From assembly GCA_017535315.1 (NCBI GenBank), contig JAFXUD010000009.1, forward strand, positions 62,001 to 126,000: 64,000 bases of DNA, given 5' to 3'. The notes under the pieces were generated by a model, which ran no database searches, was not told the DNA's origin, and saw only the letters and a list, made by a program, of their open reading frames with translations. This document shows, in pieces, positions 1-64,000 of the stretch. The position numbers were made by a program, and so were the translations under genes. This stretch comes from Victivallales bacterium (GTDB taxonomy: Bacteria > Verrucomicrobiota > Lentisphaeria > Oligosphaerales > Oligosphaeraceae). How positions within the stretch are numbered: the first letter of the stretch is position 1; every line of letters begins with the position of its first letter.

Positions 1-679
1 GGACCTCGGCGATTTTTAGCAGGATGCGTTTGATGGCTTCAGCGTGTTCGATTTTGCCGTTGAGGGCATAGGAGGTGGAGAGGGTGTCAAGTTGTTTGAA
101 AACGTATCCCACTTTGCTGGCACGGATGATGCCCGAGGGGTTGGACATGCTCTGCTTGTAGCCGAAGCAGGGGAATGGTTCCACGTCGATGAAAGTGAAG
201 ACCTGGCGCGGGTCCCATTTACTTTGAACCTTGATGGTTTCGGGATATTTGTCGTTTGGATAGACGGTTCCGCAGTGTGGGCATCGAATCTGGTTCGGGG
301 TCGAGACGCTCCATTGCCAGTTGTTGTTGGGAAGCCAGCGGAGCCCCTTGTCGCGGCAGGCTGGGCATGGGGTCGTGCCACCCGCAGTGGTGATTTCCAC
401 CATCATATCCAGGAACTCCTTGGTCATCTGTTCCGCTATTTTATCAGCGTTTTTGGAAAGATTGTTTGCGTAGTTTCGTGCCCAATCATGGTTTTCGATG
501 TTCTTTTTAGCGCGGATCAGGTCTTCCGTCTTGAATGAGACGCAGGGGTGGATGACCGTTTTGCGATAGGTTTTCCATTGTTCGACATTGGTCGGATCCC
601 CGTACGGGATGCGCATTTCATCGGAAAGAAGAGTGCTCATGGTGAGTGAAAAGATGATGGTGGAAAGTATGTGTTTCAT
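1..679 (-). CDS. Heparinase II/III-like polysaccharide lyase, N-terminal part (runs off the left edge)
   Basis: An open frame of 226 codons begins with ATG at 679 (protein start MKHILSTIIFSLTMSTLLSD, a signal peptide) and continues to base 1 without a stop, so the C-terminal part lies outside the window. After the signal peptide the sequence HPCVSF..EDLIRAKK is followed by W/Y-rich helices, then CPAC and CPHCG pairs around residues 110-140 separated by a tryptophan-rich loop. This order (HPr/c-f.t.edl, CPxC, CPhCG, then an alpha/alpha-toroid start) resembles the N-terminal region of large heparinase II/III-like or alginate-lyase-like secreted proteins of PVC bacteria. A lyase acting on uronic-acid-containing glycans is the inference; the catalytic region is not visible. 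The CxxC pairs may bind zinc. It follows the 740-4654 gene in the same direction but a terminator-like hairpin separates them. Confidence 0.6.
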   Translation of the reverse strand, partial: MKHILSTIIFSLTMSTLLSDEMRIPYGDPTNVEQWKTYRKTVIHPCVSFKTEDLIRAKKNIENHDWARNYANNLSKNADKIAEQMTKEFLDMMVEITTAGGTTPCPACRDKGLRWLPNNNWQWSVSTPNQIRCPHCGTVYPNDKYPETIKVQSKWDPRQVFTFIDVEPFPCFGYKQSMSNPSGIIRASKVGYVFKQLDTLSTSYALNGKIEHAEAIKRILLKIAEV

Positions 680-704
680 GATTTTGATAATCTCAAAAGG
701 TAAT

Positions 705-743
705 TGCAAAACAAAAGTAACCATGGACAAAGACTATGGTTAC
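705..743 (-). terminator. Rho-independent terminator of the beta-propeller gene
   Basis: On the minus strand GTAACCATAG, a 7-nt loop, and CCATGGTTAC form a stem of about 10 bp, followed directly by TTTTGTTTTG. The stem overlaps the stop codon (TAA at 742-740) of the upstream gene and ends before the next start at 679, so it should isolate the lyase gene transcriptionally. Confidence 0.65.
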
Positions 744-3700
744 ATGTTGTTTAGTTTGCAAAAATACCAGACAGCCCAGTTTTCCAGCGGGGAGACGTTG
801 GGCGGTGAGGAGAGTTTAATGTAGTTGTTGTTTAGAAGCATGTAAAACTTGTTTGTCTGATCGGGGGCGGCACAGGAGCCGATGAGATTCCAGCCAGAAT
901 GGATGGATATGGGATCGGTACGTTGTCCAGTGAGGGTGGTATCGGGGCGCAGGGTACCGATTTTCACTGCGAAGCCCTGTCCAGGAGCCAATGTTTCAGG
1001 GGCAGGCTGGTAGTTGTCATTCTGCCAGATCCAAAGGGTGTCACTTCCAAGGGCTGAAGCCAATGCGGATGACGAGGTGGCGTAGGGGGTGGCTAGCATC
1101 AGCCAGCTCTCCGAGTTGGAACGAGACTCTTGTTCTCCAAGAATGAAGATTATTCCCACCCCCAAGCTAGGCCAAAGATCGGAAATGCGGAACTCCACCT
1201 TGTCCAGTAAAATGGTGAAATTGAAGGTGTCAGAAGTGGCATTTCCCCCATCGATGGCGTATGCACTAGCTGAAATGGTGTTGACGACTGTTCCGTCGGA
1301 TTGGAATGTCACGGGAAAATCATTTGGAGCACGTGGGAAGGTGGCCTTCTTACCTTTTGCCGTAAGCCAACTTCCATTGGATGCTTTGAGGGTGATGCGC
1401 AGTTTGTCCTGATCCTCTGGGTCGTCGTCTTCCAGTGTGAAGGTGGTTGCCTGCAACGGAGTTCCTTCCCGTAGGTTTTGTGGAAAAGTGGTGATTCGAG
1501 GTGGACGGTTGGTGTTTGTGACTGTCACGCTGACTGGCAGCGAGGCTTTTTCCCCTTTTTTATCCTTGACGACGATGCTGAACGTCACGGCGGCTTCTTG
1601 ACCGCGTATAGTCACATCGTAGTCTGGCGCAAGATGAAGGGTTGAGCCCTTCAGGGTGGCCCATCGGGGGGCATTGTAGAGCGAGTAGGTCAGCTTTTCC
1701 GTGTTGTATGGAGCTTGGTTTGCCATGTCTGGGTCAATTGCGTAGAGACTGTATGTGGTCCCGATTGTCTCACTTCCTTCGCTGACGGTGTAGTTACATG
1801 CGTTGTCGGGAATGGAATCAGACCAGACTGGAGGGTTGTTCACATTGTTGACGGTTAGACTGAAGGTCTGTGGGGAGGAAAGCATCTTACCGTCCCAGAG
1901 GCGAATAGATAGTGTGGTGTTTCCGCAGAAATATGGGTTGGTAGGGCATATCTTGACGGCATACCACTTTTCGTAGGGGATGAGTTCGGCAGGTAAGTCT
2001 GTCTCAGTAGTTAGATGAGTTGGGATGGCATCGTTGCCTTCTGCATCGCTGAATGCAAGAGGCAGAATAATTTCAGGCGATTCATCAACTGAAAAATTTG
2101 TGGTTGTAAATGTGGCAGGTGTGTCCTCCGCATCGTCAAAGAGGGCTTGATATAATTCATTGCCATACTCGTTTTGTTTGCCATCAAGTAGATTCTGTGC
2201 TGGAGATACGAAACAGAGGCGTGAGCCGTCTGCACTGAGGAGCATTTCCTGAAGAACATAGCTGGTGGCTGGCTTGGCCTGGTAGTTGAGGGATGCATAT
2301 TTCTCCTCTCCCGTAAGAAGATCAAAGCGACACGCTTGAGGAATGTTGCGGGTAGTCCTTCTATAGGCGAGAAAACGTCCATTGGCCGAGATGGTGATTC
2401 CATCTGGCGCGCCTGATGGGAAAGAGCTAAGTGTTATCTCCTCAGTTGTTCCGTCGCTTGCTAGCCATTTTACGGTCCCATCCTGTATGATGACGAAACG
2501 CGTGGCGGAGAGCGTGGCGGCGAAGGATGTGATGTTTTCTGCAATCGATGTGAGGGTTGGGGAATATGTCTTGCAGGTGAACAGAGCATTGCCCGAAAGG
2601 AAAGCGGCAGTGAGACCATCTCTGGAAATTACAGAGTGAGAAAAGCCGTTGGCTTCTGAAAGCAGGATTTCCTTGCCACTGACGTTGATGCATGGTACAC
2701 CAGATTTCACGTAAGCCACTTTGGAGCTGTCGTAGGATATGGCATAGTCGCCTGTGTCAATGTCGTCGGCGACCTTGCTTTCCTTGGCGGTGGCAATGTT
2801 GAACTTGTAAAGTGAAGCTTCACGGGTATAGAAGACCCATTGCCCATCGCCAGAGAGTTTTACGTGGCGTAAGTCAGCGTTGTTGTCCTGTACCAAGAGG
2901 GTCATGCTTCCCGTAGTGAGGTTCTGCAGATAGATTACCAAATAATCATAAGGTTGGGTGTCGTCCTGGACACGGGTATTAAAGGCGACTAGTGTGCCTG
3001 ATTCATCCATTGAAAAAGAATCGCTGTCAAGCAATCCACTTCCATTTCCCTTGAGGAAGAGGTTGCCCGAGGGGGCTGTGGAGAGGTGTTTCAGAATGGG
3101 GGCTTTGGGAGAACGAACTGTGATCAAAATACTGGCTTCACAAGTGAAACTCCCATCCTCGACACAGATAGATAGGGTGTTTTGGGATGGTGAGACACTT
3201 GGGGTGAACAAGAGTGGCAGCAAGGATGCCGATAGAGTTTTTTTTGTTGTTTCATCATATTTGGGGACAGGATTCTTGTTAACATCACGCAGTGTACCAG
3301 GTAGTTTCCCTTCCCAGTAAAACTTGAGTTCTGTTTTTTCTGTTGCCCCAGAGATGACAAGTGGTAGTTCTGTTATGCTCCCAGATACACTAGGTACAGT
3401 TGTATTCAGGTCCGTAACCAATAGGTCTGGTCCCATGTCAACGGCACAGACATTGGCGTTACCAGCGGGGTTGCGATAGCCAAGATTCTTTGCAGTTGTA
3501 ACAAATGCAGCAAAGCGTCCAGAAGGAGAGATGGCTGGAACCATACAATCTTCATTGGCATCGGTCAATTGAAGCAGAGTTTTGTGCCTGCGGTCATAGC
3601 GCCATATCTGGCGAGGTGCGCTAGCGGATGGACGTGCGGAAAATAGGATGAATCTTCCGTCGGCGCTGAGTGCTGGAGAGACACAGTTGTAGAGATAGCG

Positions 3701-4654
3701 GTTGGCTTGTACACACCATTCGGTTTTCCAGCCCTCCTCTTCTAATTGTGCGACTACAATTTGCGTTCCGAGTGCCCTAATATAGTCGGTCTGAGTATCT
3801 TCAAGTAGGGTATTATTGTTGGTCACGAAAGCGATGCACTGGGTATCCCGCGCTGATGCGATTTCAGGATTGGAGAGCGAGACGGAGGAGTCCAAGAGGA
3901 TGGCTTCAACTATTGATGTCTTGGATGAAGTGTTGCGATCCCAACTGCAAATAGTGGAGGCATCTTTTGGGGTCTCCACATAGAATATTTGTTTGCCATT
4001 TGGGGAAAGGGCAAGCGATTTCCCTTCTGTCTTTGGAAGTCCATCTGAGGGGATTTCAAGTAAACTATCATCAAGCAAATGAATTGTGCCATCATCTTCC
4101 GATATGGCCAGGGTTTGAGCATCCCCCGAAATGGCCGCAGGGGCGTTGTAGGAGGTGTTGAGGAAAGCACCAGAAAAGAGAGATGCCTCATTTTTCGAAC
4201 TGGCGAATTCGATGGATGCCACTGCCGGTCCGTTCCCGCTTTTCCTTAAGGTGAAAAAAAGGTTGTTTCCCCTGAAGAGGCGGTAATTGGACCACGCGAA
4301 ATCCTCCTTGGTGACACTACTTTGAAATGATTGAGCGATGCTGTAGCTGAATTCATCGTATGGGGAAAAGAGGGGAGTGGATGTTGGCTTGTCAGCTAGG
4401 ATGTCCGTGGTGTTGGCACCAATTAACGGCGTGAATTTTACAGAGGCATCAGGAGAGGGGAAGATAAAGCACACCTTTCCGTCATCGGTGACAACGGGGG
4501 TACTGTAGAAGGAGAGACCATCCCAGCCGCTTCCGTATGAAAGGCGTGTGCCTGTCTCGGAAACACCCACTAGAATGGGGGTGAATTCTGAGGCAAAAAT
4601 CGTACGGAAGAGCAAGATGCAGAGGAATAAAAGATAATAACACGTATTTTTCAT
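740..4654 (-). CDS. Secreted TolB/PD40-like beta-propeller protein with cadherin/Ig-like domains
   Basis: A 1,304-residue protein with a signal peptide (MKNTCYYLLFLCILLFRTIFA, hydrophobic residues 4-20). Repeated blades of the form SPALSADGRFILFSAR and ISPSGRFAAFVT (about residues 350-410), with similar xISANGRFLAY repeats around 760-830, are typical of PD40/WD40-like (TolB-type) beta-propellers; there appear to be two propeller blocks (roughly 30-420 and 540-850) separated by an Ig-like stretch. Residues about 850-1180 hold repeated VNNVNNPPVWS and VTNTNRPPRIT linkers, the hallmark of cadherin-like/Ig-like tandem domains. The C-terminal 120 residues (...GWNLIGSC...) form a separate module repeated in PVC secretome proteins. 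No catalytic motif is visible. An extracellular or surface binding/scaffold role is inferred. Its start lies 563 bp from the divergent gene at 5218. Confidence 0.7.
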   Translation of the reverse strand: MKNTCYYLLFLCILLFRTIFASEFTPILVGVSETGTRLSYGSGWDGLSFYSTPVVTDDGKVCFIFPSPDASVKFTPLIGANTTDILADKPTSTPLFSPYDEFSYSIAQSFQSSVTKEDFAWSNYRLFRGNNLFFTLRKSGNGPAVASIEFASSKNEASLFSGAFLNTSYNAPAAISGDAQTLAISEDDGTIHLLDDSLLEIPSDGLPKTEGKSLALSPNGKQIFYVETPKDASTICSWDRNTSSKTSIVEAILLDSSVSLSNPEIASARDTQCIAFVTNNNTLLEDTQTDYIRALGTQIVVAQLEEEGWKTEWCVQANRYLYNCVSPALSADGRFILFSARPSASAPRQIWRYDRRHKTLLQLTDANEDCMVPAISPSGRFAAFVTTAKNLGYRNPAGNANVCAVDMGPDLLVTDLNTTVPSVSGSITELPLVISGATEKTELKFYWEGKLPGTLRDVNKNPVPKYDETTKKTLSASLLPLLFTPSVSPSQNTLSICVEDGSFTCEASILITVRSPKAPILKHLSTAPSGNLFLKGNGSGLLDSDSFSMDESGTLVAFNTRVQDDTQPYDYLVIYLQNLTTGSMTLLVQDNNADLRHVKLSGDGQWVFYTREASLYKFNIATAKESKVADDIDTGDYAISYDSSKVAYVKSGVPCINVSGKEILLSEANGFSHSVISRDGLTAAFLSGNALFTCKTYSPTLTSIAENITSFAATLSATRFVIIQDGTVKWLASDGTTEEITLSSFPSGAPDGITISANGRFLAYRRTTRNIPQACRFDLLTGEEKYASLNYQAKPATSYVLQEMLLSADGSRLCFVSPAQNLLDGKQNEYGNELYQALFDDAEDTPATFTTTNFSVDESPEIILPLAFSDAEGNDAIPTHLTTETDLPAELIPYEKWYAVKICPTNPYFCGNTTLSIRLWDGKMLSSPQTFSLTVNNVNNPPVWSDSIPDNACNYTVSEGSETIGTTYSLYAIDPDMANQAPYNTEKLTYSLYNAPRWATLKGSTLHLAPDYDVTIRGQEAAVTFSIVVKDKKGEKASLPVSVTVTNTNRPPRITTFPQNLREGTPLQATTFTLEDDDPEDQDKLRITLKASNGSWLTAKGKKATFPRAPNDFPVTFQSDGTVVNTISASAYAIDGGNATSDTFNFTILLDKVEFRISDLWPSLGVGIIFILGEQESRSNSESWLMLATPYATSSSALASALGSDTLWIWQNDNYQPAPETLAPGQGFAVKIGTLRPDTTLTGQRTDPISIHSGWNLIGSCAAPDQTNKFYMLLNNNYIKLSSPPNVSPLENWAVWYFCKLNNM

Positions 4655-5217
4655 TGCTTGGGATTTTTCAGGGATAGAAGCGATGGAAGCTATAGCAAAG
4701 ACATAACTCGATATTTATACGAGGCAAGTTCAAAACTATCATTGAAATGCGCTAGTTTTGAACTTACCTCTTATACAATACAAAAAATAAGCACATTCCC
4801 TGAAAATACAAGCAAAAACATGCTTTTTTCTGGAAACAACGGTTTATTTTTTTGAACGCTCAGTCTCCTAATAGTGCCGTTTACGGTTGTCGTGGAGTTA
4901 TAGCGCACGGAGTCCGCAACAATCGTAGCCCAATACAAGCCTCCTTTAGGTGTGCAGCAGTGGTGTTGGTCGTTCTTCAGAACATCGCACTTGTCGGTAC
5001 AACAAAAAAACAATGTCATTACCTACCCTCATGGGAAAGAGAGTTGCTGGTTGTCTCTACCTTTTTTGGATGGTTATTAGTTGCAAATAAGTACTGAACA
5101 AATACATTAAAAAGTGAGGTGATTACAAAACTATCACTTTACTGTATTAGGTCGCAGGCATTGCCTGGACTATCATGCAAGGCAAAAATGAGCAACTCCA
5201 TTGTATGTAGGATCACC
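4655..5217. other. Intergenic region between divergent genes
   Basis: This 563-bp spacer lies between the divergently transcribed 740-4654 and 5218-7272 genes and should hold both promoters. It contains a palindrome (4721-4770), an AT-rich block (4771-4855) and a higher-GC stretch (4860-5000) that is open in short frames on both strands without a plausible ribosome site or recognisable protein. I see no RNA gene. Confidence 0.5.
4721..4770. repeat. Palindromic element, family R4 copy 1
   Basis: Left arm GAGGCAAGTTCAAAACTA and right arm TAGTTTTGAACTTACCTC pair over 18 bp with one mismatch around a 14-nt loop. The right half reads GAAATGCGCTAG then TTTTGAACTTACCTC, almost the same as one half of the perfect palindrome at 32389-32447, so both belong to one family. 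It lies between divergent genes and has no T-tract, which argues against a terminator. Confidence 0.7.
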
Positions 5218-7272
5218 ATGAAAGATATTCTGCGTAAAATATTCTTCTGGGACGTGCCAGCGAAAGGCGCGTTCTTCGGGGTGACGTTGCTCTTCGTCTT
5301 ACCGAGGTTCTTCTATGCAATTGTTTTTGACATTGTGGCGCCTGTCTTTCTGCGGGAGGAAAAGTCTGGTGAGGTGGCCTTGTATTTGCTGGCCGCGTTG
5401 ATAGGGTGCGCGTTGCTCTACGCATTCATTGATCTTGTTCACTTCCTGCCGAAAGTTCCCATGACGAAGAAACCCTGCTTGATAGGATTGTGTTGCTGCG
5501 CTGTATTAATGATTGTTTTCTGGATATCTACAGATTTGATTGGTGACAAGGAGATTTACAGGCGATTGTGGTGGGTAATTCCATCGTTGTTTGTGGCTTG
5601 GTGCATTGTTTATGCCTTTTATCCAGCCGTCAAAGTATGGGAGTGGTTGGCTGCTGTTGTCCCGCTGGTGATTAGGGGGGCATTGTGTTCCTTCATGAGC
5701 GTGGCATTAGTGCGTGAAGTGGTTAGCGAGCTTGGAGTTATACCGCAGTCAAATGCAGTATTTAGCTTCATTGGAAACTCAAGTGGTATGCAATGGCTTC
5801 TGTCGATTTGCTGTATTTCCCTGCTTGCAATCGCCTATTTGATGCTTGCTAGAGTTATCTCGAAAGGTGGCAGTGTCTCGTTCAAGAGCCTTTGGGGCAA
5901 AGGGGTTGCAACGCTGTGGCTGGTTTTTGTCGTGACGTATTTGGCAAGTGTCTGCCAGGCTGTGTATTCAATACTTGACTACCGAAAAGCCCGGAAGGAA
6001 TTGGATGCATATTGGGGGATGCCTGTCACAACAAAGACGCTGGTTGAACTCTACGCCAAGAACGACAACATCGACCAGGCGTTCTGGAAGGAGTTCAATG
6101 GTCAGGCTGCGGTGAGGTTTCCAAAGTTCTTCAATAAATACGATGGAATCAATCTCATTGTCGGCTATTCAAATGCAATTCTGCCCCCAGACATCTATGT
6201 TGAGTGGAAGAAGGCTTTCAATGAATCGGCAAAACTTCGACGGTGCGAGGAGATGATGGAGGCACCACCTCCTTTGTACGAGCGGAAGGCGGGCTTCAAT
6301 TTCGATAGATTCTTTTCTAGAATCTCATCCAGATGCGGGGAGATGGCGCGCCTGGAAATGTGGCGTGTGAGGTTTGCGTTGGAGGAGAAGGACATTGACA
6401 CCGCTAAGAAAGCCTTGCTTCGTTTGGACAATATCGGCACGCCACTTCAAAGCGATTACAATCAGCTTGCGGGCCTGTTGTGGGTGGCAATTGAACAAAT
6501 GCGCACCTATGCGTTGTGCCGTATTCTAGCCAGTGGTCTGGCAGATGAGGCGTGGCTCCGCGAACAGTCTGCAATTCTGCTGGAAAAGGAACGCCTGATA
6601 CCCGAAGTCCACAAGCGCATGATTCTTGGCGAAGCAGCACATACGTTGGATTCGTTTGAGATGGTGGCTGAGCAGGCCAGTTTTGCCTCGTTCCTGATGC
6701 TGCCAGAAAGCTGGGGCTTTTGGGGGCGCGAGGGGGCTGTCATGGCTAGATGTTTCTGTATCTCAGATTTTGCCGATTTCCCTGAAAAGCCCGCGGCCAT
6801 CTTTGCGAGAATGATTTCCAATGGTGAGTGTCTTATGGGGACGAAAAAGATCCCCACACTTGTGGCGACATTGCGCATTTCAAGGGGGCTGATTGAAGCT
6901 GAGATGATTCGCTTGAAAACAGGAGCCTATCCAGCTGTGATAGACAACCTGCCCGAAGACCCCTTCTCGGGCAGACCGCTACGATATGCCATTGGCGAAC
7001 GTGAGATCCCCGGGCAACGTTTCCAGCAGAATGACGACGATAACGGGGACGAGCTTGAAGTGGTGCAACAAATGCAAAAGTTCATTAAAATGACAGATGA
7101 ACAGGCAAAGGAGTTGGCACGCCATACACATTATTCCTTCAAGCCCGAGTGGCATACTGTCAATGCCGTCCAGATCTGGAGCGTTGGCCCCGATGGAATA
7201 AGCGGCGATGCAGCGGGAGATGACTTACTGAAGTCTCGTGACGACATCAGATACTATATCCGTTTGCAATAG
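5218..7272 (+). CDS. Polytopic membrane protein with pseudopilin-like C-terminal tail, unknown function
   Basis: ATG at 5218 is preferred because AGGA lies 9 bp upstream and the upstream in-frame extension (back to 5119) is not protein-like; this gives 684 residues. The first 250 residues hold about six hydrophobic segments. Residues 260-560 are a soluble helical region rich in charged residues, and the C-terminal 130 residues read GAYPAVIDNLPEDPFSG, LRYAIG and WSVGPDGISGDAAGDD. That tail (yP..l..L..DPFsg.plrY....iySvGpDg.dd) is the C-terminal signature seen in type II secretion/pseudopilin-like proteins of planctomycetes and lentisphaerae, where it forms a Ca2+-type fold. Its presence on a polytopic protein, without a pilin N-terminus, is unusual. 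Function is unknown. Confidence 0.7.
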   Translation: MKDILRKIFFWDVPAKGAFFGVTLLFVLPRFFYAIVFDIVAPVFLREEKSGEVALYLLAALIGCALLYAFIDLVHFLPKVPMTKKPCLIGLCCCAVLMIVFWISTDLIGDKEIYRRLWWVIPSLFVAWCIVYAFYPAVKVWEWLAAVVPLVIRGALCSFMSVALVREVVSELGVIPQSNAVFSFIGNSSGMQWLLSICCISLLAIAYLMLARVISKGGSVSFKSLWGKGVATLWLVFVVTYLASVCQAVYSILDYRKARKELDAYWGMPVTTKTLVELYAKNDNIDQAFWKEFNGQAAVRFPKFFNKYDGINLIVGYSNAILPPDIYVEWKKAFNESAKLRRCEEMMEAPPPLYERKAGFNFDRFFSRISSRCGEMARLEMWRVRFALEEKDIDTAKKALLRLDNIGTPLQSDYNQLAGLLWVAIEQMRTYALCRILASGLADEAWLREQSAILLEKERLIPEVHKRMILGEAAHTLDSFEMVAEQASFASFLMLPESWGFWGREGAVMARCFCISDFADFPEKPAAIFARMISNGECLMGTKKIPTLVATLRISRGLIEAEMIRLKTGAYPAVIDNLPEDPFSGRPLRYAIGEREIPGQRFQQNDDDNGDELEVVQQMQKFIKMTDEQAKELARHTHYSFKPEWHTVNAVQIWSVGPDGISGDAAGDDLLKSRDDIRYYIRLQ

Positions 7273-7345
7273 ACCACTGTTTTAATACATTGCCACAGCG
7301 GGTGTAACGACGAGGTCTCATCGTTGCGTATTTCAACGGTTTTGT

Positions 7346-7429
7346 AGTGCCAAGCACACGACAAAGTGGGCATGCAACTGTGGCCTGTCGTGACAGAGGC
7401 GTTGCATTGGCACTGTAATTTGGCACGGG
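7346..7429. repeat. Nested hairpin and repeat family R3 copy 1
   Basis: Between the convergent ends of the 5218 and 10419 genes, AGTGCCAAGCA (7346-7356) pairs with TGCATTGGCACT (7403-7414) and CACGACA (7357-7363) pairs with TGTCGTG (7386-7392), giving a nested long hairpin. The segment 7392-7429 matches 36478-36515 at 29 of 38 positions; that copy is also in a convergent intergenic region. No T-tract follows, so it is not a standard terminator. The rest of the 204-bp gap shows nothing else. Confidence 0.5.
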
Positions 7430-7476
7430 TAACTACCGCTTCGCAGTTTTGCCATCTGCTTATGAGTTACAAAACG

Positions 7477-10419
7477 TTATAAATTTGACAGTTTCAGAAT
7501 CAGGTTAATGGCCTTTGAACGGAGGCGATCTGCTGTTTTGGCATCGTGTGGAGAGGTGACGACGGCTTGGCGGGGGGCTTCCTTGAGGAAGGTCTGCGCC
7601 TCCAGGTGAAGGGGAGTGTTGCCGCCATCGGCAAGTTTTTTGAGGACGGAGAGGTAGGCGCTGTCCATCAGGCCCGTGCGGAAGGCCTCCAGTCGGACGG
7701 AGGAGACGACCTCCTCGCCCGAACGATAGCAGATGCCGCCAGCGGTGCATGCCTTCCAGTCGCGCACGCCAGCCGTTCCATGCGGTGCGTTGCACAGGAT
7801 ATAGAGGCCGATGTGCTTTCCGTCGCACTCCCAGGTTCTCCAAGCGTGGAGACGATAGTAGCGGTAGAGGTTTTCTCGCATGGAGGTGGAGCAGTAGTAG
7901 ATGCCGTAGTCGATTCCCTTTGCCGTGAGTTCTTTGAGCAGTTCACGATAGGCGGGGGATGTGAGGTGCGAGGCCCAAAAGCAGTTGTTGTCCAGATATT
8001 GATTGAACTTGCGGATGGAATCAGGCGTGTGCCCGAAATTGGGGGCCGCCCAGGTGATGGAGAGCATGGTTTTCGGTAGTGTTTGCCGAGCGAGGCGGGT
8101 AACCTCCAGGTCACGTTCCAGGTTTTTGCCGTTCGGCTCGTCAAACACCTCGATGCCCCACTCATCCTCCTTGACACCCGCCTTGCGGAAAATCTCCTGG
8201 ATAGCCAGGAGGTCGTTCTTCCAGCAGTTTTCCCACTCGGGGGTCATAAGAGTGATCTTTTTGTTCATGTAGTTCTTCTCGAAGACCTCATAGCAACTGA
8301 AATGGACCATGAAAAGGCAGCCGTTGCGACGGTTGTACTTTTCGAACCACTGGAGGCGCTTACTAATGTAATCGACCACGTCGGGAAGCTCCCCGTTTAC
8401 CAGGTTTCCCTTCTCGTCGAACTTGAACTTGAACATCCAGGGGTTGATAAGCAGATAGCGTCCGAGAAGGTCTGTCTGGAGTTTGAAGAATTTCTCGTTG
8501 GTGCCGCGTTCCATGAGCCAGGCAGGGATTTCAGGATTGTCGATGTTCAGCATGATGGGGAGGACATTCAGACAAAGTTTATAGTCCCTCATGGGGCCTT
8601 TGTAGTTGTGGACGACGATGTCGGCTGGCAGGGAGAGGGGGACCACGCGGATGGCCCCCGTGTAGCTTTGGGGCTTGACGCCGCTGCAGTCGAAGCGTAT
8701 CCACACAAGGGCTGTCTGGCCAGCAGGGACGGTGACGGTAAAGGCCTGGTTCATTTTAGGCAGCGCGTCAAAGCGGAGGCCAGCGCCGAAGGAGTCGCCG
8801 TCTTTCATCGGAATTCCCTCCATCATCGTGATGTTCTCACTGGGGAAGCCGTTGTCCAGACCGAGCGTCTCGACCTGGACGGGGGCGATGTTCGGGTGCA
8901 GAATCACGCGATAGGCGGCTGTCTCTTCGGTGCGGTTCGTGAGTGTCAGGGGCAGGGAGATGGTCTCGTTGACGGCAGCCGTCAAAAGGATGGGCTTGAC
9001 AGGCGGGAGAAGCGCATTCTCCAGATTGACGTCCAGAGGCAGGGTATAGTCCCCTGTCACGGGCATTGTGCCAAGGAGGAACTTCTCGTTGCCAAGTCGA
9101 TAGTTCTTAATGTCCTCCTTGAACTCAAGTACGGCGACATTCAGGTCATGCGGGGAGAGTTCGCCCTTGGCGATGTTTTCTTTTCTTGGAGCAAACTCCT
9201 CGGGGCAGTCTTTCACGTCAGCCAGCAGGTGGCGTGCAAACTCCTTGGGAGTGCCGAAGACCATCACATTGAACTTCTCCGTGTCATGGAAGTTGCCGCG
9301 CACGGAAGCCCAGGAGAAAAGTTGTTTGTCGTGTTGTGCGCTGACGTTGAAGAGGATGCTTTCGCCAGGTGCGGGCTTGGCGTCATAACCCAACAACTTG
9401 AAGGGGATGGTGAAGGTGGCTGTCCAGCCATTTCCAGAGACCTGTGGAACAGCCTGCCATGACGTATAGTCATCCAATTGGGTATTGCCGTTGCCGATGT
9501 AGCGTCCACCGCCTGCGCCCAGAACGAATTGCGAGAGGGTACGGTCCGACTTGGCGGTGGGGCCAAAGAAGACCTCTACCACATCATCAGCCCAGATTTT
9601 CGAGCCATTCGCCTGAACAGAAGCCTTGACAGGCGTGTCTGCCTTGCAGGTGACAACCAAGTTGACGGCATTGTCCTGGAGCGAGGCCTCCACCGAATAC
9701 ATCCCCTCGACGGGAACGCCGCTCTTCGCGTTGATGAAGTTGCTGAACTTAGACGGCAGGCAGATGTAATCCTTTGTATCGACGATTTTTTTGCGTGCTT
9801 TCGGTCCCAGTTCCACGATTGATGGTTTTTCGATGACGCGGAGATTGTCCACCAGGAGGTAGTCGCCGAGCTTCCAGTTAAAATCCTTTTCCTGTGCAGA
9901 ATCTCCCCAGAGGTTGATGATGAGGCATGCGCGCTCGGCGTTTGCCCCCGTTTTGAAGGTGCCGCGATAGGTTTTCCATTCTTTTTCGACAGGGAAGGAG
10001 CCAAGACTGGTAGTCAGGGATTCGCGGCCCTCGCTCCAGATGGAGGTTCCTGCACCCTTGAATGTTACGGCTTTAGCAGAGGCCCTCGGCGCAGTGCCCT
10101 TTGCTTCAAAGGAGAACTGATAGATGCTGTTGGGCTTCACCTTGAAACCAGGCTGCGTCCTCGAACGCCCGAAATAGAGCGCGATGTTGAGTTTTTTTGC
10201 GCCGGCTGTTTCCGTGAACTTGGCAAGTTCTGCCTTTAAGCAGCGGTTCCAGTTGTACTCCTCTGTGAAAAGGGAGACCTTCCACGTCTCTTTTGCAAAA
10301 TCGGTGAAGAGTTCTGCGCGGGGATTCTCTGCGTCAAACGCACCGTTGGAGAGGAGTTCTTCCTGCGCAAGGCAAGGAAGGGCGAGGAGGGCGAGAAAGA
10401 CAAGAAGATGTTTTTTCAT
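7477..10419 (-). CDS. Secreted DUF4091 (GH123-like) glycoside hydrolase with carbohydrate-binding domains
   Basis: ATG at 10419 with AAAGGA 9 bp upstream is preferred over the in-frame upstream start at 10449; the protein has 980 residues and starts MKKHLLVFLALLALPCLAQ, a clear signal peptide. Residues about 20-195 resemble a CBM4/9-type jelly roll (LLSNGAFDAEN...W). Residues 205-390 resemble a CBM9/DOMON-like sugar-binding domain (WADDVVEVFFGP, then ATFTIPFKLLG). After a beta-rich linker, residues about 590-940 look like a TIM barrel with WGIEVFDEPNG and LSITWAAPNFG, and the end holds SSVRLEAFRTGLMDSAYLSVL, the typical C-terminal signature of DUF4091/GH123-like enzymes. GH123 members are beta-N-acetylgalactosaminidases; the exact substrate here is not known. 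It is the last gene of the leftward cluster. Confidence 0.75.
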   Translation of the reverse strand: MKKHLLVFLALLALPCLAQEELLSNGAFDAENPRAELFTDFAKETWKVSLFTEEYNWNRCLKAELAKFTETAGAKKLNIALYFGRSRTQPGFKVKPNSIYQFSFEAKGTAPRASAKAVTFKGAGTSIWSEGRESLTTSLGSFPVEKEWKTYRGTFKTGANAERACLIINLWGDSAQEKDFNWKLGDYLLVDNLRVIEKPSIVELGPKARKKIVDTKDYICLPSKFSNFINAKSGVPVEGMYSVEASLQDNAVNLVVTCKADTPVKASVQANGSKIWADDVVEVFFGPTAKSDRTLSQFVLGAGGGRYIGNGNTQLDDYTSWQAVPQVSGNGWTATFTIPFKLLGYDAKPAPGESILFNVSAQHDKQLFSWASVRGNFHDTEKFNVMVFGTPKEFARHLLADVKDCPEEFAPRKENIAKGELSPHDLNVAVLEFKEDIKNYRLGNEKFLLGTMPVTGDYTLPLDVNLENALLPPVKPILLTAAVNETISLPLTLTNRTEETAAYRVILHPNIAPVQVETLGLDNGFPSENITMMEGIPMKDGDSFGAGLRFDALPKMNQAFTVTVPAGQTALVWIRFDCSGVKPQSYTGAIRVVPLSLPADIVVHNYKGPMRDYKLCLNVLPIMLNIDNPEIPAWLMERGTNEKFFKLQTDLLGRYLLINPWMFKFKFDEKGNLVNGELPDVVDYISKRLQWFEKYNRRNGCLFMVHFSCYEVFEKNYMNKKITLMTPEWENCWKNDLLAIQEIFRKAGVKEDEWGIEVFDEPNGKNLERDLEVTRLARQTLPKTMLSITWAAPNFGHTPDSIRKFNQYLDNNCFWASHLTSPAYRELLKELTAKGIDYGIYYCSTSMRENLYRYYRLHAWRTWECDGKHIGLYILCNAPHGTAGVRDWKACTAGGICYRSGEEVVSSVRLEAFRTGLMDSAYLSVLKKLADGGNTPLHLEAQTFLKEAPRQAVVTSPHDAKTADRLRSKAINLILKLSNL

Positions 10420-10477
10420 AGAATTATTCCTTTTGGGGTGGATATGCACACGGACACGACCACGAGGGCATTGGCCG

Positions 10478-13400
10478 TCAGCGGAGGCGGATAAGGAGAT
10501 AGGCCAGGAATGTGCCTTGGGGAACGACGACCGTGGCGGTTGATCCGTTGAGGGTGAAGCGGAGTGGCTTGGCTCCGTCGAATTCGGGGCTGTAGGCGAG
10601 GATCTCGCGGCACTTCTGCACGGGGATTGTGAAGGTGATATCCTGCGGAATGGGCGGGAAGGCGGGGTCGGGTGCCGGATGCACCAACCTGTCGCCTGGC
10701 TTCATGCAGGCGCCGAGGCCGTTGAGCAGGTGGACCACCAGGGCACCGTCGGCTTCCTGCCAAATGGCGCTGAACACCCTCTGTGGGGCGTCAAGGGACC
10801 AGTGGCGGAAGGGGGCGAAGAGCTCGGTCAGCTCCGTCTGGTAAAGAGCCTCAAGCTCCCTGTCGGGATTGTATTTCCAGATGCTTAAATGCGAGGCCTC
10901 GATTTCGTAGAATTCGGAGGCGATGGCCAGGGGGCAGTACACAAGCTGTCCCTTGCCACAGGGGACGGTAACGCGCAGAGGGTTGGTCGCCTCTGTTTGG
11001 GGTAGGAAGCCTTTGAGAGGTTTTGCCAGTTGTAGTTTGCATCCGTGGGCGTCAAGTTGGGTGACCTGGGAGAGCGAGCTGCTCTTGGGAGTGAATCCGA
11101 AGTGGTCGGCGAAGGGCCATACCTTGCGCAGGGTGCCGTACTGGTCGAAGAGGCCTGCGACAGTGGTCAAATAGACGGTGCCCCCCCTTTCGGCAAAGCC
11201 TTGAATGGCCTGGAGCTGCTCGTCGGAAAGGCATCCAGCACCGCCGACAACCAGGCACTTGTACTTGGCCAGGTGTGCCTCGTCCAGACTCATGGAGCCC
11301 AGGAATTCGGTGGGGATGTGGAGTGCCTCCAAGGTCTGTGCGAGGCCGTAGAGCTCATCTGCATATCCGACCAGGCGGTTCCAGTCGCGGCTTTCCGTGG
11401 AGAAGAGCAGCGCGATCTCGGCGACGGCCTGGGCGCCTTCCCGCTTCATGTTGATGGGCCTTGCGCTGAAACGCTCGTAGTCGGGGTCGCCCTCCTTCTG
11501 GACGAGCTGTGCGGGCATGAGACCAGTCTGGCAGGTCAGGTTGGCGACTCCCCAGGCAAAATAGGAGGATGGCCAGTCGTTAACATAGTACCAGGCATCG
11601 ACAGGCATGCCAGTGGCCAGATGGAAGACATTTTGGGTGCGGCGGAAGGGGATGAGGCTGCGTGAGGTCTGGATGACATTTCGGGTCATGGTCTCAGTGC
11701 CGACCCAGTCCAGGGCACGGCTTTCGTCGAAGAGGTCCCAGCCAAGGCTGACGCTGCGGCGGCTGCGGGTGAATGCGCCTGAATGGGTGGAGTAGTTGCG
11801 GTAAACCAGATTGGGATTGATGGGGGCGAGGTGCTTGCGCAGGGCGATATAGGAGGCGGTCACCTGGGTGTCCTGCCAGGAAACCCAACGGCGCCACAGC
11901 TCCGAATCTGGGTTGTTGAAGCAGGGGTTCAGTTCGTTCATGGGCAGGTGGCAGCCAGTGGTACGGTGGAACTCGGCGCGGCAGTACTGGCAGGCGCAGG
12001 CATGTTTCCAGAAGTTGAATTCGTCCAGCTGGAAGCCATCGACTCCCCGTTTCACCAGGTCGGCGAGATACTGGAAAAACGTCTCACGGAAGAGCGGGTT
12101 GCTGAGGCAGAACTGGAAGGATGGCAGCTGGTCGGCGTAGCCCCGTCCGACTTCTGGAAGCCTCTCGGTAAGCACTCGGGGGCCGCTGTCGCCGCAGCTC
12201 CAGAGTAGCGTGGTCGAGTGGTGGTCGATGAGCTTGAGACCCCGCTTGTGGGCCGCTTGGGCAATGCGTCCAATGGCCTCCTTGCCCCTTTCGATGGAGC
12301 CAAAATAGGCCTGGCGACCATGCATGCCCGAGAGCTCAATGGAGGTGAACTGCTTGCCCTCGATGAGCTGGTCGAGGAAGCGGTCCAGTAGGCCAGGCGC
12401 ATCCAACTCCGCCATCGAAGAGGAGTGCTTCAGCAGTTTCACGGATTTGACCTGGCGCAGCCAAGCGAACTGGGGCTGGGATATATCCTGGCGGTAGATA
12501 GGGCGCTCAGGCTCACGGGGATTCGCGGCCAGCTCCGTGCCTGGTTCTGGCAGGACTAGCTCCTCGGTGGCCGTCTGGAAAACAGGGGTTTTCTTGTAGA
12601 ATTCATTGCGGTAGAGGACGCCTGGCTCGTAGCCATCGACCACCCAGAAGCCACGGCGGAAGGCGAAGTCCTCCGCATCGGTGACGAGGGGCTGGACGGC
12701 GATGGTGGAAAGGATAAACTCTCCATCCAGGCTAATCTCGATGCTGCCTTCCTGGACATGGTAGGCCCGTGAGTAGGTGCGGACCGTCCTGGGCTTGACA
12801 TGGATATTTCCAGCCAGCTCCTGTCCGTTGACAGCGATGCGGAAGGCATTGTCCACTCCAGGGTAGTTGCCTGCTCCGACGGTGATGATGTGGAAGCCCT
12901 TGCGGAGGCCTGTGATGCGGAAGCAACGTTTGCCTGAGCCATGGACATGGGCATAATAGGCTCCTTCAGGAGAGCCGCTACAGGGCTCAGAGGGCTCCAG
13001 TCCGTCGGACCAGCCGAAACCCTTCTGGACATTAAATGGGAGATTGGCGGGGGTATAGGCCTTGCCGACTCGGTTGTTGCCAAAGCTGTAGAGGCGAGAG
13101 GGCATGAGGTGCTGGCTGTACACGAAACTCCGCATGGCATGAAGGCGGTCGTAGTCATCAAAACCGCCTTCCCGCAGGATCAGCTTAGCACCAGTGAAAC
13201 CTCCGCAGTGGGTGACGGTGGAGCCGCCAGTTAGGGTGAGGCACCCATCCTCATGCTTGACATTCCATACGCCCTTGATGGCACCCGTGCGATACATCAT
13301 ACAGTGGTCAGTGGGGCCGATGGGATTGAAGTCGAAGGTAACTCCACGGCAGGCCATCCAGCGGAAAAAGTTGGAGTTCTTGCCCTGGAATGTGCCCTTG

Positions 13401-13816
13401 ACTGGTTTCCAGCTGCGACCGTTTTCGGCCAAGGCCTGGAAATCCTGACCGTCGAAGCAGGCCTTGTTCAGGGGCAGGATAAGCATTCGGGTGCAATTGG
13501 GATCCAGGGCGTCGATTTCGCCAGTCATGGTGATCTCAATGGCGCCGTCCGCCCGCTGTGCCACCTCCAGACGGAAGCGGTTGTTCTGTTGTTCGCACCA
13601 GCGCTGCCAGGCAAGCGTGCCGTCTGGCAGTGCCTGATGGGAGGTGTGAACTGTGACCCGCTCCATTGGGATGTCGGTCTTCATCTCCATCGATTCAATC
13701 AGCACGATTCCATCGCGCTTGACGGCAAATGAATCCCCCTGTGGTTCCACCGTGAGTCTGGCGGAAAGCATGGCTGCAAAAAGCAGGATGGGAAGGAACA
13801 GATGACGTAATTTCAT
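10478..13816 (-). CDS. Large secreted glycoside-hydrolase-like protein with TIM barrel and glutamine-amidotransferase-like domain
   Basis: ATG at 13816 is chosen because the protein then opens MKLRHLFLPILLFAAMLSA, a signal peptide; the upstream in-frame extension to 13864 would overlap the previous gene's end. Length is 1,112 residues. The first 450 residues are beta-rich with a jelly-roll-like segment (FRITGLRKGFHIITVGAG). Residues about 470-860 form a TIM barrel: RGLKLIDHHS, GVDGFQLDEFNFW (candidate acidic residues D and E) and the CACQYCRAEF cysteine motif frequent in PVC glycosidases of the beta-galactosidase/GHL type. Residues about 880-990 (CLVVGGAGCLSDEQLQ, GGTVYLTT) match the beta-galactosidase trimerisation/GATase-like fold. 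A hydrolase of unknown substrate is inferred. It begins 34 bp after the stop of the 1,426-residue gene. Confidence 0.7.
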   Translation of the reverse strand: MKLRHLFLPILLFAAMLSARLTVEPQGDSFAVKRDGIVLIESMEMKTDIPMERVTVHTSHQALPDGTLAWQRWCEQQNNRFRLEVAQRADGAIEITMTGEIDALDPNCTRMLILPLNKACFDGQDFQALAENGRSWKPVKGTFQGKNSNFFRWMACRGVTFDFNPIGPTDHCMMYRTGAIKGVWNVKHEDGCLTLTGGSTVTHCGGFTGAKLILREGGFDDYDRLHAMRSFVYSQHLMPSRLYSFGNNRVGKAYTPANLPFNVQKGFGWSDGLEPSEPCSGSPEGAYYAHVHGSGKRCFRITGLRKGFHIITVGAGNYPGVDNAFRIAVNGQELAGNIHVKPRTVRTYSRAYHVQEGSIEISLDGEFILSTIAVQPLVTDAEDFAFRRGFWVVDGYEPGVLYRNEFYKKTPVFQTATEELVLPEPGTELAANPREPERPIYRQDISQPQFAWLRQVKSVKLLKHSSSMAELDAPGLLDRFLDQLIEGKQFTSIELSGMHGRQAYFGSIERGKEAIGRIAQAAHKRGLKLIDHHSTTLLWSCGDSGPRVLTERLPEVGRGYADQLPSFQFCLSNPLFRETFFQYLADLVKRGVDGFQLDEFNFWKHACACQYCRAEFHRTTGCHLPMNELNPCFNNPDSELWRRWVSWQDTQVTASYIALRKHLAPINPNLVYRNYSTHSGAFTRSRRSVSLGWDLFDESRALDWVGTETMTRNVIQTSRSLIPFRRTQNVFHLATGMPVDAWYYVNDWPSSYFAWGVANLTCQTGLMPAQLVQKEGDPDYERFSARPINMKREGAQAVAEIALLFSTESRDWNRLVGYADELYGLAQTLEALHIPTEFLGSMSLDEAHLAKYKCLVVGGAGCLSDEQLQAIQGFAERGGTVYLTTVAGLFDQYGTLRKVWPFADHFGFTPKSSSLSQVTQLDAHGCKLQLAKPLKGFLPQTEATNPLRVTVPCGKGQLVYCPLAIASEFYEIEASHLSIWKYNPDRELEALYQTELTELFAPFRHWSLDAPQRVFSAIWQEADGALVVHLLNGLGACMKPGDRLVHPAPDPAFPPIPQDITFTIPVQKCREILAYSPEFDGAKPLRFTLNGSTATVVVPQGTFLAYLLIRLR

Positions 13817-13850
13817 GGTTTGTTCCGAAAGATTGCCTATGTGCCCCTGG

Positions 13851-16800
13851 CTACTCAACAACAAAGACGCGGGTTTCGCCGACGCGCATGGGGAGTTTGA
13901 TGGTGGTGGTGCCAGCGGGCCAGGTCTGACCAGTCAGGATGTCCTTGGGGGTGCCTTTGCCCAGGAGGTTGATCTCCTTGGTGCCCTCGTTGGAGGCGTA
14001 GATGCCGATGAAGCCGCGACCTGCGTAGAAGCCGTCATTGCCAGTTGCAAGGACGGGCACGCCTGCCCGTTTCGCGATGGCACGCAGCACTGCGGGCGAG
14101 AGGCCTGGTGCCGCGCTCCAGAAGAGATTGCACGTTTTGCCATTCTTGTATAGTGCAGACGGGCGACCATCGGCAAGCGTGGCCAGAACATCGCAGCCCG
14201 TGGTGGCGGTAGGCATCAGGAATTGTGTCGATTTATAGGCGGGGTTGTGACCCCATTCTTGTCCTTCAAGGTCCTTCCAGGTCGTGGTACCCTTACTCTT
14301 CAGGAGAGTCTTCTCGTCGATGAGCGTGAAGGGGCATCCCATGAGCTTGGAGCAGTAGTCGGCTGAGAGCCCGTTGGGAGTCAGCATGCCTGGACAGCCC
14401 ACGAACGCAACGGTTCGGTCATCCTTCAACACCTTTTCCTCCAAGTATTTCTTGTACTCATCGGTCAGGCGATATGCATCCAGGAAGAGCATCGCCTTGT
14501 GGGCGAGAAGCTCGGGGTGGCGCAGAAGGTCGGAGAAGAGGACGACCTTCCAGGGAATGCCTGCCCGCCAGAGGTAGGTCATCTGGTTCTGGTGAAGTTC
14601 GCTGCCGCCGACGTTGCTGAACGCGTTCCAGCGCCCCATAAAGCGTTCGTCCAGGACGACCAGCAGGTAGTTTTCAGGAGCCCAGTCCTTGACAGTGTTC
14701 CTGTATTTGCAGCTGAGGTCATAGAGTTTACCTGCTGCTTGCATGAGGCGTTTGTCGCCCATCGTCCAGCCATTGGAGAAGTCGTACCACTGTATTCCGT
14801 TGCCTTCCGACATGCATCTGGCGAACTCGCGTTCCATGCAGTCAATGGATTCCTGGACGGTTGCGACGTATCCGTCGGGCTGCCGTTGATAGACCCAGTG
14901 GCTACGCAAATCCGCCTGGTTCCAGAAGAACTTGCCATTCAGGCGGAATGTACCGCCAGGCGTCATGGTCTTGGAGGTACCGCCCACATGGCGTTCACCA
15001 TAGCAGTCGGGGGCGATGCAGTAGTCGAACTCGGGTGAGCGGAGCATCGTCTCCAGGCGGTAGTGGCCCGAACCTTGACCGAAGAAGACGGAATCGAAGA
15101 GGTTGAAGGTGTAGCCGTAGTAGGTGCCGCAGATGACACGCCCGTCCGTCTCTTCCTTTACGATACGGTTGAAGTAGTTGATGGTTTCGACGCAGTTGTC
15201 ATGTTGGTAGTCGTTGTAATCCAGCACGTTCATTTGCGTCTTCGGGTCGTAGTAGAGGCCATTGGCGGGGGTACCGCGTTCCTTGCCCGTGGGGATGGTG
15301 GCGGTGTCGAACGTTACGTCCGCGCGTGCCCACGCCTTCTGCAAGGCGGCATCGGTGCCATATTTGGCCTTGAGCCAGCGGCGGAAGTCATCCCGCGAGG
15401 CATCAGAGTAATCGACAAAGTGCTGCGATTGGGAACCCCAGTGGAACCATTCGGCGGAGATGCCGTTGATGGAATGGAAGCCGACGATGCGCTCCGCGTA
15501 GGGAGTCGTCTTGAGATGGCGGATGAAATGGCGCAGAACATCGGCGTAGGTTTCGCGCCAGACCTTGGAGGCATACGAGGGACGGTAGCCCTTTGCGCTC
15601 TTGTAGTCGTTGACCATATCGCTGCCGTCCTCATAGCGGCAACGCGCGTCAGGGTGCTGCGCCATCCACCACTGGTGGGTGTTTGTGCGTACACTGTAGT
15701 TGATGATGAGCCAGGCATTTGGGTCAACGGAGAGGTACTTTTCGGCGGCGGCGTCAAAGTTCGAGTAGTCGAAGCCGTGCTCTGTGAATCCCATGTCGCC
15801 ACTGATGCCCCAGAGGTGAATGCCCGCGTCGCGCGTGTAAATCTGCTGCTTCTGGTCGGGTTTGGTGAAAAGGGCCTGCGTCGGGTCGATTAGCTGACCA
15901 TTCACGTGGATGTTCGTAAGGCCATTTTGCGAGACAAGCTCGACCTTGGGGAACTCATAACTTTTTTTCTCCATGGCATCGACAAAGACCTCTGCCGAGA
16001 AGTCGCTACCTTCGGGGGCGCCCAGAAACTCGATTTTCATCGTGCATAGTCCACGCTTGAGCTTGAAGGGGAAGAAGGCGTCCATCGTGAGTTGCGGTTT
16101 CCCGTCGCGCATGGCAAGGCCGTTCTGAACCCAATCTTCCCAGACGGTATTGCCATTCTGGAGAAGATGGTATTTGACAGGGATGGGATTGTCCAGTTTG
16201 ACAGATTCAACAACAACATCCAGATCGATGCGCTGGCCAGGTTTGACATTTTGGGGGAGGTTCCTGACAGTTACCCTCAATGGTTCCTTGATGGAGTTTT
16301 GCGCACGCATGGGTCTGTAATTGGCGTGCCCCCAGGGGGAGCAGGGCGGACGCCCAAGCACGGCGGCAGGTGCCCAAGGACCCTCTTTACTGACAGAAGC
16401 CTGCCACTTGCCGTCCGTGGCAAGAGAGATGAACTGTCCGTCCTTGGCGACAATGACGACATCGGCGATGAAGCCTTGGAAGGAGCCGACATCGGTGATT
16501 TCCGCCAGAATAGTGTTGGCACCAGGCTTCAGGAAGGGGCGGAGGTCGAGGATTTCAGGCTTCTTCCATGCATCCGCCACGCCATGCGTCGAGTGGACGA
16601 GCTGGCCGTTGACATAGAGGGCGTAGCTGTCATCGCAGGTCAACTGGATGTCAGCAGAGGCCAGCTCTTTGTTTGGCAGATTGAAGCTCTTCTGGACGTA
16701 TGCGGTGCAGTTGTCCTGAAGCTTGTTTTCCTCGCACCAAATCCATTGGCCTTTCCAGGTTGTCTTGAGAGGTGGTGGCGTGACGATGGTGCCCTCTTCA

Positions 16801-18131
16801 AGTTGGGTGCATTTCAGGGTGTCAAGCCAGGCCTCCCCCGTTCCCGTGAAGCGGAGGATGCCATCGTAGGCGAGTTCAGGGATGGTGATGGTGAGCTGAT
16901 TATCCTGCCAGACAGTTGACTGCGTTGTTTTCAGCGGGATGGTTTCGATGGTCTTTTTGTCCCAGCCACGGAAGACGCATTCCGCATTGATGGATTCGCC
17001 TTTGGTCTTGAAGGAGAATTGGAAGACACCGAGCTTCCCGACATTGGGGAGGTTGGTCTCCGCGACAGCACTCTTGGAGAAGGCAATGCAATTTGTTCCG
17101 CTGAAGGCCTCTTGCGAGACGGTGGTTCCTTTCAAGGTCCAGCCGTATGGAGTACCATCAAGGAAGATTTCGCAGTCGCCATTCAGAATGGCGTTTTTTT
17201 CTGTTTTCAGCAGGGTGATGAATTCAATCTGGATGTTGGTGTCTGCTGGATTGATGGGGTCAAAGCGGAGTCTGTTGATGATGCCCCTCCAGCCATTGAT
17301 GGATTTCAAATCAAATGTGAGCAGTTTCAGTTCACTGCTGGAGACGATGCTAAATGGTTTGTACTGCTTTTCATTGAAAACCGAGCCGTTGGCGCTGATG
17401 AATATCTCGCCAGTAGCGCTGATGTCGCTTTTCATGCCCACGAACATCGTGTCGAACTCCTCCGCCTTGAGGTTGAGTTCTGGGGAGATGAGACTGCAAT
17501 CGTGCATGGAAAGGCCATGGAAGCCGTCTGGGCGGATTTCGTTTTTTACCCATCGGTTTGGCGTCCATCCCTGAAGGCCGTTTTTGAATCTCCAGGTGAT
17601 GCTTCCGTTTTTATAGGGGAGGGTGACTGGCAGGCCGTTTGTTGTTGTCACGCTGTCCTTGTTAATGCCACGCTTGAGCAGTTTAATGGACTGGATGACG
17701 ATATCCGAGGAAGGATTGATGGGGTCGAAGCGAATCTGCTCAATCATGCCTTCCCAGCCTTTGATATTGGAGAGATTCAGGTTGTAGAGCAGGAAGTTTT
17801 CACCATCGCGGGTACGGTGGTGACGGTACTTTTTCTCCGCGAAAACCTCGCCTTTTGCGCGGATGAATATCTCGCCCGTGGAGGCTAGGTTGCATTTCAT
17901 GACAACGGCCAGCGTGTCGTAGTCCGCCGCGTTGATGTTCAAAATGGGGGAGAAGAACATAGCATCCCGCTTGACCTTCCCCGAAAAGCCTTCCGAGGTG
18001 ATTTCATGGCTTTCAAAGCCGCGGACACCCCAGCCCTGAAGTCCGTCCTTGAAGTTCCATTCCAACGACTTCGGTTGCGCAAGCAGAAGTGCTGAAAGCG
18101 TTAGGAGAAATGCGATGATTTTCTTGCTCAT
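13851..18131 (-). CDS. Giant secreted GH42-like glycosidase with duplicated N-terminal modules
   Basis: Starts at ATG 18131 with GGAG 8 bp upstream; 1,426 residues with signal peptide MSKKIIAFLLTLSALLLA. Two tandem homologous modules follow (about 22-150 and 175-310): LEWNFKDGLQGW/ITWRFKNGLQGW, STGEIFIRAKG/ATGEIFISANG and EQIRFDPINPSSD/NRLRFDPINPADT. Next come a CBM-like module (NAILNGDCEIFLDGTPYGW), then a rhamnosidase-like sugar-binding domain (QWIWCEEN, DDSYALYVNGQLV). Residues about 760-1170 are a GH42-like barrel (WLIINYSVRTNTHQWW; GISAEWFHWG with a candidate acid/base Glu; DDFRRWLKAKYGTDAALQKAW), followed by a GATase-like domain (LLVVLDERFMGRW; VAFVGCPGMLTPNG). Beta-galactosidase-like activity is inferred from the family. 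It sits in the middle of the leftward glycan cluster. Confidence 0.75.
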   Translation of the reverse strand: MSKKIIAFLLTLSALLLAQPKSLEWNFKDGLQGWGVRGFESHEITSEGFSGKVKRDAMFFSPILNINAADYDTLAVVMKCNLASTGEIFIRAKGEVFAEKKYRHHRTRDGENFLLYNLNLSNIKGWEGMIEQIRFDPINPSSDIVIQSIKLLKRGINKDSVTTTNGLPVTLPYKNGSITWRFKNGLQGWTPNRWVKNEIRPDGFHGLSMHDCSLISPELNLKAEEFDTMFVGMKSDISATGEIFISANGSVFNEKQYKPFSIVSSSELKLLTFDLKSINGWRGIINRLRFDPINPADTNIQIEFITLLKTEKNAILNGDCEIFLDGTPYGWTLKGTTVSQEAFSGTNCIAFSKSAVAETNLPNVGKLGVFQFSFKTKGESINAECVFRGWDKKTIETIPLKTTQSTVWQDNQLTITIPELAYDGILRFTGTGEAWLDTLKCTQLEEGTIVTPPPLKTTWKGQWIWCEENKLQDNCTAYVQKSFNLPNKELASADIQLTCDDSYALYVNGQLVHSTHGVADAWKKPEILDLRPFLKPGANTILAEITDVGSFQGFIADVVIVAKDGQFISLATDGKWQASVSKEGPWAPAAVLGRPPCSPWGHANYRPMRAQNSIKEPLRVTVRNLPQNVKPGQRIDLDVVVESVKLDNPIPVKYHLLQNGNTVWEDWVQNGLAMRDGKPQLTMDAFFPFKLKRGLCTMKIEFLGAPEGSDFSAEVFVDAMEKKSYEFPKVELVSQNGLTNIHVNGQLIDPTQALFTKPDQKQQIYTRDAGIHLWGISGDMGFTEHGFDYSNFDAAAEKYLSVDPNAWLIINYSVRTNTHQWWMAQHPDARCRYEDGSDMVNDYKSAKGYRPSYASKVWRETYADVLRHFIRHLKTTPYAERIVGFHSINGISAEWFHWGSQSQHFVDYSDASRDDFRRWLKAKYGTDAALQKAWARADVTFDTATIPTGKERGTPANGLYYDPKTQMNVLDYNDYQHDNCVETINYFNRIVKEETDGRVICGTYYGYTFNLFDSVFFGQGSGHYRLETMLRSPEFDYCIAPDCYGERHVGGTSKTMTPGGTFRLNGKFFWNQADLRSHWVYQRQPDGYVATVQESIDCMEREFARCMSEGNGIQWYDFSNGWTMGDKRLMQAAGKLYDLSCKYRNTVKDWAPENYLLVVLDERFMGRWNAFSNVGGSELHQNQMTYLWRAGIPWKVVLFSDLLRHPELLAHKAMLFLDAYRLTDEYKKYLEEKVLKDDRTVAFVGCPGMLTPNGLSADYCSKLMGCPFTLIDEKTLLKSKGTTTWKDLEGQEWGHNPAYKSTQFLMPTATTGCDVLATLADGRPSALYKNGKTCNLFWSAAPGLSPAVLRAIAKRAGVPVLATGNDGFYAGRGFIGIYASNEGTKEINLLGKGTPKDILTGQTWPAGTTTIKLPMRVGETRVFVVE

Positions 18132-18170
18132 GGTGGCTCTCCGTATGTTTATAATTGGTTATCTGTCAAT

Positions 18171-18235
18171 CTAGACAATCTAGACAATCTAGACAATCTA
18201 GACAACCTAGACAATTTAGACACTGGACAATCTAG
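18171..18235. repeat. 9-bp tandem array (CTAGACAAT unit), about 7 copies
   Basis: Units of CTAGACAAT repeat from 18171 with a few substitutions (CTAGACAAC, TTAGACACT) and end CTAG at 18232-18235. The stop codon of the M55 gene (TAG, complement of CTA at 18232-18234) lies in the last unit. A short version of the same array (CCTAGACAATCTAGATAATC) is found at 25007-25029. Confidence 0.85.
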
Positions 18236-19077
18236 TCTTTCAAATTTTCAAACTTGGCGGAACTCAGGGCGTTGATAGCCTCCGTGAAGGTGGAGTATCC
18301 CTCGACCTTCTGGATGCGGCGCGGCATGTTGGTGGCTTCGATGGCGCGCATTTCACGCACAATGGAGTAGGGGGCGTGGAACTCGCGGTACTTGAAGACG
18401 CTTCGGTTGGTGAAGTAGAGGCTGATGGCCTGAAGTGCCTTTTCGCGAATCAGCTTGCAGGCGGCCTTCGGGGCGAGGTGGTTTGCGCTCAACTTGCTGT
18501 TGGAGTATTGCTCGGCGGTGAGGCCACGCTTGTGGTCGTCGGGCAGGATGCCACGCTTCACGGCTGCCGTCACGACGCCTGGTGTCAAGTCTGCTGCCTC
18601 GCGGCAGAAGGCCTCCTCGCCCGCCACCATGATGGTTGGAATGCCCTGTTCCATGGCGCACAGCGCCAGTTCGCCGAATTCACCGATAGAGTAGCCGTTT
18701 ACGCTGATGTCATAGCAGGCAAAGCTCCCTGTATGCGTGAGGTGGCTGTAGGGTGTGCCTGACTTTGCGTGCTGGCCAATGATGACCATCGCGTCGTAAC
18801 CTTCGTCAAGCCCCCATGGATAGACGGGGCGGTGGATGCCACGCTCATAACGGCACCGCTCGTCCAGTAGCTCGACAGCAACGGCACCTGGCCCGTGCCC
18901 ATCCAGAACGGTCACCGCATCGGCACCTCCCTCGAAGAAACCATCCGACGCCGCATTGACCTCTTCGGTCAGCAGACGCTTAGCCAAATCATAATATCTG
19001 TCACCAGGCGTGCAGTAGTTCTTGAAATCCACGACGCCTGCGACACCTTCCAAATCGGTCATGAGGTAAATGTGCAT
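18232..19077 (-). CDS. M55 family D-aminopeptidase (DppA-like)
   Basis: The 281-residue protein starts MHIYLMTDLEGVAG, the characteristic opening of DppA, a zinc-dependent D-aminopeptidase that acts on D-Ala-containing peptides. The metal ligands of the family are all present: D8 and E10 in TDLEGV, H61 in LDGHG, H103 in IIGQHAKSG and E133 in SIGEFGE; H115 (LTHTGS) fits the catalytic histidine. No signal peptide, so it acts in the cytoplasm. A Shine-Dalgarno AAGGA lies about 9 bp before the ATG. The gene sits between two 9-bp tandem arrays, and its stop codon is inside the downstream one. Neighbours (giant glycosidases downstream, DJ-1 and the peptidase/acetyltransferase fusion upstream) suggest breakdown of imported peptidoglycan-like or D-amino peptides. 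Confidence 0.9.
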   Translation of the reverse strand: MHIYLMTDLEGVAGVVDFKNYCTPGDRYYDLAKRLLTEEVNAASDGFFEGGADAVTVLDGHGPGAVAVELLDERCRYERGIHRPVYPWGLDEGYDAMVIIGQHAKSGTPYSHLTHTGSFACYDISVNGYSIGEFGELALCAMEQGIPTIMVAGEEAFCREAADLTPGVVTAAVKRGILPDDHKRGLTAEQYSNSKLSANHLAPKAACKLIREKALQAISLYFTNRSVFKYREFHAPYSIVREMRAIEATNMPRRIQKVEGYSTFTEAINALSSAKFENLKD

Positions 19078-19100
19078 TTGAGATAATCCTTGTTTTTTTT

Positions 19101-19187
19101 GAGGGACGTGAGGGACGTGAGGGACGTGAGGGACGTGAGGGACGTGAGGGACGTGAGGGACGTGAGGGACGTGAGGGACGTGAGGGA
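19101..19187. repeat. 9-bp tandem array (GAGGGACGT unit), 9.7 copies
   Basis: Nine perfect consecutive copies of GAGGGACGT run from 19101 to 19181 with a partial tenth to 19187, in the leader of the M55 gene (about 20 bp upstream of its start). Identity between units is complete, so the array is recent or actively homogenised. Unit length 9 leaves reading frames open but no protein is encoded here. Confidence 0.95.
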
Positions 19188-19212
19188 GAAAACAGAGTTT
19201 CTAATGCCAATT

Positions 19213-19253
19213 CCCTGTCGCTCCTGTCCCTCCCGTCGCTCCTGTCCCTTTTA
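19213..19253. repeat. G/C minisatellite arm, family R2 copy C
   Basis: The stretch CCCTGTCGCTCCTGTCCC...GTCCCTTTTA is closely similar to the right arms of the hairpins at 34566-34710 and 36281-36439. Here the left arm has become the GAGGGACGT array (19101-19187), which can still pair partly with it (GGGAC against GTCCC). Confidence 0.65.
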
Positions 19254-19277
19254 GGTTGCAGTGCGCAAGATAGCCGA

Positions 19278-19820
19278 TTATGCTATCATGCCTTTGGCAA
19301 GCGAAGCGGCGACATCGGGCTTGCCAAGTTCGCGCACGAGGGTGAGGGCGAATTCCAGAGAGGCACCTGGACCACAGCCTGTGGTGATTTGTCCATCGAC
19401 CTCGACGCGCGATGCAGTGTAGTCGCCACCGATCTGCTTTTCAAAAGACGGGTAGCAGGTGTAGCGATGGCCAGCAAGCACGCCAGCAGCCGCCAGTGCA
19501 ATCGGGGCCGCGCAGATGGCGGCAACGTGGTCACCATTGGCAACCACTTCCGCGATGAGCTTACAGAGTGCCTTGCATTCGGCAAGATGCTTGGCTCCAG
19601 GCATTCCGCCAGGGCAGACGACGAGCTGCAAATCGGAGGCCTTCAGGCTGGAGAGACGGGTATCAGTTTTCACGACCACGTTGTGGGCTCCCGTCACGAA
19701 CTCCTTGTCCGTGATGGAGACCATTTCGACATTGAAGCCTGCGCGGCGAAGGACATCGACGCTGGTAAGTGCTTCGACTTCCTCGAAGCCGTCGGCAAAG
19801 AATACGGCGATTTTCTTCAT
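19278..19820 (-). CDS. DJ-1/PfpI family protein (YajL/ThiJ-like)
   Basis: 180 residues, start ATG 19820 with AAAGGA 8-12 bp upstream. The protein opens MKKIAVFFADGFEEVEAL and contains the nucleophile-elbow cysteine C103 in AAICAAP, the partner glutamate E16 in GFEEVEA, and GGMPGAKHL, all as in DJ-1, YajL and ThiJ. Such proteins protect against reactive carbonyls or act as glyoxalase III/deglycase-like or chaperone-like enzymes; precise activity cannot be read from sequence. Cytoplasmic. It lies in the leftward cluster between the repeat element at 19847-20031 and the M55 gene. Confidence 0.92.
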   Translation of the reverse strand: MKKIAVFFADGFEEVEALTSVDVLRRAGFNVEMVSITDKEFVTGAHNVVVKTDTRLSSLKASDLQLVVCPGGMPGAKHLAECKALCKLIAEVVANGDHVAAICAAPIALAAAGVLAGHRYTCYPSFEKQIGGDYTASRVEVDGQITTGCGPGASLEFALTLVRELGKPDVAASLAKGMIA

Positions 19821-19846
19821 GGGGTAGTTTCCTTTGTTGGTTTATG

Positions 19847-20031
19847 GTAACTATCCAGAAGGCACAAGTTGCCAGATTTTTTGCGCCGTGCCGCGTAGCG
19901 AAGCGGAGCGGCACGGCGCAAAGGAACTGGGGTATCGCTTGCCCGTGGGTTTCGCTCGCGCCAGAGGCGCTCGCTTCACCCACGGCTATGTTCTTGACGC
20001 CGCTACGCGGCTTATCCTTCTGAATAGTTAC
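19847..20031. mobile_element. MITE-like element, family R1 copy 1
   Basis: Ends are inverted repeats GTAACTATCCAGAAGG (19847-19862) and CCTTCTGAATAGTTAC (20016-20031), 15 of 16 matching. Inside are hairpin I (TGCGCCGTGCCGC 19882-19894 with GCGGCACGGCGCA 19908-19920) and hairpin II (CCGTGGGT from 19943 with CACCCACGG to 19985). Related copies are at 38707-38897 and 58424-58566. No transposase is encoded. The right end supplies the TAA stop of the MFS gene. Confidence 0.8.
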
Positions 20032-21209
20032 GGTTTATGCTTGATTCTTGAATATGCGAAGAAGACGTATGGGATGAAGAGGAGGCAAAGCAGGGAGGCA
20101 GTGGTAAAGACACCTTGCACACCCGTGTAGTAGATGACTCCGCCAGAAAAGAGGGCACTCAGCATGATGCCCGTGTTTTCCGCAGTGGTGTTCATTCCAA
20201 AGACAAGACCCTGTTTGTCCTTATCGGTGACTTTTGTGATGAGCGTCAGAAAAATGGGACCGATGCCGCCGATGGCCAGATAGGCGACGAAGCGCGCTGC
20301 AATAAGGGAGTAGGTGGAGGCGGCGTAGGTCTGCCAGAGCAGGGCAGCGCTGCCAAGGAGCAGTGCGGGAAAAATGATTTTTGTGGCGGTGGTTCTGTCT
20401 GCAAGGTAGCCGCAGATTGCCCCTGCGATGACACCTCCCAAGGCGGCGCCCGCACAGACGATGCCTGTCCAGAAGGCGGCTGTCTGCTCGCCCGTGATGC
20501 GTTTCACGAGTTGTGGCAGATAGGGGAGTTCAAAACTGCGGATGAAGCCCAGCAGCAGTATCAGCGAGAGGATGATCCAGATATTGGCTCCCATGGAGAA
20601 AAGCCCTGCTTTTCTTGGAGTCTCGTTTTTTGTGACAGGCTTGAAATCCTCATGTACAAAGAGCACGATGATTCCAGAGAGAAAATAGGTGAATCCGCAG
20701 AACATGAAGGCGGCGGTGAAGCCGAATCTGTGGACGATCAGCCCGCCAAAGAGGTAACCCAACATGTTGCCGCTCCAAAGGGCGGTGCTCAGCAGACCAA
20801 GGGCAAAGCCATGGTATTGCTTGGGAGTTCCCGAGACAATCAGTGGCTGCGCCGCGCTGGTCGTTCCTGTGAACATTGAGGCCAGGATGCGCAGGATGAA
20901 CAGCACCATGATGTTGGGAGAGTAAACCATCAGCGGGAAGATGAAGGAGTCCATGAAACAGGCACGGAGCAGCATCAGCTTGCGTCCGTAGCGGTCCGCC
21001 AGCCGTCCCCAGATGGGGGCCATGATGGCAAAGCTGCCCGTGCTTATGAAATGGAACCAACTGACAATCAGACCGAGCGTGCGTTCATCCGCAATGCCGT
21101 AGCGTTTGCTGATGAATAGTGGGATGAAGGGCAGGGCAGCCGCATATCCCACCACCACAAGTATCTGTGAAAGCCACAGGAGCAGTAGATTGGTCTTCCA
21201 GCGTTCCAT
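20028..21209 (-). CDS. MFS transporter (TetA-like efflux family)
   Basis: 393 residues with twelve predicted membrane segments and the MFS signature GRLADRYGRKLML after segment 2 (about residues 67-79). The pattern of the first segments (LPFIPLFISKRYG) fits TetA/multidrug-type proton antiporters of the drug:H+ antiporter-1 group; a sugar-derivative exporter is also possible. It starts 15 bp after the end of the peptidase/acetyltransferase fusion gene, so the two are probably cotranscribed. The C-terminus (...RIKHKP) ends exactly at the inverted repeat of the R1 element, whose TAA is the stop codon. Confidence 0.88.
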   Translation of the reverse strand: MERWKTNLLLLWLSQILVVVGYAAALPFIPLFISKRYGIADERTLGLIVSWFHFISTGSFAIMAPIWGRLADRYGRKLMLLRACFMDSFIFPLMVYSPNIMVLFILRILASMFTGTTSAAQPLIVSGTPKQYHGFALGLLSTALWSGNMLGYLFGGLIVHRFGFTAAFMFCGFTYFLSGIIVLFVHEDFKPVTKNETPRKAGLFSMGANIWIILSLILLLGFIRSFELPYLPQLVKRITGEQTAAFWTGIVCAGAALGGVIAGAICGYLADRTTATKIIFPALLLGSAALLWQTYAASTYSLIAARFVAYLAIGGIGPIFLTLITKVTDKDKQGLVFGMNTTAENTGIMLSALFSGGVIYYTGVQGVFTTASLLCLLFIPYVFFAYSRIKHKP

Positions 21210-21224
21210 TGCCAGTCGTTTTTG

Positions 21225-23906
21225 TTATTCCTTGACGGAGGCCGCCACGACGCGTGGGCGGACTGGGCAATTTTGGCAAACCTTCTTTAATACCTCCGTA
21301 TGGCACTTCTTGAAATCGGAGAGCTTGAAGAACAGAAGTTCCGCGTTACCGAAGGTCTCCACTTTGACGAGGTTTCGCTTGAACATCAAAGGCCAGGTCT
21401 CCTTGAGTTCGGCGAGGGCGCAGCGTCCGTTCCTCCATGACCATGTCTTGACCATCTTGACGGAGCCGTCTGGGAAGCGTACGGGATACTGTTCGCCAAA
21501 GGGAAGGATGCATGGGGCATGGACGGCGAACTCTACCGTATGCATATAGGTGATGGCGTTCGCGCAGTTGATCGCCAGTACATAGCCGTCGTTCTTTTCC
21601 AGAATGTCCAGGGGGGAGCCTTCGCCGACGGCGCACACCTCATGGTGGTGCTCCAGCAGTTCCTTCGAGCCGTTGCCCCAGGCCGCGACGGAGTGGGTTG
21701 GGTTCAGGGAACGTGTGACGCCAGGCATGGTGCGGAAGGTCTCTGTCAGGATGCCGACTTGGGACTTGGTGGTTTTCGGGTCGAATACGCCGTCTTCGTT
21801 GAACTTGTAGAAGTTGAAGGCAGGCATGGCGAGGAGCCCTTTCGGGGTTAGGCGTTTCTCCAGCATCTTGATGACGGCCTTCGGGCCGCCCTCGATTGCT
21901 CCAAGGAAGCTGAAGGAGGAGTGGACAAACAGCTTCATCCCAGCTTTGACTCCCAGTTTTTCCAGCACTTCGTCAAACTCCTTGATGGTGCCTGGCACAA
22001 AGGGCTTGACGCGCAGGTAGCCGTATTTTTCGAACACTTTGACGGCGTTGATGATGGTTTGGATATGCTCTTTGGAGTAGTGATGACCATCGCGGTTGTA
22101 TTCCGCGTTGATGATGGCGTCATAGAGGGTGGTTTTCCCGTCGCAGAATGAATAGATTGCATCGAATCCCTCACCGAAGGGGATGCGTTCGTCGTGCGGG
22201 ATTCTGGCCTGTGAATGGATGCTGGATGGCTGGATGGGTTCAATGACCATGTTCTTGGCGCGTCCGATGGCAGGTGCGGTGTATTCAGGGAGGACAGGGA
22301 GTTTTTGTGCATAGGAGAACAACTTGGTGGCCGCATTGTTGAAAGCTAGGTCGTAGGAAAGCCGCTCCATGTTCTGTTGTGAAAACAGACCAGAGTAGTA
22401 GTGTAGCACAGAAAGCACACGCTCGGAGGTCTTTAGAGAGAGGAAGAAGGCCTTTCTCATGGCATATTGGGCAGAAATGGCATTCGTCTTGAGTTCATCA
22501 AGATTCTTCAGAAGACGTTCCTCCAGGGTTTGGCAGGCTGTCTTTTTCAGTTGAGGCAGCATTTCCTTGAAATCTTCCTTGCGGAACGTTGCAATGACGG
22601 CGGCGCAGAGTCCTAGGGATGCGGCGGAGATGCGGGCCAGTTCCCAGTCGGGGTCGCTGAACTGCCAGCCCGAATTGTGGTGGTAGGTGCGGTCGCTGCT
22701 GTGCAGCCAGTTGCATGGGATGTTCATCAGGGCGCCTGACATGAAGGTATCGTCGGAGAGGTTTCCATATTCCGTGTGGAAATGCAGCACCTTGTGGTAC
22801 TGCTCCAGAGCGTAGCGCAGCACATAGTCGGTGAAGGATGGAGAAGCATCCGCCGTAGTGCGCAGTCCCGTCTCCTTTCGGCCATCGCTGTATCTGTTGA
22901 CATGGCAGGTGCTGTCAAAGCTGAAAACATGCAGGGCACGCTTGATGTTTTCGGGACTTGTGAACCACCCATTGAAACCATAGCGTTCCATGGAGACGAT
23001 GACGCGCAGAGTGTGCTTCAAGGGCGGGAGTTTCTTTTGTGCGACCAGTTCGCGGATGGCGCAGGCGACGGCGATGGCCTGTGATGCACCAGCTGCGTCG
23101 TCCGCCAGGAAGGGCTCGTAGATGTGAGCGATGAGCAGTATTTCCTTGGAATCCTTGCCAGGCACGATGCCCGTTACGGTGTAAAGTTCATCGTCATAAA
23201 CCTTTGTGTTCATCACGCCGTATGCCTTCACGGGTTTCCCCTTTGCAAGAAGCGAGCGGATGAAGTCTGCCTTGCGTGGAGTGATGCAGAAGATGACGCC
23301 ACGCTTGTCATCCTTTGTGTGATACCACCCGATGCGACCGACGCCATTGCTCCAGCGGATCTCATCGTAGGTCTCCTTGGGGGCGGCAGAGTCGCTGACG
23401 ATTATGGCCGCGGCATTGTGCTCCACGCAATAGAGATATGCCTTGCGGTAGGAATTGAAGGCTATAAGCACGAATTTTCCTTCGACGTCGGGATTTTCCT
23501 GGTCGAGTTTTTCCCAATCGACGACTTCCGCGTGGATGCCTTCGGGTGGTGTTGGCATGCTCCACATGCCTGCCGCAAAAGGGGTTTGGTTTGTGTCGCA
23601 GATCATGGCGTCTTCGTAGGAGAGTTTCTTGTCCTCGATTTGGAGGAAGGAGCGTCCTGTGCGATCCCATGCCTGCGGGATGATGTAGTCATTGAAGGCG
23701 GTTTTACCGTCGCATGGGATGGGAATCATCTGGACATTTTCAAGGCCAGAGGCCAGCATGAACTGCTGGCAGCAGTAGGCTGATTTCTTGAAATTGGCCT
23801 GACCATAGTTGCGCTCAAAACCATTCATGATTTCGGCGCGTTTCTGGATGGTTTCGACGTCGATGGCATTGTAAAGTTTTTTGAGGGTGTTGGAAAGAAT
23901 GCTCAT
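21225..23906 (-). CDS. Fusion of M28-like metallopeptidase, winged-helix segment and AAC(3)-like N-acetyltransferase
   Basis: 893 residues with no signal peptide. Residues 1-430 resemble M28/DUF4910-type aminopeptidases: a PA-like insert (GKFVLIAFNSYRKAYLYC, about 142-175), candidate metal ligands H in LLIAHIYEPF (about 261), D in LADDAAGAS (about 268), E in SMERYGFN (about 308), D in FSFDSTCH (about 329) and H in YHHNSGW (about 409). Residues about 565-630 (FCDGKTTLYDAI, then KVFEKYGYLRVK) look like the winged-helix tail found after such peptidases. Residues 634-870 match the aminoglycoside 3-N-acetyltransferase (Antibiotic_NAT) family: LFVHSSFSFLGAIEGG, SLNPTHSVAAWG, GEGSPLDIL and a late HTVEFAVHAP. 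The peptidase and acetyltransferase halves on one chain suggest removal of one acyl or aminoacyl group and transfer of acetyl to the freed amine. Substrate unknown. Confidence 0.8.
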   Translation of the reverse strand: MSILSNTLKKLYNAIDVETIQKRAEIMNGFERNYGQANFKKSAYCCQQFMLASGLENVQMIPIPCDGKTAFNDYIIPQAWDRTGRSFLQIEDKKLSYEDAMICDTNQTPFAAGMWSMPTPPEGIHAEVVDWEKLDQENPDVEGKFVLIAFNSYRKAYLYCVEHNAAAIIVSDSAAPKETYDEIRWSNGVGRIGWYHTKDDKRGVIFCITPRKADFIRSLLAKGKPVKAYGVMNTKVYDDELYTVTGIVPGKDSKEILLIAHIYEPFLADDAAGASQAIAVACAIRELVAQKKLPPLKHTLRVIVSMERYGFNGWFTSPENIKRALHVFSFDSTCHVNRYSDGRKETGLRTTADASPSFTDYVLRYALEQYHKVLHFHTEYGNLSDDTFMSGALMNIPCNWLHSSDRTYHHNSGWQFSDPDWELARISAASLGLCAAVIATFRKEDFKEMLPQLKKTACQTLEERLLKNLDELKTNAISAQYAMRKAFFLSLKTSERVLSVLHYYSGLFSQQNMERLSYDLAFNNAATKLFSYAQKLPVLPEYTAPAIGRAKNMVIEPIQPSSIHSQARIPHDERIPFGEGFDAIYSFCDGKTTLYDAIINAEYNRDGHHYSKEHIQTIINAVKVFEKYGYLRVKPFVPGTIKEFDEVLEKLGVKAGMKLFVHSSFSFLGAIEGGPKAVIKMLEKRLTPKGLLAMPAFNFYKFNEDGVFDPKTTKSQVGILTETFRTMPGVTRSLNPTHSVAAWGNGSKELLEHHHEVCAVGEGSPLDILEKNDGYVLAINCANAITYMHTVEFAVHAPCILPFGEQYPVRFPDGSVKMVKTWSWRNGRCALAELKETWPLMFKRNLVKVETFGNAELLFFKLSDFKKCHTEVLKKVCQNCPVRPRVVAASVKE

Positions 23907-23932
23907 GGAAGATGCCTTTATGAATTATGGAT

Positions 23933-24748
23933 TTAATGGAAGAAGACGGATTTGCGCATGACGCGCTTCAAATCATCGAAGTCGTAGTTGCTGGACCACC
24001 AGGTTGGATGCTGGAGAAAGAACATCACATCGCCTTCGCGGCATTTTTTCAGTTCTGCGACGAAATCGTCGCCGCCGTAGCAGTTCGTCCCTTCACTGAC
24101 ATGGCGGAAGCGGTTGCCCAGTTCCTTGCGTAGATGGTTCATGAAGAAGTAGAACTCGCCGTATTTGGGCAGTCCGCATTCATCCAGAAGGTGCTGGTCG
24201 TATTCGCCATTGGTGCGGAAAAGGGCTGCTGAATCGATGCCTGACTTATAGACGCCGTGCCCGAATGCGACGCTGATTTTTGGGAAGAAGGTGCGGAGGT
24301 AAGCGATGTTTTTGCGGAAACTCTCAAGACCTGCCTTCTGGTCGCCCTGGGTGATGACGAGGTCCTCGTGCTGGTATTCGATGTCATGGTCCCCTAGTTC
24401 GGCAATCTTCAGGAGGTCTTGCCGCCATTCTTCGTCGATGGCGCAGATCACGCGGATGTTGAAACTGCTGCGGAAGCCGAAGGAGTGTTCCATCTCTGCC
24501 ATGCGTCGTGCAAGGAGATTGTCGTTGGGGCGCTCAACGTCGTGCATCCAGACGACACGTACCTTGTCAGGCACCAGCAACTCTCCCTTCATATAGAGGT
24601 CAAGCCCCTCTGCCTCTGTGACGGTGGAGTAGCGCGGATTGCTCATCTCCGCGCAGATTTTTGCATATTCAAACGAATTAAGGTCCTGCTTCACGTGGGC
24701 ATAATGCTCAAAAGCAAGATCCATGGGGATGTACTTTGGACTGCTCAT
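23933..24748 (-). CDS. NodB/polysaccharide-deacetylase-like protein
   Basis: 271 residues, cytoplasmic. The motif WMHDVERPNDNLLARRM followed by RSSFNIRV resembles the HDVD...aTFFV opening of carbohydrate esterase family 4-type deacetylases, and GDHDIEYQHEDLV corresponds to the GHEIGxHxx motif; VAFGHGVYKSGID is the later barrel strand region. The first catalytic Asp of classical NodB (TFDD) is replaced by MHDVE, so metal-dependent amide hydrolysis is plausible but not proven. It is the first gene of the leftward cluster, 26 bp before the M28/AAC(3) fusion gene, which makes joint action on an N-acylated sugar or amine likely. No good Shine-Dalgarno precedes the start. Confidence 0.7.
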   Translation of the reverse strand: MSSPKYIPMDLAFEHYAHVKQDLNSFEYAKICAEMSNPRYSTVTEAEGLDLYMKGELLVPDKVRVVWMHDVERPNDNLLARRMAEMEHSFGFRSSFNIRVICAIDEEWRQDLLKIAELGDHDIEYQHEDLVITQGDQKAGLESFRKNIAYLRTFFPKISVAFGHGVYKSGIDSAALFRTNGEYDQHLLDECGLPKYGEFYFFMNHLRKELGNRFRHVSEGTNCYGGDDFVAELKKCREGDVMFFLQHPTWWSSNYDFDDLKRVMRKSVFFH

Positions 24749-25070
24749 GCTGAAAAACTTATTTTAATCAGTTTCTTTGCGATCGCTTCCCAGAAGTTCC
24801 CCCAGAACCTTAACGTAATATCACAACGAAAATAATCAAAGCAAAAAGATGAAAATCATGGATGAAACGGTGTCAATTAACAATGTCAATATGCATTCAG
24901 AGATAAAACGAACTTGAACAGTTGACTTATTTGGAATGAAATGTAAATTTTGACACAGTAGGCGATGCTTGCTCCATCGTCAGTTTTTTGCATTTTCCCT
25001 ATGTGACCTAGACAATCTAGATAATCTAGAAAAACACTCATGGGGAACAAAGCTTTTGGCTATCATAAAG
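24749..25070. other. AT-rich intergenic region between divergent operons
   Basis: This 322-bp gap separates the leftward deacetylase/M28 cluster from the rightward GNAT-kinase set, so promoters for both should be here. A TTGACT at about 24921-24926 with a TAAATT 16 bp later is a weak candidate for the rightward promoter. A short CTAGACAAT-type tandem repeat lies at 25007-25029. No hairpin or RNA gene was seen. Confidence 0.4.
25007..25029. repeat. Short 9-bp tandem repeat (CTAGACAAT unit)
   Basis: CCTAGACAATCTAGATAATC followed by TAG is about 2.5 copies of the unit that forms the larger array at 18171-18235. It lies upstream of the GNAT gene. Confidence 0.7.
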
Positions 25071-25634
25071 ATGTATATACTTGAGACAGAGAGATTGAAA
25101 CTCAGGCCATGGAGGCGTCGGGATGCCTGTGATTTCTACGAGTATGCAAGGCAGCCTGATGTCGGGCCTGCTGCAGGCTGGATGCCACATCGTAGCATTG
25201 ACGAGACGATTCGCGTCATTGAGGAATGCTTTCTTTATAATCAGTTTGCCTGGGCTATGGAACTTCAGGCCAGTGGACGTGTGATCGGGAGCATCAACCT
25301 GAGAAATGATGAGAAACGCAGCAACAAGTTGAGCTATACGTTGGGCTTCTCCATGTCCCATGATTTCTGGGGGAGGGGGCTTATGCCAGAGGCGGGACGA
25401 ACCGTCATACGCCATGCATTTGACACCATGCACACTCAGCTTATCTCTTGTTTCCATTATCCCCATAATCTACGTTCCAAGAGGGTCATAGAGAAGCTGG
25501 GGTTCAAATACGAGGGAACGCTTCGAAACTCTGCACAGCTGGCGGACGGAAGCATTTACGACGAGCTGTGCTACTCCATGACGTTTCAGGAATACAAGCA
25601 TTTGTATAGGAACCACGATGGTCACACTGATTAA
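25071..25634 (+). CDS. GNAT family N-acetyltransferase (RimJ/RimL-like)
   Basis: ATG at 25071 gives a 187-residue protein starting MYILETERLKLRPWRRRDAC, the standard beginning of RimJ/RimL-type GNAT enzymes; the in-frame extension upstream to 24969 lies in the repeat and is not protein-like. The acetyl-CoA-binding region is seen as LGFSMSHDFWGRGLMPEAGR (about 90-110) and NLRSKRVIEKLGFKYEG (about 137-153). These enzymes acetylate protein N-termini or small amines such as spermidine; the target is unknown. It overlaps the following histidine-kinase gene by 17 bp, so they are translationally coupled. Confidence 0.88.
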   Translation: MYILETERLKLRPWRRRDACDFYEYARQPDVGPAAGWMPHRSIDETIRVIEECFLYNQFAWAMELQASGRVIGSINLRNDEKRSNKLSYTLGFSMSHDFWGRGLMPEAGRTVIRHAFDTMHTQLISCFHYPHNLRSKRVIEKLGFKYEGTLRNSAQLADGSIYDELCYSMTFQEYKHLYRNHDGHTD

Positions 25635-27570
25635 CAGCGTTCTTTCGACATTGGTTGAATTGGCGACCTTGCTAAGTATTCTTTTGATGCTGCATTGGAT
25701 GCGTCGAACAGTAAGTATTGTTCCGACATACATGCTGCTTTGCATGTTCTTCATTTTTGGAATATGCCTTTCTATTCCGACAATCGGACAGCTGTTTGGA
25801 GGAAGTGTCGGTTTTGGTAGCCTGGATTATGGATTGATATTGATTCCCTCGATGGTCATGTACTTTGTCCTGTATGAATCGCATGGTTCGATTGAGGCAC
25901 AAAAAGTCATTCTGACCATCTTCATGGGAAGCGTCGGTCTGTTTTTCATGGCCGAACTTCTGATTGGCCAATACAGTCCTGTGAAGTTTCAGGAAATGCC
26001 TTCCTTGGTTGTGTCGCTTCTGAAGAGAAATCTGGTGCTCCAGCCATTTGTTTACATGATGGTGTCTCATCTTATCCTGTTGTTTTTGCTTCCTGTCTTC
26101 TATCAGTTTTTGCGGAAGATTCGCGTCCCCATAGGAGTTGACATTTTTGTGCAGATCATCCTTTTCACTGCTTGTAACCAAGGATTCTGCGCGGTTTTCG
26201 CCAATGCGAGGGGGCGTCATCCGAACTGGAAAATCATGCTAGGGTGGATTGTGATCGTTGTCGTCCTGTGTACGATAGCACATATCTATCTCTATGTTAA
26301 GGAGAACGACTATTTTGAGAAGCGAAAGACCTTCGGGATGTTTTCCACGATGCTGGTTCATTTCCAATCTGTGAGCAATATGCGTCAGTCCGTCGATGAA
26401 TGGGCGGAACGCTACCAGGTTGTATTTGACAATGCCCCCAATATGATTATTCTGCTTGACGAGCGCGGGACGATCGTCAACGCAAACAACAGCGCCTGCA
26501 CCATGCTGCCTGCTAAGTATCTACTTCCAGATTTCGACCTGACAAAGGTAATTATGGACGAAAAGGGCACTCCTTTGAATTGGCATGAGACCCTGAATAG
26601 ACTTACTGGAAAAAGCGGACTGGCGAAGAAACATATCAGCTTTACGCAAATGCTGATCAAACTTTCCGACGATTCCATGCGCAACATTGATTTCAATGTC
26701 TCTCTGGTCAAGGTCAATGAGCAGGATATGGGGTTGATGATCATCAATGATACGACTGAACGCCGCCGTGAGGAGAAGGAGAAGCGCAAGTTGCAGGAAC
26801 GGATGGAGCACGCCCAGCGTCTGGAGTCTGTCGGCGTGCTGGCGGGGGGCGTTGCCCACGACTTTAACAATTTGCTTCACAGCATGCAGGCAAGCATGGA
26901 GCTTCTTGAGGCTCATCCGAATCCCAGTGACCAGGCGGACCTTATCGGCAATATCCACAACGCAATTGCGCGTGCGTCGGATCTGGTGATGAAGCTTCTG
27001 GGTTTTGCGCGAAAGGGAAAATATGAGGAGACGCTTCTGAATATAACCGATGTTGCAAAGAACGCCGCTGACTTGTTTACGGTTGGCCTGAAGGATGTGA
27101 CCTTTCGTTATGTGGCAGAGCCTGCGCCGCTTATGGTGCGTGGGGACGAGACGCAGTTGCAGCAGGTGCTTTTGAATCTTCTGATCAATGCAAAGGATGC
27201 GCTCAAGCCTGGCGAAAAGGCAGAGCGTAAGATTTCCATGGTGCTTGCACGCGCAGAGGATGATATGAGGGCCTGGAAGGAGCGTCCGTCGAATGTCACA
27301 GGGGCTGCCAATGCATACGCCGTCATCAAGGTCAAGGACAATGGCATCGGTATGACGGAGGAGGTGAAAAATCGGATGTTCGAGCCATTTTTCTCCACGA
27401 AGGGCATGAACGGGACGGGGCTGGGCCTTTCGATGGCATATGGCTGTATCACCCACCATCATGGCTGGCTCGAGGTCTTCACCGCCCCTGATGAAGGATG
27501 CGAAATATTCATCTTTTTGCCCTTGCAAAGCGGCGAAAGCGAAAAGATGAAGACCAGATTGAAACGGTGA
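25618..27570 (+). CDS. 7-TM sensor histidine kinase with PAS domain
   Basis: 650 residues. Seven hydrophobic segments span about residues 1-235 (for example ATLLSILLMLHWM, MLGWIVIVVVLCTIAHIYLY). A PAS-like sensor domain follows (YQVVFDNAPNMIILLDERG, about 265-375), then a HisKA dimerisation domain with the phosphoacceptor H414 in AGGVAHDFNNLLHSMQ, and a HATPase_c domain (LLNLLINAKDAL N box; KVKDNGIGM; FFSTKGMNGTGLGLSMAYG G boxes). The H box AHDFNNLL is typical of the HPK4 class of non-hybrid kinases. No response regulator or receiver domain is in the window, so the partner is unlinked. Overlap with the GNAT gene suggests one transcript. Confidence 0.93.
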   Translation: MVTLINSVLSTLVELATLLSILLMLHWMRRTVSIVPTYMLLCMFFIFGICLSIPTIGQLFGGSVGFGSLDYGLILIPSMVMYFVLYESHGSIEAQKVILTIFMGSVGLFFMAELLIGQYSPVKFQEMPSLVVSLLKRNLVLQPFVYMMVSHLILLFLLPVFYQFLRKIRVPIGVDIFVQIILFTACNQGFCAVFANARGRHPNWKIMLGWIVIVVVLCTIAHIYLYVKENDYFEKRKTFGMFSTMLVHFQSVSNMRQSVDEWAERYQVVFDNAPNMIILLDERGTIVNANNSACTMLPAKYLLPDFDLTKVIMDEKGTPLNWHETLNRLTGKSGLAKKHISFTQMLIKLSDDSMRNIDFNVSLVKVNEQDMGLMIINDTTERRREEKEKRKLQERMEHAQRLESVGVLAGGVAHDFNNLLHSMQASMELLEAHPNPSDQADLIGNIHNAIARASDLVMKLLGFARKGKYEETLLNITDVAKNAADLFTVGLKDVTFRYVAEPAPLMVRGDETQLQQVLLNLLINAKDALKPGEKAERKISMVLARAEDDMRAWKERPSNVTGAANAYAVIKVKDNGIGMTEEVKNRMFEPFFSTKGMNGTGLGLSMAYGCITHHHGWLEVFTAPDEGCEIFIFLPLQSGESEKMKTRLKR

Positions 27571-27597
27571 AATTACTTCTAAGGATGACTTGCAAGT

Positions 27598-28614
27598 ATG
27601 GAAAGAAAACGAATCAAAATTGGTCAGTTAGGCATTGGGCACAACCATGCATCGGCGAAGATGCAGTCGTTACGGAAACTACCAGAGCTTTTCGAGGTCG
27701 TCGGCGTGGCAGAGGACGATGATGCCTGGCGAAATGAGCGTGGGTCCCTGAAGTGCTACGAAGGCATCCCGTTTATGACCGAGGAGGAGTTGCTGGCTGT
27801 GCCTGGTCTGGAGGCCGTCGCTGTGGAAAAGGATGGCTTGTCAATCGTGCCAACAGCCTTGGAGGCGGCCAGTCGTGGATTTCATATCCAGATGGACAAG
27901 CCTGCTGGCGAATCCCTCCCCGCCTTCAAGGAACTGCTGGATGTCTGCGAAAAGAAGAAACTTGTTTTCCAGCAGGCTTATATCTACCGTTACAATCCTG
28001 GTTTGAGATTCATCATCAATGCTGTGAAAAAGGGCTGGCTTGGGGATGTATTCGAGATTCATGCCGTGATGAGCCGCTATGACGGCGACAACGCCCGCTA
28101 CCGCAAATGGCTTTCCCAGTTCAAGGGTGGCGCCATGTACATTTTCGCGGGCTATTTGATTGATTTGATTGTCTATATGCTGGGCTATCCAAAGAAGGTC
28201 ACGCCATTCCTGAAGCAGACACGCATGGATGGCCTGATTGACAACGGATTGGCCGTCTTGGAGTATGAGAAGGCGACAGCGACGGTGCGCGTCTCTGTGG
28301 AGGAGGTGGACGGCATGAAGCATCGCCGTTTTATCGTCTGTGGCACCAAGGGTTCGGCAGAGTTATGCCCCATTGAACCTCCAGGGCCAGAATACTATAC
28401 GCGCAATCTTCTGGTAAGGTTGAGCCTTAAGAACGGGAATGATTGTTATCCCGCTGGGACGCACATGGTTGCCACGGGCATCCTCGGGGACCGCTATGGC
28501 CGACAATTGGAGGAATTCTACGACCTGGTGCGGAATGGCACTTCCAATCCATTCTCCTATCTGCATGAATACGAAATGCATAGGGCATTGATGGAAGCCT
28601 GCGGAATAGTCTGA
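27598..28614 (+). CDS. Gfo/Idh/MocA family oxidoreductase
   Basis: 338 residues, start ATG 27598 with AAGGA about 12 bp upstream. The N-terminal Rossmann start KIGQLGIGHNHASAKM is an NAD(P)-binding glycine motif (GxGxxH variant), followed by IQMDKPAGE, the variant of the family EKP motif that carries the catalytic lysine (about K100), and YRYNPGLRF. The family oxidises or reduces sugars and sugar-derived alcohols with NAD(P)(H); substrate unknown. It lies 27 bp after the histidine kinase in the same direction. Confidence 0.9.
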   Translation: MERKRIKIGQLGIGHNHASAKMQSLRKLPELFEVVGVAEDDDAWRNERGSLKCYEGIPFMTEEELLAVPGLEAVAVEKDGLSIVPTALEAASRGFHIQMDKPAGESLPAFKELLDVCEKKKLVFQQAYIYRYNPGLRFIINAVKKGWLGDVFEIHAVMSRYDGDNARYRKWLSQFKGGAMYIFAGYLIDLIVYMLGYPKKVTPFLKQTRMDGLIDNGLAVLEYEKATATVRVSVEEVDGMKHRRFIVCGTKGSAELCPIEPPGPEYYTRNLLVRLSLKNGNDCYPAGTHMVATGILGDRYGRQLEEFYDLVRNGTSNPFSYLHEYEMHRALMEACGIV

Positions 28615-28656
28615 GTTTTTGATATTATCTGCCAATATACAACAAGGGATTTTACC

Positions 28657-30480
28657 ATGAATAAAACCATCAAGTTTTTATCGACCGTCCTGCTTCTAAC
28701 CGCTTCTTTGCTCATGGCGGCTGGCAAGCCCGTTTACATCCGTGCCTACAATGGAACGTCTATTGAGGCGGCACCAAAGATAGGGACAACAGGGGGAATC
28801 GCTCTGGAAGCACCAGCAGACAAAACGGTTGTGCCACTGCTTTCCGATGGGCAGAAAGCTTATATCCGTATGCCGCGCGGCGAGAGAGTCGTCTTTTTTG
28901 CGGATAGCGAGAAGCGCAAGGGGATGCGTGATCTCGGCTATTATCCGCTGACCGTCACCCTCCAGTGGAAAGGGGAGGGCGGGGATTTCCAGGTGCTCGT
29001 TTCCGAGGAGCCATCCCTGTCGAGTGCAGTGGCCTTCTCCACGGCGGAAAACAAGTTGGAACTCGGTAATTTCAAGGTGGCGACCACCTACTACTGGCAG
29101 GTTTTCTGCCCCAAGGACGGCAAGAGTTCTGCAGTCTTCTCTTTCACCACAGAGGCCGATACGCCAAGGCTTATGCGTATTGACGGCGTGCCGAATGTCC
29201 GCGACATGGGCGGTTACATCGGACGCAATGGACGACGCGTAAAACAGGGGATGGTTTACCGCTCGGCAGGCCTGAATTACAACTCAAGCATCAAATACGA
29301 GAGCATTGATTTATCCTTGCCTGAAAACGCGGGCAAGAAAGCCGACAAGGATGCGACGGACGCGATGGTTGCCTATCTGAAGAGCTTGAGCAGAAAGTTC
29401 AAGGGACATGCAATGCCCTGCACGGTCGGCCCTGAATGGACGGTTTTCATGCCTGGTACGCAGTGCATGAATGAGGATGTCTATCGCGAATTCCTCAACT
29501 TGACGGCAGTTCCCACCAGCTTCCGTGGTGCGTCCGCGCAGCAGTTCAAGGCGGATGCCAAGGGCGTTGTCAATCTGCCGATTCCTTCACACGACCCGAA
29601 AAAATACCCTGCGTTTTTGATACAGGAGTTCGAGGCTCCCGAAGAGGGCGTCATGCAACTTGGCTGCGGTGCGGACTGGTTCTGGGCCATCTCCATCAAC
29701 GGCAAGCCTCTATTCAATGTGCTCAACGAAGGCAACACCGTCTCAACCATGGAAAAGGACGACTACCACATTGCGATGCCCGTAAACAAGGGGAAGAACG
29801 TGCTTGCGGTGGTGCTGCTCAATGGCACGAAGTCCTGGCGCTGGGCGTGTGGTGACTGCAACAAGAGGGAGGCCGTTGTACCTCTGCTGCAAAGCACATA
29901 CCGTTCGGAGCGCGAACGCGCGAAGAAGAGCACCTCGAAGGAGGTGGGACGCGTGGCAGGCGCCAATCGTCTAAATAACGAGATGAAGGCCTACACAACG
30001 CAGCTTCTTGGCATCAAGAGCGACATCGACCTCCGCAGCGACAAGGAGTGCTACGGCATGGAAGGCTCGCCGATGGGCGAGGCCGCGACCTGGTTCCACT
30101 ACTCTTCCTCCGCATATGGCGGCATGGCTGGCGACGGCGGCAAGGCCGCATTCTGCAAGGTCTTCCGCGTCTTTCTTGACAAGGCAAACTACCCGATTGA
30201 CTTCCACTGCATCGCAGGCCAGGACAGGACAGGAGCCGTCGCCTTCATCACGAATGGCCTACTTGGTGTGCCCGAGGAGAAGCTCTACCTCGACTGGGAG
30301 GTCACGGGCTTCTGGAACCCGAATGCCGAGTTCAACCATGTTAAGCGCTTCGACAAACTTGTCGATGTCTTCGCGAATCTGCCAGGCAAGACCATCAACG
30401 ACAAAATTGAAAAATATGTCCTTGATCTAGGCTTCACCATGGAGGAAATCAACACCTTCCGTGAAATCATGCTCGAATAA
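28657..30480 (+). CDS. Secreted tyrosine-phosphatase-like protein with an inserted sugar-binding-like domain
   Basis: 607 residues with signal peptide MNKTIKFLSTVLLLTASLLMA. The start of the catalytic fold is at N180 in GVPNVRDMGGYIG and the active-site P-loop is DFHCIAGQDRTGAVAF with nucleophile C518, both as in the Y_phosphatase3/LipA-like family. In that family these motifs are normally about 100-150 residues apart; here they are about 340 apart. The intervening 200 residues contain FLIQEFEAPEEGVMQLGCGADWFWAI and GKNVLAVVLLNGTKSWRW, a galactose-binding-like beta-sandwich. An Ig/fibronectin-like segment (residues 90-165) precedes the catalytic part. Substrate may be a phosphoglycan, phosphoinositide or phosphopeptide outside the cytoplasm. 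Confidence 0.8.
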   Translation: MNKTIKFLSTVLLLTASLLMAAGKPVYIRAYNGTSIEAAPKIGTTGGIALEAPADKTVVPLLSDGQKAYIRMPRGERVVFFADSEKRKGMRDLGYYPLTVTLQWKGEGGDFQVLVSEEPSLSSAVAFSTAENKLELGNFKVATTYYWQVFCPKDGKSSAVFSFTTEADTPRLMRIDGVPNVRDMGGYIGRNGRRVKQGMVYRSAGLNYNSSIKYESIDLSLPENAGKKADKDATDAMVAYLKSLSRKFKGHAMPCTVGPEWTVFMPGTQCMNEDVYREFLNLTAVPTSFRGASAQQFKADAKGVVNLPIPSHDPKKYPAFLIQEFEAPEEGVMQLGCGADWFWAISINGKPLFNVLNEGNTVSTMEKDDYHIAMPVNKGKNVLAVVLLNGTKSWRWACGDCNKREAVVPLLQSTYRSERERAKKSTSKEVGRVAGANRLNNEMKAYTTQLLGIKSDIDLRSDKECYGMEGSPMGEAATWFHYSSSAYGGMAGDGGKAAFCKVFRVFLDKANYPIDFHCIAGQDRTGAVAFITNGLLGVPEEKLYLDWEVTGFWNPNAEFNHVKRFDKLVDVFANLPGKTINDKIEKYVLDLGFTMEEINTFREIMLE

Positions 30481-30507
30481 CGAGGAAGAAGTGAATCAGC
30501 GAGCGTT

Positions 30508-31437
30508 TCACGTAATCTCCTCCTTTTTGCACACATCATGCAGTCGGCGTCTGCCACGGATATCGAGGATTTCAGTCAGGCTGCCAATGGTTACAAGCAC
30601 CGTGCCCAGGACGATGGTGGGTGTCAGGGGCACCTTTTCAATCAGGTTGTCGGGAAGGACGGCACCCCAAATGATAGAGAAGACGATTTCCAGCGAATAG
30701 ACGACTGTTGCGTTTGTCGCCGTGACATGTTTCAAAGCAAAGAAATTTAGCGCATGGGCTATTGCGACAATGAAATAAGAATAGATGGCCCAGGCGGCCA
30801 CAAGGGTACGAGATACTGGTAGCGCAAAGAAAAGGCGTGGTTCGACTATGAACCATGCCACCAAGGAGAAAAATCCTGCAAAGCCTTCCAGTAAAATAGC
30901 GATGCTCATGGGGTCGTACTTTTTTGCCAGGTCGGTCAGCAGGATGATAAAGATTGCGCGAATAAGGCAACCGCCACCCATAAGCAGCAAGCCTGGGAGT
31001 TGTGTTCCATGAAGCGTGGGAGTCAATGCAAGCATTATTCCCGACAGAACCAGCAGGACGGACACCCATGTCTCCTTGCTGACACATCGCCTGACACTCA
31101 AAAGAACCACGGGAAGTACAACAACCGTCATGCAGACGGTGAAGGCCCCCGATGCCACATCAAAGGACTTTAAACCATAGAGAAACATGGTATTGAATGC
31201 GGCACTCAAGATGGAGTAGAAAAGGCATCGCAGAATAAATGGACGCCCATGCTGGCGGCATTCTGTTATTGTACGGCGGTGAAAGGCACCGAACAACAGC
31301 AGCGAGCCAGCCAGAGAGGTCACGCAAGAAGTGGCGAATGGAGGCACCTCCGATGGAATGCAGGTATATAGAATGACCTCCAGCGACCAGTAAAGGGTTA
31401 CGCAGATTAGGCAGATATTAGCCTGAAGACGATTCAT
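30508..31437 (-). CDS. DMT superfamily (EamA) transporter
   Basis: 309 residues with ten predicted membrane segments arranged as two EamA repeats (first around NTMFLYGLKSFDVASGAFTV, second around HALNFFALKHVTATNATVVY). EamA permeases export or import small metabolites such as amino acids, nucleobases or drugs; substrate not predictable. It ends 28 bp from the convergent phosphatase gene and is preceded by endonuclease IV in the same direction with a 59-bp gap. Confidence 0.88.
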   Translation of the reverse strand: MNRLQANICLICVTLYWSLEVILYTCIPSEVPPFATSCVTSLAGSLLLFGAFHRRTITECRQHGRPFILRCLFYSILSAAFNTMFLYGLKSFDVASGAFTVCMTVVVLPVVLLSVRRCVSKETWVSVLLVLSGIMLALTPTLHGTQLPGLLLMGGGCLIRAIFIILLTDLAKKYDPMSIAILLEGFAGFFSLVAWFIVEPRLFFALPVSRTLVAAWAIYSYFIVAIAHALNFFALKHVTATNATVVYSLEIVFSIIWGAVLPDNLIEKVPLTPTIVLGTVLVTIGSLTEILDIRGRRRLHDVCKKEEIT

Positions 31438-31496
31438 CTGATGACAACAACCGACTATGATAACTTTCTATAAAAATGTGCTTGGCTTTATCCGAA

Positions 31497-32339
31497 TTAT
31501 TGTATAAACGATTTGAGCCAGGCTATTTCCTCTGCCCATTTCTCCTCGTTTGGCGTTTCGAGGATAAGCGGGATGTTGTCGAAGCGCTTGTCCTGAACAA
31601 TGCGTGCAAAGGGAGGCTTTCCGATGTTGCCTGCGCCCAGTTCGGCATGCCTGTCCAACTTCTGCCCAAGGACGCCTTTGGCATCATTCAGATGCATTCC
31701 GCGCAGGTATTGAAAGCCGATGATGTGGTCAAACTCCTCGAATGTCCGTTGGTATTCTTCTTCTGTGACGATGCCATATCCAGCGGCGAAGCCATGACAG
31801 GTATCGAAGCATACCCCCACGCGTTCTGGCATATCGACCGCTTCCAGCATATCGGCAAGCTGCTGGAAGGTATAGCCAAGATTGCTTCCTTGACCAGCTG
31901 TGTTCTCAAATACGGCGATGACGTCGGGAACGGTTTGAAGGGCTTCACGCACGCTTGCCGCTATCAACTTGATGTCATCTGCTTCCGATATCTGCTTTAA
32001 GTGACTGCCAGGATGAAAGTTAAGAAGCTTTAAGCCAAGGACTTGGCATCGTTCCAGTTCATCAATGAAGGCCTTTAATGACTGGGCGCGTTTTTCTGCG
32101 TCTGGTTGTCCGAGATTGATGAGATAGCTGTCATGCGGCAGTATCATATCGGCAGTGTAGCCTGCTTCTGCGCAGGTTGTCTTGAAAAGCTGTGCCTCTT
32201 CTTCTGAAATGGTTTTGGCAAACCATTGCCGCTGGCTTTTGGTGAAGAGGGCAAATCCTGTTGCCCCAAGGTTTTTGGCCTGTAAAGGCGCATTCTGCAA
32301 TCCGCCTGCGATGCTGCAATGTGCTCCTATGTATTTCAT
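31497..32339 (-). CDS. nfo: Endonuclease IV (AP endonuclease)
   Basis: 280 residues from ATG 32339 (MKYIGAHCSIAGGL, the usual family start; AAAGGA lies about 7 bp upstream). The AP endonuclease family 2 signatures are present: LNFHPGSHL, VFENTAGQGSNLG, GVCFDTCHGFAAGYG and the late MHLNDAKGVLGQKLDRH, which together contain the zinc-binding His, Glu and Asp residues of the three-metal site. It cuts DNA 5' of abasic sites during base excision repair. Its upstream region holds the 27-bp-arm palindrome. Confidence 0.96.
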   Translation of the reverse strand: MKYIGAHCSIAGGLQNAPLQAKNLGATGFALFTKSQRQWFAKTISEEEAQLFKTTCAEAGYTADMILPHDSYLINLGQPDAEKRAQSLKAFIDELERCQVLGLKLLNFHPGSHLKQISEADDIKLIAASVREALQTVPDVIAVFENTAGQGSNLGYTFQQLADMLEAVDMPERVGVCFDTCHGFAAGYGIVTEEEYQRTFEEFDHIIGFQYLRGMHLNDAKGVLGQKLDRHAELGAGNIGKPPFARIVQDKRFDNIPLILETPNEEKWAEEIAWLKSFIQ

Positions 32340-32977
32340 CTGCAATCCTTTTCTTTTCGCTATGTTTCCCAGAGAATATAAAAGTGTTTTATAGAGGTAA
32401 TTTCAAACCTAGCGCATTTCGCGCTAGGTTTGAAATTACCTCTATAATTAACTTGGGTTGTCCCAACTTCATAGAGAGATTATACAAGGTTTGACTTTTT
32501 CGGAAATGGAAACCGTTATTGTCTCATTTTGCCCAAGCTAGACACAATGATTGGAATCCAGAGTCGCGACCGTAAATAGTTTAGCACACACTCGCAGGGA
32601 GTGCAAGTAGCATGGAGTATTTATTTGAAAATACCGAAAAAAAACAGCTTTAGAAGAACTGCACTGTTCTTGGAAACGTTCTTTGGAATTTGATTCTTCA
32701 AAATGAGAGCGACATTATGGATCAACCTCTGCTTGCAGAACATATGTGCATACTGATTTCCATTCCTCTACAAAACGCCATCCAGGAAAAGAACAAAGAT
32801 GAACGCAGGTTTACCATTCTGATTTGGTGAGATTGAGACGTTTTTTTGCACTAAAATAGTTTTTCTTATCATCGTCTATTTGCCTTTATTGGAAAACATG
32901 TTATCTTACTTTCAAGATTATGGCGGTTGGAAGACTGCTAGGTTCAATTGAATATCAAATACACAGGAGACGAAGTC
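32340..32977. other. Long AT-rich intergenic region between divergent genes
   Basis: This 638-bp gap between endonuclease IV (leftward) and the phasin-like gene (rightward) holds the perfect palindrome 32389-32447 near the nfo side. The rest (32450-32900) is AT-rich and contains only short open frames without protein-like composition (for example 34 codons from 32718). I see no tRNA-like or other RNA structure. Confidence 0.5.
32389..32447. repeat. Perfect palindrome, family R4 copy 2
   Basis: Two perfectly complementary 27-nt arms (32389-32415 and 32421-32447) flank a 5-nt loop ATTTC. The arm begins TTATAGAGGTAATTTC and ends AACCTAGCGC. It shares GAAATGCGCTAG and the TTTGAA-TTACCTC half with the palindrome at 4721-4770. 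No T-tract is adjacent; it is about 50 bp upstream of nfo. Confidence 0.85.
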
Positions 32978-33298
32978 ATGTTAGATTTGCTGGAAAAATC
33001 ATTCCTGCTGGGGCTGGGGGCACTGTCGATGTCAAAGACCACTGCGGAGAAATTCATCGACGAGGCCATCAAGCAAAGCAAAATCACACCAGAAGAGGGC
33101 AAATCTCTTGCCAATACCTTTGAAGAAGAGGGGAGCAAGGTGCGTGCGAACCTAGAGAACACGCTGGTTGAAATCATCAAGACCCGCGGCGCATCCATCA
33201 TTCCTGGCTACCAGTCCGTCAAGGAACTGGAAGACAAGGTTGCGGCGCTAGAGGCCAAAGTAGCTGCCCTTGAGGGCAAGGCCCCTGAGAACAAGTAG
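32978..33298 (+). CDS. Phasin-like small coiled-coil protein
   Basis: ATG at 32978 is chosen because CAGGAG lies 8 bp upstream; the protein then has 106 residues starting MLDLLEKSFLLGLGALSMSK. The N-terminal helix LEKSFLLGLGALSMSKTTAEKFIDE resembles the granule-associated phasin/PHA-domain start, and the C-terminal ELEDKVAALEAKVAALEGKA is a clear heptad coiled coil. Phasins coat polyhydroxyalkanoate granules; in PVC genomes such proteins are also found without PHA synthesis. It precedes folC by 15 bp and is probably cotranscribed. Confidence 0.75.
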   Translation: MLDLLEKSFLLGLGALSMSKTTAEKFIDEAIKQSKITPEEGKSLANTFEEEGSKVRANLENTLVEIIKTRGASIIPGYQSVKELEDKVAALEAKVAALEGKAPENK

Positions 33299-33313
33299 AT
33301 TTGTCCTTTAGAT

Positions 33314-34558
33314 ATGCGTGACTATGATGAGGCACGGGAACAGCTCTTTTTTGGGCTGTTCAAGGAGTATTTTGACTCTGAAAAGGATGCTGGTAAGCAA
33401 CATGACCCCGCCAACTATTCGCTGGAGCGCATGTACCCTCTTGCGGAACTGGCGGGAAATCCCGAGCGTCGTCTCAAAGTGATTCACATCGCAGGGACGA
33501 AGGGCAAGGGAAGTACCTCGCACTTCATATCGGCCCTGCTAGAAGCCAGTGGGAAGATGGCGGGGCTCTTCACCAGTCCACACCTCTGCACGGTGCGGGA
33601 GCGCTTTCAGGTCAACAATCTGCTTCTGCCATATGATGTGCTCATCAGGGAATCCACCGAGTTTTTGAAAGACGTCAAGGCGAATGGACTGAAGCCAAGC
33701 CTGTTCGAGCTTTTCACGGTTCTTGCGCTCAAGATGTTCGCTTCGCAGGGCGTGGAGTACGCTGTGATGGAGACGGGTATCGGTGGTCGTCTGGACGCGA
33801 CGAACTACATCCCGAACCCCGTCATGACGGTGATTGCGCCCGTCAGCTTTGACCACGTGGCACTTCTTGGGAATACCATTGAGGCCATTGCCTCCGAAAA
33901 GGCGGGAATTATCAAGTCAGGCGTGCCTGTGGTGATTTCCAAACAGCCCTACGCGGCAGCGGAAAAGGTGCTTCTGGATAAAGCGGTCTCTGTATCAGCT
34001 CCTGTGCTGCGCCCAAGCGACCTGGCGGAGACGGTTTTATTCCTGCCAGAGAGATTTCCCTTCTTCCTGCGCGAGAATTTCTGCTCCTCCCTGAAGGCGG
34101 TGGAGGCATTGGGGCTTCGGCCACAGCCGAAGAATTTTAAGTTGCCGCAGTTGCGTGCTCGAATGGAGCTTATCCGCCAACACCCCCGAATGGTGCTGCT
34201 GGATGCCGCACATAACGGCGATTCGATGCAGAAGTTGGTGGCAGGTCTTGCTGAGATGTACCCCGATGTCAACTGGACGGTTGTGCTTGGTTGCGTCAAG
34301 GGCAAGGATGTGCATGGCATGGCCCAGGCACTCAAAGCCCTACCGAATGCCACATTCATTCTCACGAATCCACAGACGGGCAAGGGAAGCGCTCTGCCTG
34401 AGCTGGAAACCGAAGCCAAAAACGCTGGCCTACCCATCCTTTGCACGATTCCCGAACTGAAAACCACCAGTCAACTGCCACAGGATGTGCCCCTTCTTTT
34501 CACTGGTTCCTTCTTCACCGCGCTGATTGGCGAGGAGTTGTTCGGGGGTAGGGAGTAG
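33314..34558 (+). CDS. folC: Dihydrofolate synthase / folylpolyglutamate synthase
   Basis: 414 residues with the Mur-ligase fold: ATP P-loop VIHIAGTKGKGSTSHF (about residues 56-71), GLFTSPHLCTVRERF (substrate loop), METGIGGRLDATN (about 154-166), the IASEKAGIIK motif and the C-terminal LLDAAHNGDSMQ. The enzyme adds glutamate to dihydropteroate or tetrahydrofolate in the cytoplasm. Start ATG 33314 directly follows the phasin-like gene. A terminator-like R2 hairpin begins 8 bp after the stop. Confidence 0.96.
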   Translation: MRDYDEAREQLFFGLFKEYFDSEKDAGKQHDPANYSLERMYPLAELAGNPERRLKVIHIAGTKGKGSTSHFISALLEASGKMAGLFTSPHLCTVRERFQVNNLLLPYDVLIRESTEFLKDVKANGLKPSLFELFTVLALKMFASQGVEYAVMETGIGGRLDATNYIPNPVMTVIAPVSFDHVALLGNTIEAIASEKAGIIKSGVPVVISKQPYAAAEKVLLDKAVSVSAPVLRPSDLAETVLFLPERFPFFLRENFCSSLKAVEALGLRPQPKNFKLPQLRARMELIRQHPRMVLLDAAHNGDSMQKLVAGLAEMYPDVNWTVVLGCVKGKDVHGMAQALKALPNATFILTNPQTGKGSALPELETEAKNAGLPILCTIPELKTTSQLPQDVPLLFTGSFFTALIGEELFGGRE

Positions 34559-34565
34559 GGAGTGG

Positions 34566-34710
34566 CGACGGCGTTCTCGCTAATGCTCCTGAATTAACGC
34601 CTAATGAGACGGGAGGGACGGGAGCAACAAAAAAATATCTTGCGTCATGTTGCTGTCGCTCCTGTCTCTCCTGTCCCTTTTAGTTAGGAGTATTAGCGTC
34701 CTCGACGTCG
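34566..34710. terminator. Terminator-like minisatellite hairpin, family R2 copy A
   Basis: The left half (CGACGGCGTTCTCGCTAAT..CTCCTGAATTAACGCC..GACGGGAGGGACGGGAGC) and the right half (GCTCCTGTCTCTCCTGTCCC then TTTT, TTAGGAGTATTAGCGTC) form a long inverted repeat of 145 bp. The inner stem consists of GGGACGGGA-type 9-bp units, and T4 follows the stem on the plus strand, so it can terminate folC. The same structure occurs at 36281-36439. Confidence 0.65.
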
Positions 34711-34805
34711 GGAAGCCATGCCAACTCCACAAGGCTTTGGTATAAGAGAGAAGGGGCTGTCCTGTGCACGGTACGCAAGCACCGCTTTTTTTCATTGGAG
34801 GAAAT

Positions 34806-36248
34806 ATGAGTGTTTTTCGCCACAATGGTTGTAGTACTCGGTTCATCCGCCTATTGGTGTTTTTGTGGCTGTTGCCTGTCTGGCTCATGGCGGCGGAGAA
34901 CGTTTATGTCCTGCCGATTGAAGGTGAAATCAACAACGGGATGCTCAGCGTTATACGTCGCGCCTTTCGCGAGATAGACGAACTGAAGCCAGAAGCTGTG
35001 GTGGTTGAGCTGAACACGCCAGGCGGTTCTGTTGATTCGACCCGAAAGATAATCTCGCTGATTCGCGAGGTTAAGGCAAAGAAGAGACCCGTCTATGCCT
35101 TTGTCAATCCTGATGCCTTGAGCGCGGGAGCCTTCATCAGCATCTCCTGCGACGCCATCTATATGGCCTCGAATGGTACCATTGGCAGTGCGCTGCCCAT
35201 CATGCAGGGACAGGGAGGTGGTTTTGAGGAGCTTTCGGGGAACATCGGCGAGAAGGTGATGTCCGCCATACGCTCGATGGTTCGCAGTCTGGCGCAGGAG
35301 AACGGCTACCGTGAGGATGTCGTCATGGCGATGGTGGATCCCAATCACGACGATGTGAAGATCGGCGACACGCTCATCTGCGCAAAGGGCAAGATTCTGA
35401 ATCTCACGGCAAAGGAGGCCACGGCCGTTTATGGAGACGATGGAAAGCCTGTTCTTGCGGCAGGCATGGCCAACAGTGTGTCTGAGCTTTGCAAGGCGAT
35501 TGGAAAAACAGGTGACTTGAATATCGTGCGCTTCGAGAAGAAGGCATCCGATGAGCTCGCGTTATGGATAACGCGTTTCGGTGCGCTTTTCCTTGGCTTG
35601 GGGATGATGTTTATCTTCATTGAAATCAAGACGCCTGGCTTCGGTGTCTTCGGCATCGCGGGCATTGCTCTTCTTTGCGTCTATTGCTTTGGACACTATG
35701 TGGCGGGACTTGCCAGTGTTGTGGAAATCGTGATGATTTTTGCAGGCATCATCCTTCTGGCTTTGGAGGTGTTTGTCGTGCCTGGCTTTGGCATCACTGG
35801 CATTTCAGGCATTGTGCTGATTGTGTTGGGCGTGGTGATGGCTGTCGTGCCTGCTCTTCCAAAAGTTCCCGCCTTGCCTGGTCTGGAAAACAGTCTGTGG
35901 AATGACGTCCTTCAGCCTGCCATTGTCCATTTGGGAACAGCGATATTTGTCATCGTCGGATCTTTCTGGCTTCTTCACTCGCTATTGAAGCGCACAAAGG
36001 CCTATAATACTATCTTTAGCCATGCAAACCTGGACAACAAGGCGGGATATGTCGGTGTGAACATGGAGGAATCAAACTCGCTTATTGGTTGTACTGGCAC
36101 GGCTCTCTCCGTCTTGCGTCCGTCTGGCATTGTGCTTATCGATGGCAAGCGCGTTGATGTGGTAACGAGCGGCGACTTCATCGCAGAAGGAACGACGGTC
36201 AAAGTCATCGCCGTCAATGGCGCCTCCATCATTGTGGAAAAGGTGTGA
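34806..36248 (+). CDS. nfeD: NfeD-type membrane-bound serine protease (ClpP-class)
   Basis: ATG at 34806 has GGAGG 6-10 bp upstream and gives 480 residues with signal peptide. Residues 30-215 are a ClpP/SppA-fold protease: VVVELNTPGGSVDSTRKI (oxyanion region), nucleophile S106 in PDALSAGAFIS and likely general base K150 in IGEKVMSA; the 44-residue Ser-Lys spacing is close to that of archaeal 1510-N. Four to five membrane segments follow (ITRFGALFLGLGMMFIFIEI, ALLCVYCFGHY, IVMIFAGIILLALEVF, GIVLIVLGVVMAVV), and the C-terminal 75 residues are the OB-fold NfeD domain (GCTGTALSVLRPSGIVLIDG). These proteins work with stomatin-like partners in membrane quality control; no stomatin gene is adjacent here. 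R2 hairpins flank it on both sides. Confidence 0.92.
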   Translation: MSVFRHNGCSTRFIRLLVFLWLLPVWLMAAENVYVLPIEGEINNGMLSVIRRAFREIDELKPEAVVVELNTPGGSVDSTRKIISLIREVKAKKRPVYAFVNPDALSAGAFISISCDAIYMASNGTIGSALPIMQGQGGGFEELSGNIGEKVMSAIRSMVRSLAQENGYREDVVMAMVDPNHDDVKIGDTLICAKGKILNLTAKEATAVYGDDGKPVLAAGMANSVSELCKAIGKTGDLNIVRFEKKASDELALWITRFGALFLGLGMMFIFIEIKTPGFGVFGIAGIALLCVYCFGHYVAGLASVVEIVMIFAGIILLALEVFVVPGFGITGISGIVLIVLGVVMAVVPALPKVPALPGLENSLWNDVLQPAIVHLGTAIFVIVGSFWLLHSLLKRTKAYNTIFSHANLDNKAGYVGVNMEESNSLIGCTGTALSVLRPSGIVLIDGKRVDVVTSGDFIAEGTTVKVIAVNGASIIVEKV

Positions 36249-36280
36249 GGGGAGTTTTTTTCAACGGCAAGGATGTGTGG

Positions 36281-36439
36281 CGACGGCGTCTCGCTAATAC
36301 TCCTGAATTAACGCCAAATGGGACGGGAGAGACTGGAGGGACGGGAGCGACAAAAAAACTAGCGTCATTTTGCTATCGCTCCCGTCCCTCCTGTCCCTCC
36401 CGTCCCTTTTTAGTTAGGAGTTTAAGCGTCTCGCCGTCG
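36281..36439. terminator. Terminator-like minisatellite hairpin, family R2 copy B
   Basis: A 159-bp inverted repeat: CGACGGCGTCTCGC at the left end pairs with GCGTCTCGCCGTCG at the right end allowing gaps, and the inner stem GGGACGGGAGA..CTGGAGGGACGGGAGCGA pairs with TCGCTCCCGTCCC..CCCGTCCC followed by TTTTT on the plus strand. It lies 33 bp after nfeD and should terminate it; being nearly symmetrical it may also affect convergent obg. Confidence 0.7.
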
Positions 36440-36477
36440 AGAATCTAAAAACAACCACTGAGGTATGGGGGGCTTTT

Positions 36478-36541
36478 GACTGTGGCGTTGCATGGGCGCT
36501 GGTATATGCCACGGATTTCCAACGGCGACGACGCCGTCGTC
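36478..36541. repeat. R3 repeat copy 2 with adjacent palindrome
   Basis: Positions 36478-36515 match 7392-7429 (29 of 38). Just beyond, 36527-36541 is a perfect GACGACGCCGTCGTC palindrome 9 bp downstream of the obg stop on its strand. Like copy 1 it lies between convergent genes. The 301-bp gap holds nothing else apart from the R2 hairpin. Confidence 0.5.
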
Positions 36542-36549
36542 ACTCCATT

Positions 36550-37641
36550 CTACCATTCGTCGTCAAAGTCGTCTTCGTTTGGTTCGGGGCGCTGCGGTTT
36601 GCGGTGAGTGGCGAGGATTTTGTTTTTGATTTCTGGTGGCTCTGGGGGAAGCGTATCCAGGGTTTTCTGCATTAGACGGCAGATTTTCGCGCTGTCCTCG
36701 CCCAGTTCGGCGATGGTCGGGAAGATGACCACGCCATCCCCTTCGGATTTGCGGAGGCGGCGTAGGTTTTTGCGGGCTTCATCCAAGTCCATCTTGTTGG
36801 CGATGATGATGAAGGGGCGCTTTGCCAAATAGGTGTCGTACTTTTCCAGCTCGCTACGTAGAGAGGCGAGGTCCTTCAGCGGGTCGCGTCCATCGACACC
36901 CCCCATGTCCAGGACGAAGCAAAGCAGACGGCAGCGTTCAATGTGGCGCAGAAAGTCGTGTCCAAGGCCGACATTTTCAGATGCGCCGTCGATGAGTCCA
37001 GGTATGTCTGCCACGGTGAAACGCCTGTAGTCGGGATTTTCAACGATGCCGACGTGTGGGTGCAGGGTGGTGAAGGGGTAGGGGGCTGTCTTGGGTTTTG
37101 CTGCGGAAATAGAGCGGAGCAGAGTGGATTTGCCCGCGTTTGGATAGCCGACCAGGCCGATGTCCGCCATCGTCTTCAGCTCCAGGTCCAAATCACGTAT
37201 TTCCCCTTCTGCGCCTGGCTGGCATTTCTTTGGAGCGCGGTTGGTGGAAGTGACGAAGTGCGTGTTGCCCAAGCCGCCTCGTCCGCCCTTTGCGGCGACG
37301 AACTGCTTGCCTGCTTCGTCCAGGTCGGCAAGGAGTTCGCTGCTTTCGCTGTCAAAGACAAGCGTACCGACAGGCACTTTGACAATGAGGTCCTCGCCGT
37401 TGGCGCCATGCAGCTTCTGGCCGCGACCAGAGCCGCCTGCCTTTGCCTTCCAGACCGTCTGATAGTGAAGCGCGATAAGTGTCAGCTCCTCGGGAACCGC
37501 CTGGATGATGACGGAACCTCCATGTCCGCCGTCGCCGCCGTCTGGACCGCCCTTGGGCACATATTTCTCGCGTCTGAAACTTGCAGAGCCAGCTCCGCCA
37601 TGCCCTGCCTCTACGTGAATGGTTGCTCGGTCTATGTACAT
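36550..37641 (-). CDS. obg: Obg-family GTPase
   Basis: Start ATG 37641 (MYIDRATIHVEAGHGGAG) gives 363 residues and the standard Obg fold; the longer in-frame extension to 37839 overlaps the metallophosphoesterase gene and is not protein-like. The N-terminal glycine-rich Obg domain (KGGPDGGDGGHGGSV) is followed by the G domain: G1 GYPNAGKSTLL, G3 DIPGLIDGA, G4 NKMD. Obg is needed for ribosome maturation and stress responses. It lies 50 bp after the metallophosphoesterase in the same direction. Confidence 0.96.
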   Translation of the reverse strand: MYIDRATIHVEAGHGGAGSASFRREKYVPKGGPDGGDGGHGGSVIIQAVPEELTLIALHYQTVWKAKAGGSGRGQKLHGANGEDLIVKVPVGTLVFDSESSELLADLDEAGKQFVAAKGGRGGLGNTHFVTSTNRAPKKCQPGAEGEIRDLDLELKTMADIGLVGYPNAGKSTLLRSISAAKPKTAPYPFTTLHPHVGIVENPDYRRFTVADIPGLIDGASENVGLGHDFLRHIERCRLLCFVLDMGGVDGRDPLKDLASLRSELEKYDTYLAKRPFIIIANKMDLDEARKNLRRLRKSEGDGVVIFPTIAELGEDSAKICRLMQKTLDTLPPEPPEIKNKILATHRKPQRPEPNEDDFDDEW

Positions 37642-37691
37642 AAGCAGATAGGAAAGATTATAGGAAAAAGGAAACCTGCGGTCGGTCGTTG

Positions 37692-38693
37692 CTACTTGGC
37701 TTTGACCCGTATGACGCCGATATTGCCCCTGAAAGAAGGCACGAAAAGATGCTCGCTGATGGTTTTTGTCAGCATTCCATGCCATGAAAAGTGGAGGTGG
37801 CCTGCAAGAACTGTCTTGACGGGGCTGTCCTCCGCACAAACGAGGTCAAGGAACTCCCGTGTCTGGGCATTGGGTTTATAATTGCAATCGTCTCCCCAGG
37901 TCAAGTTACGATGCTTAGGATCACGTTCCTTGTATATTTCGCCTACTCTGGGCTCGACCAGCGGGTCGATGGGAACATGTGTGACAAGGATAATGGGTTT
38001 GCGTTTGGCATAGGCCTCTTTGAAGCGTGCAAGCCCTTCCTTGGACATGTTGCTGGTTGAAACATTGAAGCCGACAACCATCAGGTCGTCGAATTCCAAA
38101 ACTAAAACAGGTTCATAGCCGTCGATGGATTTTTCTAGTTCCTTGACAGCTTCTGTTTTTTTAGCGGCAAGCCACCAGGGGGCAACGTCATGGTCGGCGC
38201 GGACGTACATGTAAGGGATGGTCAATTTATGCATACCCTCCTTCAAAGCACGAATGTTGGCAAGCGAACCGAAGTCGCAGATGTCACCGCCAAAAAGGAT
38301 GGCGTCTGCCCCTGTTTTATTAAGGCAATCGGGAAGGAGACTCCAGTTCTCCAATGAGGTCTTGCCGTTGTTTGGATTTCGGAAGTTCTTGTCGATTCGT
38401 TTTTTTGCGATATCGATGTTTTTTTCCTCCATTTCGGACAGATCCTCTGCGATGAGATGATAATCAGCCATCCAAAGGAATGCGTAATCCTTTTTCAGAC
38501 CTTCTATTTCGATTTCGACAGTCTCGAAAGTGAGGCCGAGTTTTGTAGCGGTCTCCTCATCGATGTTCAGAGCAGTTTTGGCCAGTTGAATAGGCTTGTT
38601 TTCTGCATACATAGTGAAAGAAAAGATGCTACAAACAATGATGAGAAACCATCTCATACATGCCTTGAAACGGTTGAATTGTTTGTTGTCCAT
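37692..38693 (-). CDS. Secreted or membrane-anchored metallophosphoesterase
   Basis: 333 residues from ATG 38693 (an internal ATG at 38657 with AAGG before it, opening MRWFLIIVCSIFSFTMYA, is an equally likely start and a cleaner signal peptide). The calcineurin-like motifs are visible: WMADYHLIAED (DxH), ILFGGDICDFG (GDxxD), VRADHDVAP (variant of GNHD), LVTHVPI and LAGHLHFSWHG. This is a dinuclear-metal phosphoesterase fold; the substrate (phosphosugar, nucleotide, phosphoprotein) is unknown. The R1 element copy 2 lies just upstream. Confidence 0.88.
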   Translation of the reverse strand: MDNKQFNRFKACMRWFLIIVCSIFSFTMYAENKPIQLAKTALNIDEETATKLGLTFETVEIEIEGLKKDYAFLWMADYHLIAEDLSEMEEKNIDIAKKRIDKNFRNPNNGKTSLENWSLLPDCLNKTGADAILFGGDICDFGSLANIRALKEGMHKLTIPYMYVRADHDVAPWWLAAKKTEAVKELEKSIDGYEPVLVLEFDDLMVVGFNVSTSNMSKEGLARFKEAYAKRKPIILVTHVPIDPLVEPRVGEIYKERDPKHRNLTWGDDCNYKPNAQTREFLDLVCAEDSPVKTVLAGHLHFSWHGMLTKTISEHLFVPSFRGNIGVIRVKAK

Positions 38694-38706
38694 GTTAGGA
38701 AAAAGA

Positions 38707-38897
38707 GTAGTTATTCAGACGGTGAACCCAAAGGCATTGGTTGCCAGGTTTTCTGCGCCGTGCCGCTTCGCTACGCGGCACGGCGTAAAGGAACTGGGGT
38801 GTCGCCGCCCGTGGGTTTTGCTCGCGCCAAAGGCGCTCGCTTCACCCACGGCTATATTCTTGCCGCCGCTACGCAGCTTACCCTTCTGAATAGTTAG
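38707..38897. mobile_element. MITE-like element, family R1 copy 2
   Basis: Ends: GTAGTTATTCAGACGG (38707-38722) and CCCTTCTGAATAGTTAG (38881-38897). Hairpin I (CTGCGCCGTGCCGC / GCGGCACGGCGTA) and hairpin II (CCGTGGGTTTTGCTCGCG / GCTTCACCCACGG) are as in copy 1. The right end carries the TAA stop codon of the adjacent small gene. No transposase. Confidence 0.8.
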
Positions 38898-39163
38898 GAA
38901 AAAGACTTGCGTAGCTCTTCTTTCTTGCGGTCGCGACGCTCTTCCAAGGAGTGTATTTCCATGGCGAGATCGTCCTGAATGCGCTTCTGCTCCTCTGGGT
39001 CGTCAGCTGCCTTTTCCAGACGTGCCTGGGCCGCAAAGCGTGCCTGGACGATTTGCGATTCGTAGGTGCTGTCAACATCTGCCAAGGCAGCCTTCTGTTC
39101 TGGGGTGTAGTTCTTTAGAGGACCGCCGAAGCGCTCCATTGCCAATTCAAAAGCTGATTTCAT
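38894..39163 (-). CDS. Conserved small coiled-coil protein of unknown function
   Basis: 89 residues from ATG 39163 (MKSAFELAMERFGGPLK). The rest is highly charged helical sequence (PEEQKRIQDDLAMEIHSLEERRDRKKEELRK), predicting a coiled coil. Such small proteins are recurrent in PVC genomes, but I do not know their function. Its TAA stop is inside the R1 terminal inverted repeat. It lies 94 bp after carB in the same direction, with a GC-rich hairpin between them. Confidence 0.7.
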   Translation of the reverse strand: MKSAFELAMERFGGPLKNYTPEQKAALADVDSTYESQIVQARFAAQARLEKAADDPEEQKRIQDDLAMEIHSLEERRDRKKEELRKSFS

Positions 39164-39212
39164 AGGTATTTTTTGTGTGGTGATTGGGCATGGGGTAGGG
39201 CAGAGCAAAGGA

Positions 39213-39230
39213 CGGGGGGCACGCCCCCCG
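39213..39230 (-). terminator. GC-rich hairpin after carB, possible weak terminator
   Basis: CGGGGGGC pairs with GCCCCCCG with a tiny loop (39213-39230). It is followed on the minus strand by GTCCTTTGC, a poor T-tract, so termination would be partial. It lies between carB and the small coiled-coil gene. Confidence 0.4.
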
Positions 39231-39257
39231 CGCCCCCCTGTCTTGACAGTGCGCTCC

Positions 39258-42200
39258 TTAGAGCGTGCTGGTGATAATCCCTTTATGGTAATCCTGGAGG
39301 GACTTCACACCGCCGTCGCCGTTCTGGAAGGCGGCAATGCCGTCGGCGGCTGCCTTGGCGGCTGCGACAGTGGTGATGTAGAGAATACCGTAGCGGATGG
39401 CGTTCTTGCGGATATAGGAGTCATCGACCTTGCTGGCCTTGCCGATGGGGGTATTGATGACGAGGTCGATGTTGCCGTTCTTGATGGCATCGACGATATT
39501 GGGGCGCCCCTCGTTGACCTTGAAGATGGGTTTGGCGGCGATACCATGTTCGTTGAGGTACTTGCAGGTGCCTTCCGTGGCGACCAGGTTCAGTCCGAGG
39601 GAAACGAACTTGCGAGCTGGCTCGATGATGCCTTCCCTGTCTGTCGGGTTGACGGTGATGAGGACGGTGCCCTTGGAGGGTAGCGGCGGTTTGGCAGCCT
39701 CTTCCGCCTTGTAGTAGGCCAGGCCGAAGGTGTCGGCAAGGCCGAGTACTTCGCCCGTGGAACGCATTTCAGGGCCGAGCACGGGATCGACTTCAGGCAG
39801 CATCGGGAACGGGAAGACCGCCTCTTTCACGCCAAAGTGCATTATCTTGCGCGGACGTGCGTCCACCTCACGCAGTGTCTTGCCCATAATCATCTCGGTC
39901 GCAAGGCGTGCCATCGAGATGCCGCAGACCTTCGAGACCAGCGGCACTGTTCTGGATGCGCGCGGATTCGCCTCAAGGACATAGACGACATCCTGGCAGA
40001 TCGCGTACTGCATGTTCATCAGGCCGACGACATGCATCTCCTTCGCGATACGAGCCGTATATTCACGGATGGTGTCCATATGCTTCTTCGGGATGCTGAT
40101 AGGCGGTATGACGCACGCGGAATCACCCGAGTGGATGCCCGCCTGCTCGATGTGCTCCATAATGGAAGGCACGAAGGCATCGGTGCCGTCGGCGATGGCG
40201 TCTGCCTCCGTCTCGGTGGCATTTTCCAGGAACTTGTCGATGAGGATGGGGCGTTCGGGGGTGACATCGACAGCTGCCTCGACGTAGTTGCGGAGCATCT
40301 CCTCGTCGCGTACGACCTCCATTCCGCGCCCGCCCAGCACGAAGGAGGGGCGCACCATTAGCGGATAGCCGATCTTGTTCGCGATGGCAAGCGCCTCAAT
40401 GAGGTTGCTGGCCATGCCAGAGACGGGCATCGGGATATGCAGGTCGTCCATCAACTTGCGGAAGAGGTCGCGGTCCTCCGCCATGTCGATGGTGGCAGGG
40501 GGGGTGCCTAGGATGCGCACGCCGTTGCGCTCCAGCGAGGTGGCCAGGTTGAGCGGGGTTTGCCCACCGAACTGGACGATGACGCCCTGCGGCTTCTCCT
40601 TGTCGTAGATGCTGAGGACATCCTCCAGGGTCAGCGGCTCGAAATAGAGCTTGTTGGAGGTGTCAAAGTCGGTGGAGACGGTCTCGGGGTTGCAGTTGAC
40701 CATAATGGTTTCATAGCCCATGTCGCGCAGCGCGAAGGCGGCGTGGACGCAGCAGTAGTCAAACTCGATGCCCTGGCCAATGCGGTTAGGGCCGCCGCCG
40801 AGAATCATCACCTTCTTGCTGTTCTGCGAGACCTGGATGTTGTTCTTCGCGTTGTAGGTGGAGTAGTAGTAGCATGCATCCTTTACACCGCTGACGGGGA
40901 CGTAGTCCCATGCCTCCTCCATGCCAAGGAAGAGGCGCTGCTTGCGGATGACCGCCTCGGGCGTGTTGAGCAACTTGGAGAGGTAGAGGTCGGAGAAGCC
41001 GTCCTTCTTGGCCTGGATGAGCAGTTCGTCGGGCAGTATCTGGTCCTTGTACTTGAGAATTTCCATCTCCAGATCGACCAGCTCCTTCATCTGCTGGATG
41101 AACCACATCTTGATATGGGTCTTCTGGTGGAGAACCTCCAGATCTGCCCCCTTGCGAATGGCTTCGTACATCTCATACTGGCGCAGACTGGAAGGCTCGT
41201 TCAGGCGCTCCATGAGCTGGTCCAGGGTGAGGGAGTTGAGGTGCTTGGCGAAGCCGAGGCCAGGGTTGCCGTTCTCCAAGGAGCGGATGGCCTTCATAAA
41301 GGCCTCTTTGTAGGTTTTGCCGATGCTCATGACTTCGCCGACGGCGCGCATCTGCGTGCCCAGTTTGTCCTGCACGCCCTTGAACTTCTCGAAGGCCCAG
41401 CGAGCGAACTTGACGACCACGTAGTCGCCAGACGGAGTGTATTTCTCAAGGCTTCCATCGCGCCAGTAGGGGAGTTCGTCCAGTGTCATGCCAGCAGCCA
41501 GCAGGGCGGAGATGAAGGCAATCGGGAAGCCCGTCGCCTTGGAGGCAAGGGCGGAGGAGCGCGATGTGCGCGGGTTGATCTCAATGACCACCACGCGGTC
41601 GTCTTTCGGGTTGTGCGCAAACTGCACATTCGTGCCGCCAATGACACCGATTCCCTCGACGATGCGGTATGACCACTCCTGCATCTTCTTCTGAAGCTCC
41701 TCGGAGATGGTCAGCATCGGCGCCGTGCAGAAGGAGTCGCCCGTGTGAACGCCCACAGCATCGACGTTCTCGATGAAGCATACCGTGATCATCTGCCCTT
41801 TGGAGTCGCGGACGATTTCCAGCTCCAGCTCCTCCCAGCCAAGCAGGGATTCCTCGATGAGCACCTGGTGGACAAGGCTCGCCTGAAGGCCTCTTGCCGC
41901 AATGGTGCGCAGTTCCTCGCGGTTGTAGCAGAAGCCGCCGCCCGTTCCGCCCATCGTGTAGGCAGGGCGTACGACCACGGGGTAGCCTATTTCGTCGGCG
42001 GCCTTCTCCGCGTCTTCGACGCTGTTGACGGCCATGCTGGGGGCCATGGCGATGCCCAGGCTGTTCATCGTGTTCTTGAACTCCGTGCGGTCTTCGCCAC
42101 GCTCGATGGCATCAATCTGCACACCAATGACCTTGACGCCGTACTTCGTCAAGACACCAGCCTTGGAAAGTTCCGCCGCCAGGTTGAGGGCGGATTGCCC

Positions 42201-42473
42201 GCCGAGGTTCGGGAGCAGGGCATCTGGCCGTTCCTTCTCAATGATTTCCGTCATGCGCTTCAGGTTCAGCGGCTCAATGTAGGTGGTGTCCGCAATGCCT
42301 GGGTCCGTCATGATGGTGGCGGGATTGGAATTGACCAGGACTATCTTGTAGCCGAGGCTGCGCAGCGCCTTGCACGCCTGCGTCCCTGAATAGTCGAATT
42401 CACAGGCCTGGCCGATGACGATGGGACCCGACCCGATGATCATAACTTTGTTGATGTCTTCGCGTTTTGGCAT
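39258..42473 (-). CDS. carB: Carbamoyl-phosphate synthase, large subunit
   Basis: 1,071 residues, start ATG 42473 with AAGGAA 7-12 bp upstream. The two homologous ATP-grasp halves are seen: NKVMIIGSGPIVIGQACEFDYSGTQ and KKVMILGGGPNRIGQGIEFDYCCVH, each followed by PVVVRPAYTMGGTGGG or PLMVRPSFVLGGRGM, with EINPRTSRSSALASKATG and EANPRASRTVPLVSKVCG. The C-terminal allosteric domain is present. The enzyme makes carbamoyl phosphate from bicarbonate, glutamine-derived ammonia and two ATP for pyrimidines and arginine; carA is not in the window. Confidence 0.98.
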   Translation of the reverse strand: MPKREDINKVMIIGSGPIVIGQACEFDYSGTQACKALRSLGYKIVLVNSNPATIMTDPGIADTTYIEPLNLKRMTEIIEKERPDALLPNLGGQSALNLAAELSKAGVLTKYGVKVIGVQIDAIERGEDRTEFKNTMNSLGIAMAPSMAVNSVEDAEKAADEIGYPVVVRPAYTMGGTGGGFCYNREELRTIAARGLQASLVHQVLIEESLLGWEELELEIVRDSKGQMITVCFIENVDAVGVHTGDSFCTAPMLTISEELQKKMQEWSYRIVEGIGVIGGTNVQFAHNPKDDRVVVIEINPRTSRSSALASKATGFPIAFISALLAAGMTLDELPYWRDGSLEKYTPSGDYVVVKFARWAFEKFKGVQDKLGTQMRAVGEVMSIGKTYKEAFMKAIRSLENGNPGLGFAKHLNSLTLDQLMERLNEPSSLRQYEMYEAIRKGADLEVLHQKTHIKMWFIQQMKELVDLEMEILKYKDQILPDELLIQAKKDGFSDLYLSKLLNTPEAVIRKQRLFLGMEEAWDYVPVSGVKDACYYYSTYNAKNNIQVSQNSKKVMILGGGPNRIGQGIEFDYCCVHAAFALRDMGYETIMVNCNPETVSTDFDTSNKLYFEPLTLEDVLSIYDKEKPQGVIVQFGGQTPLNLATSLERNGVRILGTPPATIDMAEDRDLFRKLMDDLHIPMPVSGMASNLIEALAIANKIGYPLMVRPSFVLGGRGMEVVRDEEMLRNYVEAAVDVTPERPILIDKFLENATETEADAIADGTDAFVPSIMEHIEQAGIHSGDSACVIPPISIPKKHMDTIREYTARIAKEMHVVGLMNMQYAICQDVVYVLEANPRASRTVPLVSKVCGISMARLATEMIMGKTLREVDARPRKIMHFGVKEAVFPFPMLPEVDPVLGPEMRSTGEVLGLADTFGLAYYKAEEAAKPPLPSKGTVLITVNPTDREGIIEPARKFVSLGLNLVATEGTCKYLNEHGIAAKPIFKVNEGRPNIVDAIKNGNIDLVINTPIGKASKVDDSYIRKNAIRYGILYITTVAAAKAAADGIAAFQNGDGGVKSLQDYHKGIITSTL

Positions 42474-42529
42474 TCTCGTTCCTTGGGGTTTTATGTTTTA
42501 TGGTTATGGTAATAACAAGGTTTTATGTT

Positions 42530-42660
42530 GCGCGCCCTTGCGGGCGCTAAGTCCAGCGGTGTCTTTTCCCCTACGCTGCGCACCCTTGTGGGCGTTTGCG
42601 TGGGGTTACGCATGGTTGCACCCTAACGGACGCTGCCGCTTCGTGGCTTCCATGCACTAA
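42530..42660. repeat. GC-rich palindromic repeat region upstream of carB (R5)
   Basis: GCGCCCTTGCGGGCGC (palindrome at about 42532-42547) is followed by GCGCACCCTTGTGGGCG, a degenerate second copy, and by GCATGG ... CCATGC flanking a GGACGCTGCCGCTTCG segment. The region is REP-like and precedes the carB promoter area. No coding content. Confidence 0.5.
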
Positions 42661-42684
42661 CCTCTTTGGATAAGAAAGCGTCTC

Positions 42685-42716
42685 ATAAAAAAGGCAGCTT
42701 GGGAAAGCCGCCTTTC
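42685..42716 (-). terminator. Rho-independent terminator after ftsY
   Basis: On the minus strand AAAGGCGGCTT, loop TCCC, AAGCTGCCTTT form an 11-bp stem with one G-U pair, followed by a run of T. It is 10-40 bp past the ftsY stop and ends the ribBA-ribH-nusB-ftsY operon. Confidence 0.88.
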
Positions 42717-42725
42717 TTGAGTGGG

Positions 42726-43643
42726 TTATGAAAACAGTGCATCGACGTAACTTTGCGCGTCAAAAGGCTGAAGGTCATCCATCTGTTCTCCAAGCCCGAC
42801 GAAGCGGACGGGATAGCCCAGTTCTCGGCGGATGGCGACGACAATGCCGCCCTTGCCAGTACCGTCGAGTTTGGTCAGAATTAGCCCCGTGATGGGGAAG
42901 ATTTTACCGAACTCCCGCGCTTGAATAAGGGCATTGCTGCCCGTGGATGCATCGACAGTCAGCCAAATCTCATGGGGCGCATCAGGCATCTCCTTGGCGA
43001 CGACACGCTTGACCTTCGCCAGCTCGTCCATCAAGTCCTTGCGCGTGTGCTGTCTTCCCGCCGTATCGATGATGGCATAGTCGCAGCTTTTGAGTTTGGC
43101 CGACTTGACAGTGTCGAATGCGACGGAGGCGGCATCGCCGCCATGCTTGCCTGCCACCACTGGACAGCCCAGACGCTCTCCCCAGATTTTCAGTTGCTCT
43201 ATGCCTGCGGCGCGGAAGGTATCCCCTGCGCCGAGCATGACACTTTTTCCCTGCTGCATGAAGTAGTGAGCCAGCTTGGCAGTGCTGGTAGTTTTGCCAC
43301 TGCCATTCACGCCAACCATCAGAATGACCGTCGGACCGCTTTCAGGGTGGTGGATTTCCGCCTGGTTGCCCGTCGCAAGAATCTCCAGAATCTTTGCCTT
43401 TGCGACAGCAATGACATCCTCCTCCGTTGCAATCAAGCCGCGCTGGTAACAGTCTTTGATTTCAGCGATGAGCTCCTTACTAATGGCCATGCCAAGGTCA
43501 GTCGAGACAAGTGCCTTCTCCAGGGATGCGTATGTCTCGTCATCCCAGGTCTTCGTACCGCTGAAGATGCTTGAGAAGGTGCGCAGAAGGGTGGTTTTGG
43601 TCTTTTCCAACCCGCGCTTGAATAGTTGGAAGATGTTGCTCAT
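42726..43643 (-). CDS. ftsY: Signal recognition particle receptor FtsY
   Basis: 305 residues with a short N-terminal NG-only form (no long acidic A domain). The GTPase motifs are present: G1 GVNGSGKTTSTAKLAH, G3 DTAGRQHTRKDLM, G4 TKLDGTGKGG, plus GDTFRAAGIEQL. It docks the SRP-ribosome complex at the membrane. Its ATG overlaps the nusB stop (ATGA), so it is translationally coupled to nusB. Confidence 0.96.
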   Translation of the reverse strand: MSNIFQLFKRGLEKTKTTLLRTFSSIFSGTKTWDDETYASLEKALVSTDLGMAISKELIAEIKDCYQRGLIATEEDVIAVAKAKILEILATGNQAEIHHPESGPTVILMVGVNGSGKTTSTAKLAHYFMQQGKSVMLGAGDTFRAAGIEQLKIWGERLGCPVVAGKHGGDAASVAFDTVKSAKLKSCDYAIIDTAGRQHTRKDLMDELAKVKRVVAKEMPDAPHEIWLTVDASTGSNALIQAREFGKIFPITGLILTKLDGTGKGGIVVAIRRELGYPVRFVGLGEQMDDLQPFDAQSYVDALFS

Positions 43644-44242
43644 TTGTCTTCCTCTCCTTCGGTTGATTCGATGGTTTCGTCCGAAGGTGACTCTGTTTTC
43701 TCTTCTTGAGAGGTGAGCTGGTTGGACAATTCCCTATCCGTGAGCGTTTTCCTGATTTTGTCCAGGATGCCGTTGACGAATCGCGAGGAGTTGTTGATGC
43801 TATAGTTCTTGGCGATTTCGACTGCCTCGTTGATAGCAATGGCTGGGGTGACGCCATTTGGACTTTTTAAAATCTCGAACGTTGCGATGCGGAGGATGCT
43901 TCGATCCAGCAAGGATATTCTATGGAATGACCAGTTTTCTGCTGCATCGGCAATCTGTGCATCAAGTTCGCAATGGTTGTCCACGACACCCTTGATGAGA
44001 ATGTCTGCATATTTCCAGGCAGCCTTGAAGTCCGCTTCCGTAAAGGAAGGGGCTTCTCCCTCTTCGTATGGGTTTTGAGCTAGTTCCTTGAAATACTCCA
44101 GTTCAACAGGAGCTGTTTCCCATCGGTTTTTCAGGTCAGCCTGAAAGACAAACTGCATGGCAAGGATTCTGGAAAGGGTGCGACGCTTTCTAAAAAGCGT
44201 GGCACCGAGATTGGAAGCTGGTTGCTCCTGCTTGTCGTCCAT
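43640..44242 (-). CDS. nusB: Transcription antitermination factor NusB
   Basis: 200 residues from ATG 44242, chosen because AAGGA of the ribH end lies 8 bp upstream (a GTG at 44248 would be too close). SRILAMQFVFQADLKN is the NusB N-terminal helix with the RNA-binding region, and DRSILRIATFEIL, AINEAVEIAKNYS and SSRFVNGILDKI are family signatures. The C-terminal 30 residues (SQEEKTESPSDETIE) are a charged extension. NusB acts with NusE in rRNA antitermination. Confidence 0.95.
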   Translation of the reverse strand: MDDKQEQPASNLGATLFRKRRTLSRILAMQFVFQADLKNRWETAPVELEYFKELAQNPYEEGEAPSFTEADFKAAWKYADILIKGVVDNHCELDAQIADAAENWSFHRISLLDRSILRIATFEILKSPNGVTPAIAINEAVEIAKNYSINNSSRFVNGILDKIRKTLTDRELSNQLTSQEEKTESPSDETIESTEGEEDK

Positions 44243-44244
44243 AA

Positions 44245-44730
44245 TCACTTTCCTTGCGGGATGTTTTTCAGGAGACTAGCCATCTCAATGGCCGTTTCGG
44301 CTGCACTGGCACCGCGGTTGCCAGCCTTGCAACCAGAGCGCTCGATGGCCTGCTCGATGTTTTCAGCGGTCACGACTGCGTAGATGTTCGGAACGCCTGA
44401 TTCCAGCGAGATTTGCGCGAGCCCCTTGGAGACCTCCTCGTTTACATAGTTCGCATGGGAAGTGGCTCCCTGGATGACACAGCCAAGAGCGATGACGGCA
44501 TCAAATTTCTTGGCCTCCGAAAAGCGCTTGGCGACGACAGGAATCTCGAAGGAGCCAGGCACCCAGGCGACCTCAATGTCCTTGGCGTTGCAGCCATGAC
44601 GTAGCAACGTGTCGATGGCGCCGTCCAGCAGCTTACTCACAAAGAAACTGTTGAAACGGGCGCAGACGATTGCAAAACGCATCCCTTTACCATTAAGAAT
44701 GCCTTCGTAGGTTTTCACATCACTGGTCAT
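44245..44730 (-). CDS. ribH: 6,7-dimethyl-8-ribityllumazine synthase
   Basis: 161 residues, start ATG 44730 with AAGGAG upstream. Motifs: IVCARFNSFFVSKLLDGA, VAWVPGSFEIPVVAKRF, ALGCVIQGATSHANYV (contains the catalytic His region) and GNRGASAAETAIEM. The enzyme condenses the pyrimidine from ribA with the dihydroxybutanone phosphate made by ribB. It is 10 bp after ribBA. Confidence 0.97.
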   Translation of the reverse strand: MTSDVKTYEGILNGKGMRFAIVCARFNSFFVSKLLDGAIDTLLRHGCNAKDIEVAWVPGSFEIPVVAKRFSEAKKFDAVIALGCVIQGATSHANYVNEEVSKGLAQISLESGVPNIYAVVTAENIEQAIERSGCKAGNRGASAAETAIEMASLLKNIPQGK

Positions 44731-44740
44731 TGTTTGCTCC

Positions 44741-45928
44741 TTATAGAAGATGCTCCATTCGTTCCTTTTTGGTTTTCAGGTATTTCTCATCATACTTCTG
44801 CGGGGGGATGATGAGTGGTTCCCGTCCCGTGATGGTCAGTCCATGCCCCTTTAGGCCGACGAGCTTCTGGGGGTTGTTGGTGAGAATCCGTATGCTCTTG
44901 ATGCCGAGCGAAGTCAGAATCTGCGCACCGATGCCGTACTCGCGCAGGTCGGGGGCGAAGCCGATGCGGATGTTGGCATCAACCGTATCAAGTCCCTTTT
45001 CCTGAAGATGATAGGCGTGCAGCTTGTTGGCCAGGCCGATGCCGCGCCCTTCTTGGCGCAGATAGACAATGACGCCTGAGCCGTTCTCGACAATACGCTT
45101 CATCGCCGCGTCCAATTGTTGACCGCAGTCACAGCGGAGCGAATGGAATACATCGCCCGTGAGGCATTCGCTGTGGACGCGCACGAGGATGTCCTTGTGG
45201 CTGGAGATGTCCCCGTAAACCAGGGCCAGATGCTCGCGTCCATCGTGCTTTGCCACAAAACAGATCAGCTTGAAAAGACCGTATGGTGTCGGCAGATCGA
45301 CGGATTCAACGCGCGACACGATGCTTTCATGTTTCCGCCTGTATTTGATAAGGTCGGCGACGCAACCCATTCGCAGACCGTGCTTCTGAGCGTATTTCTT
45401 CAAGTCTGGCAGTCTCATCATCGTGCCGTCCTCATTCATGATTTCACAGATGAGGGCGTTCGGGGTGAGTCCCGCAAGACGCATCAAATCTACGGAGGCC
45501 TCCGTATGGCCAGCGCGCACGAGGACGCCACCCTCACGCGCGATAAGCGGAAAGAGATGGCCAGGGGAGTGGAAGTCGGTAGCCTGCATCTTGGGGTCGG
45601 CCAGTTTTCGCGCTGTCAATGCGCGATCGGCGGCAGAGATGCCAGTCGTGGTGCCTTCGTTAGCGTCTATGCTAATGGTGAAGCAGGTGCCGAGGGGGTC
45701 GGTGTTGCGGGTCATTTCGTGTAACCCCAACTCCAGGGCACGTGCCTGCGTAATGGGTGCACAGACGAGGCCACGGGCATGAGTGACCATGAAATTGACT
45801 GTCTCGGGGGTAGCCAGTTCGGCGGCGACAACAATATCTCCCTCATTCTCGCGAGACTTGTCATCGGTGATGATGATCATTTCGCCTTTGGCAAGCGCCG
45901 CCGTGAGATCGTCTATCTTGTCAAACAT
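44741..45928 (-). CDS. ribBA: Bifunctional DHBP synthase / GTP cyclohydrolase II
   Basis: 395 residues. The N-terminal half has the DHBP synthase signature (IITDDKSRENEGDIVVAAE; AGHTEASVDLMRLAG), the C-terminal half the GTP cyclohydrolase II zinc motif (SECLTGDVFHSLRCDCGQQL) and RQEGRGIGLANKLHAY, EYGIGAQILTSLG. The enzyme makes both riboflavin precursors. First gene of the operon with ribH-nusB-ftsY; no FMN riboswitch was found upstream. The remaining rib genes (ribD, ribE) are not in the window. Confidence 0.97.
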   Translation of the reverse strand: MFDKIDDLTAALAKGEMIIITDDKSRENEGDIVVAAELATPETVNFMVTHARGLVCAPITQARALELGLHEMTRNTDPLGTCFTISIDANEGTTTGISAADRALTARKLADPKMQATDFHSPGHLFPLIAREGGVLVRAGHTEASVDLMRLAGLTPNALICEIMNEDGTMMRLPDLKKYAQKHGLRMGCVADLIKYRRKHESIVSRVESVDLPTPYGLFKLICFVAKHDGREHLALVYGDISSHKDILVRVHSECLTGDVFHSLRCDCGQQLDAAMKRIVENGSGVIVYLRQEGRGIGLANKLHAYHLQEKGLDTVDANIRIGFAPDLREYGIGAQILTSLGIKSIRILTNNPQKLVGLKGHGLTITGREPLIIPPQKYDEKYLKTKKERMEHLL

Positions 45929-46024
45929 AGTATGTACACAGAGCCCCGTTGAATCGTTCAGTCGTTTACAATAATATATACCAAAAACATTTCTTTTCCA
46001 CAGTATCCACCGCTTTTTTCCCTA

Positions 46025-46091
46025 CTGGCGATTGAAAATCTAAACGCACAGAATAAGGCAATGATCTTGCGTTTAGATTTTCAATCGTCAG
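46025..46091. repeat. Palindrome between ribBA and serS
   Basis: CTGGCGATTGAAAATC.. (24-nt arm, 46025-46048) pairs with ..GATTTTCAATCGTCAG (46068-46091) with a single G-U pair, around a 19-nt loop. There is no T-tract and the genes diverge, so it is not a terminator. It is not obviously the same family as the palindromes at 4721 and 32389. Confidence 0.75.
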
Positions 46092-46134
46092 AATCGACAG
46101 CTACCCAACTAAAGCGCTTTATTAAGTAGTTTTT

Positions 46135-46163
46135 TTGCAAAGAGAGATTATATTATTTAAACT
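46135..46163 (+). promoter_or_regulatory. Candidate sigma70-type promoter of serS
   Basis: TTGCAA (46135-46140), a 17-nt spacer and TAAACT (46158-46163) are a modest match to the consensus. The sequence is AT-rich. Other spacings are possible; start site unknown. Confidence 0.3.
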
Positions 46164-46236
46164 ATGGTATTTGAAAACAGTATCGGGGCGGGTAACGCCT
46201 CGTTGATTCCCCTCACCACAAACCGAAGAGCAGAAC

Positions 46237-47481
46237 ATGATTGACATTAAAATCCTCCGTGAAAATCCTGAACTGGTGAAGCAGAACGCCCTACGCCGTG
46301 GCTGCGATGTGGATATTGACGCACTATATGCGATGGACAAGCAGTATTTGGACCTGATGCATAGTGTCGAAGAGATGCGCGCGCAGCGCAACTCATTGAG
46401 CAAGGAGTGCCAGAAGAATCCCGAGGCCCGTGAAAAGGTGAAGGCCCTGAAAGGGCAGCTTGCCGAGGCCGAAGCAAAGATGGAGGAACTTAAGGCGCAG
46501 GTCGAAGAGAAGATGACCTGGTTGCCGAATTTCCTCTCCGATGAATGTCCTGCTGGCGAAAGCGACGCGGACAATGTGCCTGTGCGTTTTGTCGGTGAGA
46601 AACCCCAGTTTCCATTCGAGGCGCGTGACCACCAGGCCATCGGCGATATTCTGGGCATCATCGACACGGCGCGTGGTGCAAAAGTTGCTCAGTCTGGCTT
46701 CTACTACTGGGTGGGTGCTGGCGCACAACTAACGCAGGCGATGTTCTTCTGGGCGCAGCAGACGCTCGTAAAGCGAGGATTCAAACTTTTCATGTCTCCT
46801 TGTGCTGCCAAGGCCCACACCCTGTTTGGTACAGGTTATCTTCCCTTCTTTAAGGACCAGACCTATGACTTGGCAAACGAGGATCTTGCGCTGATCGGTA
46901 CATCCGAGCAGACGCTTGTAGGTTACCACGCCGACGAGATTCTTGACGCTGCCACGCTGCCGCGCTGCTACACCGCCTATACTCCTTGTTTCCGTACTGA
47001 GGCGGGAAGCTATGGCAAGGAGTCCAGGGGCATCTTCCGTGTCCATCAGTTCCACAAGGTGGAGCAGATTGTCTTCTGCCTGCCCGAGGAATCCCCGAAG
47101 TACCATGAAGTGTGCCTTGCGAATGAGGAGTACATGTTGCAACAGCTGGGTATCCCGTACCGCGTGGTGAATGTCTGCGTCGGCGATATGGGCGCACCTG
47201 GTTATAAGAAGTATGATATCGAAGCCTGGTATCCTGGTTTTGGAGCCTATCGCGAAGTGACCAGCAACACTAACTTGACTGAATTTCAGTCCCGCCGCCT
47301 GAACATTCGATTCAAGGACGAAAAGTCGAACCGCAGGGGCTTTGTCCATACCATCTCTGCGACGGGCGTGACGGACCGTGTTGTCTGCGCCATTCTGGAG
47401 AACTACCAGCAGGAAGACGGTAGCGTGATTGTCCCTGAAGTGCTCAGACCCTTCACTGGCTTCGACAAGATTACTCCGTAA
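46237..47481 (+). CDS. serS: Seryl-tRNA synthetase
   Basis: 414 residues. The N-terminal long antiparallel coiled coil (residues about 30-100: RAQRNSLSKECQKNPEAREKVKAL) is the tRNA-binding arm. The class II core has motif 2 CFRTEAGSYGKESRGIFRVHQFHKVEQ and motif 3 region ISATGVTDRVVCAILENYQ with the conserved arginine; the common NGSGLAVGR loop is replaced here by SATGVTDR. A strong terminator follows at 47501. Confidence 0.97.
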   Translation: MIDIKILRENPELVKQNALRRGCDVDIDALYAMDKQYLDLMHSVEEMRAQRNSLSKECQKNPEAREKVKALKGQLAEAEAKMEELKAQVEEKMTWLPNFLSDECPAGESDADNVPVRFVGEKPQFPFEARDHQAIGDILGIIDTARGAKVAQSGFYYWVGAGAQLTQAMFFWAQQTLVKRGFKLFMSPCAAKAHTLFGTGYLPFFKDQTYDLANEDLALIGTSEQTLVGYHADEILDAATLPRCYTAYTPCFRTEAGSYGKESRGIFRVHQFHKVEQIVFCLPEESPKYHEVCLANEEYMLQQLGIPYRVVNVCVGDMGAPGYKKYDIEAWYPGFGAYREVTSNTNLTEFQSRRLNIRFKDEKSNRRGFVHTISATGVTDRVVCAILENYQQEDGSVIVPEVLRPFTGFDKITP

Positions 47482-47500
47482 AGCTTTTTCTCCGTTGATC

Positions 47501-47534
47501 CGCCATTTGCGCCCTATGGTGCGAATGGCGTTTT
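47501..47534 (+). terminator. Rho-independent terminator after serS
   Basis: CGCCATTTGCGCC (47501-47513), loop CTAT, GGTGCGAATGGCG (47518-47530), then TTTT. All 13 pairs form, two of them G-U. It begins 19 bp after the serS stop and ends 10 bp before the next ATG, so the following cassette depends on read-through or its own promoter. Confidence 0.88.
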
Positions 47535-47544
47535 GGGCAGTTCG

Positions 47545-48807
47545 ATGCAACCACGGAAAATCACCATATCGCGCCAGCAACACTACGGCTGCATGATGTG
47601 TGGACGTTGTTGTCGGCGCTTTTATGTTTTGCTTTCCAGGGCAGAAAAGGAGCGCATCCAGGCACTTGACTGGAAGGACGAGGCTGACGTGCCTGTGGAT
47701 TTTTGCCAGGAGATCAATGGCTTCCTCTATTACCGCCGTCGTCCCGATGGCGGTTGCGTTTTTTTGGACGAGAAAGGGGTATGCCGTATGCATCGCCGCT
47801 TTGGCTTTGACAAAAAGGCCTTGACCTGCCGAGGTTATCCCTTCAATATTGTCTCCACCTTCCCTGGAGAGATCTCCGTGCTTGTCCGCATGGACTGCCC
47901 CGCCGTCCTGGAGGACCACGGCCGTGCTATCACCGAGCAAAGGCAGGATATTGAGAAGCTGGTACAGGAGCTTCATTTCGGCAGTGGCTTCACGCCTGCG
48001 CAACTAAAGGGGATGGAAAGGCACGCTGTTGAGGAATTATGCTCAAAGTTTCAGGAACTTCTGGATGATGATGCACTTGGAATGGCGGATTGCATGAGGT
48101 CTATGATGCATCTGGCGCGGCGTGCTGAGACTCTGGGAGGCGTTTTTCTCTCTGACCGCAGCACTATGGCGGAGATTTATCCAAGTTTGCTCTCCAACAT
48201 CAAGGCGGATGTGCCAGAGATGACACGTTACGGTATTGGCGGTTTGACGAAATCCCTATTCCGCCAGTTCATGAGTTATTATTGCCGCCGTGACGAGGAG
48301 ATTCTTCGCACAGGCATTGGTAGTCGTCTGCGTCAGACCTGGAATATCGCCAGGCTCTGCATGGGGTTCGGGAATCTTGCCTGTTTTGGATATGAGTTTC
48401 CTGATATTCCACTCCGCCGTGTCAAACTTTTCGACCGCTCTGCCAACGAGTCCCGCCCTGAAATCCCAATCGCAAGGCAACGTGAAATCTGGGCGATGTA
48501 CAGGCGTTTTCTTTCCGTGCGTCTGGAATGCTTCCAGTTCTTTGGAGTCGCCTATTACGGTACGGACTTTTTCAGTGGGCTGATAGCTCTTTTTCTGACC
48601 TATCCGCTTGTGTTGGCGTTTGCGAGGATTTGGGCTGCTGCGCGTGGGGATGTGTGCATCGCCGTCGAGGACGTCAAGCATGCCATCGGTGCGATGGACC
48701 ACTGCCACGGTCGATCCCCCGCCTTGAAATTCAAGTCAATCCGTTCCCGCGAACGGATGCTTGCATCATTCTATTCTCAATTGGTTTTCGCCTTGGGGGA
48801 GAACTGA
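47545..48807 (+). CDS. YkgJ/FliB-like CxxCxxCC cluster protein
   Basis: ATG at 47545 gives 420 residues (a TTG at 47533 lies in the terminator T-tract and is rejected). Near the N-terminus is YGCMMCGRCCRRF (C16, C19, C22, C23), followed by GGCVFLDEKGVCRMH and ALTCRGYPFN, the PF03692-type cysteine pattern thought to bind an Fe-S cluster or zinc. The length and C-terminal helical domain resemble FliB lysine-N-methylase, which is about 400 residues. No flagellar genes are nearby. It lies 27 bp before the PKD-type protein gene, so the two form a unit, possibly with that protein as target. Confidence 0.7.
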   Translation: MQPRKITISRQQHYGCMMCGRCCRRFYVLLSRAEKERIQALDWKDEADVPVDFCQEINGFLYYRRRPDGGCVFLDEKGVCRMHRRFGFDKKALTCRGYPFNIVSTFPGEISVLVRMDCPAVLEDHGRAITEQRQDIEKLVQELHFGSGFTPAQLKGMERHAVEELCSKFQELLDDDALGMADCMRSMMHLARRAETLGGVFLSDRSTMAEIYPSLLSNIKADVPEMTRYGIGGLTKSLFRQFMSYYCRRDEEILRTGIGSRLRQTWNIARLCMGFGNLACFGYEFPDIPLRRVKLFDRSANESRPEIPIARQREIWAMYRRFLSVRLECFQFFGVAYYGTDFFSGLIALFLTYPLVLAFARIWAAARGDVCIAVEDVKHAIGAMDHCHGRSPALKFKSIRSRERMLASFYSQLVFALGEN

Positions 48808-48834
48808 TTCATTCCATGGAAGGGAGATACTATT

Positions 48835-51594
48835 ATGCGTAAAGTCAGAGGAAAAGGCATCTATATCGAGCACAAGGATTTTCATGTGCATCGCAATACG
48901 GAGATGGGGTATGATTTCTGGGACCCCGATTTTCAGGTCGTTCTCCGAAGCATTGAGGATTGTGCCCATTTTTTTCCGCTGGCAACTCGTCCAGAAGGCA
49001 AGGACGGGCATGTCTTGTTCAGTATGGGCGAGGGTAGGGATGAACTTCTTTCGCGCAGTCATCATCTGAAGACGCGACGTTTGCCACAGGGCGAGGTTGA
49101 ACGTTTCATCAAGGCGATGGACGGTCTCCGTGAGAAAGCTGGCAATGACCCAAGAAGGATGCGCTCCTTTGAACTGATTCGTCTGCCTGATCCGAACTCA
49201 CAACAAGAGTGCTATCGCCTTTATGGCCCCTTTTGGCACAGGCAGCTGGCCATCCTATGGGGATTTGACTATCTGGACAAGCAGGGAAACACACTCTCGA
49301 ATTTGAACGTGGAAGAATGCAAGCAACGCTTGAAATCCTTCGTAGATCCCATGTACACCTTCAAGGTAGCGTTGGAACTATTTCTCCATTTGGTCGTTTT
49401 TGTGATGTTTTGCGGCCTCCTTGTGCTGGGGTACAAGTTTGTACGCGCTGAATATGACCAATATCGTGCGGAACTAGCGCGCATTCCCCGCTGCATGTAC
49501 TGCAGGGAGGAGTTGGTCAATGGCATCTGCTCGAATTTCTGCATCAACTGCGGCATCCATAAAAAAATCTGGAAGAAGGAAAAGAAGAAGGGAAGACAGC
49601 TTCAATCGTGTCACCGTTGTGCCCCTGTAATAGCAATTAACCGCGATGACATTTTACACATTGCCCCCGTCGGGGTTTTGGATGTCAAGGAAGGAGTGAG
49701 GATTGCTGCCAGCAAGGCGGGAACGTTCTCCTCTGCAGGATGGCCAGACAGGCATGTGGCACCAGGGGATCTTGTTTTCTATCGCTGGAGTGCACCAGGA
49801 AACTACTCCATCCGTTGGCAGCCTGATGTACCTGGCGGCTCTGTCAAGCCACTAAACATTCCAATTTATGTGAGATGTGACATGGGCATGGTGAGCCGTT
49901 CAACCTTGTGCGCATCCTTCCTTTTGGAAAGGGTGTTTGATGACACGGGCAATCTTTCTGAGGTTGTTATCAAGGACTGCTCCTATGATGATCTTCCAGA
50001 AAAACCCTTCTATCGGGCGGAAATCAAATGGGCGGACGATGCCGAGTTCATGCCCTTGGACGAGGTGACCAAGCGCAAGACTATGCGCCAGCTTTGGAAT
50101 GGGACGGAGACGCAGCGTTCCGTGACGTTGAGGGTGACGGGGCAAAATGGAATCACTGATGAAATGACGCGTATCCTTACGCCCGAGATGCCTTATCCAT
50201 ATCCCGAAAAGGGAGACGGCAAGGCGGAACTGCATCCATCGGAAGCCGTGGTAGGAGAAACCGTGCTTTGCACCAACACGGTCTATTGCTTCAAAGACAG
50301 CGAACATGCTGTGATGGATTGGGGGACTGGCGAGGACAAGGCGAAAAGAGTTTTCAAGGGATACCACTCCTTTGCATATTCCCGTCCTGGAAGGTACAAG
50401 GTGACGGCGACAGGTTCGGAACCAGAGGAACGCATGGAGGCAGAGATTGAGGTGTATGATCCTGAAAATGCAGGACAGCGTCTCATGGATTTGAACCCGC
50501 CCAGCATCAAGCTAGGCGACGAGGTCGTGGCAAGTGATGTGAGCAAGCTGGAGAACGTGGTGCGGCGCGACATTCGCTGGGGAATGGACCGCGAATACTC
50601 CACCATGCGCTCTGAAAAGTCAGTGCAGACTTTCGGCCATGCAGGCACATATGCCGTGACCATGCGCATATGGCTAAGCGATGGCAGTTATCTGACGGAG
50701 ACACGCAATGTTACGGTGGTGGACGACGAATGGCAGGTGATTCTTTCCATTGAACCCAATCCCGCTAACGAAGGGCAGAGCGTGGTTGTAAACGACTTGA
50801 GCGTCGTTCCTCCAGGTGGCCAGGTGGTGGAGCGTCAGATTTGCTGGTACCCTTCGCGTGTTTACAACCCGATGCCTGGCGACAAGGTCCATAGGACATT
50901 TTATCGTCCAGGTGCATACAAGGCAATCATACGGCTTTTGGATGCCAATGGAGAGTATCATTACGGACAAGCTGGCGTGAAAGTTTCCCATTCGCATTGT
51001 GTCACGCCTGTGCTGGAGCTTTCTGCGCATGACATTCAGGTCGGGCAGGCTGTTTGGTTTAGGGAAAACAGTCTGACGGATGGGACATGCGCTGTTGAAG
51101 AAGTGGAATACCGACGGTCCCCTGGGGAGAAGTTTGTCAAGATGGAGGGCAGGGAGGCACTGGTTCCATTTACAGAGGAGGGCGTTTTCCAGCCAGAACT
51201 CCGTGTTACATGCAAGCATGGATTCAAGAAGATTGTTTCCTCGGAGATACGTGTTTCCAATGAAGTGCTTATCGCGGATAATGAGGATTTTGAGGCCAAA
51301 CAACTTGCTTTGGATATCGCTGATAATGGGGCGAAGATAGAGCTGGTGTATGCCGTTCAGCAGAAGTCGGATTCCAAATTGGAAGTGAAATCCTTTGATG
51401 TCACCTATTTTAGCATCGGTGGAAACAGGGCGATTCCCTTTACCGAAGACGGTGAGAAGAGATTCCGTTTTATCCTCTCGCCTGGCGGCGTCCATGAGGT
51501 TGTAATTGAGGTGCGTTATATCCTGAGGAATGGACATCGCGGAGCCTGCCAGGTCTTCTCAAAGCCTATAGAAGTGATTCCAGTCGTGAAATAA
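48835..51594 (+). CDS. Single-pass membrane protein with zinc ribbon and PKD-like repeats
   Basis: 919 residues, start ATG 48835 (GGGAGATACTATTATG gives a weak ribosome site). Residues 1-170 are an unknown soluble domain; residues about 178-203 (ALELFLHLVVFVMFCGLLVLGYKF) are a membrane segment; 217-262 hold CMYC, CSNFCINC and CHRC, a zinc ribbon-like cluster; residues 270-910 are at least five PKD/Ig-like repeats (GKAELHPSEAVVGETVLC, FAYSRPGRYKVTATG, FGHAGTYAVTMRIWL, FYRPGAYKAIIRLLD, FTEEGVFQPELRVTC). No catalytic motif is seen. The coupled YkgJ-like gene suggests a modifying or maturation partner. Function unknown. Confidence 0.75.
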   Translation: MRKVRGKGIYIEHKDFHVHRNTEMGYDFWDPDFQVVLRSIEDCAHFFPLATRPEGKDGHVLFSMGEGRDELLSRSHHLKTRRLPQGEVERFIKAMDGLREKAGNDPRRMRSFELIRLPDPNSQQECYRLYGPFWHRQLAILWGFDYLDKQGNTLSNLNVEECKQRLKSFVDPMYTFKVALELFLHLVVFVMFCGLLVLGYKFVRAEYDQYRAELARIPRCMYCREELVNGICSNFCINCGIHKKIWKKEKKKGRQLQSCHRCAPVIAINRDDILHIAPVGVLDVKEGVRIAASKAGTFSSAGWPDRHVAPGDLVFYRWSAPGNYSIRWQPDVPGGSVKPLNIPIYVRCDMGMVSRSTLCASFLLERVFDDTGNLSEVVIKDCSYDDLPEKPFYRAEIKWADDAEFMPLDEVTKRKTMRQLWNGTETQRSVTLRVTGQNGITDEMTRILTPEMPYPYPEKGDGKAELHPSEAVVGETVLCTNTVYCFKDSEHAVMDWGTGEDKAKRVFKGYHSFAYSRPGRYKVTATGSEPEERMEAEIEVYDPENAGQRLMDLNPPSIKLGDEVVASDVSKLENVVRRDIRWGMDREYSTMRSEKSVQTFGHAGTYAVTMRIWLSDGSYLTETRNVTVVDDEWQVILSIEPNPANEGQSVVVNDLSVVPPGGQVVERQICWYPSRVYNPMPGDKVHRTFYRPGAYKAIIRLLDANGEYHYGQAGVKVSHSHCVTPVLELSAHDIQVGQAVWFRENSLTDGTCAVEEVEYRRSPGEKFVKMEGREALVPFTEEGVFQPELRVTCKHGFKKIVSSEIRVSNEVLIADNEDFEAKQLALDIADNGAKIELVYAVQQKSDSKLEVKSFDVTYFSIGGNRAIPFTEDGEKRFRFILSPGGVHEVVIEVRYILRNGHRGACQVFSKPIEVIPVVK

Positions 51595-51713
51595 GGTCGC
51601 GAAAGTTACTGTTTAGAAGATTCTGGATTGAGAGCCAGACTCACCTCCAGTTAGACCGAGACGACCTGGAGATATTCTGCAAGGGCAGGACGGCTTTGCC
51701 ACACCCTGAGTCG

Positions 51714-52604
51714 TTACAGTTCAATGCTATGCACACCATCTGGGAACATCCATTCGAGTCGGGCGTAGAATGCGCCTAGAGCATCGGCTGCGTTTGGATA
51801 TGGTTCGGTGGTAATCTGACGTTTGGGAAGCCAGAGACCGTCTTGGAGACGGGAGAAGCCTGCACGGTATTCCGCCTGCGCAACATAGGGGGCTTTCAGG
51901 TCGAAGTCGGTGGAGAAGGACTGGTGTTTGTGGAGGAACGCGACCGCCGTTTCCTTCATCGAGTCATATATCTTCTCCAAAGTAAGTTTAGGCGGATAAT
52001 GGATGACGGCGGTCTGGACAGCAAACACCTGGGAAACGGGCAGGTCAATCTCCATCGGCGCGTCGTGAAGCCCCTCTTTGACAGGGACGACGACCACATT
52101 GGGCGTGAGTGCGTTTGCTTCAAGGGTGAGGGCCAGGTCGCCTGAGGCAAATATGGTTGGAATGCCTGCTTCCGCCGCGCAGATGGCGTGTTGGCCATAT
52201 TCACCGATGGAGAGGCCGTTCAAGCGGAAATCTACACATTCCTGCGTCTGGGTATGCGCCAGTTGTGCATGTTTTGAGCCAGCCTTGGAGTGCTGTCCAA
52301 CAAAGGCGATGGCGTCATATTCCCCTTTTGTGTAGTGGAAGCCGCTGGCGGTGCCTCGCTGAAGGTAGGCGCGCCTGTCCAGGCAATCCCAGAGGATGGA
52401 GCCGCCTGAACCATGGCCGTCTCTGACGATGACTGTGGAAAAGCCGCCGTCAAAGCATCCCCTGCATACTGCATTGACCTCTTCTGTTAGGTTGCGGCAG
52501 GCGTCCTTGTTGCGATAGCCAGAGGGTACGCAATAGTCATTGAAGTTATTGACGCCGCCGACACCTTCCAGGTCGGTGATGATGAGTATGCAGGGGTGTT
52601 TCAT
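51714..52604 (-). CDS. M55 family D-aminopeptidase (DppA-like), second copy
   Basis: 296 residues with the DppA ligands conserved: D11 and E13 in TDLEGVGG, H64 in RDGHGSGG, H105 in FVGQHSKAG and E135 in SIGEYGQHA, with H117 (AHTQT) in place of the catalytic histidine. It differs clearly from the first M55 protein of the window and lacks a signal peptide. It lies 5 bp after a Gfo/Idh oxidoreductase stop, so the two genes are cotranscribed, pointing to use of the hydrolysis products (amino acids or amino sugars) by the oxidoreductase or to shared control. Confidence 0.92.
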   Translation of the reverse strand: MKHPCILIITDLEGVGGVNNFNDYCVPSGYRNKDACRNLTEEVNAVCRGCFDGGFSTVIVRDGHGSGGSILWDCLDRRAYLQRGTASGFHYTKGEYDAIAFVGQHSKAGSKHAQLAHTQTQECVDFRLNGLSIGEYGQHAICAAEAGIPTIFASGDLALTLEANALTPNVVVVPVKEGLHDAPMEIDLPVSQVFAVQTAVIHYPPKLTLEKIYDSMKETAVAFLHKHQSFSTDFDLKAPYVAQAEYRAGFSRLQDGLWLPKRQITTEPYPNAADALGAFYARLEWMFPDGVHSIEL

Positions 52605-52609
52605 GGAAT

Positions 52610-53632
52610 TTACTGGAGTTTGACTGGTTTTCTTGTCTTGGCACTCTCGACTTCCGCACGGACCATGGCGATGGATTGCATGGCGGATTCGGGGGTGACG
52701 GTTTCGGGCTTGATGCCCTTCTTCAGGCAGTTGAAGAAGTAGCGCTCCTCGAAGAAATAGGGGCCTGCGTTTTTGATGTTCATGCCACTCTTAAGGTCTT
52801 CGACGCCGCCTTCCATTTCAGGTGCAAAGGGTTCCGCGCCCGCATAGACAAGCACCGTGGGCTTCCTGCGGCAGTCGAACTCGACCACTGCCTTCTCGAA
52901 GACGGCACGGTAGGTTGCAGTGAAGGGGAAGCCTTCGACGGTGTCGGAGCTGCCCTCCGCACTGACGACCATGTCATCGTTGTAGTAGTATTCCGTGAAG
53001 CTATGGAAGACGCCGCCGCCCGTGCGCGGGTCGCGGCTGCATCCGTGCGCATAGACCTCCTTCGGCTTGCCGAGCATCCAGAGGATGGCGTCTGCATCGT
53101 GAATATGGCGGTCGAAGAGCTGTGAGCCACCACGCACCTCATCCAGGTACCAGCCTTGCCAACCAGTGGAGACACCGCCGACACGCTGCATGGAGAGGGC
53201 GAGTAGCTTGCCGTAGAGCTTGGAGTCAATGGTGTTCTTCAGGAAGACGTATTCAGGCCAGAAGCGAAGAACCTGTCCAATCATTAGAGCCTTGTCGGCC
53301 TTCTTGGCCGCGTCGATCATCTCCTGGCAGAGTTGTGGATTCAGGGCCATGGGTTTTTCGCAGAAGACATGGCAGCCTTTGTTGAGCGCACGGATGGTCA
53401 GCGGATTGTGAAGATAGGTGGGAACCACGACGAACACCACGTCCAGACCGCCTGCATCGATGAGCTCTTCACCAGATTCATAGACTTTTACGCCGTACTG
53501 GGCGGCTGCCTTCTTGCGGTTCTCCTCAACTGCGTCTGCAATGGCGACCAGCTCGACGCCGTCATGAAGCTGCAGCATCTGCGCATGTCCTTTTGCCATG
53601 GAGCCGAATCCGCAAAGTCCAACTTTAATCAT
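52610..53632 (-). CDS. Gfo/Idh/MocA family oxidoreductase
   Basis: 340 residues, start ATG 53632 with AAGGAGA 9 bp upstream. Rossmann start KVGLCGFGSMAKGHAQML (GxGxxA), then VFCEKPMALNPQ with the EKP catalytic lysine and GGSQLFDRHIHDADAI, the conserved D and H of the family substrate site. NAD(P)-dependent sugar or inositol oxidoreductase; substrate unknown. First gene of a two-gene unit with the M55 peptidase. Confidence 0.93.
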   Translation of the reverse strand: MIKVGLCGFGSMAKGHAQMLQLHDGVELVAIADAVEENRKKAAAQYGVKVYESGEELIDAGGLDVVFVVVPTYLHNPLTIRALNKGCHVFCEKPMALNPQLCQEMIDAAKKADKALMIGQVLRFWPEYVFLKNTIDSKLYGKLLALSMQRVGGVSTGWQGWYLDEVRGGSQLFDRHIHDADAILWMLGKPKEVYAHGCSRDPRTGGGVFHSFTEYYYNDDMVVSAEGSSDTVEGFPFTATYRAVFEKAVVEFDCRRKPTVLVYAGAEPFAPEMEGGVEDLKSGMNIKNAGPYFFEERYFFNCLKKGIKPETVTPESAMQSIAMVRAEVESAKTRKPVKLQ

Positions 53633-53734
53633 TTCAATTGTCTCCTTCTTGTTTGTCTTGTTTTGGGGGATATTTAAGGGGTAATATGTTTCGTCGTCTA
53701 GGTATACAGCATACTACATGGGAGGGGCTTTAAT

Positions 53735-56380
53735 TCAGTCGTATGGCGTGGCAGGAGGCTTCTTGCTGGGAGTTTCGGTGGGGTTGATGACGTTTGTTTC
53801 ATCCGTCGAGAAGCGATGCTGGGCTACCATGATGCCGTTTTTCCATGTCCAAAGCGCGAATCTATTGCCAGTCAGGGGATTGGGGTCTGTGACATTTGCC
53901 GCCAGTTTGCCGTCTAGCCAGACAGTTATGGTTCCACCCTGCTTGCGTACCTTCATATAGTACCATCGGTGGTGGATGCCTGACTTTTCGATGATGGCTT
54001 TGTTGTTGTCCGCCAGAATCTTCTTTTGGCGGACGACTTGCGTGCCGCGGTTGTTCCATCCCCCAAGCATGATGGAATATCCGCTGGAGATATCCTTCCC
54101 GTCTGCGGCGATGACCAGGTTGTGGTCTGCTGCATATTTGTCTTCATTGTTGCCACGAGATCGATCCATTTTCGGCCCCATGAAATACTCCAAAGTGATG
54201 TTATCCCGATGGGTATATTTGCTCCAAAGGCAGGCGGGGCCATCGGGATTGACGCCAGAAAAGAAGGACCAGCGGGGGTCGCATTGCCAGCGGTTGGTGA
54301 CTTCCCAGTTACCTGCTGCGGGAATCCAGTCTGTGGGGGCTTTGTCGAATATGTCGATGTGGACGCCGCCTGCGCGGATGTTGACCGCCTCGGCCCATGT
54401 TTTGGTGTTGCCCTTGCCGATGCGGCCAGCGAGGACGAGTTTGGCGAACTTCGTGGCGGGGAGATTCCAGGCAAGGTTGCCATTGAGTCGGGCGAGAATA
54501 CGGTCAGCGCGGCGTTCCAGGCCCAGGGTCTTGCACGCAGCAGGCTTTACATCCAAGGATGCATTGGTTTCGTCGCAAATGAAGGTGAGTTTCTGAGTGT
54601 TTTTGTTGTAGGTGATTTTTGCGTATGGTGCCGTTGGAAGATTGGAGGAAGTGGTCGTGCCCAGTTCAAGTCCATATTCCGTGAGATTGCCCAGCATGGA
54701 GGTGTTCATGGTAAGGGCGATGTCACTCCAGAAGTCGCTGCGGTGCCAGAACTCTTCACCGTTGGAAGTGGGGAGCCATTCGCGAAGGGGATCGTTCCAG
54801 TTCTGCATACTGCGTTCACTGCTGAAGGTGGCAATCTGCGTGGAGATTTCAGGAAGCGGAGGTGCTGCATTGAAGGAGATGGAAGAGATTTCTGGCATTT
54901 CGGATGTGCCAGGTTCTGGTGTGAGAACGATGGATGCGCCGCCACTCCATGTGCGTGGAAGACGTGCGATTGCAATTGTTTTCCCGTTGCAGACGACGGT
55001 GGCATCGCGTCCAATGGCGCGCAAGGTCATTTCCAGAGAATCATCTGGAATGTCAGTTAACTCGGCGAATATTTTACGGTTAGTGGGAGTAGCCATCTCC
55101 AGTTTCATGGATTGGCTGCCATCGCTTTTCCTCTGGAGAACAAGTTGCAGACTGTCTGAAATGGATTCGCGCAGAGTCATGGTGGCTTTGCTCCCTGGGG
55201 AAAGTTTCAATGTGGAAGATAGCTCACAATCGCTCATGTCGAGGTTGTAGAATACGATGTGGCGGCCATCGTTTTCTTTCACGACATCCACTGGAGATGC
55301 AGTATCGTTGGCGATGCGTTGGATGGCTAGAGAATCAGTTTGCTCCACCACCACGTCGTCGAAGATGACCGTGCCATTGGCGACTAGCCCGATTTGCCCT
55401 CCCTGTATGGGAGAGGTTTCGCAGAGGGACAACAGAGGCTTTCCATCGATTTCCGCCAGAAGGTATCCGTTGATGGATGCTATGGAGACATGATACCATT
55501 TGTTTTGTTGAAGAGGTAGGGGAATGCTTGCGTCAGCATCATTGCCGTGAAGGAAAAGCGTCTTGGTTGCGGAATCCCATTTCAGTTCATCGAACTTATC
55601 ATCAAAGCAGTTGATTCTCAGGGCGAAGCCACTTTCCTCCAAGGGTTGAAGCGCACAGGATAGACGGTAGTTTCGCCAGAACCAGAAACCCGTTGTCGCA
55701 AGGGCGTTTTCGCCTTTTCCCATGAATGAAAATGGATTTGCACTGCGCACAGGGGTTTTCAGGGCGTGTACGGACCAGGTGCCTGTGACGCTTTTCCATT
55801 CGCCCATTTCACCTTCTCCATGCATGAAATTGTCGGAGAAAAACAAGGAGCCGATTTTCTGATAGGAGATTTCAGGCTTTTGGGATGTCGTTTCAGCGGC
55901 GGTCAGCCATTCAAGGCAACGCCAGTTCTGGCGTTGCACTGTCGCCCCTAGAAGCCTTATGCCGTCGCAGAAGACTTCAAGACAGCCAGGGGATTTGATG
56001 ATGGTGAGTTTTTCTATGGTTTCAGGAAGAGGGGCTGTTTGAATTGGCTGTACTGAATCGGCAAAGAGCCTGCCAAGCCTGACTTCACCATTTCCAAATC
56101 TGCATTCCAGCGCATCAGTCTGCCCTGCCAGGCGCATGAACAGAGGTAACTGATGCTCTTTAACCCGAATGGTGGAGGCAAAAACAGTGTCTAGACGTGT
56201 GCGTCTGTTGAGAGTGGACAAACCTGTTTCACGAGGGGGTAGGGGAGGGGCAACCTCTGAGGAGACGGAAACATGCGACACCCAATAATATGCCCCCCCG
56301 CAGATGGATAGGCATATGATTGCGATGGCGAGAATCACATTTAGCCAATTGCAATGCTTTTGTTGAGGTGAAGTGGACAT
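53735..56380 (-). CDS. Membrane-anchored multi-lectin-like protein (LamG/3-keto-disaccharide-hydrolase-like domains)
   Basis: 881 residues. An N-terminal membrane anchor is at about residues 13-35 (LNVILAIAIICLSICGGAYYWV). The rest is beta-rich with repeated sets of the form SLFFSDNFMHGEGEMGEWKSVTGTWSV, KWYHVSIASINGYLLAEIDGKPLL, and WIPAAGNWEVTNRWQCDPRW, WYYMKVRKQGGTITVWLDGK, which fit LamG/concanavalin-like or DUF1080-like jelly-roll domains; at least three appear (about 180-345, 540-680, 690-860). Such proteins bind or cleave sugars at the cell surface. No catalytic residues can be assigned. Isolated monocistronic gene. Confidence 0.65.
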   Translation of the reverse strand: MSTSPQQKHCNWLNVILAIAIICLSICGGAYYWVSHVSVSSEVAPPLPPRETGLSTLNRRTRLDTVFASTIRVKEHQLPLFMRLAGQTDALECRFGNGEVRLGRLFADSVQPIQTAPLPETIEKLTIIKSPGCLEVFCDGIRLLGATVQRQNWRCLEWLTAAETTSQKPEISYQKIGSLFFSDNFMHGEGEMGEWKSVTGTWSVHALKTPVRSANPFSFMGKGENALATTGFWFWRNYRLSCALQPLEESGFALRINCFDDKFDELKWDSATKTLFLHGNDADASIPLPLQQNKWYHVSIASINGYLLAEIDGKPLLSLCETSPIQGGQIGLVANGTVIFDDVVVEQTDSLAIQRIANDTASPVDVVKENDGRHIVFYNLDMSDCELSSTLKLSPGSKATMTLRESISDSLQLVLQRKSDGSQSMKLEMATPTNRKIFAELTDIPDDSLEMTLRAIGRDATVVCNGKTIAIARLPRTWSGGASIVLTPEPGTSEMPEISSISFNAAPPLPEISTQIATFSSERSMQNWNDPLREWLPTSNGEEFWHRSDFWSDIALTMNTSMLGNLTEYGLELGTTTSSNLPTAPYAKITYNKNTQKLTFICDETNASLDVKPAACKTLGLERRADRILARLNGNLAWNLPATKFAKLVLAGRIGKGNTKTWAEAVNIRAGGVHIDIFDKAPTDWIPAAGNWEVTNRWQCDPRWSFFSGVNPDGPACLWSKYTHRDNITLEYFMGPKMDRSRGNNEDKYAADHNLVIAADGKDISSGYSIMLGGWNNRGTQVVRQKKILADNNKAIIEKSGIHHRWYYMKVRKQGGTITVWLDGKLAANVTDPNPLTGNRFALWTWKNGIMVAQHRFSTDETNVINPTETPSKKPPATPYD

Positions 56381-56525
56381 GGCAGGATTGGGAATGGAAG
56401 TGAATGGTCTGCGTTTAATTTATCACGTATTCCTGCAAATGAAAGCAAAATCATTAAACAAAAATGTTTTTGGTCATTTAGCTCGTTTTGCTCCTTTTGC
56501 TCCTTTATGGCATTTTAAATAATGA

Positions 56526-56554
56526 TTGCAAAAAACATTTTATAACTTGATAAA
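56526..56554 (+). promoter_or_regulatory. Candidate promoter of the XRE-family gene
   Basis: TTGCAA (56526-56531), 17-nt spacer, GATAAA (56549-56554) in a very AT-rich stretch about 75 bp before the ATG. The intergenic space 56381-56629 contains no other recognisable feature. Confidence 0.3.
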
Positions 56555-56629
56555 ATGAAATCAATGGGTATATTTTTGCAGAATGAGATTGTTGGATGAG
56601 TGCATAAAAATAAAGAAAAGGAATGAAAA

Positions 56630-57052
56630 ATGAAACAGGAAGAAATCAGCGTGTTCCAAGGAGAATTTTCAGATGAAATACGTGTGGAGTTGCATACAAA
56701 ACGCAAGGAATGTGGTCTGTCATACGCTCAATTAGGCAAATTGCTTCAAGTGGCATGGATGACAGTACGAAATTGGGAAAAGGGAAAGATAAGAAAATGC
56801 CATCCGTCTAAAGTCATTGCCATAAGGCATTTTTTATGCGGGCGCATGGATGCCCTTTGGAAACGAAGTCGAAGTCATGCCATCGAACGGGGGGATGGAG
56901 AGAAGGGCGAACGCAAGTTGGAGATGCTGGAGAAAATCAGTAAAGTCTATGATCTCTGTTCAGAGTCTGATGAACTTCGCAAGCTGCTAATAAGTGAAAT
57001 CATACGCATTTCCAGAGAGGCAATAGCATCGTTTGCCGAAAACCATGATTGA
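56630..57052 (+). CDS. XRE-family helix-turn-helix transcriptional regulator
   Basis: 140 residues with AAGGAATG ribosome site 6-12 bp before ATG 56630. Residues about 17-65 form the helix-turn-helix (HTKRKECGLSYAQLGKLLQVAWMTVRNWEKGK, with the typical S..QLgkLL...tvrnWE pattern), followed by a linker and two C-terminal helices. It resembles cI/XRE-type DNA-binding proteins often carried on mobile DNA. Codon use and AT content are below those of its neighbours, and no antitoxin or toxin partner is adjacent. The target is unknown. Confidence 0.8.
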   Translation: MKQEEISVFQGEFSDEIRVELHTKRKECGLSYAQLGKLLQVAWMTVRNWEKGKIRKCHPSKVIAIRHFLCGRMDALWKRSRSHAIERGDGEKGERKLEMLEKISKVYDLCSESDELRKLLISEIIRISREAIASFAENHD

Positions 57053-57074
57053 AAGGTTTCCTTCCAATCATGGT
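57042..57074. terminator. Hairpin overlapping the end of the XRE gene
   Basis: ACCATGATTGAAAGG (57042-57056) pairs with CCTTCCAATCATGGT (57060-57074) over 15 positions with one mismatch and a 3-nt loop; the TGA stop lies inside. Downstream GTGTTTGTG is only a weak T-tract. It may act as terminator or stabilise the mRNA end. Confidence 0.55.
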
Positions 57075-57137
57075 GTGTTTGTGGGAGGGGTGGATAATCC
57101 AAATGGTCCTCCCCAGCAAATGACATGTTTTGCAGGA

Positions 57138-58154
57138 TTATTCCCAGTATGGGACGATTGTTCCACCGCCTTCTTTTAACGCCTTGCGGTAGCATCGGGT
57201 GATGACGGCCAGGTCTTCTGCTCCCAAGCCAACGCTGTTGAAGTAGATGATTTCCTGGTCGTTTTCACGTCCAGGCTTGTTGCCAAGGAGGATTTCACCG
57301 AGTTCGGCATGGAGCTGATCTTCCTTGAAGAGGCCGTCGCGGTACATAAGGGAGACGGTGCTTATCTGGCGGTGCTTCACGCCTTCCCAGTCATCGACAA
57401 CCACTTTGCTGCATTTGGACAGACAGGCGTACTCGTATTCAAAGTCGGCCAGATTCAGGCAGGTCTGGCCAGGGTGGAGCCAGTCTGCAAACACCACTGG
57501 CTCTGCGGCGATGGTGACCGTTATGACGATGTCGCTCTCCAGGGCGGCCTGCTTGGGATTGTCCGTGGCGACGACCTCGATGCCCAGTTTGCGGGACATC
57601 TCCTCTGAATATTTAGCGGATTGTTCGGGTCTGATGTCATAGACGTAGCATTTCTTCAGTGTGGGGCGTGCAATAAGGGCTGCTTCCAGTTGAAGACGTG
57701 CCTGGAAGCCTGCACCCATGAGCAGGATGGTCGATGCATCCTTCTTCGCCAGTGCATCGATGGCCAGGGCACTGGCCGCGCCTGTCCGCACGCCTGAAAC
57801 CTGAGTGCAATCCGCCACGCAGAGCGGTATCTTCGTGTCAGGATCATTCAAGATGACAAGACCTGTTGCGCGCGGCAGGCCCTGCTTGTAGTTCTGCGGG
57901 TTGGAGCCAAGCCACTTTATGCCTGCCATATTGATGTCGCCGCCGATGCAGCAGGGCATGGCATTGCAGCGGCCATAGCGATTTTCGTCCTCGACGGTGG
58001 TTCCCCAGCGCAGAACGACTTTGCTAGGGCTGTTGACCTGGTGCTGAACGTGCAAGGTGAGCACTTTGCGCACATCCTCTATGGCGGCACGTATGTCGTG
58101 CCCGCCAAGGGCGTGGAGTTGCGCATCATTCAAAAACATCAAATCTAATTTCAT
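57138..58154 (-). CDS. Ornithine cyclodeaminase / mu-crystallin family enzyme
   Basis: 338 residues. NAD-binding region ILLMGAGFQARLQLEA (about 144-160), VSGVRTGAASALAIDALAKKD just before it, and VYDIRPEQSAKY, followed by the SDIVITVT motif, place it in the OCD/mu-crystallin family. Members deaminate ornithine to proline or act as dehydrogenases on amino acids (alanine, N-(carboxyethyl)-type opines). The substrate is not determinable. It is monocistronic between the XRE gene and the R1 copy 3. Confidence 0.9.
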   Translation of the reverse strand: MKLDLMFLNDAQLHALGGHDIRAAIEDVRKVLTLHVQHQVNSPSKVVLRWGTTVEDENRYGRCNAMPCCIGGDINMAGIKWLGSNPQNYKQGLPRATGLVILNDPDTKIPLCVADCTQVSGVRTGAASALAIDALAKKDASTILLMGAGFQARLQLEAALIARPTLKKCYVYDIRPEQSAKYSEEMSRKLGIEVVATDNPKQAALESDIVITVTIAAEPVVFADWLHPGQTCLNLADFEYEYACLSKCSKVVVDDWEGVKHRQISTVSLMYRDGLFKEDQLHAELGEILLGNKPGRENDQEIIYFNSVGLGAEDLAVITRCYRKALKEGGGTIVPYWE

Positions 58155-58660
58155 TGTTCATGCTCTCCAAGATGGTGGATGGTTTCTCCGTGTCTGCATA
58201 TAATATCATTCTCTTGGTCGTTTTTTCAAAGGGATTATATAGGGATTATAAAAAGATAAAAGGGATGTTGCTTAGGAGAAAGTTCTATCGCTACTATTGC
58301 TTTTAAGTATGCAAGTGTTTTTTTGTTGTTTCAACTTGCGATATTGGCATGAAAGGCTAATGTAAAGAGAATTTATATACTTAAGTTTCCTGATGACATT
58401 GTTCCTCACTGGTCGATGACCAAGATGCGCCGTGCCGCTTTGCTGCACTACGCGGCACGGCGCACAGGGACTGGGGTGGTCATCTGACCGTGGGTTTCGC
58501 TTCGCCGCTATCGCGGCTTCGCTCCACCCACGGCTATGCTCCTGCCGCCGCTACGCGGCTCTTCTCTGTTGGTGAAGTCTAATTGGCAACTAAAGTACAT
58601 AATTTCCAATGTAAAAGCGTAGTCTTTTGAATCACTTCTATTGTCATTAAGGAGAGCGTC
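58155..58660. other. Intergenic region between divergent genes with R1 copy 3
   Basis: The 506-bp gap separates the ornithine-cyclodeaminase-like gene (leftward) from the 58661 glycosidase gene (rightward). It holds an AT-rich part (58200-58380), the R1-related repeat (58424-58566) and about 95 bp before the glycosidase start. No RNA gene or coding sequence seen. Confidence 0.5.
58424..58566. mobile_element. R1-related element copy 3 (no clear terminal repeats)
   Basis: Hairpin I (TGCGCCGTGCCGC 58426-58438 / GCGGCACGGCGCA 58452-58464) and hairpin II (CCGTGGGTTTCGC from 58488 to CCACCCACGG ending 58533) are the same as in copies 1 and 2, followed by CCGCCGCTACGCGGCT. The terminal inverted repeats GTAACTATTCAG are missing, so this copy may be decayed or a different length class. 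Confidence 0.7.
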
Positions 58661-61660
58661 ATGTTGAAAAAACTGTTGTTGGTTGTCCTGGCGGTTGTCT
58701 GCTGCCAAATTTGGTCGTTCCCTGCGTCAAGCGTATTTCACTTTGAGAATCGAATGTATCTGACGCCTTGGCCTGCGAAAACTGCGGAACGGGTTGTTGT
58801 TGACAGCGAGAACTCCTATCAAGGTCATGCCAGTCTTCGGATGAACCATGTCGGTGATTCGACCACTGCCTATACTGGACTCAACGTGCCTCAGGCCCCT
58901 TGCGAAATGGAGATGAAGGTCAATGCGCGCTCCCTGAAGAAATGCGATGTGAAGGTGAGGTTCAACTTCAACGTCAAGGGCGGGCCAAACGGATCGGCAG
59001 GAAGCGTGGGTGAGGTTTTCTCCGTGGGGACGGAGTGGAACGAGGCGCGTATTCAAGTGACGGTGCCGCCCAACACTGCCAGCGTCCAGGTCGTTGTCAG
59101 TACTTCTGGTCCTGAAAACACACTTTGGCTGAACGAGATGAGCTTCGGCTTCGCACTGGACACCATGGAGTTCCCTGTGGTCGAGAAGGTCGATTTCAAC
59201 GCGCCACTGGATGGCGAAGCTTGGAATGCGAAGAAGCCGCTGGATGGCTTCTTCGCCATGGCGGTGCCCGTCCTGGCCGCCCCGTCGGCGCGTCTAGCGG
59301 CAGACAAGGATGGGCTCTATGTAGCCTTCATCAACCCTTGCAAGCCGATAGCCGCTGTCCATGCCGCCGATACCAAGGATGCGGCACTCTGGAATGACGA
59401 CTGCAACGAAATCTTCCTCTTCAACGTTGCCACAGGCAAAGGGTGGCAGTTCATCGTCAACTCCAATGGTGCGCTTTTTGATGCGCAAATCTTCCAGCAG
59501 CAGGATGGCGACCCCTGGAAGTGCGACGCCAAATGGGACAGCGAAGGAGTGAAAACCGCTGCGACAGTCGGTGAGGCCACCTGGGAGAGCCGTGTTTTCA
59601 TCCCATGGAAGACTCTTGGGCTCTCTTTGGAGGCAGGCATCGAGCTAGGCATCAATGTTGCCAGCGAAAACAAGACCTTCCATGAAAACAGCATGTGGAA
59701 CTGTTTCGCTGGCTCCTTCAACGACCCCGCTGGCTTTGCCAAGCTCCGCGTCGCCGACGGAAAAATGGGTGTCGAGCGCTCTCGTGTGCTTCAGAACATC
59801 GTCTATACGATAGAACGCGAGCATCCTACCTTTGAGGAGGTACTGCGCAAGGGAGAGCCTGGCAACTATCTGGTTGGAAGCTGGGGGCAAGGCTCCAACA
59901 AAGGCGACTATCCGAAGCCGCTCATCGAGAAGATTGGCGAGGAGAAGTTCAATGAATGGCAGGATCGCCTCTTTGATGCATACTGCGAGGCGGGCATGTT
60001 CGGCCCCGCCTATCCGTGGCTGCAAAACTATATTCATGGCGGCGAGAAGGCCATTCGCGAGCGCAACGCCAAGTATGGCTTCAGGGCTCCCTACTCGATG
60101 CACAACAGCGCACTGGACAGAATGGCGCGCGAAAAGGGGGCAACCATTATCCTGCCCCGCGCCAGAAACGTCTCCAGCCTCGATCCGATTCTTTTTGACG
60201 TGCAGATGAACTTCATCCAAGGTACCCAAAAAAGCCGCTTTTACAAGTTGTATTGCGATACATCTGCCTTCATTATGGGCATTGACGAGCCCTTCAACGG
60301 CTACACGGAGATGTTCTCGAAGACGGTGAATCACCAGAACGTTGCAACTCTTGAAAAGGTCGATGCGGAGATTCGCGAGAAGTACGGCTTTGGCAAATAC
60401 GGCCTGCCTGACTACTTCGCCGAGCAGGATGCCGACCATCCTTTCCGTTGCATCGCCTTTAATCGCTACTTCAATGAAAAGTTCCTGGAAAACAGTATCA
60501 AATGGCGGGATGCCTGGCGCGAGGTGCTGCCTGGTGTGCCAATGAAGATGGCGACCAACAACACCTGCGGCGGTCTTGCCATGCTAGACTATAGCCTATT
60601 TGACAAGCACGCGGACTGGCTGGCATGCGACCCCTATCCCACCAGCGCCAAATACACGAACACCTACCCGCGTGCCATCTATCATACGGGCTTCAACACG
60701 AAACTTTTGGCGGATTTGGCTCCCACGGCCAAGACGATGATCATGCCGCAGTGCTTCATCTATTGCTCGGGTCGCCCCGTGCCTTCCGATTTGCGCGAAT
60801 GGGCCTCCCAGGCGCTCAAGAACGGAGCTGACGGTTTCATGTGGTACTGCTCGCAGTCGGCCACTGAAATCTTCGAATGCTTCAAGGAGATGATTGCTCT
60901 CAACGGACTTGTCTCCAAGATGGACAGGGTGGATGTGCCGACGGCGACGAAGACCGCGATCCTCTTTTCCAACTACGACCAATTTGGCACGAACGACACC
61001 GTCCAGCACGGTGCCTACACCATCTACAGCATCCTCGGCGAACACCTCAAGAGCAACTTCCGTTTTATCAGTACCACGGGCCTCCAGAACGGTACGGCCT
61101 CCTTGGACGACTACAAGCTCATCTATGCGCCCAAGCTGGCCTTCACTGATCATGCCCTGACAGCGAAACTGAAGCAATTTGTGAAGAATGGCGGCAAGCT
61201 GGTTGTCTTCGATCCGCGCTTCCTCTCGTGGAACATCGACGGCACACCTGTCGCGGGGCGTGTGGAACTTTCTGGAGTCAAGTCAATTGCGCAGAAGAAG
61301 GCACAGAAGCAGATTAAAGGCTTCGGGCAAACTCTTCCGTTGACAGCCAACATCAACCTTGTGCTCCCTACTGGGCGCGAGGTTGAGGCATACGACTTTG
61401 ACCTTGCCACCGCCAAGGTGGTTGCGACCTACGAGGACGGCAAGCCCGCCGCCGTGGAGAACAAGGTGGGCGATGGAACTGTCGTCTGCTTTGCCACGCA
61501 GCCCTTCGGCAACTCCTCTCTGGCCTTGGAACCCAAAGGATGGCTGGAGTTCTTCCGCCAGAATGCGGAGGCCATTGGCGAACCCTGTGGCTTGCCGATT
61601 TGGGATTTCACCATTCCTGAAAGAGCGCTCAAGTACCCGAATATCGTCAAACTTCAGTAG
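58661..61660 (+). CDS. Secreted glycoside-hydrolase-like protein with CBM9-like domain and GATase-like C-terminus
   Basis: 999 residues, signal peptide MLKKLLLVVLAVVCCQIWSFP, start ATG 58661 with AAGGAGAG upstream. Residues 25-165 form a jelly-roll carbohydrate-binding domain; 175-375 are CBM9/DOMON-like (APLDGEAWNAKKPLDGFF, DAALWNDDCNEIFLF, WESRVFIPWKTLGL). Residues about 400-800 are a TIM barrel (FIMGIDEPFNGYTE, WLACDPYPTS, GADGFMWYCSQSATE with candidate acidic residues), and 820-990 a GATase-like beta-galactosidase trimerisation domain (YKLIYAPKLAFTDHAL, NGGKLVVFDPRFLSW). Substrate unknown. It precedes the aminotransferase gene by 49 bp. Confidence 0.75.
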   Translation: MLKKLLLVVLAVVCCQIWSFPASSVFHFENRMYLTPWPAKTAERVVVDSENSYQGHASLRMNHVGDSTTAYTGLNVPQAPCEMEMKVNARSLKKCDVKVRFNFNVKGGPNGSAGSVGEVFSVGTEWNEARIQVTVPPNTASVQVVVSTSGPENTLWLNEMSFGFALDTMEFPVVEKVDFNAPLDGEAWNAKKPLDGFFAMAVPVLAAPSARLAADKDGLYVAFINPCKPIAAVHAADTKDAALWNDDCNEIFLFNVATGKGWQFIVNSNGALFDAQIFQQQDGDPWKCDAKWDSEGVKTAATVGEATWESRVFIPWKTLGLSLEAGIELGINVASENKTFHENSMWNCFAGSFNDPAGFAKLRVADGKMGVERSRVLQNIVYTIEREHPTFEEVLRKGEPGNYLVGSWGQGSNKGDYPKPLIEKIGEEKFNEWQDRLFDAYCEAGMFGPAYPWLQNYIHGGEKAIRERNAKYGFRAPYSMHNSALDRMAREKGATIILPRARNVSSLDPILFDVQMNFIQGTQKSRFYKLYCDTSAFIMGIDEPFNGYTEMFSKTVNHQNVATLEKVDAEIREKYGFGKYGLPDYFAEQDADHPFRCIAFNRYFNEKFLENSIKWRDAWREVLPGVPMKMATNNTCGGLAMLDYSLFDKHADWLACDPYPTSAKYTNTYPRAIYHTGFNTKLLADLAPTAKTMIMPQCFIYCSGRPVPSDLREWASQALKNGADGFMWYCSQSATEIFECFKEMIALNGLVSKMDRVDVPTATKTAILFSNYDQFGTNDTVQHGAYTIYSILGEHLKSNFRFISTTGLQNGTASLDDYKLIYAPKLAFTDHALTAKLKQFVKNGGKLVVFDPRFLSWNIDGTPVAGRVELSGVKSIAQKKAQKQIKGFGQTLPLTANINLVLPTGREVEAYDFDLATAKVVATYEDGKPAAVENKVGDGTVVCFATQPFGNSSLALEPKGWLEFFRQNAEAIGEPCGLPIWDFTIPERALKYPNIVKLQ

Positions 61661-61709
61661 GTTTTCCTGTGCGCCGCGCTTCAGCGTGGCGGAAATAGAG
61701 AGAAAAAGA

Positions 61710-62870
61710 ATGCCAACCTTATCTTCCAGAACCTCGACTTTCACCGATTCGGTCATACGGCGTATGACTCGCATCTCTCTACAATACAACGCCATCAACC
61801 TCTCGCAGGGCTTTCCTGACTTCGATCCTCCCAAGGCGATACTCGAACGTCTGGCGGAGGTCTCGCGGGAAAATGTCCACCAATATTCCATCACCTGGGG
61901 AGCGCAGAACTTCCGCGAGGCGTTGGCACGGAAACAGTCTCGCTTCATGGGCTTTGAGATTGACCCGAACCGAGAAGTCGTGGTGACTTGCGGCAGCACG
62001 GAGGCGATGATGGCGGCCATGATGAGTGTCGTCAACCCTGGTGACAAGGTGATTGTCTTCTCTCCCTTCTACGAAAACTACGGGGCGGACGCCATTCTCT
62101 CGGGGGCAGAGCCGATTTATGTTCCCCTGCGTCCGCCCGCGTTTGATTTTGACGCAGAGGAACTGGAGGCTGCATTCTGCCAGCACCCGAAGGCGTTGAT
62201 TCTCTGCAACCCCTCGAATCCCTGCGGTAAGGTGTTCACGCGGGAAGAACTAATGGTTATTGCGCGGCTGGCGGAGAAGTATGATGCATTTGTCATTACG
62301 GACGAGGTCTATGAGCACATCGTCTATGAGCCACACCATCATATCTACTTTGCCTCGCTGCCAGGAATGCGCGAGCGCACCTTGTCGTGCAGCTCGTTTT
62401 CCAAGACCTATTCCATAACGGGGTGGCGTCTGGGCTATGTCATCGCGTCACCTGAAATTATCGAGACAGTGAAAAAGGTGCATGACTTCCTGACGGTCGG
62501 TGCAGCGGCTCCCTTACAGGAGGCCGCCATCGTCGGACTGAATTTCCCCGACAGCTATTATGAGGAGCTGCAACGCACCTACACGGAGAAGCGGGAGCTG
62601 TTCTTGAAGGGATTGGACGCCATCGGCATCCGACACACGGAGCCGCAGGGAGCCTACTATGTTCTGCTGGACATTTCTGAGTATGGCTATGATGACGACC
62701 TTCTTTTCTGCGAGGAACTGGCTCGGACGGTTGGTGTCGGCGCAGTCCCAGGCTCCTCCTTTTTCCGCGAGCCCGTTAACAACCTCATTCGCCTTCATTT
62801 CGCCAAGCGCAGCGACACGCTCACTGCCGCGTTGGAGCGACTTGAGAATATTGGAAAAATGCGCAGATAG
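61710..62870 (+). CDS. Class I/II PLP-dependent aminotransferase
   Basis: 386 residues from ATG 61710 (the longer in-frame extension to 61359 lies within the preceding gene). NLSQGFPDFDPP at the start, CGSTEAMMAAMM, LCNPSNPCGKVF, ITDEVYEHIVYE and the PLP-binding SSFSKTYSITGWRLGY with K232 identify a fold-type I aspartate/aromatic-type aminotransferase, close to kynurenine- or glutamine-transaminase-like enzymes. The amino donor is not assignable. Confidence 0.92.
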   Translation: MPTLSSRTSTFTDSVIRRMTRISLQYNAINLSQGFPDFDPPKAILERLAEVSRENVHQYSITWGAQNFREALARKQSRFMGFEIDPNREVVVTCGSTEAMMAAMMSVVNPGDKVIVFSPFYENYGADAILSGAEPIYVPLRPPAFDFDAEELEAAFCQHPKALILCNPSNPCGKVFTREELMVIARLAEKYDAFVITDEVYEHIVYEPHHHIYFASLPGMRERTLSCSSFSKTYSITGWRLGYVIASPEIIETVKKVHDFLTVGAAAPLQEAAIVGLNFPDSYYEELQRTYTEKRELFLKGLDAIGIRHTEPQGAYYVLLDISEYGYDDDLLFCEELARTVGVGAVPGSSFFREPVNNLIRLHFAKRSDTLTAALERLENIGKMRR

Positions 62871-62873
62871 AAA

Positions 62874-64000
62874 TCACTCTACAACGAGCTTTCGTTTTTC
62901 CCACGGGAAGAAGAGGAAGTAAAGCAGGTTGGGGATGGCTGTTCCATAGCCCGCGATGGCGAAGCCGAGGAAATAGCCGTAGAGTCCCATGTTCATCACG
63001 TTGCCAAAAAGCCATGTGCAGAATATGCGCAAGACAAAGCCGTCCAGGACGGAGAAGAAGAGGGCGAACCAAGCGTGGCCAATGCCGTTGATGAAACCGT
63101 TGGTGCCTTTCATGATGAGGAGGGCAGGAAAATGCCACAGGATGGCAGATACGAAAACGGGGGCCAGGTTTAGCACCTCCTCATCCTTTGTGAAGATCCC
63201 GAACATCTGCCGTGTAAAGCAGACAAGGCAGATGGTATAGACGGCATATATCCCTATCGTTATCAGCCAAGTATAGACGACAGCCCATTTGACTCTGGTG
63301 AACTTCCTTGCCCCGTAGTTCTGGCCGACGACTGCCGACAACGCCTGCATCACGCCCTGGCAAATCTTGTTGGACATGTCATCTAGTTTTCCACCGACAC
63401 CGAAAACCGCCGTGGCCTGGTGCCCCGCCGTGCTGACCATCGACATCACGAACATCATGGAGATGTTGATGGCACCGAATCGCAAGGCCATTGGAATGCC
63501 CAGGCGCAGTAGCGACCTGAATACTTCCTTGTGGATTCGGAAGCTGGCTGGCTTGAAGTCGAAGCAGAACGCCTCTTTGTTCATATAGAGGAACCACATT
63601 CCATAGAGGAAAGAGAAGGCCTGCCCCAGGATAGTGGCAAGTCCCGCTCCGAAGACACCCCAGTGGAATACTGCGACGAAGAGCCAGTCCAGAAAGAGGT
63701 TCAGCAGAGAGGCGATGAGGATGAAGACAAATGGATGTTTGGAATCCCCCATGCCGCGCAGGACCGCAGACAGCATGTTGTACCCATACGAGAAGATGAT
63801 GCCAGAGCTGCAGGCAAGCATGTAGTGCAAGGCGCCTTTCCAGGATTCCATCGGCGTATGCATCACTTTCAGAAGCGGGACGGCAAAGACAAGGCCCGCG
63901 AAGGTCATGAACAGCCCGAAACAGAAGACAACCGTGAAGATGGTGCCGATTGCTTGGTTGAGCTTTGTGCGCTCTCCTTTGCCGATAAGCTGTGAGATGT
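62874..64000 (-). CDS. MATE family efflux transporter (5' end outside the window)
   Basis: The frame continues from the stop at 62874 to the right edge (63998) without a start that is better than an internal methionine, so the first part is missing; about 375 residues are visible. Sequence ISQLIGKGERTKLNQAIGT near the visible N-terminus (matching the GxGxxxxxn-type loop), SYGYNMLSAVLRGMGDSKHPF and VVGQNYGARKF are typical MATE motifs, with about nine visible membrane segments. MATE proteins export cationic drugs or metabolites using Na+ or H+. It is convergent with the aminotransferase, 3 bp apart. Confidence 0.88.
   Translation of the reverse strand, partial: ISQLIGKGERTKLNQAIGTIFTVVFCFGLFMTFAGLVFAVPLLKVMHTPMESWKGALHYMLACSSGIIFSYGYNMLSAVLRGMGDSKHPFVFILIASLLNLFLDWLFVAVFHWGVFGAGLATILGQAFSFLYGMWFLYMNKEAFCFDFKPASFRIHKEVFRSLLRLGIPMALRFGAINISMMFVMSMVSTAGHQATAVFGVGGKLDDMSNKICQGVMQALSAVVGQNYGARKFTRVKWAVVYTWLITIGIYAVYTICLVCFTRQMFGIFTKDEEVLNLAPVFVSAILWHFPALLIMKGTNGFINGIGHAWFALFFSVLDGFVLRIFCTWLFGNVMNMGLYGYFLGFAIAGYGTAIPNLLYFLFFPWEKRKLVVE

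Follow-up and report, generated by a model that had tools for sequence, protein, structure and literature searches.

The function of DUF4910 proteins has been open since the study of Cj1295 (2010) and the structure of CA_C2195 (2014), and in the literature on these proteins we found no demonstrated activity or substrate. CA_C2195 of Clostridium acetobutylicum (PDB 3k9t) is a DUF4910+DUF2172+HTH_47 protein of 434 aa, in which three Zn ligands are retained (H189, D195 and H324) and a Pro replaces a catalytic Glu (PMC4000134). Classical DUF4910 proteins, whose genes are located in sugar clusters, have lost catalytic residues of M28, and a peptidase function was considered unlikely for them. For CA_C2195, Das et al. 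suggested instead that sugar amides undergo an amidase or transacylation reaction, and near its homologues they described N-acetyltransferases for aminosugars as well as gene fusions of unspecified kind (PMC4000134). In Campylobacter jejuni, the di-O-methylglyceroyl (N-acyl) form of flagellin pseudaminic acid depends on the aminopeptidase-like DUF4910 protein Cj1295, and the authors of that study proposed cleavage of an amide followed by substitution (PMC3068675); the adjacent gene, Cj1296/7, carries the annotation aminoglycoside N3'-acetyltransferase (PMC3025981). The literature on flagellin glycosylation in Shewanella and Clostridium yielded no further data on this DUF4910/AAC(3) pair.

In the window, by which we mean the whole stretch of 64,000 nucleotides from a gut-type Victivallales bacterium that was analysed, the same two families are found in a single polypeptide. 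The gene, its domains and its neighbours are listed below, with positions counted from the first letter of the window.

21225..23906, minus strand: fusion gene, 893 aa, M28/DUF4910-like domain, helical segment, winged helix and AAC(3)-type acetyltransferase
22617..23906, minus strand: residues ~1-430, M28/DUF4910-like domain with a PA-type insert (~112-235), from hhalign and residue conservation
22251..22589, minus strand: residues ~440-552, all-helical segment between the M28-like domain and the winged helix, from DSSP of the AlphaFold2 model
21999..22250, minus strand: residues ~553-636, winged-helix domain related to HTH_47 of CA_C2195-type proteins, from hhalign and a shared DGxxtL motif
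21279..21998, minus strand: residues ~637-876, Antibiotic_NAT (AAC(3)) domain with T786-x-x-H789-x-x-E792, from Pfam, PDB profile and Foldseek
23933..24748, minus strand: CE4/NodB-like protein, 271 aa, with HDVE as presumed motif 1 and Gln for the motif-2 His, from a CE4-like model and alignment
20028..21209, minus strand: MFS transporter, Pfam MFS_1 1.4e-45
19278..19820, minus strand: DJ-1/PfpI family protein in the same directon, profile match, conserved in the same-genus genome G001
18232..19077, minus strand: M55 (DppA-type D-aminopeptidase family) protein in the same directon, profile match, conserved in G001

The fusion reading frame starts with ATG and contains no internal stops, and uninterrupted fusions of 800-1050 residues occur frequently in the class Lentisphaeria and are also found elsewhere in the phylum. 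This confirms the 893-aa protein as a real single chain, as the initial annotation had claimed; the possibility raised there, that the halves might be separate in all relatives and joined here by a frameshift or assembly artefact, is ruled out by dozens of intact homologous fusions. Two homologues depart from the intact form, G006:C296 being split by one stop and G088:C94 having breaks, and in G001 the gene, 74-88% identical, is broken by contig ends. No obvious signal peptide was seen on inspection by eye, which fits the use of CoA by the protein.

In Foldseek searches the AlphaFold2 model of the fusion (pLDDT 89.6, pTM 0.79) matched M28 enzymes as well as AAC(3)-IIIa, FrbF and YokD. A single-sequence search of the PDB detected the AAC half only, the M28 half needing an alignment profile: the profile built from 32 homologues matched AAC(3) structures (1e-48) together with the M28 structures 3iib (9.1e-16), 2ek8 (3.2e-15) and 3k9t, that is CA_C2195 (7e-12), and the same M28 structures were matched by the profile of the N-terminal half alone. 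Among the 32 aligned homologues, Pfam at E<=0.01 identified Antibiotic_NAT in 26, Peptidase_M28 in 25 (best 2.6e-13) and DUF4910 in 23 (best 6.3e-12). On the protein itself Antibiotic_NAT (PF02522) matches residues 661-873 far over its cut-off (1.3e-40, 139.9 bits against 25), and DUF4910 (PF16254) matches residues 237-401 below it (16.5 bits against 26.6), a threshold exceeded in several homologous fusions, which score up to 40 bits.

The fused architecture is widespread in its lineage and no isolated case. Matches to the protein are present in 52 of 99 genomes, comprising this one and its relatives, many of these matches covering the AAC half only; a further fusion occurs in one Bacillota MAG, and among 291 genomes sampled from that MAG's class this architecture was found a single time. 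The pooled loci, which were chosen for matching and in which some genes are counted twice, so that the tallies are not frequencies, hold 52 ORFs with M28-like and AAC domains, 16 with M28-like domain and winged helix only, and 25 with AAC alone. For the AAC domains of the fusions, the AU test does not reject a single origin (p 0.44, for a set named after the tree was seen), and repeated independent fusions are not supported. The M28-only forms are scattered and nested among fusions in the tree, suggesting repeated loss of the AAC domain, and the lower correlation of pairwise distances between M28-like and AAC domains (0.39) than between M28-like domain and winged helix (0.72) makes some exchange of AAC domains possible. 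Several homologues have neither an AAC domain nor an AAC gene nearby, indicating that the M28-like half can act without AAC. The single-chain fusion had been singled out as unusual, but it has dozens of relatives. A literature search on Antibiotic_NAT and fusion found nothing.

The N-terminal half and the winged helix are a divergent relative of CA_C2195 and Cj1295, and the N-terminal half groups with DUF4910 rather than with classical aminopeptidases; hhalign against classical DUF4910 proteins gave a probability of 99.4% (E 5e-21, 325 columns). Six residues (H261, E264, R301, E307, D331 and H410) are shared without exception by all 32 aligned homologues, at identities down to ~20%, and D269 is present in 29 of the 32. 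An HMM alignment places H261, D269, D331 and H410 at ligand positions of M28 and E307 at the EE pair, where it may correspond to either Glu, whereas in the hhalign comparison with classical DUF4910 proteins it is E264, not H261, that stands opposite the Zn-binding His. Because CA_C2195 has kept three ligands only, the predicted metal site of the fusion looks closer to that of a working M28 enzyme. The fusion lacks the HxD catalytic Asp of M28 and has a single Glu where M28 enzymes have the EE pair, so hydrolysis by this half is not assured. The metallopeptidase-like half of the initial annotation thus stands as to its conserved metal-ligand-type residues, but the affinity is to DUF4910 and the HxD Asp is missing.

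The proposed winged helix was recovered by hhalign against the C-terminal domain of classical DUF4910 proteins (probability 82%, E 1e-5, 44 columns), with which it has the DGxxtL motif in common; Pfam HTH_47 gave no match in the fusion or its homologues, and a profile search of the PDB gave a weak MarR-type match. The AAC(3)-type acetyltransferase, which had been read as complete, keeps the TxxHxxE motif, the catalytic motif of the Antibiotic_NAT family (PMC8956665), which is nearly invariant in the aligned AAC domains (H in 27/27, E in 26/27, T in 25/27). A C877xxC880 motif directly follows the domain.

We also searched 20 loci of full-length classical, unfused DUF4910 genes, drawn from the Bacillota-class sample and from this phylum. 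In five of them the DUF4910 gene directly adjoins an AAC(3)-type gene on the same strand, which is upstream of DUF4910 in L164 and L165 and downstream in L171, L173 and L175, against ~0.07 adjacent cases expected in 20 loci, an estimate that assumes five AAC genes among ~3000 in a genome and is not a measured background. Pfam analysis of one adjacent pair identified DUF4910+DUF2172+HTH_47 beside Antibiotic_NAT. Genes near the adjacent pairs encode a CMP-sugar-type cytidylyltransferase, KAS III, SDR and methyltransferase-like proteins, which fit sugar activation and the synthesis of unusual acyl groups.

The fusion itself, the gene adjacency and the Cj1295 genetics all point towards N-acyl exchange on an amino sugar, and the retention of both sets of active-site residues across wide divergence favours the same reading. 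We tentatively propose, at somewhat under even odds, that the protein is a cytoplasmic bifunctional N-acyl exchange enzyme for an amino-sugar-type substrate. The metal-bound M28/DUF4910-like half would hydrolyse the amide bond by which the nitrogen of a small amino-sugar-type substrate carries an acyl (or aminoacyl) group, and the AAC(3)-type half would then transfer a new acyl group to the freed amine, with acetyl-CoA or a different acyl-CoA as donor. The winged helix would serve in assembly or substrate handling and not in DNA binding, a role that had been suggested for CA_C2195. Within this genus, the MFS protein may import an oddly N-acylated sugar that the enzyme would convert to the common N-acetyl form in a carbohydrate-breakdown setting. 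What we observe is the fusion with its domain identities, its conserved residues, its recurrence and the DUF4910/AAC(3) linkage elsewhere; the deacylase chemistry, the order of the steps, the substrate, the coupling of the two sites, a catabolic setting and what the MFS and NodB-like proteins do are inferred. The module of N-acyl removal and re-acetylation outlined in the initial annotation is thus still the best reading for an amino sugar, backed by the DUF4910/AAC(3) adjacency and by Cj1295-Cj1296/7, but its export component is not supported.

It is also conceivable, though rather unlikely, that the M28-like half is a binding or scaffold module, or one for acyl transfer without a free amine, and that only the AAC(3)-type half acts, acetylating a sugar amine. 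The loss of catalytic residues that led classical DUF4910 proteins to be judged unlikely peptidases (PMC4000134) speaks for such a role, as do the Asp and Glu missing from the fusion, but its invariant residues H261, E264, E307, D331 and H410 form a more complete set than that of CA_C2195, and the ORFs with M28-like domain and winged helix only would be hard to explain if the AAC half worked alone.

The neighbourhood of the gene bears on the substrate. Gaps of 26 bases (NodB-like/fusion) and 15 bases (fusion/MFS) are consistent with one operon of these three genes; promoter and terminator scans gave a signal no higher than in shuffles. In the directon, the NodB-like, fusion, MFS, DJ-1 and M55 genes are followed, in this order, by those of giant GH42- and GH123-like proteins, and the order of the first five genes is kept in G001, across two contigs. 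The NodB-fusion-MFS order was found within the same genus only, which rules out a phylum-wide operon and limits the gene order pointed out in the initial annotation to this genus.

The upstream protein, taken there for a deacetylase, gave no Pfam match. The top three PDB hits of its model are CE4 proteins, with modest TM-scores and a best E of 8.6e-4, and one of them is a CE4 pseudoenzyme. HDVE is the presumed CE4 motif 1, and at the presumed position of the motif-2 His a Gln is present in all four close sequences. The CE4-like fold is therefore upheld, but the altered metal motif makes deacetylase activity doubtful, and the protein is possibly a pseudoenzyme. As for the downstream "exporter", MFS membership is well supported by its match, but the direction of transport is not readable from a family match.

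Homologues of the fusion have as neighbours GH-like, DUF6259, DUF4838, sulfatase, glucuronyl esterase, CBM9 and sugar transport genes, and the surroundings of the fusion look catabolic, directed to carbohydrate breakdown, unlike the biosynthetic setting of classical DUF4910. An enrichment of pseudopilin genes among the neighbours is not claimed, given that the genome holds at least 100 of them. A modified aminoglycoside or natural product as substrate, with export, is not supported; the downstream genes and the homologue neighbours are mostly of the carbohydrate-breakdown type.

Peptide processing, in which the M28-like half would trim an N-terminal residue or a D-amino acid and the AAC half would acetylate the new amine, appears improbable: M28 aminopeptidases are the best solved-structure profile matches of the N-terminal half and the M55 gene shares the directon, yet M55 is linked to the fusion in the same genus only, in a genome with four M55 genes, the loci of classical DUF4910 genes are sugar clusters, and what Cj1295 changes is a glycan rather than a peptide. 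A role in aminoglycoside resistance, with the rest of the chain as an accessory domain, is highly improbable. The C-terminal half does belong to Antibiotic_NAT and has its catalytic motif, but the NCBIfam AAC(3) equivalog models score far under their cut-offs (e.g. 83 against 270 bits), there are many paralogues per genome, the neighbourhoods are of the carbohydrate type, the domain is fused to one with a metal site, and FrbF is a family member that acts on a non-antibiotic amine. Matches to the AAC(3) family alone should accordingly not be taken for resistance genes.

Returning to N-acyl exchange, a natural fusion to an acyl-CoA-dependent N-acetyltransferase, together with the adjacency elsewhere, names the reaction partner of DUF4910, and a single purified protein would let deacylation and re-acylation be assayed together. 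If true, N-acyl exchange would explain bacterial variation of sugar N-acyl groups. A wider version, which we regard as doubtful, is that the DUF4910-AAC(3) pair is a general module for swapping amino-sugar N-acyl groups across bacteria, present here as a single chain with a fuller M28-type metal site that would hand the amine between sites and normalise oddly acylated sugars in glycan breakdown.

Compared with known systems, the AAC half has the fold and TxxHxxE motif of AAC(3)-IIIa, AAC(3)-IVa, BA2930, YokD and FrbF, which are stand-alone proteins with 22-28% identity to it over the domain. With the PA-domain M28 aminopeptidases (3iib, 2ek8) the fusion has in common the fold, the PA-type insert and most metal-ligand positions, and it differs from them in lacking the HxD Asp, in having one Glu for the EE pair and in its extra helical, winged-helix and AAC domains. 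CA_C2195 likewise combines an M28-like fold carrying an inserted domain with a C-terminal winged helix; R301 of the fusion aligns with R218 of classical members, and the final His is H410 in the fusion and H324 in CA_C2195. CA_C2195, however, has neither the AAC domain nor the extra helical segment, its insert is DUF2172 where that of the fusion is PA-like by sequence, and its three Zn ligands compare with H261, D269, E307, D331 and H410. Cj1295 and Cj1296/7 belong, going by annotation, to the same two families, lie side by side and are genetically tied to an N-acyl change on a nonulosonic acid, but they are separate genes of a biosynthetic locus, whereas the fusion is one chain in a carbohydrate-breakdown setting.

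The fusion of an M28-like half, a winged helix and an AAC(3)-type domain was also found in a MAG labelled Bacillota (L032:5899-8715), where it was the sole one among 291 genomes sampled from the MAG's class, and its presence there could reflect either a transfer or a mis-binned contig. In the relative G006, one homologue (L040:8448-11261) is interrupted by one in-frame stop that yields two ORFs, the first M28-like and the second carrying the winged helix and AAC domain, which may represent either a natural split or a pseudogene.

The source genome additionally encodes another type of long AAC(3)-bearing protein (L109:1004-2200; G000:C12:about 8003-9199), in which the AAC domain comes first and is followed by a segment that, by eye, resembles a sugar isomerase/epimerase-type TIM-barrel. 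AAC-bearing frames of about 480-540 aa were found in many relatives.

The NodB-like protein encoded directly upstream of the fusion gene has a homologue with 53% identity in the region L074:511-3238, where it adjoins genes that, as judged by eye, appear glucose-1-phosphate thymidylyltransferase-like and D-2-hydroxyacid dehydrogenase-like; no fusion gene was detected close to it within the L074 stretch examined.

Two further regions of the window were recorded:

7477-18131, three consecutive very large proteins (990, 1128 and 1426 aa), downstream of the fusion gene

51714-53632, second M55 D-aminopeptidase family gene and adjoining Gfo/Idh/MocA oxidoreductase gene

M55 genes number four in the source genome. 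Based on weak matches to GH123, GH42M and GH42, the three large proteins are probably distant glycoside hydrolases.
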